From: Bacteroidales bacterium
GTDB taxonomy: Bacteria > Bacteroidota > Bacteroidia > Bacteroidales > UBA7960
NCBI GenBank assembly: GCA_007123065.1
Contig: SKSI01000099.1
Coordinates: 1 to 41,185, forward strand
DNA length: 41,185 nt
Direction of reading: 5' to 3'
Shown: piece after piece, positions 1-41,185 of the stretch
Numbering within the stretch: position 1 is the stretch's first letter
How the letters are laid out: every line of letters starts with the position of its first letter
The notes under the pieces: model-generated
The model's database searches: none
Told to the model about the DNA's origin: nothing
The model's input: the letters and a program-made list of their open reading frames with translations, nothing else
Made by a program: the position numbers and the translations under genes

Positions 1-134
1 ATTCTTGTTCGTCAACAGCCTGGTCAGGTTGCTTGTCCGGGACAGATTCTTGTTCGTCAACAGCCTGGTCAGGTTGCTTGTCCGGGACAGATTCTTGTTC
101 GTCAACAGCCTGGTCAGGTTGCTTGTCCGGGACA
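1..134. repeat. 45-bp perfect tandem repeat, ~3 copies, truncated by window edge; encodes SVPDKQPDQAVDEQE on the minus strand
   Basis: attcttgttcgtcaacagcctggtcaggttgcttgtccgggacag at 1-45 and 46-90, with 44 of 45 nt at 91-134. Confidence 0.95.
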
Positions 135-340
135 TCTGCGTCATCCAGAGGTTCCATGGAGGCTTGTGCATCCTTTGGTTTTAATCCATCGGAATCATTT
201 TTCTCCGGATCAGTCAGATCAGCAGCAGTTTTTTCTTCGATGTCATTCTTTAGTTCAGCCCTCTCTTCGGCCGTGTGTTTATCCTCTGAAGCATTTTTTT
301 CATTTTCTGCCTGAGGATTCAGTTCTTCTTTTTTTTCCAT
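1..340 (-). CDS. N-terminal part of an acidic, repeat-containing protein (runs off left edge); possibly a DUF349-type protein, weak inference
   Basis: Minus-strand frame from ATG at 340 reads MEKKEELNPQAENEKNASEDKHTAEERAELKNDIEEKTAADLTDPEKNDSDGLKPKDAQASMEPLDDADVPDKQPDQAVDEQESVPDKQPDQAVDEQE... with no stop to window edge. Confidence 0.7.
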   Translation of the reverse strand, partial: MEKKEELNPQAENEKNASEDKHTAEERAELKNDIEEKTAADLTDPEKNDSDGLKPKDAQASMEPLDDADVPDKQPDQAVDEQESVPDKQPDQAVDEQESVPDKQPDQAVDEQE

Positions 341-536
341 TGGAAAACAGTTTCTGATTACTAATTAAAGTTGTTAGGCGATCTGCGTAAAAATACACTC
401 ATTTGATTAAGTGTGATTGCCAAAATAGTTCGGCATGATCCTTATATTTTCAATTCCTATTGATTTCGAAACGCTGCAAAAATAGGAATATTTTTCAGCC
501 TGCAATATAAAATCCCGACAAGAAAAGCAGAATAAA

Positions 537-1718
537 TTAAACCTTGTCGAAAGCCTGTTCCAGGTCGCTTAAAATATCCTCTACATCTTCAATACCGACT
601 GACAAGCGAACCAGCCCGTCAGTTATACCTGAACGCTCACGTGCCTGCTGGTTTATCTTTGAGTGCGTCATAGAGGCCGGATGCTGGATCAGGGTTTCCA
701 CACCCCCCAGAGAAACAGCCAAAATACAAAGATTAACGCTGTTCATCAAAGTTTTACCGGCTGATATTCCCCCTTTCATTTCAAAACTGATCATGGCACC
801 GGGGCCTTTCATCTGCCTTTTGGCCAATTTATATTTTGGATGGGAGGGCAAACCGGGGTATTTTACCCAGGCTACCTTGGGGTGATTTTCCAGGTAGTGT
901 GCAATTTTCATCGCATTTTCCTGTGACCTTTCCATTCGCAAAGACAAAGTCTTTAACCCCCTGATAACCATATATGCCTGATGGGGGTCCATATTGCAAC
1001 CCAGGTTTACCATCATCGGTCGCAGGATATCGTACATCTCTTTTTCCCTGGTAACAATAATTCCGCCAACGATATCTGCATGTCCGTTCAGAAACTTCGT
1101 AATGGAATGAAAAACAATATCAAAACCATAATCAAGCGGTTTTTGCAGGTAAGGACTGCAAAATGTATTATCAGCCACAGTGATTAGTTGGTGCTCGCGG
1201 GCGATCTTAACGACCTCCTCAAGATCTGATATATCCATTGTTGGATTCGCTGGTGTTTCGATAAACAACATCCGGGTGTTCGGACGAATTGCTTCCCGGA
1301 TTTTTGCAGGATCTCCGGTATCAATATAAGATGATTCAATCCCGTACTTGCTGTAATGTTTCTCCATAATTACCCTTGAAGGGCCATAAACAGCAGCTGT
1401 GCTGATCATATGGTCGCCCTGCTCGAGCAATGCACTGTAAATGGTATTAACAGCACCCATACCGGAACTCACCGCAATTCCTTTATATCCGTCCTCCAGA
1501 GATGCCACAAGTTGCTCAAGAGAGTTGATGGTCGGGTTGTTGATGCGCGTATAAATGTAACCATCCGATTCGCCTGCAAAACAAGCAGCACCATGATCTG
1601 CATTCTTAAACTTGAAAGTGCTGGTCTGGTATATTGGCACGGTTGCGCTACCAAACTGATCATCAATCATTCCCGCATGGATGAGCCGGGAATTGAATCC
1701 TATTTTTTTTGAATCCAT
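537..1718 (-). CDS. Trans-sulfuration family PLP enzyme (methionine gamma-lyase / cystathionine gamma-lyase-like)
   Basis: 393 aa; YxYTRxNNPT, SSGMGAVNT, Lys-containing HSxTKFLNGHADIVGG, full-length Cys/Met metabolism PLP fold. Confidence 0.9.
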   Translation of the reverse strand: MDSKKIGFNSRLIHAGMIDDQFGSATVPIYQTSTFKFKNADHGAACFAGESDGYIYTRINNPTINSLEQLVASLEDGYKGIAVSSGMGAVNTIYSALLEQGDHMISTAAVYGPSRVIMEKHYSKYGIESSYIDTGDPAKIREAIRPNTRMLFIETPANPTMDISDLEEVVKIAREHQLITVADNTFCSPYLQKPLDYGFDIVFHSITKFLNGHADIVGGIIVTREKEMYDILRPMMVNLGCNMDPHQAYMVIRGLKTLSLRMERSQENAMKIAHYLENHPKVAWVKYPGLPSHPKYKLAKRQMKGPGAMISFEMKGGISAGKTLMNSVNLCILAVSLGGVETLIQHPASMTHSKINQQARERSGITDGLVRLSVGIEDVEDILSDLEQAFDKV

Positions 1719-1767
1719 AAGTAATGTAATTAATATAAGTGAAATAAACGATTAACTCTGAAAATGA

Positions 1768-2124
1768 TCAATAACTGTCCGAAGCAAGCATAACCAGCGT
1801 GCAGTCTCTGATGCACTCAATTCCTGCCGCTTCAGCTTTGCTAATTAAAATTTCGTTGTATGTACCCGGATTGAATACAATCCTTTCAGGCTTCAGCGAG
1901 ACAATGTAGTCGATATATGAAGATTGATTCTGAGGCCCGACATATAGCGTAACTGTATGCAGATCCTCAATCCAGGGCTTATCTGTTATGACCTGCACAT
2001 CCTCAATTACAGTTTCTCTTTTACCGATCGCCACAACTTCAATTCCGGATTCACGAAGGGCTTTTACAGCCTTAAATGAATACCTCAAAGGGTTAGGGCT
2101 TGCTCCAATAACCAGTGTTTTCAT
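1768..2124 (-). CDS. CoA-binding domain (YccU-like) protein
   Basis: 118 aa; VIGASPNPLRYSFKAVKAL...FNPGTYN Rossmann CoA-binding signature. Confidence 0.8.
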   Translation of the reverse strand: MKTLVIGASPNPLRYSFKAVKALRESGIEVVAIGKRETVIEDVQVITDKPWIEDLHTVTLYVGPQNQSSYIDYIVSLKPERIVFNPGTYNEILISKAEAAGIECIRDCTLVMLASDSY

Positions 2125-2138
2125 AGAATCAAAATAAT

Positions 2139-2534
2139 CTAAACAATTTTTACAGAAAACTCGGGTGCATTTGAGATGTGTTTCTTAACAGCACAGGCCT
2201 CTGCGGCTTTGATGACACTTTTTTTGTATTGATCCGGAAAATCAGGTGGAAGAAATATTCTGATCTCGATCTCCCCAATCATTCTGGTTGCTTCATCAAC
2301 GTGCATCAATTGTTCGAGAAAAATGCCATCGGTTGGAATCTTTCTTTGCTGGCAGAACGATTGCACGTAATATCCGGCGCAGGTACCTACTGACGCAAGG
2401 AACAAGTCAAATGGCGATGGGGCACTGTTATCCCCTCCCACTTTTTCCGGTTGATCGGTTTGTATTACAAAGTCTTTGTAATGCGCTTCAACCAAATGCT
2501 TTCCTCCTAAAACAATCCTCATATTTCTCATCAT
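2139..2534 (-). CDS. OsmC/Ohr family protein
   Basis: 131 aa; PSPFDLFLASVGTCAGYYVQSFCQQRKIP motif. Confidence 0.85.
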   Translation of the reverse strand: MMRNMRIVLGGKHLVEAHYKDFVIQTDQPEKVGGDNSAPSPFDLFLASVGTCAGYYVQSFCQQRKIPTDGIFLEQLMHVDEATRMIGEIEIRIFLPPDFPDQYKKSVIKAAEACAVKKHISNAPEFSVKIV

Positions 2535-2587
2535 CAGTATATTAAATAAATTATGCTAAACAAATACTTTAAACCGGTTAAAGCTTC

Positions 2588-2995
2588 TTACTTATGATAT
2601 GCTATCAATCTATCAAGAAACCATTGCGGTGCAGGACAAGGCCTGCCGGTTTCCTTGCTAAGAAAGGCAAGCACGGTATAACCTTTATTAAGAAGCTTTC
2701 CTGCAGCATTGTAAACTTCGTAGTCGAAATGCATTCGCGCACCGGGCAAATCAGGGACTGTTGTTTTTATTGTAAGTAGGTCGTCATAGCGTGCGGGGCG
2801 GATATATTTCAGATGCATCTCTGCAATAGGCATCACAATACCTGTTTCCTCCATATCCTTGTAGCTGGTTCCAAGTTCCCGCATTGCTTCTGCCCTGCCA
2901 ACTTCGTAATACTGCGGATAGTTGCCATAATAAACAAATCCCATCTGATCGGTTTCTGCGTATCTGACACGCAGCTGCGTTGAAAAAGTCATCAT
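2588..2995 (-). CDS. Acyl-CoA thioesterase, YbgC/FadM hotdog family
   Basis: 135 aa; RVRYAETDQMGFVYYGNYPQYYEVGRAE hotdog thioesterase signature. Confidence 0.9.
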   Translation of the reverse strand: MMTFSTQLRVRYAETDQMGFVYYGNYPQYYEVGRAEAMRELGTSYKDMEETGIVMPIAEMHLKYIRPARYDDLLTIKTTVPDLPGARMHFDYEVYNAAGKLLNKGYTVLAFLSKETGRPCPAPQWFLDRLIAYHK

Positions 2996-3015
2996 TTTCT
3001 TATCGAATTAACAAA

Positions 3016-6000
3016 TCAGCCGGATTTACCGTGGCATTGTTTGAATTTTTTTCCACTCCCGCAAGGACAAGGCTCGTTGCGGCCAACCTTTTTCTCAACA
3101 CGCACAGGCTGTGCTTTTTGCTGGCTACCGCCACGGCCGGGAATATCGCTGCGACCGGTCTGCATCTTGCTCATATCAGTTCGTTCACGTTGCGTACCAC
3201 GTTCAATTTGATCCGGATCCCTCACAGGCAGGTGGGCTTTGCCCAGGAAGGAGATGATATCCTTGTTTACCTTCTGTAGCATCCGCTTGAACAATTCAAA
3301 CGATTCGAACTTATAAATCAGCAGTGGGTCTTTTTGTTCGTAGGCGGCACCCTGAACAGATTGCTTCAAGTCATCCATTTCCCTGAGATGGTCTTTCCAG
3401 GCATTATCAATATTTCCAAGCGTAATTCCTTTTTCTACCGATAATGAGACTTCGCGTCCTTCACTCTCGTACGCTTTTTTTAAATTGGCGATCACGCTGA
3501 GGGTTTTCATCCCATCTGTAATCGGAATGGCAATATTTTCATATTTCTGGGATGCCCGCTCATATACTTCCCTGATAACGGGAAAAGCGATACGGGCCAT
3601 CTCACCATTTTTTCGTTTATAGGTATCAATCGCTTTCTCATAAAGCGTTTCATTAAGCTTTTCTGTTTTTCCTTCCAGGAAGGTTTGCTGATCGAAAGGG
3701 GGTTCAATACCGAAAGTGCGGAGCAGTTCGAATGTAAAACCATCATAATCGCCTGTTTCCTGGTAGCTAAAGATCAGTTGTTCACAAGTATCATAGATCA
3801 TATTGGCGATATCGACGGCCAGACGCTCGCCAAATAGCGCATTGCGACGCTTTCTGTAAATTACCTCGCGCTGTGCATTCATCACATCATCATATTCCAG
3901 GAGGCGCTTACGAATACCAAAATTATTCTCTTCAACCTTTTTCTGCGCCCTTTCAATAGATTTTGTAATCATGGAATGCTGGATCACCTCTCCCTCTTTA
4001 AGGCCCATCCTGTCCATCAGCGACGATATCCTTCCTGAGCCGAATACACGCATCAGGTCATCTTCGAGTGACACAAAGAATTGCGAAGAACCCGGGTCTC
4101 CCTGTCGTCCGGCACGACCTCTGAGCTGTCGGTCAACACGCCTCGATTCGTGACGTTCGGTGCCCAGAATGGCCAACCCTCCGGCCTCACGCACACCGGG
4201 ACCCAGCTTGATGTCGGTACCACGACCGGCCATGTTTGTAGCAATCGTAACCATTCCAGGCTGACCAGCCTCTTTCACAACCTGTGCTTCTTTCTGGTGA
4301 TGCTTGGCATTCAATATATTATGAGCTACTGAGCGCAACTTTAGCATTCGACTGAGCAATTCTGACGTCTCAACGGATGTCGTACCTACCAATACCGGTC
4401 GACCGGCTTTCACCAATTCAGAAATCTCGTCAATCACTGCATTGTACTTCTCCCTTTTGGTTTTGTAGATCAGGTCCTCCATATCCTTTCGGACAATCGG
4501 CCTGTGTGTCGGGATTACCACAACATCAAGCTTATAGATGTTCCATAACTCACCCGCCTCTGTCTCAGCGGTTCCCGTCATACCGGCAAGTTTCCGGTAC
4601 ATCCGGAAGTAGTTCTGTAGTGTGATGGTTGCATAAGTCTGGGTTGCCGCTTCAATCCGGACATTCTCCTTAGCCTCTATCGCCTGGTGGAGTCCGTCGG
4701 AATACCTGCGCCCTTCCATAATCCTGCCCGTTTGCTCATCAACAATCTTGACCTTATTGTCCATGATCACGTATTCAGTATCCTTCTCAAACAAGGTATA
4801 TGCCTTCAGCAACTGGTTGATGGTATGAACGCGCTCGCTCTTGACCGAAAAATCATTCAAAAGCAGATTCTTCTTTTCAAGCTTCTCTTCAGTGGGTAGT
4901 TCAGACTTTTCAAGCTCCGCCATTTCGGATCCCATATCAGGCAAAATGAAGAAATTTGGATCATCTGTCTGGCCGGTGATCAGATCAATCCCTTTCTCCG
5001 TTAACTCTAATGAGTTGTTTTTCTCTTCAATAACAAAAAAGAGCACGTCATCAATGATGTGCATATGCTTGCTCTGTTCCTGCATATAAAAGTTTTCTGT
5101 CTTTTGCAGAATTGTTTTCATACCCGGTTCTGACAAAAACTTGATGAGTGCCTTATTCTTCGGAAGACCACGGTGACATCTGAGCAGAAGCTCTCCGCCT
5201 TTTTTTTCATCGGGCTCCCCTTCTTTGGGTAATAACAGTTTACGTGCCTCAGCAAGCAGATTGGTAACAAGTGTTTTTTGAGCCCCATACAATTTCTCCA
5301 CCTTAGGTTTCATCTCCTGAAACTCGTGCTTCTCTCCACGCGGTGTTGGTCCGGATATGATCAGCGGGGTTCGTGCATCATCGATTAATACGGAATCAAC
5401 CTCATCGACGATCGAATAGTTCAGCTTACGTTGTACAAGCTCTTCAGGGTTGCGAGACATATTGTCGCGCAGGTAATCAAAACCAAACTCGTTATTGGTA
5501 CCGTATGTAATGTCAGCAAGGTAGGCACGTCTTCTTTCCTCAGAATGGGGCTGATGCTTGTCAATACAGTCGACCCTTAAACCGTGAAATTCAAAAAGCA
5601 TTCCCATCCATTCGCTATCCCTCTTAGCCAGATAATCATTCACGGTAATGATATGAACACCTTTACCCGGTAGGGCATTCAGGTAAATCGGCAAGGTCGC
5701 GACAAGGGTTTTACCCTCCCCGGTTGCCATCTCGGCAATCTTGCCTTTATGCAAATGGATACCGCCAATCAGCTGCACATCGTAATGAACCATATCCCAG
5801 GTGATCATATTCCCCCCGGCCATCCATTGATTTTTATAATATGCCTGAGAGCCTTTTATTTCAATGCTGGGATGAACGGCAGCAAGCTCACGGTCATGAT
5901 CTGTGGCCGTAACAATCACAAATTCATCGTCATTGAATCGCCTGGCCGTCTCCTTTACCACTGAAAAAGCCTCAGGTATCAGCTCATAAAGGATGGCCTC

Positions 6001-6300
6001 TGTTTTTTCATTCTGTTTGTCATCCAGACGATCTATCTGAGCGTAAATCTTTTCCTTCTCTTCAACATCCAGACTGTAGTTGGTATCCAGATACTCCTTC
6101 AGTGTATCAATCTGTTTCTGCTCTTCATCAACGTTTTCTGCAATGCGTTTTTTAAGCTCGGCTGTTCTGGCCCTGAGCTGATCGTTGTCAAGCTTCTTAA
6201 TCTCTTCATAAACCAGAAGAGTTTGTTCATACACATCCTTGATTTCACGATAATCCCGGTCGGCTTTACTTCCGAATATTTTCTTAATGATATTAAGCAT
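3016..6300 (-). CDS. secA: Preprotein translocase ATPase SecA
   Basis: 1094 aa; [14 protein letters not shown] Walker [21 protein letters not shown]-terminal SEC-C zinc motif [13 protein letters not shown]. Confidence 0.98.
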
Positions 6301-6396
6301 ATACCTTCTTTTTTTTTAAGCGTAGCAAAGTTAAACAAATATGCCGACAAAGCCCGGCTAGCAAACCTTAATTTATCAGGCCCGCAAGGATAAAAA

Positions 6397-6414
6397 AACC
6401 GGCCATGGCCGGTT
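6397..6414 (-). terminator. Candidate intrinsic terminator (perfect palindrome AACCGGCCATGGCCGGTT then T-run on the minus strand)
   Basis: Minus strand reads AACCGGCCATGGCCGGTTTTTTTATCC, downstream of the 6450-6701 gene. Confidence 0.7.
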
Positions 6415-6449
6415 ATATGGGTTCTTAATCAAGAAAGAAAAGGAAGTGG

Positions 6450-6701
6450 TCAATACTCATCTTCGTGAAAAAAGAAATCATCTTTAGTGGGATAATCGGG
6501 CCAGATGTCTTCGATACTTTCGTAAACGTCGCCTTCATCTTCAATCTCCTGAAGATTTTCAATCACCTCCATGGGTGCACCCGAACGAAGGGCATAATCG
6601 ATCAACTCTTCTTTAGTTGCCGGCCAGGGTGCATCTTCCAGTTTTGAAGCAAGTTCGAGTGTCCAGTACATAAATAGTTGTATTGGTTTGATTTTTTGCA
6701 A
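6450..6701 (-). CDS. DUF2795 family protein
   Basis: 83 aa acidic protein; WPATKEELIDYALRSGAPMEVIENLQEIEDEGDVYESIEDIWPDYPTKDDFFFHEDEY. Confidence 0.8.
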   Translation of the reverse strand: MQKIKPIQLFMYWTLELASKLEDAPWPATKEELIDYALRSGAPMEVIENLQEIEDEGDVYESIEDIWPDYPTKDDFFFHEDEY

Positions 6702-6788
6702 AAGTATGTTTTTTTATAAATAAACCAACATTTAATTCTCATTTTGGCTTGAAGAATCGTTAAAAAATCGCAAAAGCCTTATTTTTCT

Positions 6789-6796
6789 TATATTTG
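6789..6796 (+). promoter_or_regulatory. Candidate Bacteroidetes -7 box (TATATTTG) upstream of smpB
   Basis: Matches TAnnTTTG; no convincing -33 TTG at canonical spacing. Confidence 0.35.
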
Positions 6797-6843
6797 CCAT
6801 GCAATAAGACCATCCGGAAAAAACGTTTTATACCAAAATTTAT

Positions 6844-7305
6844 GTGCGTGGATGGGTATGCAACATGGACGTGATGGAAATTAAAAATAAAAAAGCTGCA
6901 TTCGAGTATTATCTCCTTGACGCCTTTACAGCGGGGATTGTGCTTACCGGAACCGAGATCAAATCGATCCGTTCCGGGAAAGCCAGCCTGAAAGAATCCT
7001 ATTGCGCTTTTCAGGAAGAGGAGCTTTTTGTGCGCAATATGCATATTTCCACTTATGATTATGGAACTTACAACAACCACGAGCCCAAAAGGGAGCGAAA
7101 ACTGCTACTTCAGGCCAGGGAATTGCGCAAATTAAAAACGAAGCTTGAAGAAAAGGGGTTTACACTTGTTCCAACCCGTCTTTTCATTAATGAAAAAGGA
7201 CTTGCAAAGCTGGAAATATCGCTGGCGAAAGGGAAAAAGCTTTACGACAAACGTGATACCATCAAGAAAAAAGACCAGCAACGGGACTTGGATCGTGAAC
7301 AATAA
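6844..7305 (+). CDS. smpB: SsrA-binding protein SmpB (true start probably the internal [11 protein letters not shown])
   Basis: [39 protein letters not shown]...[23 protein letters not shown]. Confidence 0.96.
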
Positions 7306-7352
7306 GTGGATAATTGCATTTTATCAAAAAAACAACAATCGATCCAATTTGT

Positions 7353-7360
7353 TACCTTTG
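7353..7360 (+). promoter_or_regulatory. Candidate -7 box (TACCTTTG) upstream of the S41 peptidase
   Basis: Matches TAnnTTTG about 50 nt upstream of ATG 7410. Confidence 0.35.
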
Positions 7361-7409
7361 CAGAGATAGAAAACAACGTTTATAAATAATCGAATACAAG
7401 GAAATTATA

Positions 7410-9017
7410 ATGAAGATGCTTGACCAAATAACCAACCGGATTTTACTTGGAATAACAATTTTTCTTCTGCTTGCTTTAAGCTCGGTAGCCCAGGTGCGGC
7501 AGGAACAGATGGAGAAATTACAACGGGCCATTCAGTTTATTGAATATGCCTATATCGAAGATCTTAACGATGAAGACCTTGTGGAGCAAGCCATACGTGG
7601 CATATTGAGAGAACTGGATCCACACAGCGCTTACCTGTCTGCAGACGAATTACGCAGGGCAAACGAACCGCTGGAAGGCAGTTTCGAAGGGATCGGCATA
7701 CAGTTTAACATTATCAACGACACCATCGTTGTGGTAAGTCCCATACCGGGAGGTCCATCCGAAAAAGTTGGCTTGATGCCGGGCGACAAGATCGTTGAAA
7801 TTGATGGAGAAACAAGCTATGGCAGTAAGATAAACAACCAATATGTCCAGGAGAAACTAAGAGGTGAACGTGGCTCACAAGTGGATATAGCCATTCATCG
7901 GATTGGAACCGAAAGCCTGCTGGATTTCACCATCACACGCGACCGCATACCGATTCATTCATTGGACGCCGCCTTTATGGCAACCCCCGAAATTGGATAC
8001 ATCAAGCTAAATCGCTTCGCCAGAACAACCATGCGAGAATATCGTGAAGCCACAAGAAAACTTCAGGAACAGGGAATGAAACACCTTATCCTGGACCTGA
8101 ACTACAATTCTGGCGGATACCTGGATGTAGCCATTGATCTGGCCGATCAGTTTCTTGAACGCGACCAGCTGATCGTATATACCGAAGGACATACTTCTCC
8201 CCGTCAGGATTTCAGAAGCTCATTCAGAGGTAACTTTAAAAACGGTAAACTCGTAATCCTGGTAAACGAAGGGAGCGCGTCAGCCAGTGAGATCGTTTCC
8301 GGCGCTATTCAGGACTGGGACCGCGGTTTACTCGTCGGAAGAAGAACTTTTGGTAAAGGTCTGGTGCAACGGCCGTTTGAACTTCCCGACGGTTCAGCCA
8401 TAAGGCTCACAACTGCACAATACCTTACGCCAACAGGCAGAAGTATTCAAAAGCCATATGATGAGGGTATTGACAAGTATTATGAAGACCTTAGAAACCG
8501 GCTATCATCCGGCGAACTGGTGAGTCCCGAAAACATCACCTTCCCCGATTCACTGAAATTCTATACCAAAAATAATCAAAGAGCTGTGTTTGGCGGCGGT
8601 GGCATTATGCCAGATTTCTTTATACCACTTGACACCACGAGAGTTTCTGACTTCTATTCCCGTCTGATGCGCAGAGGGATCATGAACCATTTCAGTATTG
8701 AATATACCAACAGAAACCGTCAGCAACTTTCTGAACTTTATCCTGATGTCGAAACCTACATCCAGGACTTTGTTGTTGGTGAGGACTTACTGAATGAGTT
8801 GTTTGAATACGCTGAAGCCAATAACCTGGTAAGTGATGAAGACGGGTCGGAGCAGGAAATGACCTTTCTGGAAAATCAGCTTAAAGGGATCATCGCCCGC
8901 AATCTTTTTGATTTCGCAGCCTATACACAAGTTGTTATGCAATCCGATGATGCTTTCCAAAAAGCAATTTATCTCATTGAAAACAATACTTTTGATGCAA
9001 TGAATATCCGGTATTGA
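7410..9017 (+). CDS. S41 family C-terminal processing peptidase (CtpA-like, PDZ domain)
   Basis: 535 aa; signal peptide, PDZ, LVNEGSASASEIVSGAIQDWDRGLLVGRRTFGKGLVQ (Ser/Lys dyad region). Confidence 0.93.
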   Translation: MKMLDQITNRILLGITIFLLLALSSVAQVRQEQMEKLQRAIQFIEYAYIEDLNDEDLVEQAIRGILRELDPHSAYLSADELRRANEPLEGSFEGIGIQFNIINDTIVVVSPIPGGPSEKVGLMPGDKIVEIDGETSYGSKINNQYVQEKLRGERGSQVDIAIHRIGTESLLDFTITRDRIPIHSLDAAFMATPEIGYIKLNRFARTTMREYREATRKLQEQGMKHLILDLNYNSGGYLDVAIDLADQFLERDQLIVYTEGHTSPRQDFRSSFRGNFKNGKLVILVNEGSASASEIVSGAIQDWDRGLLVGRRTFGKGLVQRPFELPDGSAIRLTTAQYLTPTGRSIQKPYDEGIDKYYEDLRNRLSSGELVSPENITFPDSLKFYTKNNQRAVFGGGGIMPDFFIPLDTTRVSDFYSRLMRRGIMNHFSIEYTNRNRQQLSELYPDVETYIQDFVVGEDLLNELFEYAEANNLVSDEDGSEQEMTFLENQLKGIIARNLFDFAAYTQVVMQSDDAFQKAIYLIENNTFDAMNIRY

Positions 9018-9889
9018 TGCAAACCCTGCTCTCATTAAACGGAAATATCCTGAACCGGGAAGATTTTACCATTTCGCCCGCTAACAGAGCTTTTCGTTAT
9101 GGAGATGGCGTTTTTGAAACAATACGCGTGAGCAGCGGTTGCGTATTATGGGCTGAACACCATTTTGCAAGACTTTCTCATGCATCTGATATCTTACAGT
9201 TTATTCCGGACCAAAAATGGTCTCAGCAATTGCTGACAGACCACGTGTTACAACTCTGTAAGGCAAATAGGCACTCCGATGGAGATGCAAGGGTCAGATT
9301 ATCCATGTATCGGAACGAGGGCGGATACTATACACCACTTACAAATAAAGCCTCTGTTCTGATTGAATCGGAAGCGCTGGATCAAACCCATTTTTCTTTG
9401 AATACGAAAGGGATATCTGTTGATATCTTTTCTGAAATTCCTAAAGCATACAACACCCTTTCCGCACTAAAAAGCACAAACGCTCAAATCTATGTTCTGG
9501 CAGGTATCCATAAACGAAACAAAGGGATTGGAGATGCAATCCTTTTGAACCAGGAAGGAAGGATAGCTGAAGCCACTGCATCAAACTTATTTGTTGTTCA
9601 AAACGACAAGCTGATAACACCATCTCTTTCTGAAGCTTGCGTAGACGGTGTGATGAGAAAAATAATCATTCAACTCGCGCGTGAAAATGGATTTGCTGTA
9701 AAAGAAACATCAGTTACCACAGACCGGTTGCTGCTGGCAGATGAATTGTTGCTGACAAATGCCATTCAAGGCATCAGATGGGTCAGAAGCTTCAGAGAAA
9801 AACGATTTGGCAATCGCCTTGGAAACAAACTAACCGGCCTGCTGAACGATTATGCAGCAGAATACATAAGAAAAAAGACAGCCCGCTGA
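9017..9889 (+). CDS. Aminotransferase class IV (aminodeoxychorismate lyase / branched-chain aminotransferase-like)
   Basis: Frame begins TTG at 9014, ATG at 9017; RAFRYGDGVFETIRV and EATASNLFVV motifs. Confidence 0.85.
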   Translation: MQTLLSLNGNILNREDFTISPANRAFRYGDGVFETIRVSSGCVLWAEHHFARLSHASDILQFIPDQKWSQQLLTDHVLQLCKANRHSDGDARVRLSMYRNEGGYYTPLTNKASVLIESEALDQTHFSLNTKGISVDIFSEIPKAYNTLSALKSTNAQIYVLAGIHKRNKGIGDAILLNQEGRIAEATASNLFVVQNDKLITPSLSEACVDGVMRKIIIQLARENGFAVKETSVTTDRLLLADELLLTNAIQGIRWVRSFREKRFGNRLGNKLTGLLNDYAAEYIRKKTAR

Positions 9890-9943
9890 ACGGATGCAAA
9901 GTCTATTTTCGTAACTTAGCCTGAGTTCCGACAAAATCTTATT

Positions 9944-11071
9944 ATGATGATCCGATTGAAACTGTTGCCTGCACTGCTGATTTTCCCGGTATTATTGTGT
10001 GCCCAGATCACTGATCGGGATATGAGACAATCTCGCAATGCCTTTGCTGAAGGGATACGAAAAGGAGTTAATAACGACTTCGCTGATGCCCACGAACTGT
10101 TTAACAAAGCCATCCGGCTGGACTCTTTGTATAGTGAGGCCTATCTTTACAGAGGTCTTGCCCGGATCGAACTGGAACTTTTTGAGGCTGCCATTGATGA
10201 CTTCAGACAACTCATTCATCTGGAACATGATCTGGCATACCAGGCCATTTATTTTAGCGGCGTCGCACTGCTTGCATTGGATCGCTATCAGGAGGCACTC
10301 ATCCGTTTCAATGAAGCAGCAAGGCTCGATCCGGGTTTTTCATCATTCTTTCACCGGGGCAAAGCTTTCTTCTACCTGGAAAGATATGATGAAGCCTTGC
10401 AAGACTTTAATGTAAGTGACCGGCTGAATCCAGGTTATCCTGAAGTGCATTATTACCGGGGAAAAACTTACGCCAAAAAGGGACAACATGACAAAGCACT
10501 TGAAAACCTCCTGGATGCGAAACAAAGCTTTACCGGAAATCCTGAGTTTCATTATTTTCTTGGATCCGTACTTCAAAAAATGAATCGTACCGATGAAGCC
10601 GCCGGGCATCTGCAGATTGCTGAAGAAGCGTTTGGTAAATCAACATATCCGATAATTTCAAACCGGGATGACATCACAGGTGTAAATGATATCTTAACAC
10701 CCGAAGATGATTCAGCTACTGATGATATCGATCTCCCCATTGAACGCACTGCTGAGGAAAAGCCTGTTAAACCCGATATTGATGATTTAACTGAAGGTAT
10801 ATATGATACGGATCTTCAGGCTGTCTCGCTGCGCGGCCTGGGAGTGCAAATGGCATCTTATGCAGGCACTCACGAGCTTCTTGAGCATGCTGCAAGGTAT
10901 CAAAGGCAGTTCGGGCATCCTGCATTCATTGAAGTGGTTAAAATCAACAACAGGATCAGGTACCGACTTATCCTGGGGGTCTTTGAATCAAGGGATGAAG
11001 CTTTGATTTTGCGCGGAAGATTGAGAGACCAGGGCTTCCTCGACAGTTTCATTATCAGGTATTCCCAATAA
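9944..11071 (+). CDS. TPR-repeat protein with C-terminal SPOR-like domain
   Basis: N-terminal signal peptide, repeated TPR units (YLYRGLARIELELFEAAIDDF..., YYRGKTYAKKGQHDKALENL), C-terminal VQMASYAGTHELLEHA...RYRLILGVFESRDEALILRGRL. Confidence 0.8.
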   Translation: MMIRLKLLPALLIFPVLLCAQITDRDMRQSRNAFAEGIRKGVNNDFADAHELFNKAIRLDSLYSEAYLYRGLARIELELFEAAIDDFRQLIHLEHDLAYQAIYFSGVALLALDRYQEALIRFNEAARLDPGFSSFFHRGKAFFYLERYDEALQDFNVSDRLNPGYPEVHYYRGKTYAKKGQHDKALENLLDAKQSFTGNPEFHYFLGSVLQKMNRTDEAAGHLQIAEEAFGKSTYPIISNRDDITGVNDILTPEDDSATDDIDLPIERTAEEKPVKPDIDDLTEGIYDTDLQAVSLRGLGVQMASYAGTHELLEHAARYQRQFGHPAFIEVVKINNRIRYRLILGVFESRDEALILRGRLRDQGFLDSFIIRYSQ

Positions 11072-11075
11072 AAAA

Positions 11076-11900
11076 TCACATAAAAAACACAAGACTTACT
11101 GCCATAAGAGCCATCCCTCCGGTAAGTCCGTATAAACTCAGATGGGGTTCTCCATACTCGCGTGCAGCCGGTAAAAGATTGTCGATAGAAATAAAGACCA
11201 TAATCCCCGCCACGGAAGCAAATAAAAAACCGAAAACAATTTCGTTCATAAAAGGCATCAGAATGAAAAAACCTATAACAGCGCCAAGAGGTTCTGCCAG
11301 TCCGGACAGAAAAGAATACATGAAAGCTTTTCTTTTGCTCCCGGTTGCGTAATGAATGGGAACTGAAATAGCGATCCCTTCAGGAATATTGTGCAAAGCA
11401 ATGGCAATGGCAATCGGCAACCCAAGCTTGATATCCTGCATCGCTGCGAGAAAGGTTACCAGACCTTCCGGAAAATTATGGATGGTGATCGCCAATGCCG
11501 ACATAACTCCCATACGGTAAAGCCTTTTGTTCTTCATTGCCTCCTGATCGTGTATTTGCTCCACACGTTTCAGCTCATGAGGGTTTTCAAAAGCAGGCAC
11601 AAGCTTGTCGATGATTGCTATCAGCAACATACCCGAGAAAAAAGCAACAACGGTCATCAAGTATCCCGCCTGTATTCCCATCTCTCCGCTTAGAATATCT
11701 TTTGCTTTTGGAAATATCTCAACAAAGGAAAGATAAATCATCACACCGGCTGAAAAACCCAGGGCAATCGACAGGAATTTGGTATTGGTTCTTTTGGCGA
11801 AAAAGGCTATTGCACTGCCAATTCCCGTTGAAAGTCCCGCAAAAAGGGTCAGACCGAAGGCGATCAGGATTTGATTAGTGCTGCCAAAAGCTTCTAGCAT
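11076..11900 (-). CDS. zupT: ZIP-family zinc transporter (ZupT-like)
   Basis: 274 aa; HNFPEGLVTFLAA and ALHNIPEGIAISVPI metal-binding helices. Confidence 0.92.
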   Translation of the reverse strand: MLEAFGSTNQILIAFGLTLFAGLSTGIGSAIAFFAKRTNTKFLSIALGFSAGVMIYLSFVEIFPKAKDILSGEMGIQAGYLMTVVAFFSGMLLIAIIDKLVPAFENPHELKRVEQIHDQEAMKNKRLYRMGVMSALAITIHNFPEGLVTFLAAMQDIKLGLPIAIAIALHNIPEGIAISVPIHYATGSKRKAFMYSFLSGLAEPLGAVIGFFILMPFMNEIVFGFLFASVAGIMVFISIDNLLPAAREYGEPHLSLYGLTGGMALMAVSLVFFM

Positions 11901-11926
11901 AAGGAATAGTCAATTAGAGCGTTCAA

Positions 11927-12337
11927 TCACGTACGTGCAACAAAATCCTCCAGGGTCTGCTCCTGGAAATATCGCTTGAATTGCATAGTTACATCAGTAA
12001 CCAGTCCATTCATCAGACATTTGTTAAACGGACATATCTGACGATCCAAAGGACATTCGGGTACATCTATTTTACCTTCAATGGCTTCATAAAGCTCTAA
12101 AATGCTGATCTGATCAGGCGGTTTGCTAAGTATAAAGCCACCACTCGGACCTCTCACTGATTTTAAAAAATTATGTTTTACCAGCTGTTGAAGAACTTTA
12201 GCCAGGTGGTTCTTTGATGCACCCATCTCACTGGCGATGCTGTTCACGTTCACGTGAGTTTTAGACTTGGATATCAACACCATGGCATGCAATGCCAGTG
12301 ATGCTGCTTCCGAAAAATGAACAAGTTTAGCCATCAT
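11927..12337 (-). CDS. Rrf2 family transcriptional regulator with a Cys triad
   Basis: N-terminal wHTH (SIASEMGASKNHLAKVLQQLVKHNFLKSVRGPSGGF) and CPLDRQICPFNKC. Confidence 0.9.
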   Translation of the reverse strand: MMAKLVHFSEAASLALHAMVLISKSKTHVNVNSIASEMGASKNHLAKVLQQLVKHNFLKSVRGPSGGFILSKPPDQISILELYEAIEGKIDVPECPLDRQICPFNKCLMNGLVTDVTMQFKRYFQEQTLEDFVART

Positions 12338-12355
12338 TAATTGTTTTTATAATCA

Positions 12356-12607
12356 TCAGAAGACCATTTTTTGGACCTTTACACCATCAAGTGCCCACAG
12401 CTCGTTCTCCAGACGCAAACATTCATCCGGATTGCCTGTAAGTTCCAGCAATATGATCCCGCAATCCTTACATAAATTCGTATCAGGGGTATGCAAACCC
12501 AGTCGCGTCCTGATCGAACAGCCATACTTTGTGAGCACTTCCTGAACCTTACGGGCAGCATCGCCCCTGGTTTGTACATGAACACCTAAAATCCTGATTT
12601 CAGACAT
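12356..12607 (-). CDS. TM1266-like small protein (iron-only hydrogenase system regulator-like), paralog 2
   Basis: 83 aa; RILGVHVQTRGDAARKVQEVLTKYGCSIRTRLGLH... similar to the adjacent 12619-12885 protein. Confidence 0.7.
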   Translation of the reverse strand: MSEIRILGVHVQTRGDAARKVQEVLTKYGCSIRTRLGLHTPDTNLCKDCGIILLELTGNPDECLRLENELWALDGVKVQKMVF

Positions 12608-12618
12608 CTTGATATAGT

Positions 12619-12885
12619 TTACTTGAACATATAGTCAAAGGATATTTTTTTTACTTCCACGCCACCGACCTCAGCAAGTTCAGACTCCAGCTGTTGCCAT
12701 TTCTCAGGATCTCCCTGAAGAATAAGTACAATGGTTCCTACCCTGCTACAAACGGTTTCTGAGAGTTCGTGAAAACCAAGCCGGGTTCTGATCACATCCG
12801 CATGTTTGCTTAACACTTCCTGGGTGCGACCGGCCTCTTTGATCCGGTCAAATACCAGTATACCTAAAATGATAGTCTTTTGCAT
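12619..12885 (-). CDS. TM1266-like iron-only hydrogenase system regulator, paralog 1
   Basis: 88 aa; ILGILVFDRIKEAGRTQEVLSKHADVIRTRLGFHELSETVCSRVGTIVLILQGD; adjacent to hydG. Confidence 0.85.
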   Translation of the reverse strand: MQKTIILGILVFDRIKEAGRTQEVLSKHADVIRTRLGFHELSETVCSRVGTIVLILQGDPEKWQQLESELAEVGGVEVKKISFDYMFK

Positions 12886-12896
12886 GGTTCATATCT

Positions 12897-14324
12897 TTAA
12901 AAGTACAAATCCCTTTTACCGGTTTTAATTTGCTCAATTTTCTTTTTAAGGCTTTCGACCCTTTGATCTTTAGCCAAATCGGTGAGTTTTTCGTTTATTA
13001 GGGCATATCCTTTTTCACGGGTATCCCCAGAAGCATAATCTTCAAGGTATTCAGCCATTGTAAGCAGCGCATTAGGCGTACAGTATCGTTTGATGAAACC
13101 CGGAACAGAGAACTCCATAAAATGCTCCCCCGTGCGTCCTAGACGATAACAAGCGGTACAGAAAGAGGGAATATAACCCTTGTTTATCAGTTCATCCATG
13201 ATCTCTGACAATGAACGGTTGTCATTAATCTGAAACTGTCCCTTGCTTAAATCCTGAGTTTCTCTTTTGCCTTTTGAATAACCACCAAGCTCCAGGTTTG
13301 TACCACCGTCGATCTGAGATACACCAAATCTGAGGATCTGGTCCCTCGTATGCGCAGGTTCACGAGCGGTAAGGATCATGCCTGTATAAGGAACAGCGAG
13401 ACGCAAAACAGAAACCAGACGGATGAATTCTTCATCAGAAACCAGGTGGTCTTTTGAAATATCAAGTGATAGAGCGTTCTGGATCCTGGGAAAAGAGATT
13501 GTATGAGGACCTACGTTATAGACTGCTTCAAAGTGGTTCACGTGCCTGACCAGCCCCATCACCTCAAATCGCCAGTCGTACAAACCAAACAAGGCACCGA
13601 TTCCCACATCATCTATCCCCGCCTCCTGGGCTCTGTCAAGCGATGTAAGGCGCCATTCATAATTGCGTTTCAGACCTCCCAGATGCACTTTCTCATAGGT
13701 TGGCTTATGATAGGTTTCCTGGAAAATCTGGTATGTACCGATGCCTGCATCCTTCACCTTCCGGAAGCCAGGAATGTCAAAAGGAGCGGCATTGATATTT
13801 ACCCTCCTGATCTCTCCGTTGCCATGCTTCACCCCATAAACTACCCTGACCGTTTCTGCAATGAAGTCAGCCGAATACTTGGGATGTTCTCCATAAACCA
13901 GAATGAGACGCTTGTGCCCCTGATCAACAAGAGCAGTGGCTTCTACCTTTAATTCATCGGTATTCAGGGTGATTCTTTTGACATCTTTGTTGGTAGACCT
14001 GAAACCACAGTACTGACAGTTATTGGTACACAAATCACCCACATAAAGCGGGGCAAACAACACAATGCGTTCTCCGTAAACCCGTTCCTTGAGAGTTCTT
14101 GCGCCATCCTTGATCTCCTCTATCAGCTCCGGATCAGTAGCATTCAGCAACACCGCAGTTTCTTCCAATGAAAGCCTTTTTTTATCCAATGAAGCCTGGA
14201 TCACTTCGCGCACCCTGATCTTGTCAGCCTTTACATGATTGATGTAATCCCAGATCTCATCAGCATCAATAAACGGCTGCATCCTTTTATCCGGAATACG
14301 ATATTTTTCAGGAGAATAAATCAT
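12897..14324 (-). CDS. hydG: [FeFe]-hydrogenase maturase HydG (radical SAM tyrosine lyase)
   Basis: 475 aa; CTNNCQYCGF (CX3CX2C) and C-terminal CTACX22C. Confidence 0.95.
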   Translation of the reverse strand: MIYSPEKYRIPDKRMQPFIDADEIWDYINHVKADKIRVREVIQASLDKKRLSLEETAVLLNATDPELIEEIKDGARTLKERVYGERIVLFAPLYVGDLCTNNCQYCGFRSTNKDVKRITLNTDELKVEATALVDQGHKRLILVYGEHPKYSADFIAETVRVVYGVKHGNGEIRRVNINAAPFDIPGFRKVKDAGIGTYQIFQETYHKPTYEKVHLGGLKRNYEWRLTSLDRAQEAGIDDVGIGALFGLYDWRFEVMGLVRHVNHFEAVYNVGPHTISFPRIQNALSLDISKDHLVSDEEFIRLVSVLRLAVPYTGMILTAREPAHTRDQILRFGVSQIDGGTNLELGGYSKGKRETQDLSKGQFQINDNRSLSEIMDELINKGYIPSFCTACYRLGRTGEHFMEFSVPGFIKRYCTPNALLTMAEYLEDYASGDTREKGYALINEKLTDLAKDQRVESLKKKIEQIKTGKRDLYF

Positions 14325-14369
14325 TATTCAGGTATTTGCTATATTTTTTACAAAATTAGCAAAACTTTC

Positions 14370-15158
14370 TCACACATGCACCTTTAATCCGTCAAAAGCG
14401 AGAAATACGTTCTCAGGCAAACCGGCCTGTATACTTTCGTGCAGGCCCATGAAATGGCTCAGATGGGTAATGTAGGCAGTCTCCGGTTTTAGTTCCCTGA
14501 TGATATCCAAAGCTTCATCCAATGAGAAATGGGAAATATGGGGAGATTTTCTCAGTGCGTTGATAACCAAAACCCTGGAGCCGATAATTTTTTTCTTTTC
14601 CTCATCAGAGATAAAGCTGGCATCTGTGATGTAGGTAAAGTCATTCATGCGAAACCCGAAAACGGGTAATTTATGGTGCAGCACTTCAATGGGAGTGAAT
14701 TCAAAGCCATTAATTCCAAAGGGTTTATTTTCAATCACATGAAATTGCAATTGAGGCGCGCCAAAAAATCTCTTTTCCGTAAGGATATAAGGAAACTCTT
14801 TATTGACGGAGTCGATCACTTTTTCAGTGGCATAAATGTCAACAGTTTTATTCAGCACATAATTGAAGGCACGCACATCGTCGAGACCTGCAATATGGTC
14901 GCGGTGCCCGTGTGTAAACAGAATGGCTGATATATCCTCAACCTTTTCCCGAATCATTTGATAACGGAAATCGGGTCCGCAATCAATCACGAAATTGTCG
15001 TCCCCGACCTGAATCATCACCGAAGTACGCAGTCGCTGATCACGCGCATCTGCACTCTTACAAACCTTGCAGTCGCAAGCCACAACCGGCACGCCGGTTG
15101 AAGTTCCGGTGCCGAGAAAGGTGATGGTGATCGGTTTCTTATTTGTCATGGGATCCAT
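14370..15158 (-). CDS. MBL-fold metallo-hydrolase (PhnP-like)
   Basis: LGTGTSTGVPVVACDCKVC, FTHGHRDHIAGLDD, ITHLSHFMG. Confidence 0.85.
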   Translation of the reverse strand: MDPMTNKKPITITFLGTGTSTGVPVVACDCKVCKSADARDQRLRTSVMIQVGDDNFVIDCGPDFRYQMIREKVEDISAILFTHGHRDHIAGLDDVRAFNYVLNKTVDIYATEKVIDSVNKEFPYILTEKRFFGAPQLQFHVIENKPFGINGFEFTPIEVLHHKLPVFGFRMNDFTYITDASFISDEEKKKIIGSRVLVINALRKSPHISHFSLDEALDIIRELKPETAYITHLSHFMGLHESIQAGLPENVFLAFDGLKVHV

Positions 15159-15169
15159 GTGCTCATTGT

Positions 15170-16090
15170 TTAATAAATCAGGTCTTCAACCATTTCGCGT
15201 GCTTCTTCCAAAACCTGGTCTGCCATCACTCCATTACCAAATGGGTTGCCAGACCAAACCAGTTTATAAAGATATAGTGTGCCTTCCTTTCCGTGGGGAT
15301 CGACCTTGTCATAAATCAACTGGTTCAGCAGTTTTTTGTTACCGAGATCGTCTTGCAGAATAAAACTCATGGCTTTCAAACAGCTGCCATCAACAAAAAG
15401 ATTGCCGGCATAGATGCCTGTAGGGGGAATCAGCTTCTCTACGGTAGTAATTTCAATACCCACGGGCGGTTCTCTGAAGCTGTCGTGGATTTGTCCATCG
15501 GCATACAGCGAGCCTTTTACAATGTATTGGTGATCAAGATATGCATTGGCCCTTTGTATGTTGCCATCCTTGAGTGCTTTTCGGATTTTTGTTGAGCTTA
15601 CTGTTTCATTCTCGATCAGTTTCAATGGTATCTCCTCCACCTTAAAGTCCATATCCCGGCTTAAACCGTGCAAATAGGAATAATCTCCTTCTCTGGCGTG
15701 ACCAAAATGGTGGTTATGTCCAACTACCACAACTTTTGCCATAAGATCACCAATCAGCATAGTTGTTACAAAATCGCGGGAGCTGGTTTTGCTGAATTCA
15801 AGCGTAAAAGGGATGATTATCAGGTTATCCAGCCCCGCTTTACGCAGTAGCTCAATTTTTTCATCTTGCGAATTAATCAATTTCAGATCTTTTTGATCAG
15901 GGTAGAGAACTTTGCGTGGATGCGGATCAAAGGTGATCAAAACCGACTCGCCATCAATTTCATCAGCAATTTCATTCAAACGGTTGATGATCAATTTATG
16001 TCCGATATGCACCCCGTCAAAGGAGCCGGTTGTAACAACTGCATTTTTAATCTTACCGGCAGCTTCGGCAGTGTGATGGTATACATTCAT
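15170..16090 (-). CDS. FAD synthetase family protein / RibF-like; flavokinase half lacks the usual motifs
   Basis: TGSFDGVHIGH, VVGHNHHFG, SSTKIRKALKDGNI (FMN adenylyltransferase motifs); no GFPTAN-like motif in the C-terminal domain. Confidence 0.85.
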   Translation of the reverse strand: MNVYHHTAEAAGKIKNAVVTTGSFDGVHIGHKLIINRLNEIADEIDGESVLITFDPHPRKVLYPDQKDLKLINSQDEKIELLRKAGLDNLIIIPFTLEFSKTSSRDFVTTMLIGDLMAKVVVVGHNHHFGHAREGDYSYLHGLSRDMDFKVEEIPLKLIENETVSSTKIRKALKDGNIQRANAYLDHQYIVKGSLYADGQIHDSFREPPVGIEITTVEKLIPPTGIYAGNLFVDGSCLKAMSFILQDDLGNKKLLNQLIYDKVDPHGKEGTLYLYKLVWSGNPFGNGVMADQVLEEAREMVEDLIY

Positions 16091-16119
16091 AATTGAAATT
16101 TTTTCTTTTTCGCAGGATT

Positions 16120-16752
16120 CTATTTTGATTTCACAAGGTATGCCAGTTTTTCAAGGGAGGTGATGATATCATATTCTTCGAGATAAATATCATCCGGGAC
16201 AGTCAGCGGAACAGATGTATAATTTAAAAGGCCTTTGATGCCGCAATCCAAAAGGTGTTTTGCTACTTCATGAGCAGCTTCAGGTGAAACAGTCAGTATG
16301 GCAATGGGAGATTGTTCTTCTTCAATTACGGATTGAACGTCTTTGATGTGATGGCAAGGGATCCCTGCTATGATCCGGTCTGTTTTTTGCGGGTCATTAT
16401 CAAAAGCTGCTACAATGCTCAGCTTATCCCGCTTACCGGAAAAATAGCTTGTAATGGCTCTTCCAAGGTTTCCCATCCCGACGATGATTACTTTTTGCCC
16501 ATCACTGCTGTCTATAATTTTCCCTATCAGGGCAACAAGATCTTTAATGACATAGCCTTTGCTCTGACTTCCTGAATAACCGATCAACATCAGATCCCGC
16601 CGAACCTGAACCGGCGTAAGGTTCATCATTCGGGCAAGCTCGTGCGAATAAATATTGGTTTTTCCTTCCCGTATGCTGTTGTATAAAATCCGCCGGTATT
16701 GACTAAGGCGTTCAATTGTTTTACCTGGAAGCTCTGACAATTTTTCTTTCAT
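16120..16752 (-). CDS. rex: Redox-sensing transcriptional repressor Rex
   Basis: 210 aa; RLSQYRRIL...SHELARMMNLTPVQVRRDLMLIGYSG, Rossmann VIIVGMGNLGRAI. Confidence 0.94.
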   Translation of the reverse strand: MKEKLSELPGKTIERLSQYRRILYNSIREGKTNIYSHELARMMNLTPVQVRRDLMLIGYSGSQSKGYVIKDLVALIGKIIDSSDGQKVIIVGMGNLGRAITSYFSGKRDKLSIVAAFDNDPQKTDRIIAGIPCHHIKDVQSVIEEEQSPIAILTVSPEAAHEVAKHLLDCGIKGLLNYTSVPLTVPDDIYLEEYDIITSLEKLAYLVKSK

Positions 16753-16778
16753 ATTTATGATTTGAAATGGTTGCTATT

Positions 16779-17900
16779 TTATGTAATTGGAAACTGAACG
16801 GTAAAACAGCTACCCTCGTTGGGCATGCTATCAACATTGATGCTCGCACCATATAACTCAAGAAGCTTTTTAACGATGGAAAGGCCCAGTCCGGTACCCG
16901 TGATGTGTTTGGTCTGTTCACTTTTAATGCGAACAAAATCTTCAAACAAAGATTTAATATCCTCTTCTTCCATACCGATTCCTGTATCCTGAACCTCTAT
17001 CAGGGTGCCGGAATTCTTACGTTTGAGGTTCACATCTACCCTGCCGCCTTGTTTGTTGTATTTAATAGCATTTGATATCAGATTATTCATAATGATCTCC
17101 ATCTCCTGCCTGTCAGCTTCCATAGATACCTTTTCGCCACAGTTCAGATAGACATCCACATCTTTTTGTATTGCCAGGGGTTGAAATGCATCGATGCATT
17201 GTTGTGCCAGTTCACAAAGCAACACCGGTTCCATCTTTCTTTTTTTCTTTCCTGATTCAATGCGTGTGATATCAAGCAAGTCAAGGATCAGGTTACGCAT
17301 ACCCTGAAGTCGGTGCATCGAGCGGTCGATGATATCCTGGTATTCGTGCAGGGAATCTCCCATTTTGCGATCCTGCATGAGCTGTAAATAACCTTCAACG
17401 GCATTCAATGGTGCCTTCAGTTCGTGAGAGAGTACCGACAGAAACTGAAAACGCACCTGACGTCCTTCCACATTTAGTTTCTGTGTCATCCTGCGCAGAA
17501 AAAGCTGCTTGGTGATCGTTTCGATGGAAGCCCTCAGTTCTTTGGGTGTAAAAGGCTTAGGGACAAAATCGTACGCACCCTGTTTGGTTGCTTTTACAGC
17601 CAGTTCGAGTGATGCATAAGAAGTGATCATCACCACAACAACATCCAGGTTGTTGTTATTAATAAACTCCAAAACATCAATACCTTGAATACCAGGAAGT
17701 TTATTATCCAGCAAAATGATGTCCAGATCGTTTTTTCGAAGAATTTCAAGAGCCTCCTCTCCTGTTTCAACGGCCTGGACATCAAACCCGAAATCTTCAT
17801 CCATAAAGGGATAGCTTACAGAATAGTTATCAAGTATCCTGCAAACTCCCATACGGATACCGGGTTCATCATCCACCACGAGGAGCTTTAGCTTTTCCAT
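16779..17900 (-). CDS. Response regulator receiver-histidine kinase hybrid (REC-HisKA-HATPase), no DNA-binding domain
   Basis: LLVVDDEPGIRMG...IILLDNKLPG...PKPF; FLSVLSHELKAPLNAVEGYL; GTGLGLSIVKKLLELYG. Confidence 0.92.
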   Translation of the reverse strand: MEKLKLLVVDDEPGIRMGVCRILDNYSVSYPFMDEDFGFDVQAVETGEEALEILRKNDLDIILLDNKLPGIQGIDVLEFINNNNLDVVVVMITSYASLELAVKATKQGAYDFVPKPFTPKELRASIETITKQLFLRRMTQKLNVEGRQVRFQFLSVLSHELKAPLNAVEGYLQLMQDRKMGDSLHEYQDIIDRSMHRLQGMRNLILDLLDITRIESGKKKRKMEPVLLCELAQQCIDAFQPLAIQKDVDVYLNCGEKVSMEADRQEMEIIMNNLISNAIKYNKQGGRVDVNLKRKNSGTLIEVQDTGIGMEEEDIKSLFEDFVRIKSEQTKHITGTGLGLSIVKKLLELYGASINVDSMPNEGSCFTVQFPIT

Positions 17901-17903
17901 GGA

Positions 17904-18302
17904 TCAGATTTTTAACAATTTATGGATCTCTTTTTGCAACTGGTCGTTACGTATCCCTTTATCAAGAAACAGTTCCGCCTTAATCCAGTCGCGCTCCTCC
18001 TCGGTGGTGACGTCAAACAACATACCCGTTTCTGCAGTAACGGCAGAAGCAATGATAACAGGAACATCCGGGTATTTATTCTTAATAATATGGCAAAGAA
18101 TAAAGCCGGTATCTTGCTGTTCCATCATCAGATCCAGAATGGCCAGATCCGGTTTTGTCTTTTCGATGATGGTTTCTGCTTCTTTTAGGGTATCGGCAGT
18201 TATCACTTCAAAACCCATATCCTCAATGGCTATTTTAAGCTGAAACAGATAATCGGTATCATCATCAACGATCAAAATCATTTTTTTTTCTTTTTTCAAC
18301 AT
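17904..18302 (-). CDS. Stand-alone response regulator receiver domain
   Basis: 132 aa; ILIVDDDTDY...DLAILDLMM...ELFLDKGIR; no output domain. Confidence 0.88.
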   Translation of the reverse strand: MLKKEKKMILIVDDDTDYLFQLKIAIEDMGFEVITADTLKEAETIIEKTKPDLAILDLMMEQQDTGFILCHIIKNKYPDVPVIIASAVTAETGMLFDVTTEEERDWIKAELFLDKGIRNDQLQKEIHKLLKI

Positions 18303-18314
18303 ACCTGGTGGCTT

Positions 18315-20345
18315 TTATTGCTGTTTTTCTTCTTTTGATTTTCGGGGTAGTTTCAGAATGAAAGTAGTTCCGGTCGCACCATCATTGGGATCAGCATTGG
18401 ATTCCACTTTAATGCTGCCGCTGTGCATCTTGATGATGCCATAAATGATCGGTAGCCCGAGTCCTGTACCTTTACCATTTTCTTTTGTTGTGAAAAATGG
18501 TTCAAACATCCTTTCCAGATTCTCTTTGGGAATGCCAATTCCGGTATCGCAAATGCGAATTTCCATGGCACCTTCCGTTAAAATTTCTCCAACCTTAATA
18601 GTCAACGTGCCCCCATCGGGCATGGCATCAATTGCATTTTTAAACAGATTGGAGAATACCTGTACCATTTGATCCTGGTCGCATTCCAGCACCGGATCCT
18701 GACTGTTGATCTCGACATTAAGCCCAACGTTTTCAGGAATTACAAAGGTCTTTAATCCATTGTTGATTAGTTTCTTAACATTCACTTCTTCGATACTTAC
18801 CTTACTCTTGCGTGCAAAGTTCAGAAGGCCTCCCACAATTTTCTTGCACCTGTCTGCCTGTTCCACAATCATCTTTAGATCCCTGTAGAGCGGGGAGGAT
18901 GGATCCATTTCATCAAGCAAAATATGGCTGTACATGATCACAACTCCCAAAGGGTTGTTAACCTCATGAGCAATACCAGCAGCAAGTTGCCCCATTGATG
19001 CAAGTTTTTCGCTTTGTTTCAGGGCGGCCTGTGTAGACGCCAGCTTTAGATTTGACACATCCAGCTCCTTGATATATTCGTGCAACTGATCAATCGTGTA
19101 GGGCAAACACATTTCCGATTCCGCCAGGCCTTGCAGAATCGCTATGGCGTGCTCGTAGCAAGTATCATAACCACAAGCGCCGCAATTAAGCTCATCCTCC
19201 TGTTCTCTTTTTCCCAATCTGGCCAACACCTCTCTGATCTCTTCATCGCGCGGAGGGCTTGGAAAACGCTGATCACTGGCCTTAAAACCGCGTCCGAGTT
19301 CGAGCTCCAGATAAGTAGACAAATCCTTTTGCCATTGTTCCAGGTCAATCCTGTCATATTTCCGCTTGGCAAAATTCGATATGTTTTTTCGCTTGTAGAA
19401 GAACTGACGGCTATGGCTCATTCCCGGACCATTGATACAGCCGTTGCAGCATAGCAGGTCAAACATCTTGGCCTCCAGGTAACCTTCTTCAAATTCACGC
19501 AACACTTCTATGATGTCGCGGCGCCCTTCTGCCACAATGATGTCCCCTTTCACAAAATCCTCCTCCAAATCGACAGTCTGCAACATCCCACCACTTATTG
19601 GAAAAATTGCACCTTTCCCTGCCAATGGGGGATCAAACTCTGAAGGTTCCACGTTGTGTTCGGTAAGTTTCTTTTCAGCGAACATCCGTCTAAGCTCAAC
19701 GAAGGAGATTACTTCATCAATCAGGCCTTCAAATTGCTCTTCTGCCGCTTCCACTTTCTTTGCGATACAGGGACCGATAAAAACCACCCGGGTATTCTGA
19801 CCATATTTTTGCTTAACCACCTTAGCTGTAGCGATCATTGGAGACACAACCGGAACGAGTGAATCAATGATCTGTGGATGGTGTTTTTCTACGTAGCTTA
19901 CAATGGCCGGACAGCTTGTTGAGATCAGCGGACGGTTTGGTTTTGACTCAAGCAGTTCCTTGTATCTGTTAGCGATCAGCTCGGCACCAAAGGCCACTTC
20001 AGTAACATAATCAAAGCCCAGAGCACGTATCATGCCGACAAAATGCCTGTAATCGTTAATATCGGTAAATTCACCGGCTATGCTTGGGGCAATAATAGCA
20101 GCTACCGGCGCATGTTCGTGCAAAAGCTTTTTTACTTTATCAATTGAAAATGCAAACATTTTGGCATCACGACTGCACACGCGAATGCAGTTTCCACAAG
20201 CGATGCACCTGGAAGGAATGATCTCCGCCTGGCCGTTCGCGATCTTGATCGCTTTTGCGGGACACTCACGCACGCAGGTATAGCATACCTTGCAACGGTC
20301 CTTAACCGTATAGATGATCTCTGCATTTTTGTGACTTTCGGCCAT
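18315..20345 (-). CDS. [FeFe]-hydrogenase-like sensor fused to histidine kinase (2x[4Fe-4S]-H-domain-FeS domain-HisKA-HATPase)
   Basis: [12 protein letters not shown] and [51 protein letters not shown](n)C FeS domain; [11 protein letters not shown] and [11 protein letters not shown] kinase motifs. Confidence 0.92.
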
Positions 20346-20359
20346 AAGGTTTCAATCGT

Positions 20360-22087
20360 TTACTTTAATACTGTCCGCTCTTTAAAATCAGTTTTGATCC
20401 AGTTCCGGGTAATTTCCTGATCAGGCTTAAAGCGATTGTCTTTAAAAAAAGCTGCTGTTGCTGGATTATCCTGTGGATATTGGAAAGCACAATTCTTTTC
20501 CAACTCCGCACACAGCTTCTTTCTGGCAATAACCTGTTCAAAGCCACGGCTGACAGGTTGTCCGCCACCGCCGACACAGCCATTCAAACAAGCCATCACT
20601 TCAACATAATGAATATCTTTGCGTCCATCCAGTAAAAGCTGTTGCATGTATTCTTCTGCATCACTGATAGAACTGACCCATGCAAAACCAATCTGGTGGT
20701 CACCAATCGTTACTTTGGTTTCCTTCCTCCCATAGATATTTTTCGGCGTATTAAACTTGAATGTATCCATTTTGCCACCCAACATCCGGTAAGTCTCCCT
20801 TGCTACCGCTTCTGCTTTTCCTCCTGAATAACCGAGCTTCCAGGCTGCTGCAGAAGATTGGACGTAAGGGTCGTCAAGTGCTTCACCTTCTGTATTTCGG
20901 ATGTCGATACCGGAGCTGCGCAACAGTTGAAGCAACTCACGTACGGTTAAAACAGCATCTGTTTCGGAGACCCCTTTATGGGTGTTTTCTTCCCTGGATG
21001 CTTCATACTTTTTCCCAACGCAAGGCATCACTGCAACGTTAAAAATCTGCTCCATCGGGATATCAGCTTCCGCGGCAAACTGCGTTTTAATTAACGTACT
21101 CAGAATTTGCTGCGGCGATTTGGTCTTAGACAAAGAGGTTATCCATTCAGGACGAAACTCCTCTACATAGCGCACCCATGCCGGGCAGCAAGATGACAAC
21201 AGTGGCAGGGAGTTTTCTTTATTCTGAATATGCGCAATCAGATTTCCGGCCTCCTCGCTGATGTTGATATCAGAGGCCACACCCAGATGAAATACCTTAT
21301 CGGCGCCACATCGTTTCAAAGCACCTGCGATTATATCCATCGGCTGGTCCTTTACTTTCAGACCCATCGCTTCAGCAACGGAACCGGCAACGGATGGACT
21401 GATCATAAACATTACCCTCACATCTTTTTTATCAAGTGCCGCATATACCTTTTCCTGATGCGAAATATCAGTCAGCGCCGCAGTCGGACACACCTGAATA
21501 CACTGTCCGCAATGTATGCAGCTGGAGATATTCAACCCTTTGTTAAATGCGCTGTTAACCATAGTCTGGTTGCCTCTTGAAATAAAATCAATGGCGGTTA
21601 CCAGTTGTACCTCTTCGCAGATACGGACACAGCGACTGCAAAGAACGCATTTGGCCGGGTCGCGCGCCACGCTGGTACTGGAATAATCAGGATAGTGTGT
21701 GTTTTTCTTACCAAAATACTTGCGTTCTTTCACATTCATCATCTCTGCCAGCCACTGCAGTTCACAATTTCCGTTGCGCTGGCAATAGAGGCAATCGTCG
21801 GGATGATTTGACAAGAGCAATTCGACCAAAGACTTGCGTGCCTGCATAACGCGCCGGGAATTGGTCTTGACTTTCATCCCCTCCTCCACAGGAAAAGAAC
21901 AGGATGTTACCAGATCACGCTTCCCTTCTACTTCCACGGCACACAACCTGCAAGCTCCTGTTGGAGAGAACCGGTTCATATGACAAAGCGTAGGGATCCG
22001 GATGCCGTGGCCACGCAGGGCAGCCAGCAGCGTTTCACCCTCTCTGACGGTTATGTGTTTATTGTTAACTTCGATCTGAAATTCCAT
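20360..22087 (-). CDS. hydA: [FeFe]-hydrogenase HydA-type catalytic subunit with NuoG-like N-terminus (divergent)
   Basis: 575 aa; 2Fe-2S CX(n)CRLC, His-Cys motif HPDDCLYCQRNGNCEL, 2x4Fe-4S, L1 SSCCPAW, L2 MPCVGKKYE, L3 VEVMACLNGCVGGGGQP. Confidence 0.92.
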   Translation of the reverse strand: MEFQIEVNNKHITVREGETLLAALRGHGIRIPTLCHMNRFSPTGACRLCAVEVEGKRDLVTSCSFPVEEGMKVKTNSRRVMQARKSLVELLLSNHPDDCLYCQRNGNCELQWLAEMMNVKERKYFGKKNTHYPDYSSTSVARDPAKCVLCSRCVRICEEVQLVTAIDFISRGNQTMVNSAFNKGLNISSCIHCGQCIQVCPTAALTDISHQEKVYAALDKKDVRVMFMISPSVAGSVAEAMGLKVKDQPMDIIAGALKRCGADKVFHLGVASDINISEEAGNLIAHIQNKENSLPLLSSCCPAWVRYVEEFRPEWITSLSKTKSPQQILSTLIKTQFAAEADIPMEQIFNVAVMPCVGKKYEASREENTHKGVSETDAVLTVRELLQLLRSSGIDIRNTEGEALDDPYVQSSAAAWKLGYSGGKAEAVARETYRMLGGKMDTFKFNTPKNIYGRKETKVTIGDHQIGFAWVSSISDAEEYMQQLLLDGRKDIHYVEVMACLNGCVGGGGQPVSRGFEQVIARKKLCAELEKNCAFQYPQDNPATAAFFKDNRFKPDQEITRNWIKTDFKERTVLK

Positions 22088-22105
22088 ATCAAAATATTAA
22101 TGATG

Positions 22106-24058
22106 CTATTTTATCGTGACGGCATTAAACTTGCAAACATCGTAGCAAGAACCACAGGCAATACATTTCTCCCTGACAATAAAGTGTGGATACCTGGGCG
22201 AGCCTATAATGGCATCTACGGGACATTTTTTAAGGCAGGCCGTACATCCCGTACATGCTTCGACATCAATTACAAAGATTCTTAAGTCTGTACAGTGGTT
22301 CGCCGGACATTTTCGTTCGAAAATATGCGAATCAAATTCATTTTTGAAAAACTTCAGGGTATTCAGAATCGCCATCGGCGATGACTTGCCCAATGCACAT
22401 AAGGAAGTATCACGGATCACTCCGGCAAGGCTTTTAAGCTGCATTACACCTTTAAAACGCTCCAGTGTCTGGAAGGACTGACCCTCTTCCGGTCGTCGCG
22501 TTGCTTGCTCCATGACCTCAAGCATACGTGCGGTGCCTTCCCTGCAGGGAATGCATTTCCCGCAACTCTCTTTTTTAAAGAATGCCGTAAAAAACTTGGC
22601 CATATCCACCATACACACTTCTTCATCAAGCACGACAAAGGCACCGCTGCCGAGCGCAGCACCAATTTGCTTCAAGGCATCAAAATCTATCAGTGTGTCA
22701 AGGGTTTCTTCCACAATGTAACTACCGCTGTTGATGCCCAGCACAATGGCTTTAAATGCCTTTTCATCCTTAAGTCCGCCTCCCACGAGGTCAATAACTT
22801 CCCTGAAACTGGCCCCCATAGGTACTTCGACCGTTCCATAATATTTTATGTTACCGGACAATGTAAACAACTTAGTCCCTTTACTGGTGTCAGTTCCCAG
22901 ATTCAAAAACCATTCCGGACCGTTTTTCAGTATGAGCGGGACATTGAAAAGGGTTTCCACGTTATTGACAATCGTAGGCTTATCCCATAACCCTCTTTCA
23001 GCAGGGAATGGAGGCTTGGAGGACGGCATGGCCCTTTTTCCCTCAATGCTGCTGTTAAGGGCTGTTTCTTCACCACAAACAAAAGCCCTTGCACCTTCTT
23101 TTACAACCACATCAATATTTACACCTGACTCGAATATGTGATGTCCGATGATACCGTATTCACGGGCTTGATCGATTGCCTCATTGAGTCTTTTGATAGC
23201 AAGTTTGAATTCTTTTCTGATAAAAATGAATGCTTTGCTGGCGCCGATGGCATACGCTGCGATCAAAACTGCTTCAATGAGCCTGTGGGGATTGCTTTCA
23301 ATGATCGCTCTGTTCATATAGCTACCCGGATCACTTTCTACAGCATTACAAACCAAATATTTCTGATCGCTGCCATACTGAAGTGCCGTGGCCCACTTTT
23401 TCCCGGCCAAATAACCACCTCCGCCACGACCTGCCAGTCTGCTTTGTTCAATTAACCCGCAAACCTGTTCGGGTGTGAGCCGTGATATCGTATCTACAAA
23501 GGCCTGGTAACCGCCTTTGGCAATACAGGCGGCCACAGATACCGGGTCTATTATTCCACAATGCTCAAGCAGGATACGATGCTGTGAGGAAAAGAAAGGA
23601 TGCTCCTCAACGGCATCTACACCCTCCCACTCCTGAAAAATTGGATTCTTATACTGACCGATTACCTCTGCCTCCGGGAGGTTGCCATTTAACACCTCAT
23701 CCAGCAGCAATTGAACTTTATCAGCCGTTACATTGGAAAATGAGATCCGTGATTTTCCCGGCAGCTGGACATCCACAATCGGTTCAGCTGCACACAAACC
23801 AACGCAACCACCTTCAACAAGTTCTGCATCGAACTCATGATCAACAAGGTAATTTCTGATCGCCTCAAAGCTTTTCTCTGCTCCGGCAATACGCCCGCAG
23901 CTGGCCATCCCGACATAAATGAGAGGCTTATGAACCCGTTCACCGGCAATATAAGACAACGGCTTTTTTAATGAAGGATCATTATGCCGTTGCGGATTCA
24001 GCAACACCTTGCTAATTAAAAATTCACGGACATCCCGGGTATGATCTAATGTCATCAT
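22106..24058 (-). CDS. hydB: NuoF/HydB-like flavoprotein subunit with N-terminal 2Fe-2S and C-terminal 2x[4Fe-4S] domains (divergent)
   Basis: 650 aa; GRGGGGYLAGKKW, CGEETALNSSIEGKR, ESCGKCIPCREGTARM, C-terminal CTGCTACLKKCP and CIACGSCYDVC. Confidence 0.9.
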   Translation of the reverse strand: MMTLDHTRDVREFLISKVLLNPQRHNDPSLKKPLSYIAGERVHKPLIYVGMASCGRIAGAEKSFEAIRNYLVDHEFDAELVEGGCVGLCAAEPIVDVQLPGKSRISFSNVTADKVQLLLDEVLNGNLPEAEVIGQYKNPIFQEWEGVDAVEEHPFFSSQHRILLEHCGIIDPVSVAACIAKGGYQAFVDTISRLTPEQVCGLIEQSRLAGRGGGGYLAGKKWATALQYGSDQKYLVCNAVESDPGSYMNRAIIESNPHRLIEAVLIAAYAIGASKAFIFIRKEFKLAIKRLNEAIDQAREYGIIGHHIFESGVNIDVVVKEGARAFVCGEETALNSSIEGKRAMPSSKPPFPAERGLWDKPTIVNNVETLFNVPLILKNGPEWFLNLGTDTSKGTKLFTLSGNIKYYGTVEVPMGASFREVIDLVGGGLKDEKAFKAIVLGINSGSYIVEETLDTLIDFDALKQIGAALGSGAFVVLDEEVCMVDMAKFFTAFFKKESCGKCIPCREGTARMLEVMEQATRRPEEGQSFQTLERFKGVMQLKSLAGVIRDTSLCALGKSSPMAILNTLKFFKNEFDSHIFERKCPANHCTDLRIFVIDVEACTGCTACLKKCPVDAIIGSPRYPHFIVREKCIACGSCYDVCKFNAVTIK

Positions 24059-24525
24059 GCTGAATTTTCTTTTTCCCTGAGTGATTTGATGAGTTCTTTG
24101 AGGCTTTGAAGATTCAGGTTGGTATGATACATATCATTCACCTCAATAAGGGGCGCAAGGCCGCAGGCACCAATGCAACTTACCACCTCCAGGCTAAAAA
24201 TTCCCTGTTTATCACATTCACCATCAGAAATTTTTAAAATGCGCTCAAGCTCTTTGAGCAAAGTGCCAGCACCGGCAACATGACAAGCGGTTCCGTGGCA
24301 TAACCGGATGTGGTATTTCCCAACAGGACCAAAACGGAAATTGTCATAAAACGTAGCTACCCCGTATATTTTGTTAACACTGATCCTGAGATAAGAACCT
24401 ACAGATGATATCATCTCTTCAGATAAAAAACCATTTTTATCCTGAATAGCCTGCAGCAAAGGAATCATATCCTCCCGCCGTCGATTCGGAAACTTTTCAA
24501 AAACATCTTCAAGTGAAATGCTCAT
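24055..24525 (-). CDS. hydC: NuoE/HydC-like 2Fe-2S thioredoxin-fold subunit
   Basis: 156 aa; LCHGTACHVAGA and SCIGACGLAPLIEVN; 4-bp overlap with hydB. Confidence 0.92.
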   Translation of the reverse strand: MSISLEDVFEKFPNRRREDMIPLLQAIQDKNGFLSEEMISSVGSYLRISVNKIYGVATFYDNFRFGPVGKYHIRLCHGTACHVAGAGTLLKELERILKISDGECDKQGIFSLEVVSCIGACGLAPLIEVNDMYHTNLNLQSLKELIKSLREKENSA

Positions 24526-24535
24526 TTATTTTGCG

Positions 24536-24553
24536 TTGATATAAATTTCACAA
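24536..24553. promoter_or_regulatory. Candidate Rex operator TTGATAT-AAAT-TTCACAA upstream of hydC
   Basis: Right half-site TTCACAA is perfect and left half 4/7 relative to TTGTGAA-N4-TTCACAA; 11 nt upstream of the hydC start. Confidence 0.4.
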
Positions 24554-24772
24554 TACTCAACAAATATCGTAAAAAAATAAAGAACATACACATATAAATG
24601 ACAAACGACCTGAATAAAAAACACCAAAACCTACTTATTAAATTCATTTACAAATAGTTATACTTGTTAGAAAACTCCGTTTTTATAATAATGGCACGAA
24701 CTGTAGTTCCGTGATAAACAATAAAGTATGCAAGATGTGAAGGAATTAACTGGATTTATCAAAAGCTTTCTT

Positions 24773-24780
24773 TATTTTTG
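24773..24780 (+). promoter_or_regulatory. Candidate -7 box (TATTTTTG) for the divergent ferredoxin/sensor/phosphatase operon
   Basis: Matches TAnnTTTG 40 nt upstream of ATG 24821; a CTGG at ~24750 is an imperfect -33 element. Confidence 0.4.
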
Positions 24781-24820
24781 TTATCAGATATCAACTAATG
24801 CGAACAAATTGGGTTAAATT

Positions 24821-25078
24821 ATGAGCCAGGGGAAGGCGGGAGAAATTGTAATATGCATGGGAAGCAGTTGTTTCTCCAGGGGAAATAAAATAGCTCTGGG
24901 TATCATACGGAGTTATTTAAGAGAGAATAGCCTCGAGGCTGAGATCACATTTCGCGGAGCACATTGTCTGGGTATTTGCGAACAGGGTCCTGTTTTGATA
25001 CTAAACGAAAAGCAGCACAAAAAGGTTATGCCGGATGACATTCCCGGAATGCTGGATGATTTTTTTGCAGAAAACTGA
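24821..25078 (+). CDS. 2Fe-2S thioredoxin-like ferredoxin domain protein
   Basis: 85 aa; CMGSSCFSRGNK...HCLGICEQGPVLILNEK (C-X4-C...C-X3-C). Confidence 0.87.
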   Translation: MSQGKAGEIVICMGSSCFSRGNKIALGIIRSYLRENSLEAEITFRGAHCLGICEQGPVLILNEKQHKKVMPDDIPGMLDDFFAEN

Positions 25079-25153
25079 AGTAGAAATAACACCCTTCTTC
25101 GTTTTGCCAGTCTGCATCATCAAAAACCCAAAATTGAATAACCTGTCCAACAA

Positions 25154-27007
25154 ATGGAAACAATACGTATAGATCATGACCGTTGCAATAAATCGTATGC
25201 CTGCATCCGGGCGTGTCCGGTCAAAGCGATAACTACCCGGAACAAGGATGGCATGCCGGTTGTTAACCACGCGCGCTGTATAGGTTGCGGCAGCTGCCTT
25301 AGTGTTTGTGCCGTGGATGCCGTTTCACATTACAGCGATGTGGATACTTGCATCAACCTGCTTAAATCTGATGATCAAGTTGCGGCCATCGTAGATCCGA
25401 CGATCAGCGGAGAATTTCCGGACATCACCGATTACAGGAAGTTTGTGGAGATGATCCGACGACTTGGTTTCGACTATGTCAATGAAGTATCCTTTGGTGT
25501 CGATCTGGTGGCGTCCAAATACCATGACCTTCTTTCAAACTTTAAAGGGAAACACTACCTTTTGGCCAATTGCCCCACCCTGGTCTCCTATATTGAAAAG
25601 TTTTATCCGGAACTGACAGAAAACCTTGCGCCAATTGAAATTCCAATGACTGCAACGGCAAAAGTCGTGCGTGCTGCTTATGGCAAAAAATTAAAAGTGG
25701 TTTTTTTCGGCCCCTGCCTGTCTGCCAAACACGATGCACAATTGATTGATGGAGATGGGAAGGTGGATGCTGTGCTGACGTTCAGCGAGCTGCGGGCATT
25801 GTTCCGAAAGTTTGAAATCAAAGAGTCTAAAGTGGAATATTCCGATTTTGACCCTCCTATTGGATATTTGGGATCGATGTACCCCATTAGCAACGGCATC
25901 ATTTATGCAGCCGATATTGATGAGTCTGTGCTCAATGGAAAAGTGATCACTGTAGAATCGAAAAATAATTTTATGGATGCTGTTGAAGAATTCAGCAAGC
26001 ATCCGGAAAAATTGAAAAAACATTTCAATATTTTTTACCATTCAGGCTGCCTGACCGGGCCGGGTACAACTGATAGAAGCAATCAGTTTTTACGCCGTGC
26101 CCTGGTTACCAAATACGTGCATAAGCGTTTAAAAAAATTTGATAAGAAACAATGGCAGCTGGATATTGAAAAATACGGCAAACTGGATTTAAATCGCAGC
26201 TACATCAAAGATGACCAGCGCCTTCCTGAACCTGATCCTGATAGTGTTGAAGAGATCCTCAAAAGCCTTGGGAAACGTCTTGAAGAATCGGCCTCCTGCA
26301 ACGCATGTGGATTCAGAAGCTGCAACGACTTTGCCAGGTCAATAAGCCAGGGACTATCGAAACCTGAAATGTGCTTGAATTACTCTCTCTCCAGCAAGCA
26401 GGAATACATCAAAACACTGAAGAACAATAATGACAAGCTTCGAAAACAGCTTGATAAAACAGTTGAAAAGGATAAGGAACTGCATGAAGCACACCAGAAG
26501 ATCAAACAACGGTCGGAAACTACTTCCGCACTGCTTAAAAACCTGCCATCAGCTGCAGTAATTGTGGATGAAAAGCTCAAAGTGATCGAGTCAAACGAAA
26601 GCTTTATAAAAGTGCTTGGAGAAGATGCCGCAATGATCAATGAAGTGATTCCCGGCCTGATGGGTGCCGACCTGAAGACGCTGCTCCCCTACAATATATA
26701 CAATCTCTTTAACTATGTTCTTGAAAAAGGGGAGAATATCGTTGGAAAGGATGTAATGCACGAGGACAGGCTGCTGAATGTCAGCATCTACTCATTAAAG
26801 CCAAACAAGATCGTTGGTGGTGTTTTCAGAGATATGTATGTAGCCGAAGTGCGCCAGGAAGAAATCATCAACAGGGTTGGAGAAGTTATTGATGAAAATT
26901 TGAAGATGGTGCAGCAAATCGCCTTTTCTCTCGGGGAAGGAGCCAGCAATACAGAGAGAATGTTGAATTCAATCATCGAAACCTACAAAAAGACAGGAAA
27001 AAAATAG
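25154..27007 (+). CDS. [FeFe]-hydrogenase-like sensory protein with FeS and PAS domains (HydS-like, cofactor residues partly lost)
   Basis: 617 aa; CNKSYACIRACP, CIGCGSCLSVC, ANCPTLVSYIE, GPCLSAKHD, YHSGCLTGPG, CNACGFRSCX(n)C, PAS-like LLKNLPSAAVIVDEKLKVIESNESF. Confidence 0.9.
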   Translation: METIRIDHDRCNKSYACIRACPVKAITTRNKDGMPVVNHARCIGCGSCLSVCAVDAVSHYSDVDTCINLLKSDDQVAAIVDPTISGEFPDITDYRKFVEMIRRLGFDYVNEVSFGVDLVASKYHDLLSNFKGKHYLLANCPTLVSYIEKFYPELTENLAPIEIPMTATAKVVRAAYGKKLKVVFFGPCLSAKHDAQLIDGDGKVDAVLTFSELRALFRKFEIKESKVEYSDFDPPIGYLGSMYPISNGIIYAADIDESVLNGKVITVESKNNFMDAVEEFSKHPEKLKKHFNIFYHSGCLTGPGTTDRSNQFLRRALVTKYVHKRLKKFDKKQWQLDIEKYGKLDLNRSYIKDDQRLPEPDPDSVEEILKSLGKRLEESASCNACGFRSCNDFARSISQGLSKPEMCLNYSLSSKQEYIKTLKNNNDKLRKQLDKTVEKDKELHEAHQKIKQRSETTSALLKNLPSAAVIVDEKLKVIESNESFIKVLGEDAAMINEVIPGLMGADLKTLLPYNIYNLFNYVLEKGENIVGKDVMHEDRLLNVSIYSLKPNKIVGGVFRDMYVAEVRQEEIINRVGEVIDENLKMVQQIAFSLGEGASNTERMLNSIIETYKKTGKK

Positions 27008-27036
27008 ATTCCTGCAAACCAACAAAGAGGCCTGAT

Positions 27037-28221
27037 ATGTCAGACAGATTCTATATTGAAGTCGGTTCAGCGCAGCGCAGCCATGTTGGCGAACGCATCT
27101 GCGGTGACGTGTTCCTTTCTGAAAAAGTGAAAGAGGAAGGGCGCACCGTGGTTGTATTATCGGATGGAATGGGACACGGAGTAAAAGCAAACCTCCTGGC
27201 AACCCTAACAGCAAAAATGTCACTGAATTTCACAAAAGAACACAAAGACGCACAAAAGATCGCAGAGATCATTATGAATACCCTGCCCGTATGCAGCGAA
27301 CGAAAAATCAGCTATGCAACCTTCTCTATTATAGATATTGAGAAAGACGGACAAACCACCATCCTGAACTATGATAATCCGGACCCGATTCATATTCGCG
27401 ACAATGAACTGTTAAAGCCGGAATGGCACAAAATGACGGTTGAAGGAGATGATCATACCAATAAAGAGATTACCGCGTGCACGTTTAAACTGCAGAAGGA
27501 AGATCGCATTGTAATCATGTCTGACGGGATTACCCAGTCGGGTCTGGGGAAAGGCCGTTATCTGCTAGGCTGGGGACTGGAAAATGTGGAGTATATGTTG
27601 CTCAGCCAGATTAAGGAGCAACCTGATATTTCAGCTGCAAAACTGTCGTCACTTCTGGTAAACAAGGCACACGCCAACGATGAATACCAGGCCAAGGATG
27701 ATACGAGCGTGGTTGTAGTATACTGCAGGGAACCCAGGCGCTTGCTGATCTCTTCTGGTCCACCCTTTGAGAAGGAAAAAGACGGGGAACTTGCAAATAT
27801 GGTTCGCGACTTTGAAGGGAAAAAAATAATTTGTGGCGGCACCACTGCTGACATCATCTCCCGCGAGCTGGATATCCGGATCGATGACTCGCTCGACTTT
27901 GACGACCCGGACCTCCCCCCCATATCACACATGAAAGGTATTGATCTTGTAACCGAAGGAATCCTGACTTTAAGCAAAACAGCCAATTTACTTGAACAAT
28001 ACGGGCCTGACTCAGATCCCGGCAAAGGGCCTGCAGACCTGATTGTACGTCAGATTATGGAAAGTGATGAGATCCATTTTATTGCGGGAACCGCCATCAA
28101 TGTAGCACACCAGGACCCAAATCTTCCTGTTGAGCTCGAGATCCGAAGATCTGTCATAAAAAAGATCGCCAATATTCTGGAACAGAAGTTTCTTAAAGAA
28201 GTAAGCCTGCGCTTCATCTGA
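27037..28221 (+). CDS. SpoIIE-family (PP2C-like) protein phosphatase with ~150-aa C-terminal extension
   Basis: 394 aa; GDVFLSE, LSDGMGHG, IVIMSDGITQSG, KDDTSVVVVYC metal-binding motifs. Confidence 0.9.
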   Translation: MSDRFYIEVGSAQRSHVGERICGDVFLSEKVKEEGRTVVVLSDGMGHGVKANLLATLTAKMSLNFTKEHKDAQKIAEIIMNTLPVCSERKISYATFSIIDIEKDGQTTILNYDNPDPIHIRDNELLKPEWHKMTVEGDDHTNKEITACTFKLQKEDRIVIMSDGITQSGLGKGRYLLGWGLENVEYMLLSQIKEQPDISAAKLSSLLVNKAHANDEYQAKDDTSVVVVYCREPRRLLISSGPPFEKEKDGELANMVRDFEGKKIICGGTTADIISRELDIRIDDSLDFDDPDLPPISHMKGIDLVTEGILTLSKTANLLEQYGPDSDPGKGPADLIVRQIMESDEIHFIAGTAINVAHQDPNLPVELEIRRSVIKKIANILEQKFLKEVSLRFI

Positions 28222-28305
28222 TTATTGATTATCAGCCGGCTTCAATCAATCGACATAAAATACTGTTGAAAAAGCTATCTTTGACCTGAAATTTTTATCA
28301 GAAGA

Positions 28306-29352
28306 ATGCTTTCAGATGATATTTACATGCAAAGGTGTATTGACCTCGCCCTTCCCGGGCTTGGCCATGTTGCACCCAATCCGCTTGTAGGAGCTGTTGT
28401 TGTTTTGAAGGACAAAATTATTGGCGAAGGATTCCACAGACGATACGGTGGCCACCACGCTGAAGTGGAAGCAATTCAAGCTGTTGAAGATAAGTCATTG
28501 CTGAAAAGATCCACCTTGTACGTGAATCTGGAACCCTGCTGCCATCACGGCAAAACCCCTCCCTGCACAGACCTGATCATGAAGAGTGACATTCCACACG
28601 TTGTAATCGGAACGGTTGATCCGTTTGACGCCGTTGCAGGTAAGGGCATAGCCCGTTTAAGAAGCCAGGGAGTAAATGTTCGTGTGGGTGTTCTAAAGGA
28701 TGAGTGCAGAGAACTCAACAAACGCTTTTTCGCGTTTTATGAGAAAAAAAGGCCCTATATCATATTAAAATGGGCACAAACTGCTGATGGCTATATAGAT
28801 ATAAACCGATTGTCAAATGCAGAAAAACGTCCTACCTGGATCACCAGTGAGAAACTCCGAATGCTTGTACATAAATGGCGCACCGAAGAAGCTGCTATAA
28901 TGGTCGGAACTGAAACAGCACTTAAAGATAACCCCAAACTTAATGTCCGGGACTGGCACGGCCCAAACCCTTGTCGCATTGTTATCGACAGGAGGTTAAG
29001 GCTAAGTCCGGATTACAACCTGTTGGATGACACACAACCAACACTGGTATTTAACGAGATGCAAAGCAAAACGACAGGGAATACCAGATTCATTCAAATC
29101 CCCTTTAACCAGAACATATTGCCTCATGTAATGAAGTTTTTATTTGAAGAGCGGCTGCAATCATTAATTGTTGAGGGTGGAAGAAAGTTGCTGCAGTCAT
29201 TCATCGACAGCAACCTCTGGGATGAAGCAAGAATTTTCACAGGGAGTCAGTTTTTTTGTGATGGTATTAAGGCACCGAATTTGTTATCCGTAAAAAACAA
29301 AGCACACATCATCATCGGTCAGGAGGGCTTTTTTAGAATAAAAAACGCTTGA
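28306..29352 (+). CDS. ribD: Bifunctional riboflavin biosynthesis deaminase/reductase RibD
   Basis: 348 aa; HAEVEAI, EPCCHHGKTPPCTD, GTVDPFDAVAGKGI, reductase domain. Confidence 0.95.
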   Translation: MLSDDIYMQRCIDLALPGLGHVAPNPLVGAVVVLKDKIIGEGFHRRYGGHHAEVEAIQAVEDKSLLKRSTLYVNLEPCCHHGKTPPCTDLIMKSDIPHVVIGTVDPFDAVAGKGIARLRSQGVNVRVGVLKDECRELNKRFFAFYEKKRPYIILKWAQTADGYIDINRLSNAEKRPTWITSEKLRMLVHKWRTEEAAIMVGTETALKDNPKLNVRDWHGPNPCRIVIDRRLRLSPDYNLLDDTQPTLVFNEMQSKTTGNTRFIQIPFNQNILPHVMKFLFEERLQSLIVEGGRKLLQSFIDSNLWDEARIFTGSQFFCDGIKAPNLLSVKNKAHIIIGQEGFFRIKNA

Positions 29353-29364
29353 CCCGTATTATCT

Positions 29365-29970
29365 ATGGACACTTATCAAACCATTAGCAACTCCTCCACG
29401 GGTTTATACAAGGACAAAGGGAGCAAGTTTATTGCCCTGGCAAAACCTGTCGCCAATGAGGAAGATATTTCCAGGATCCTTGACGATATAAAAAAGGAAT
29501 ATCACGATGCGCGGCATCACTGCTATGCCTGGGTGCTCGGATATCAGCAGGAGCATTATAAGGTCAATGACGACGGAGAACCCTCGGGAACGGCTGGAAG
29601 ACCAATCCACGGACAAATCCTGTCGGCGGGGTTAACCAACATCATCATTGTTGTTGTCCGCTATTTTGGAGGCACCAAGCTGGGCGTCAGAGGCCTGATC
29701 AATGCGTACAAAGGTGCTGCAAATGAAGCGATTCAAAACAATACCATCATCACCAAATCAATCAGAAAACATTACCGCCTGCATTTTGACTACCTTGCAA
29801 TGAATGATGTGATGCAAATCCTGAAAGAATTTGACCTCCCACAAAAAGCGCACGATTTTGATTTGAAATGTAAATTGGATTTTTCTGTCCGACTATCAAA
29901 ATCGAAAGAAGTAATTGGTAAGCTTGAGAAGGTCAACGACATACAAATTGAATTCCTTTTTACAAGATAA
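29365..29970 (+). CDS. YigZ/IMPACT family protein
   Basis: 201 aa; DDGEPSGTAGRPIHGQIL, VVVRYFGGTKLGVRGLINAY. Confidence 0.93.
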   Translation: MDTYQTISNSSTGLYKDKGSKFIALAKPVANEEDISRILDDIKKEYHDARHHCYAWVLGYQQEHYKVNDDGEPSGTAGRPIHGQILSAGLTNIIIVVVRYFGGTKLGVRGLINAYKGAANEAIQNNTIITKSIRKHYRLHFDYLAMNDVMQILKEFDLPQKAHDFDLKCKLDFSVRLSKSKEVIGKLEKVNDIQIEFLFTR

Positions 29971-30075
29971 TTTTTTAAAAAATCTTTTCAATTATCTTTT
30001 TAAGATGGTTGTTTATTTTGCGAAATAAGCTTAATATTGTATTGCGTTTACCAAAACCAAATTCAAATTCAGAAT

Positions 30076-30840
30076 ATGTATAATTACCGACACCTCAGGA
30101 TCGGTGGGGTATTTTTTGCACTCATATTTTTTGCTGCCTGTGGTCCCGCAACCGAACCAGTTCAGGTTGAAGGAAACATCTATGCTGTAGACTCTTTGCA
30201 TGCTCCTGAGAAGGATCCTGAAATTGATTCCATCATTGCAATTTATCGAGATGACCTTAAACAGGAGATGACGCAGATTCTGGCTTTTTCAGATCAAACG
30301 ATGACCCGGGGCACCCCGGAAGGTCTTCTGAACAACTTTGTTGCCGATCTGGTTTTCGAAACCGGTCAGGACATCTATCAGGGTGAAGAAACTATAGATT
30401 TTTGCCTGCTGAATTATGGAGGATTGCGTGCTCCTATTCCTGAAGGCCCCGTAACCATGTCTCACGCTTTTGAATTGATGCCATTTGAGAATGAAATGGT
30501 CGTGATAACTTTAAGTCCAGAAAGAACCCTTGAACTTTTCGATTACTTGGCCGAATCCAATGTTGGGATGCCGGTTTCCGGTATCAGGATAAATATTGAT
30601 GACGGCCAGGTAATGGATGTCAGCATTGGCGGGAAGGACTTTGATCCGGAAAGAAATTACAACGTGCTTACTTCCGACTATCTTGCCGGTGGTGGTGATA
30701 ATATGAATTTTTTTCTTGAACCTTTGGATTATGAATATCTGGGTTTAAGGATCAGGGATGCCATAATCCAATATTTGCAGAAACAACATCAACAAGGTCT
30801 ACCTATTCAAAGCCGTCTTGACGGCCGAATCAGCAATTAA
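30076..30840 (+). CDS. 5'-nucleotidase C-terminal-domain lipoprotein (start likely at the internal ATG)
   Basis: Lipobox-like FFAACGP; NNFVADLVFETG, LLNYGGLRAPIPEGPVTMSHAFELMPFENEMV, YNVLTSDYLAGGGDNM. Confidence 0.88.
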   Translation: MYNYRHLRIGGVFFALIFFAACGPATEPVQVEGNIYAVDSLHAPEKDPEIDSIIAIYRDDLKQEMTQILAFSDQTMTRGTPEGLLNNFVADLVFETGQDIYQGEETIDFCLLNYGGLRAPIPEGPVTMSHAFELMPFENEMVVITLSPERTLELFDYLAESNVGMPVSGIRINIDDGQVMDVSIGGKDFDPERNYNVLTSDYLAGGGDNMNFFLEPLDYEYLGLRIRDAIIQYLQKQHQQGLPIQSRLDGRISN

Positions 30841-30842
30841 TT

Positions 30843-31760
30843 ATGCAGCAATTTAACAGACGAAAATTTCTTAAAACTTTAGGCGTTGCAGGAGCAACGT
30901 CCTTAATCGGAATCCCTGCCTGGGCCTTGCGCAATTCCGGAACCGGACACCTTACCATCCTCCACACCAACGACACCCACAGCCGTATCGACCCCTATCC
31001 CGATAACGATCCCAATTTCCCGGGCCAGGCTGGGTATGCCCGACGCGCTCATCTCATAAAAAAGGTAAGAGAAGATAATTCAAACCTGCTTTTACTTGAT
31101 GCCGGAGATATCTTCCAGGGCACACCTTACTATAACTTGTATGGCGGAAAAGTCGAACTGAAGCTGATGAGCAAAATGGGCTATGATGCAGCAGCATTCG
31201 GCAACCACGAGTTCGACAACGGACTCGATGGTTTTCTTGATGTGCTTCCATACGCAAACTTTCCTTTCCTGATTGCAAATTACGATTTCAGCAATACAAT
31301 CCTGAAGGGGAAAACCAAAGAATACATCATCAAAGAAAAAAATGAGAAAAAAATTGGAATCTACGGTCTGGGAATCCAGTTTGAAGGCCTTGTGAGCCGT
31401 GCTATGTATGGTGACACTGTTTATATTGATCCGATAGAGAAAGCAAGGGAAGTCGAAAATATTCTCCGTAAACGTCACCGATGCGACCTGATCATTTGTC
31501 TTTCACATCTGGGTTTTAATTATGAAGATGACAGAGTCAGCGATACCGTCCTGGCCGAACACACAATGAATACCGATATAATTATTGGTGGCCATACGCA
31601 CAGCCTGTTAGACCCGCCGGCACAAATTCAAAATCAAGCCGGCAAAACCGTATACATTGCTCAGGCCGGATACGGGGGTGCTTATTTAGGACGTCTTGAT
31701 GTTTTCTTCGATCCCGATCATCATCAAAAATTCGTAGAATCCAATACAACAAAAATTTAG
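30843..31760 (+). CDS. 5'-nucleotidase/metallophosphatase N-terminal-domain protein with Tat-like signal
   Basis: NRRKFLKTLGVAGATSLIG; LTILHTNDTHSRID, LLLDAGDIFQGTPYYN, AFGNHEFDNG, IIGGHTHS. Confidence 0.92.
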   Translation: MQQFNRRKFLKTLGVAGATSLIGIPAWALRNSGTGHLTILHTNDTHSRIDPYPDNDPNFPGQAGYARRAHLIKKVREDNSNLLLLDAGDIFQGTPYYNLYGGKVELKLMSKMGYDAAAFGNHEFDNGLDGFLDVLPYANFPFLIANYDFSNTILKGKTKEYIIKEKNEKKIGIYGLGIQFEGLVSRAMYGDTVYIDPIEKAREVENILRKRHRCDLIICLSHLGFNYEDDRVSDTVLAEHTMNTDIIIGGHTHSLLDPPAQIQNQAGKTVYIAQAGYGGAYLGRLDVFFDPDHHQKFVESNTTKI

Positions 31761-31908
31761 ATTATACAATAGCTTAATGATTTTTTTATTCACTTTTTTT
31801 GGCTAATATTTGTTGAAAACTTTTTTCAGGAAAAGAAAAAAACACAAGCCTTGGTAATCAGACTAAAAGCAATTTTCATCACTTATACTTTTTAACAGAG
31901 AAATACGA

Positions 31909-33360
31909 ATGGATAACGGATACGAAAAGGTATGGTCGGGATGTTTGGCAGTGATCAAGGACAATATCAGTCCTAACAGCTACAATACCTGGTTTGCCCC
32001 CATCAAACCTATTCGTCTAAAGGATAGTGTATTAACCCTTCAGGTGCCCAGTCAGTTTTTTTATGAATGGCTGGAGGAGCATTATATTGATTTGTTAAAA
32101 AAAACAATCAAAAAAGAACTGGGCCCAAAAGGCAGGCTGGAATACAGCATTATCATGGACAGTTCACACGGCGGTAACACCGGCAAGCCCTACACGGTGC
32201 ACGCTCCCACCCTGAATAAAAAGGCTTTGAAAAACCCGCCCATCAGTGTACCCATTGATCTGAATAAGGGAGCAAATACTGGCAGGACGTTACCAAATCC
32301 GTTTATTATACCCGGATTAAAAAAGATCAACATCCACCCCCAGCTTATTGAGTCATACAATTTTGATAATTTCGTTCAGGGCGATTGCAACCGTCTGGCC
32401 CGCAGTGCCGGAATGGCTGTTGGCCAGAATCCAGGTAAAACATCATTTAACCCGTTATTGATCTACAGCGCTAACGGATTAGGAAAAACACACCTTGTGC
32501 ACGCGATTGGAATTGAAGTTAAAAACCTCTATCCGGAAAAAACGGTTTTATATGTAACTGCAGAACAGTTTACCAATCAGTTTATAGACTCCATACGCAA
32601 CGGGAACCAAAACGACTTTGTCCACTTTTACCAGATGATTGACCTGCTGATTATGGATGATATCCATTGCCTTGCAGGCAAACCCAAGACTCAGGATGTC
32701 TTTTTTCACCTCTTTAATCATCTGCACCAAAACGGAAAACAGATCATCGTCACCAGCGATACACCACCGGTAGAAATGAGTGGTATTGAACCCAGATTGC
32801 TATCCCGCTTTAAATGGGGACTTTCGGCTGACCTTCAGGTGCCCGACTTTGAAACCAGAATGGCCATCCTGCAGAAAAAAATTCACAATGACGGAGTTCT
32901 GATGCCCAATGAGGTTATTGAGCTGATAAGCTCCAAAATCAACACCAGCATCCGTGAAATGGAGGGTGCCCTGATCTCGATTCTGGCCCAGTCTTCAATG
33001 AATAAGAAGGAAATCACATTGGATCTGGCTGCTAAGGTGATTGACAAATTCGTTAAGAATACCCCAAAAGAGATTTCCATTGATTACATCCAGAAAACGG
33101 TCAGCCAGTATTTTGATATCCCCCTGGAAAAATTGAAATCAAAAAGCAGAAAACGGGAAACCGTTCAGGCACGACAACTGGCTATGTATTTCTCAAAGTT
33201 GCATACCAAGGCATCTCTTGCAGTGATTGGCAATAAATGTGGCAATAAAGACCACGCAACTGTATTGCACGCCTGCAAAACCATCAAAAACCTAATGGAT
33301 ACCGATAAGAGGTTTAAAAAATATGTAGAAGATATCGATAACATCATAAAAATAAAATAA
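31909..33360 (+). CDS. dnaA: Chromosomal replication initiator protein DnaA
   Basis: 483 aa; NGLGKTHLVHAIG, MDDIHCLAGKPKTQ, KSRKRETVQARQLAMYFSK, GNKDHATVLHACKTI. Confidence 0.97.
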   Translation: MDNGYEKVWSGCLAVIKDNISPNSYNTWFAPIKPIRLKDSVLTLQVPSQFFYEWLEEHYIDLLKKTIKKELGPKGRLEYSIIMDSSHGGNTGKPYTVHAPTLNKKALKNPPISVPIDLNKGANTGRTLPNPFIIPGLKKINIHPQLIESYNFDNFVQGDCNRLARSAGMAVGQNPGKTSFNPLLIYSANGLGKTHLVHAIGIEVKNLYPEKTVLYVTAEQFTNQFIDSIRNGNQNDFVHFYQMIDLLIMDDIHCLAGKPKTQDVFFHLFNHLHQNGKQIIVTSDTPPVEMSGIEPRLLSRFKWGLSADLQVPDFETRMAILQKKIHNDGVLMPNEVIELISSKINTSIREMEGALISILAQSSMNKKEITLDLAAKVIDKFVKNTPKEISIDYIQKTVSQYFDIPLEKLKSKSRKRETVQARQLAMYFSKLHTKASLAVIGNKCGNKDHATVLHACKTIKNLMDTDKRFKKYVEDIDNIIKIK

Positions 33361-33384
33361 GAGCCATCAGGAAAACGGTTTCAT

Positions 33385-33415
33385 AACCCGGAAGCCACGG
33401 CTCTCCGGGTTTTTC
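33385..33415 (+). terminator. Intrinsic terminator downstream of dnaA
   Basis: AACCCGGA-AGCCACGGCTC-TCCGGGTT stem-loop followed by TTT(C). Confidence 0.75.
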
Positions 33416-33423
33416 TATCAACC

Positions 33424-33455
33424 AAACAACTAAACAACTCAACAACTAAACAACT
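33424..33455. repeat. 8-bp short tandem repeat (A/C)AACAACT x4 in the leader of the LMW-PTP gene
   Basis: AAACAACT AAACAACT CAACAACT AAACAACT, contiguous and in phase, ending 8 nt before ATG 33464. Confidence 0.9.
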
Positions 33456-33463
33456 TTAAACAC

Positions 33464-33931
33464 ATGAAGGTATTAATGGTTTGTTTGGGTAATATCTGCC
33501 GCTCACCCCTGGCAGAAGGGATCTTACGCAATAAACTTGAAATGCGGGGGCTGGCAGGTGAAGTGGATTCTGCCGGAACGGCCGCCTATCACACGGGAGA
33601 AAAACCCGACCGTCGTTCCATTGAAATAGCAAAAAAACACGGTATCGATATTTCCTATCAGCGTGGAAGGCAATTCGAAATGGCTGATTTCAAACGTTTT
33701 GATAAGATATATGCGATGGACAGGCACAATTATAACGACCTGATTGCCCTGGCCCGGGATCCGATAGAGCGGCAAAAAGTTGAGATGATCCTCAATGCAG
33801 TAAATCCCAAAGAAAATCGCAGTGTACCAGACCCTTATTATGGCGGCAAAGATGGGTTCATCAATGTGTATAATATGCTTGATGAAGCATGCGAGGTGAT
33901 CGTCAATATGATTGAGCAAAAATCCAATTAA
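33464..33931 (+). CDS. Low molecular weight protein-tyrosine phosphatase
   Basis: 155 aa; VCLGNICRSPLAEGI P-loop, VPDPYYGG. Confidence 0.95.
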   Translation: MKVLMVCLGNICRSPLAEGILRNKLEMRGLAGEVDSAGTAAYHTGEKPDRRSIEIAKKHGIDISYQRGRQFEMADFKRFDKIYAMDRHNYNDLIALARDPIERQKVEMILNAVNPKENRSVPDPYYGGKDGFINVYNMLDEACEVIVNMIEQKSN

Positions 33932-33949
33932 AGTCAGGAAGGATAAACC

Positions 33950-34924
33950 ATGGAGTGTATTCCAGGTGTTACGGATCTGAAGCGTGTCCGCGACATCATT
34001 GCGCCCTACATCCACAAAACACCCGTTCACAGCAGCAGAGCACTGGATACCATCTGTGGCTGCAGCCTTTTTTTTAAGTGTGAACAGTTTCAGAAGGTTG
34101 GAGCCTTTAAGTTCCGGGGAGCCACACACGCAGTAATGACACTTGATAAAAAAGAAGCCCTCAAAGGTGTCGCTACTCATTCTTCAGGAAATCACGCCCA
34201 GGCACTGGCACTGGCAGCAAGAAATCGCGGCATCACAGCACACATTGTAATGCCACAAAACGCTCCTAAAGTTAAGGTTGAAGCTGTTGTCTCTTATGGA
34301 GGAATAATTACTTTTTGTCAACCAACCCTCCCCGACAGAGAAGCCACCCTCCAAAAAGTAAGAAAGCAAACCGGTGCTGTCGAAATCCATCCCTATAACG
34401 ACTATCGCATCATTGCCGGACAGGCAAGTGCGGCAGCAGAATTTTACGACGATGTGCCGGATCTTGACTGCCTGATAGCACCTGTTGGAGGCGGCGGTCT
34501 GCTGAGCGGCAGCATATTGAGTACAAAATACTTTTCAAAACATACGAAAGTATATGGCGCAGAACCCGATCAGGCCAATGATGCATGGCAATCCTTCAAA
34601 CAAAAAAAGCTCATCCCTGTTGAAAAAGCTTTAACCATTGCAGACGGATTGCGCACCTCACTCGGAAGCCTTACATTTCCAATTATTGCTGATGGCGCCG
34701 AAGATATCTTGTGCGTACAGGAGGCAACAATCATCAGGGCAATGATGCTGATCTGGGAACGAATGAAGCTTATCGTGGAGCCAAGCGCTGCAGTCCCTTT
34801 GGCTGCCGTACTGGAACACCCTGCTGTATTTGCCGGCAAACGCGCCGGAATCATCCTCTCAGGAGGAAACGTTGACCTGATGAACCTTCCATGGCTGGAT
34901 CCACAACACTTTGGAAAACATTAA
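33950..34924 (+). CDS. Threonine/serine dehydratase or serine racemase family PLP enzyme
   Basis: KVGAFKFRGA, THSSGNHAQALALAA, PVGGGGLLSG. Confidence 0.9.
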   Translation: MECIPGVTDLKRVRDIIAPYIHKTPVHSSRALDTICGCSLFFKCEQFQKVGAFKFRGATHAVMTLDKKEALKGVATHSSGNHAQALALAARNRGITAHIVMPQNAPKVKVEAVVSYGGIITFCQPTLPDREATLQKVRKQTGAVEIHPYNDYRIIAGQASAAAEFYDDVPDLDCLIAPVGGGGLLSGSILSTKYFSKHTKVYGAEPDQANDAWQSFKQKKLIPVEKALTIADGLRTSLGSLTFPIIADGAEDILCVQEATIIRAMMLIWERMKLIVEPSAAVPLAAVLEHPAVFAGKRAGIILSGGNVDLMNLPWLDPQHFGKH

Positions 34925-34939
34925 CTATCAAATTTTTAT

Positions 34940-35662
34940 ATGGATAAAAGTCATAATAAAGGTGTTTTATACCTGATCCCGACACTGCTGGGAGATGCTC
35001 CCATTGAGGACTCGTTGCCGACAGGGAATCTGAAAACCATTAACAGTCTTCAGGTCTTTATCGTAGAAAATCTGCGCAGCGCAAGGAGGTTTCTGAAGCA
35101 GGCAGGCTATCAGCATCCGTTTGAGGAGGTTGTATTTCATATTCTGAACAAGCACACAGAAAAGGAGGATCTGATGTCGTTTCTGAATTCTGCACAATCA
35201 GGGAGTTCGATCGGATTGCTGTCCGAAGCAGGTTGTCCATGTATTGCAGATCCGGGCCAGCTGATTGTTAATCAAGCACATCAACTGGGAATCAGGGTAA
35301 AGCCACTGGTTGGTCCCAGTTCCATTATTCTCGCACTGATGGCTTCTGGCATGAACGGACAAGCTTTTCAGTTTCACGGCTATCTTCCGATTCAGAAACA
35401 GCAGCGGGTGCTTCAAATCAAAGAGCTGGAAAAGCATGCACACCATACAAGTACCACCCAGATCTTTATGGAAACCCCTTTCAGAAACATGCAGCTGCTT
35501 GAAGATATATTGAGAAGTTGCCGTCAGGATACACAATTATGTATTGCTGCCAACCTGACGACTGCTGATGAATATATACATACCAAAACCATCAAAGCCT
35601 GGTCTCGGAAAAAGCCACCCAACCTGCATAAGCAGCCGGCGATCTTCTTATTATTTCGCTGA
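34940..35662 (+). CDS. SAM-dependent tetrapyrrole-methylase fold methyltransferase (RsmI-like)
   Basis: YLIPTLLGD, LLSEAGCPCIADPGQLIV, VKPLVGPSSIILALMASG. Confidence 0.85.
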   Translation: MDKSHNKGVLYLIPTLLGDAPIEDSLPTGNLKTINSLQVFIVENLRSARRFLKQAGYQHPFEEVVFHILNKHTEKEDLMSFLNSAQSGSSIGLLSEAGCPCIADPGQLIVNQAHQLGIRVKPLVGPSSIILALMASGMNGQAFQFHGYLPIQKQQRVLQIKELEKHAHHTSTTQIFMETPFRNMQLLEDILRSCRQDTQLCIAANLTTADEYIHTKTIKAWSRKKPPNLHKQPAIFLLFR

Positions 35663-36457
35663 AAGATTTTTCTTCCTCTTGATGGCAAGGTAAAGAAAAA
35701 CCACCCCGGCAATGATCAGCGGGATGCTTAATATCTGACCCATGTTGAGCAGCATGTTTTCCTCAAATCCCGATTGCGGTTCTTTAATAAACTCAATAAG
35801 AAAACGGGCCGTGAACATTACAACAGCAAACAAACCGGCAATAAATCCCGGAGCCAGACTTTTATACTTTTTTACATATAGAACCAACAACCCAATAAAT
35901 AGCACAAGGTAGGTTAAACCCTCGTAAAGCTGGGTCGGGTGCTTTGGCACCACCTCTCCCCTGTTTTCAAAAATGAATCCCCAGGGCAAAGCGGTTTCTA
36001 TTCCATAAATCTCCGAGTTCATCAGGTTACCCATACGGATAAAGAAAGCCGCGAGCGATATGGGGATCACTAAACGGTCGAGCAACCATAAGTAACCGGG
36101 TTTGGGATACTTCTTCTTGTAGAGCCACAAGGCGATCACAATGCCTATTGCGCCGCCGTGACTGGCAAGACCACCTTGCCAGATATAAAGCACCTCAATC
36201 AGGTTTTGTGAATAATACGACCAATCATAAAAAAAGCAATGGCCGAGCCTTGCACCGATGATGCTTCCTGCGGCCATATAAATCAAAAGACTGTCAGCCT
36301 GATTCAACGGGATTTTTTCATTTTTAAAGATGCGGACGGTAATCTCATATCCCATGTAAAAAGACAATGCCCAGAACAGACCGTACCATCTTACCGTCAA
36401 ACTGCCGATCCGGAATATCTCCGGACTGGCATCCCATGATATTTGCAATAGTTCCAT
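35651..36457 (-). CDS. lgt: Prolipoprotein diacylglyceryl transferase
   Basis: 268 aa; VRWYGLFWALSF, ARLGHCFFYDW, GGLASHGGAIG, RMGNLMNSEIYG, PTQLYEG. Confidence 0.96.
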   Translation of the reverse strand: MELLQISWDASPEIFRIGSLTVRWYGLFWALSFYMGYEITVRIFKNEKIPLNQADSLLIYMAAGSIIGARLGHCFFYDWSYYSQNLIEVLYIWQGGLASHGGAIGIVIALWLYKKKYPKPGYLWLLDRLVIPISLAAFFIRMGNLMNSEIYGIETALPWGFIFENRGEVVPKHPTQLYEGLTYLVLFIGLLVLYVKKYKSLAPGFIAGLFAVVMFTARFLIEFIKEPQSGFEENMLLNMGQILSIPLIIAGVVFLYLAIKRKKNLSAK

Positions 36458-36541
36458 AAATAGAATGATAAGAATTTTTTTATTGATTAATCATAAAGGA
36501 TGAATGCGAATTCTCAGGATCCTTAAAAGGGATCAACCACG

Positions 36542-37441
36542 TTATCTAAGTACCTCTAACAATTCCACATCGAAAAAGATGGTTTCATCGGGGGGTACAA
36601 TGTCTGCGCCCTTATCACCGTAAGCGAGCCATGGCGGAAGGATCATACGCGCCCTTGAACCCTCTTTCAGCAAAGCAAACCCTTCATCCCAACCCCTGAT
36701 TACCTGCGATGAACCCAGCACAAACCTTACCGGTACCCCCCGTTGTATGGAAGAGTCGAAAAGTGTGCTGTCATTCAGGTATCCTGAGTAATGAGCCACA
36801 ATGATGTTTCCGGGAACAGGCAATGCACCGCTTCCTTTCTGCTTGACAATGATCTGAAGACCTGATTCGGTAACCAATGTGTCCGGTTCTTCAAACTCGA
36901 ACAAAACAGGAATATCAATTTCACCGGCATCAAGGATTTCCAGGTCAAAAATCAGATCAGCATTGGGTGGAATGGGGGCCCTTCCCGCTTTACCGTAGGC
37001 CAATGAATCAGGGATCCATAACCTTGCTTTATCCCCAACCCGAAGATTGGGTAAGGCTTTTTCCCAACCCTCAATCACCATTCCAGCTCCCAGAACAAAA
37101 GATATGGGTTCATCACGCTCATAGGAACTGTCAAACCTTGTCCTGTTTTCAGCCAAATAGGCTGCATAATGAACTTCAACACGCATATTCTTCGTCAGGC
37201 GCGGGCCTTCGCCATATTCCAGCAGAGTATAGGAAATACCAGAAGCTGTGGTTTTTTTTTCAAGTGCTGCCGTTTCCGTAAGATCAATCACATCAACTTC
37301 TTCCAGCTCCTCAGCAGGTATTTCCTCTACAACCGGAGCAGGCTCATCATCTTTTTCTGCAACCTGAAGCAGGCTACAGCCATTGAAGAGCAATGCAGAC
37401 AGCATAACTGTCGTTAAAAGCCACCTTAAGATCTTTTGCAT
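36542..37441 (-). CDS. FKBP-type peptidyl-prolyl isomerase lipoprotein with two FKBP domains
   Basis: Lipobox LFNGCS; two FKBP units (VHYAAYL...FDSSYERDEPISFVLG and AHYSGYL...FDSSIQRGVPVRFVLG). Confidence 0.92.
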   Translation of the reverse strand: MQKILRWLLTTVMLSALLFNGCSLLQVAEKDDEPAPVVEEIPAEELEEVDVIDLTETAALEKKTTASGISYTLLEYGEGPRLTKNMRVEVHYAAYLAENRTRFDSSYERDEPISFVLGAGMVIEGWEKALPNLRVGDKARLWIPDSLAYGKAGRAPIPPNADLIFDLEILDAGEIDIPVLFEFEEPDTLVTESGLQIIVKQKGSGALPVPGNIIVAHYSGYLNDSTLFDSSIQRGVPVRFVLGSSQVIRGWDEGFALLKEGSRARMILPPWLAYGDKGADIVPPDETIFFDVELLEVLR

Positions 37442-37471
37442 GGTAAAACCAGGTTATTGGTTTAACATTAG

Positions 37472-38362
37472 TTACTGTGCGATTTGTGCATCCACCACCT
37501 CTACATCAAAAATCAATGTGCTATATGGAGGAATTACAGGAATATCCATTCTGTCACCATATCCAAGATAAGAAGGGATGATCAGTGTTGCATTTCCTCC
37601 GACATGCATCATACCGATTCCTTCGTCCCAGCCGGGAATAACCCACCCTTGTCCAACAATGAACTCCAGAGGTTCTCCCCTGTCGTGAGATGAATCAAAA
37701 ACTGTCCCATCAAGCAAACGGCCTTCATAATGCACGGATACCATATCTCCGGATTCCACTTTCCGCCCTTCACCCCGTTCAAGCTGTATGTAATACAATC
37801 CACTAGAGGTAGGAGTCACATCGATTCCCTCTTCCTTAATATATTCCAGCAGCTTTTCATCTTCCTCTTCAGCACGTTGAAGATTCTTTTTCATTTGCTC
37901 CTCCATAATCCTTTGCTCTTCAAGAGCAAACTCTTCATCTGTAAAAGCAGCGATCAGCCTGATATGAAAAAGCAGATCATCGCCAGACTCCACAAAAGGC
38001 GGAGGCTCCATCATGCCGGCGGTATTGATAAAAAAGTTTCTGGCATTCAGCTTAAAAGATGCACTGTCACCAACAGCCATCATTCCCATTGCTTCATAAA
38101 TGTCACCAGAATAGCCCGATGTATCAAGCGGAATAAAAACGGGCATATCCGTATCCGCGCTATTGAAAAGAATGCTATCGTTTACACTATAAGACATATG
38201 CATACTGAGCATCATACCCATCTCGGGTTTTTCCTTTCCGCTCTTCTCGTGAAATACATATTTAATGCCACTCTCTGTTTCCTGAAACTGTAAATCACCG
38301 CTTGAGCAGGAGCCCATAATCAGGGCTATCAAGGCGATGAACAAAATTTGAATGTTTTTCAT
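37472..38362 (-). CDS. FKBP-type PPIase lipoprotein (degenerate N-terminal plus canonical C-terminal FKBP domain)
   Basis: Lipobox LIMGSCS; VSVHYEGRLLDGTVFDSSHDRGEPLEFIVGQGWVIPGWDEGIGMM. Confidence 0.92.
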   Translation of the reverse strand: MKNIQILFIALIALIMGSCSSGDLQFQETESGIKYVFHEKSGKEKPEMGMMLSMHMSYSVNDSILFNSADTDMPVFIPLDTSGYSGDIYEAMGMMAVGDSASFKLNARNFFINTAGMMEPPPFVESGDDLLFHIRLIAAFTDEEFALEEQRIMEEQMKKNLQRAEEEDEKLLEYIKEEGIDVTPTSSGLYYIQLERGEGRKVESGDMVSVHYEGRLLDGTVFDSSHDRGEPLEFIVGQGWVIPGWDEGIGMMHVGGNATLIIPSYLGYGDRMDIPVIPPYSTLIFDVEVVDAQIAQ

Positions 38363-38383
38363 GAATGATAAGTTTGTTTAAGA

Positions 38384-38914
38384 TTATAAAAGATTAATTA
38401 ATTCTATTTTGTAAACCAGACTGGCACGTCGTGGAATTTTATTACCGTCACCAGGTACTCCGTAAGCCAGATGTGATGGAAGGACGAAGGTAGCTTGATC
38501 ACCTTCTCGCATCATCAATATCCCTTCTTCTATACCGCTTTCAATACCCCCTCTGCCAACTGTAAATACTTTTGTTCCCAGGTTCTCTGACGAATAAACC
38601 GGATCACCTGTAATCAGGTAGATGGCATACCTGATCTCTGCCCTGTCGCCATATGAAGCCTTTGGTCCGTAACCCAGACGCTCAATACTGTAACGCAACC
38701 CACTGCCGCTCCTGTTCATTTCCCAGCCATATCTTTCAATAAAATCATCAATAGCCTCCTCCTCCAGATCGATCAGGTATATGTTGCTCTCAACAAAAGC
38801 TTCGTGAACTGACGAATGGTCAGGTAAAGGTTGCTTATCCACCTTACTTTGACAGCCCTGCAGGATAAAAAGCAGACCCAACATAATGGTTGAATACATC
38901 AAATACCTGAACAT
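38384..38914 (-). CDS. FKBP-type PPIase-like lipoprotein, single domain
   Basis: Lipobox LQGCQS; GIEEGILMMREGDQATFVLPSHLAYGVPGDGNKIPRRASLVYKIELI. Confidence 0.85.
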   Translation of the reverse strand: MFRYLMYSTIMLGLLFILQGCQSKVDKQPLPDHSSVHEAFVESNIYLIDLEEEAIDDFIERYGWEMNRSGSGLRYSIERLGYGPKASYGDRAEIRYAIYLITGDPVYSSENLGTKVFTVGRGGIESGIEEGILMMREGDQATFVLPSHLAYGVPGDGNKIPRRASLVYKIELINLL

Positions 38915-38915
38915 A

Positions 38916-39926
38916 TTATTTATGTGCTCCTTTCTTTACCAATGCTTCAAAATGCATTAATGCTTCTTCCATACCAAAATAGACCTTACCTCCGGCAGCA
39001 TTCTGATGACCGCCACCTTCATAATGCAATCTGGCAAATAAATTGACATTGACTTCGCCGGCTGATCTGAAAGAAGCCTTTATATGGTCGTCATTCTCTA
39101 TAAACATTGCTGCCAGGTTGACCCCTTTGAGACTCAAAGCATAATTAACAATTCCCTCGGTATCGCCTTCCTTATGATTAAAACCGGCAAGCTCCTGTTT
39201 TGTCAAACCAATATAAGCCGCCTGGTGTCCATCAATAACCTTTAATTTTTCACTGAGACAATAACCCAGCAAACGCATTCGGTCAAGACTGTAGGTACTG
39301 TAAATCAGACGTTGTATTGCAGCTCCGTCAATCCCCAGACGCATCAGTTCAGCAACGATATCATACGTACGCGGATTGTTGCAGGAAAAGCTAAATGAAC
39401 CTGTATCAGTAACAATAGCTGCATATAAACATTCAGCAATACTTTGATCGATAAGATCTTTCAATCCAAGGGATTCAATCGCTTCATAAACCAGTTCAGC
39501 AGTACTGCTTGCTGACGGGTCTGAAAAAACAAGATCGAATCCGGCTTCAGGAGAAGGATGATGGTCAACCATCACTTTAAATGCATTGCTTTTCTTAAGA
39601 TGTTTGGCAAGTTGATCGGTACGGCTAAAACCGTTAAAGTCAAGACAAAACAACAACTGCGCTTTTTTTATTGCTTCATTTGCCGCTTGTTCAGATTTTT
39701 TTGCAATGATCACCTGTTCATTATATGGCATCCAATGCAGGAAGGCAGCATAAGAATTTGGGGCAACAACCTGCAAGTCTTCAAAACCTATCTTTTTCAT
39801 CAGACCATACAACGCCAAAGCAGAACCAATGGCATCACCATCCGGATTGGTATGCACAACGATACAAACGGATTGATGTACATCATCAAAAATATTGCGC
39901 AATCTGCTTATGAGCAAGGGATCCAA
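38916..39926 (-). CDS. DHH/DHHA1 family phosphoesterase (NrnA-like oligoribonuclease / pAp phosphatase)
   Basis: VVHTNPDGDAIGSALAL, LFCLDFNG, MVDHHPSP, HYEGGGHQNAAGG. Confidence 0.93.
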   Translation of the reverse strand: MDPLLISRLRNIFDDVHQSVCIVVHTNPDGDAIGSALALYGLMKKIGFEDLQVVAPNSYAAFLHWMPYNEQVIIAKKSEQAANEAIKKAQLLFCLDFNGFSRTDQLAKHLKKSNAFKVMVDHHPSPEAGFDLVFSDPSASSTAELVYEAIESLGLKDLIDQSIAECLYAAIVTDTGSFSFSCNNPRTYDIVAELMRLGIDGAAIQRLIYSTYSLDRMRLLGYCLSEKLKVIDGHQAAYIGLTKQELAGFNHKEGDTEGIVNYALSLKGVNLAAMFIENDDHIKASFRSAGEVNVNLFARLHYEGGGHQNAAGGKVYFGMEEALMHFEALVKKGAHK

Positions 39927-40064
39927 AATTCTGTTTCTTTTACTTTTCTAAATAACAAAGGTAAAAAAAATGCCCTGAACTTGCCGGTTAAACGAATTTT
40001 ATTATTAATATTGATATTCAGGACTGAAATAATTTTCAATCTGATCAATTCATAAGGTTTCAAA

Positions 40065-40484
40065 ATGAAAGGGAATATTACGCTCACACTGATTAAGCCG
40101 TATGCCGTACAACACGGCTATGTTGGCTCAATACTCGCAAAGATCAATGAAGCATCTTTCCGCATATCAGCAATGAAATACCTCCAAATGAACAAAAAAC
40201 AGGCAGAGCAATTTTATGCAATCCATAAAGGCAAGCCGTATTTTGAAAAACTGGTCCGGTTTATTACCGATGGTCCACTGGTAGTGGCACTTCTGGAACG
40301 AGAGAACGCTGTAGAAATATATAGAAAGCTTATTGGTGCCACCGATCCTAAAATAGCCGCAGAAGGCACGCTGAGAAAGCTATTTGGGGCATCAATAGAG
40401 CTCAATGCAGTACACGGGTCCGATTCTGATGAAAACGCAGTATGGGAGGCCAATTTTTTCTTTTCAGAAATGGAAAGATTCTAA
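40065..40484 (+). CDS. ndk: Nucleoside diphosphate kinase
   Basis: TLIKPYAVQHGYVG, IGATDPKIAAEGTLRKLFG, NAVHGSDSDENA. Confidence 0.96.
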   Translation: MKGNITLTLIKPYAVQHGYVGSILAKINEASFRISAMKYLQMNKKQAEQFYAIHKGKPYFEKLVRFITDGPLVVALLERENAVEIYRKLIGATDPKIAAEGTLRKLFGASIELNAVHGSDSDENAVWEANFFFSEMERF

Positions 40485-40945
40485 GCATAAGGGTTCTGAG
40501 AAGGCTTGTATTCCAAAAATGTTCCGTCAGATTGCAGAACGATAACCTTCACCGCCTTGGATGGTATTATTTCATTCCGTTTTTCATATTCAGTTGTCGA
40601 TTTGTGTTTAGAAATAGCTGAAGATCTGTTTTCTTCAATCAACTCCTCGCTTTTAAAATCAACATCATGCCCTTTATTATCCTCCTGATTTGGATTTTCG
40701 ATATCCTCCTTCATGGTATCAAATAGAGAATACTCGCCTGATTTAAAAAAACCCTTACCTAAAACCAACCAATCAACAGGAATATCAGGAAAAGCATCCA
40801 AAATTTTTTGTATAACCTCCAAACTTGGCTTATTGCGTTCGGAAAGAATGTGAGATATCGTAGATCTAGGTACGCCAATGCGATCTGCAAAACGTGAAGG
40901 AGAAATTCCTTTCTCTTCAATTATACGCCTGATCCGTGAAACCAT
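40481..40945 (-). CDS. XRE-family HTH transcriptional regulator
   Basis: ISPSRFADRIGVPRSTISHILSERNKPSLEVIQKILDAFPDI HTH. Confidence 0.9.
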   Translation of the reverse strand: MVSRIRRIIEEKGISPSRFADRIGVPRSTISHILSERNKPSLEVIQKILDAFPDIPVDWLVLGKGFFKSGEYSLFDTMKEDIENPNQEDNKGHDVDFKSEELIEENRSSAISKHKSTTEYEKRNEIIPSKAVKVIVLQSDGTFLEYKPSQNPYA

Positions 40946-40962
40946 TTTTATTTTTTTGAGAA

Positions 40963-40978
40963 TTTACATATGTGTAAA
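40963..40978. promoter_or_regulatory. Inverted repeat TTTACA-TATG-TGTAAA, candidate operator of the XRE gene
   Basis: Perfect 6-bp arms 18 nt upstream of the XRE start codon; overlaps the candidate -7 box. Confidence 0.6.
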
Positions 40979-41003
40979 GGTAAAAAATATATTGCATAAA
41001 CAA
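40975..41003 (-). promoter_or_regulatory. Candidate Bacteroidetes-type promoter of the XRE gene (TTG-N18-TACCTTTA)
   Basis: Minus strand TTGTTTATGCAATATATTTTTTACCTTTA; 7/8 match to TAnnTTTG with plausible -33/-7 spacing. Confidence 0.5.
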
Positions 41004-41185
41004 TTTTAAAAACAACCAAAAGTTTACTATTTACATTTGTATACTATTGTTTTATTTAAATTATTACTTTAATTATTATATATATTATTCTCTATTATGG
41101 TATTTTATATTATTTTTTGATACTCAGGATCAGAAAACCAATAAAACACGATTTATTTAAATAAATAGTTTAGTTATAATTCATA

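Follow-up and report, generated by a model that had tools for sequence, protein, structure and literature searches.

Known sensory [FeFe]-hydrogenase systems

Neither the signal that sensory [FeFe]-hydrogenases detect nor the need for the H-cluster in their signalling has been settled. Among the closest described systems is the group C sensory [FeFe]-hydrogenase operon of Ruminococcus albus, in which the genes for a 2Fe-2S protein, HydS and a SpoIIE phosphatase are followed by HydA2. Expression data from R. albus support a regulatory role of HydS/phosphatase sets in fermentation. In the hfsABCD operon of Thermoanaerobacterium, the HydS-PAS protein HfsB is encoded beside the serine phosphatase HfsC, and the operon ends in the hydrogenase HfsD. 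Deletion of hfs reroutes fermentation and raises hydrogenase activity, indicating a regulatory role.

Lys358 (CpI numbering) holds the [2Fe] subcluster of the H-cluster and is required for [2Fe] binding; no paper on K358 and C362H variants was found in the open-access literature. R. albus HydS keeps Lys358 and all ligand Cys. The ligand Cys are retained in the published sensory enzymes, as are the residues that form hydrogen bonds to [2Fe] (PMC10055695). This includes the group C protein TmHydS of Thermotoga maritima, which has an H-domain, a C-terminal cluster and a PAS domain, lacks CpI C299, and binds a functional H-cluster (PMC10055695). In catalytic enzymes, the exchange of Cys for His at [4Fe-4S]H is tolerated with altered activity (PMC11376134). 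The C-terminal cluster of the group D protein TamHydS does not become reduced under H2, and a Cys-to-Ala change in this protein leads to a [3Fe-4S] cluster. In group C1 enzymes of Hydrogenedentota, the H-cluster motifs are reported to be hardly detectable and H2 sensing is doubted (PMC11406978); no ligand-by-ligand or repeated-loss analysis was found in its text.

A HydS-SpoIIE gene set from Bacteroidales

The analyzed stretch of DNA, below called the window, has a length of 41,185 nt and stems from a Bacteroidales bacterium. The following genes are central to the analysis:

18315..20345, minus strand: canonical kinase-fused HydS paralogue with CCNGC and K358 kept, internal control
20360..24525, minus strand: HydABC-type hydrogenase genes with a canonical catalytic subunit, divergent from the HydS-like set
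24821..25078, plus strand: thioredoxin-like [2Fe-2S] ferredoxin gene, 85 aa, first of the gene set (Pfam 2Fe-2S_thioredx, E=3.7e-9)
25154..27007, plus strand: HydS-like PAS protein with a degenerate H-cluster site, 617 aa (P0001)
27037..28221, plus strand: SpoIIE-type PP2C phosphatase, 394 aa (Pfam SpoIIE, E=3e-17)

The gene order 2Fe-2S/HydS/SpoIIE is shared with R. albus, and the neighbourhood of a HydS-PAS protein and a phosphatase is shared with hfsABCD. In contrast to both operons, no hydrogenase of the HydA2 or HfsD type follows the SpoIIE gene; the next ORF (28306-29352) is RibD-like, judged from its sequence, and the set is divergent to HydABC. On the opposite strand, the genes for HydG, Rex, response regulators, the kinase-fused HydS and HydABC (12897-24525, minus strand) are grouped in a regulon-like manner. 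Defence-system and Rfam searches gave no matches.

The conservation of the gene set was quantified in the orthologue loci. A 2Fe-2S homologue is present upstream of the HydS-like gene in 110 of 139 loci, the same place as in R. albus. A SpoIIE gene lies directly downstream in 134 of 144 loci, with a median gap of 15 bp, and its catalytic acids are invariant (136/136), also beside sensors that have lost all cluster Cys. The phosphatase is the probable output partner of the HydS-like protein.

Domain layout and the register of the L3 motif

The ORF, its frame and its coordinates were confirmed as proposed by the sequence-only reading. The protein is of the HydS/group C type, and its features are the following (all on the plus strand):

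25163..25324: 2x[4Fe-4S] ferredoxin domain (Pfam Fer4_10/Fer4_21)
25193-25195: codon of Ser14, in place of the second Cys of Fd1; the remaining 7 Cys are present
25376..26059: H-cluster domain (Fe_hyd_lg_C, Pfam PF02906, E=2.5e-34, own-genome search)
25568..25573: L1, with Asn139 (CpI 299 position) and Cys140 (C300 ligand, kept)
25715..25726: L2, from Cys188 (C355 ligand, kept) to Ala191 (K358 position)
26036..26050: L3, with Tyr295 (CpI 498), His296 (C499-equivalent, Cys lost), Ser297, Gly298 and Cys299 (C503, kept)
26297..26374: C-terminal FeS motif CxxCxxxxCx16C, all four Cys kept (Pfam FeS)
26531..26848: PAS domain, residues ~460-565 (PAS_8 in the family, AF2 secondary structure, R. albus HydS alignment)

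The order of ferredoxin, H-domain, FeS motif, PAS and C-terminal helix is that of R. albus HydS, with 23% identity over the full length. In the AF2 secondary structure, a coiled-coil helix lies N-terminal to the PAS domain and a conserved C-terminal helix after it; the latter aligns with that of R. albus HydS. The kinase-fused paralogue is homologous in the Fd, H-domain and FeS modules, with 34-40% identity, but it keeps four Cys and Lys358 and has a histidine kinase as output where the HydS-like protein has PAS/SpoIIE. The second ferredoxin motif and the FeS motif are intact, as had been claimed, whereas the PAS domain, described as intact as well, is present but weak in this protein (Pfam PAS, E=0.07); PAS_8 was matched in 56 of 67 family members (E<=0.1). 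The AlphaFold2 model is of moderate quality (pLDDT 70, L3 below 50), and its fold matches CpI and HydABC in broad terms only.

The motifs FYHSGC in L3, GPCLSAKHD in L2, ANCP in L1 and CNKSYAC in Fd1 are all present as quoted. However, the assignment of Tyr as the residue that replaces an L3 ligand turned out to be a register error of one residue. Among the full-length relatives found across the order, L3 reads F-Y-C-E-G-C in most and F-Y/H-C-D-G-(N/S/G)-C in several, the latter having the usual CxxxC distance between the Cys. These orthologues fix the register, so that Tyr295, which is conserved in the clade, is the residue before the ligand and His296 is at the place of the lost Cys. Tyr as a replacement ligand is ruled out, because it also occurs in orthologues with all four Cys. 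The set of ligands (C300, C355, C499, C503) is therefore incomplete, with three Cys kept and the C499-equivalent replaced by His296, and the Lys358 position, which contacts the [2Fe] subcluster, is Ala191. The layout and the SpoIIE and 2Fe-2S neighbours of group C sensory HydS are found at this locus, but the conservation of the ligand Cys is not.

Asn at CpI 299 is present, but it is not diagnostic of a degenerate site, because only 17% of the published sensory hydrogenases have a Cys at this position (PMC10055695).

Ligand states across Bacteroidales orthologues

An order-wide search yielded full-length relatives in many families, and 147 SpoIIE-type Bacteroidales sequences formed the orthologue set. 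A profile search of contigs with the same-family alignment yielded close relatives only; the titled close relatives of the source genome are metagenome-assembled genomes. The substitutions are real and fixed in the clade: 38 orthologues of the same family have Ser/Thr in Fd1, Ala/Thr/Val in L2 and a non-Cys residue at the L3 ligand position, and therefore neither chance nor a sequencing error explains the degenerate motifs.

The loss of Lys358 is not special to the protein of the window, but common to nearly the whole clade (absent in 145 of 147 orthologues, kept in 2). The Cys499-equivalent is lost in 67 of 147 orthologues, and the residues at this position are Cys (80), Asn (25), His (18), Asp (13), Lys (5), Gly (5) and Arg (1). 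The other cluster Cys are lost more rarely, namely the L2 Cys in 11, the C503-equivalent in 10 and the L1 Cys in 7 orthologues. All four are absent in 7 sequences of two families (f8, f42). The clade differs from TmHydS, as it reliably conserves neither the ligand Cys nor the residues that form hydrogen bonds to [2Fe]. The A230 and S323 positions are invariant in the kinase-type HydS, but relaxed in the SpoIIE-type orthologues. The clade also differs from the Hydrogenedentota C1 enzymes, which belong to another phylum and subgroup and are of the kinase type instead of PAS/SpoIIE. In the open-access literature, no earlier report of a ligand-loss series in Bacteroidales was found.

All 64 sequences of the kinase-fused HydS group retain the four Cys as well as Lys358, and their Cys499-equivalent column is always Cys. 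Three further rows in this bin are truncated SpoIIE-type members and are outside the 64.

These distributions bear on whether the H-cluster is still bound, with His296 ligating [4Fe-4S] instead of Cys499, so that the protein would be a tuned H2 sensor. Three ligand Cys are kept, the bridging Cys503-equivalent among them, the adjacent HydABC and HydG are intact, and Cys-to-His variants of [4Fe-4S]H stay active in catalytic enzymes (PMC11376134). His296 alone can therefore not exclude an H-cluster. Nevertheless, a tuned sensor is unlikely, as the losses extend to the Lys358, A230 and S323 positions, the ligand position varies between His, Asn and Asp within the family of the source genome and includes Lys, Gly and Arg outside it, and seven orthologues are free of ligands.

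The Fe-S sites outside the H-domain gave a different picture. The C-terminal FeS Cys C382, C385 and C407 are present in 147/147 and C390 in 146/147 orthologues. Seven of the eight ferredoxin Cys are essentially invariant, and only the second Cys of Fd1 is variable. The Ser in Fd1 is real, but homoplastic: it occurs in 47 of 145 orthologues, and the tree shows about 7 changes at this position. In the source lineage, two clusters with exactly three Cys are fixed, one in the H-domain and one in Fd1, and they could be labile-iron clusters that were selected for sensing iron, oxidants or NO; the [3Fe-4S] cluster of the TamHydS Cys-to-Ala variant would be in line with this. Such a role appears improbable, because the Fd1 and L3 losses are uncoupled across the tree and Fd1 still has its four Cys in the majority of orthologues.

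Repeated loss under purifying selection

For the tree, the trait columns were omitted, and R. albus, Monoglobus, Acetoanaerobium and canonical PAS-HydS served as the root. Some deep forks of this tree are weakly supported. At least 7 independent losses were inferred for the Cys499-equivalent; the numbers of changes are 3 for the L2 Cys, 2 for the L1 Cys, 2 for C503, 3 for Lys358 and about 7 for the second Cys of Fd1. A single ancestral loss of Cys499, with all Cys499-lost sequences in one clade, was rejected (p-AU 0.003; AU test on a 43-row subset of 141 rows).

For unsaturated pairs, dN/dS values were 0.02-0.06 overall and 0.02-0.07 in the H-domain, far from the value of 1 that had been named as the mark of a pseudogene. 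Relaxed selection on a decaying gene could account for the stepwise disappearance of cofactor residues from several lineages, but it is extremely improbable, as the operon is conserved, the Fe-S Cys are invariant, and dN/dS is low. Frames are intact in nearly all of the about 150 orthologues, the SpoIIE partner is invariant, and a pseudogene was rejected on the dN/dS values. The H-cluster site was lost under constraint and did not decay, in accordance with the earlier proposal.

Proposed function of the degenerate sensor

We assign a probability of roughly 60% to the reading that 25154-27007 encodes a SpoIIE-coupled HydS-type sensor, the H-domain of which is now a pseudo-hydrogenase without an H-cluster and probably blind to H2. 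The clade as a whole would have lost Lys358, and the source lineage would then have lost the Cys499-equivalent, now His296. As both residues are lost, most likely no functional [2Fe]H is present and no H2 sensing occurs at the H-cluster. The argument is based on Lys358 with its background role in [2Fe] binding, the changes in the pocket and the ligand-free lineages, and not on His296. Nar1/NARFL-type hydrogenase-like proteins, which are eukaryotic Fe-S assembly factors, carry a cluster with four Cys but lack [2Fe].

Most simply, the H-domain would now serve as a scaffold that lacks a functional [2Fe] subcluster, and redox would be read via the other clusters and the PAS domain to SpoIIE, because the clade reliably keeps neither the ligand Cys nor the [2Fe] hydrogen-bonding set, whereas all else is conserved. 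Cys140, Cys188 and Cys299, possibly together with His296, could hold a three-Cys [4Fe-4S] or a [3Fe-4S] cluster. The protein retains its ferredoxin clusters, the FeS motif near the C-terminus and the PAS domain, and the probable signal would be the cellular redox or ferredoxin state. From PAS it would pass through the C-terminal helix to the phosphatase SpoIIE, which might adjust the fermentative hydrogenase output. The C-terminal cluster may take part in the signalling, although that of TamHydS is not reduced by H2. The set of options offered by the sequence-only reading, an altered cluster, no H-cluster or a pseudo-sensor acting on SpoIIE, is still the best reading, and it is strengthened by the lineages that lost all four Cys; the cofactor content, the signal, the contact with SpoIIE and the target are inferred.

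It is possible, at somewhat less than even odds, that the whole Bacteroidales HydS-SpoIIE clade is H2-blind. Its ancestor would have lost [2Fe] together with Lys358, an empty or [4Fe-4S]-only pocket would then have eroded at least 7 times, and the hydrogenase fold would have been kept purely as a signalling scaffold. Against the lack of an H-cluster stand the 80 of 147 orthologues with four ligand Cys, which might bind one without Lys358.

The dismantling of the site, repeated across many Bacteroidales under strong selection, suggests that these sensors now respond at this site to something other than hydrogen. Counting Fe_hyd_lg_C/group C matches in Bacteroidales as H2 sensors may overestimate H2 sensing. 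A natural series from a full ligand set via a partial one to none, within one syntenic family, makes the question of the need for the H-cluster directly testable, and kinase-type HydS with an intact site, present in many of these genomes, can serve as controls.

Canonical hydrogenases and sensors in the same genomes

In the source genome (81%-complete assembly), three Fe_hyd_lg_C proteins were found. All are encoded in the window; besides the protein of 25154-27007, they are the catalytic subunit and the kinase-fused HydS. HydG and catalytic-type Fe_hyd_lg_C proteins are kept in 23 of 23 genomes tested, those with the most degraded sensors included, and a lost maturation machinery is therefore ruled out as the cause of the degeneration.

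The canonical kinase-fused HydS is encoded about 5 kb away, and the degenerate protein could also be its non-sensing partner or a dominant-negative subunit, a pattern that resembles pseudo-enzyme partners. The two genes are divergent neighbours in the window and near each other in many relatives, with another hydrogenase/kinase-HydS match in 57 of 88 loci tested. Such a partnership is improbable, however, as the near-constant neighbour is SpoIIE instead and the clade persists in genomes without a detected kinase-fused HydS, such as those of the all-Cys-lost family f42.

Some genomes of the source family also hold a canonical 2Fe-2S/HydS-PAS/SpoIIE/hydrogenase operon (L043-L047), with CPGGC or CAGGC and Lys358 kept in HydS, and thus degenerate and canonical sensors coexist. 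In another genome (G344, L112), two divergent SpoIIE-type HydS genes are located close to each other (4106-5929, minus strand, and 8697-10511, plus strand), and their products have 38% and 42% identity to the protein of 25154-27007. Parabacteroides has a separate short Fe_hyd_lg_C type of about 460 aa without PAS (L180, 4977-6356), the gene of which adjoins HATPase, DRTGG and PHP genes. ORFs of similar length are weak matches in the family of the source genome.

Elsewhere in the window, reading of the translations alone showed a 5'-nucleotidase (UshA-like) gene that is apparently split into two adjacent ORFs (30037-30840 and 30843-31760, plus strand), and three tandem genes for FKBP-type peptidyl-prolyl isomerase-like lipoproteins (36542-38914, minus strand).
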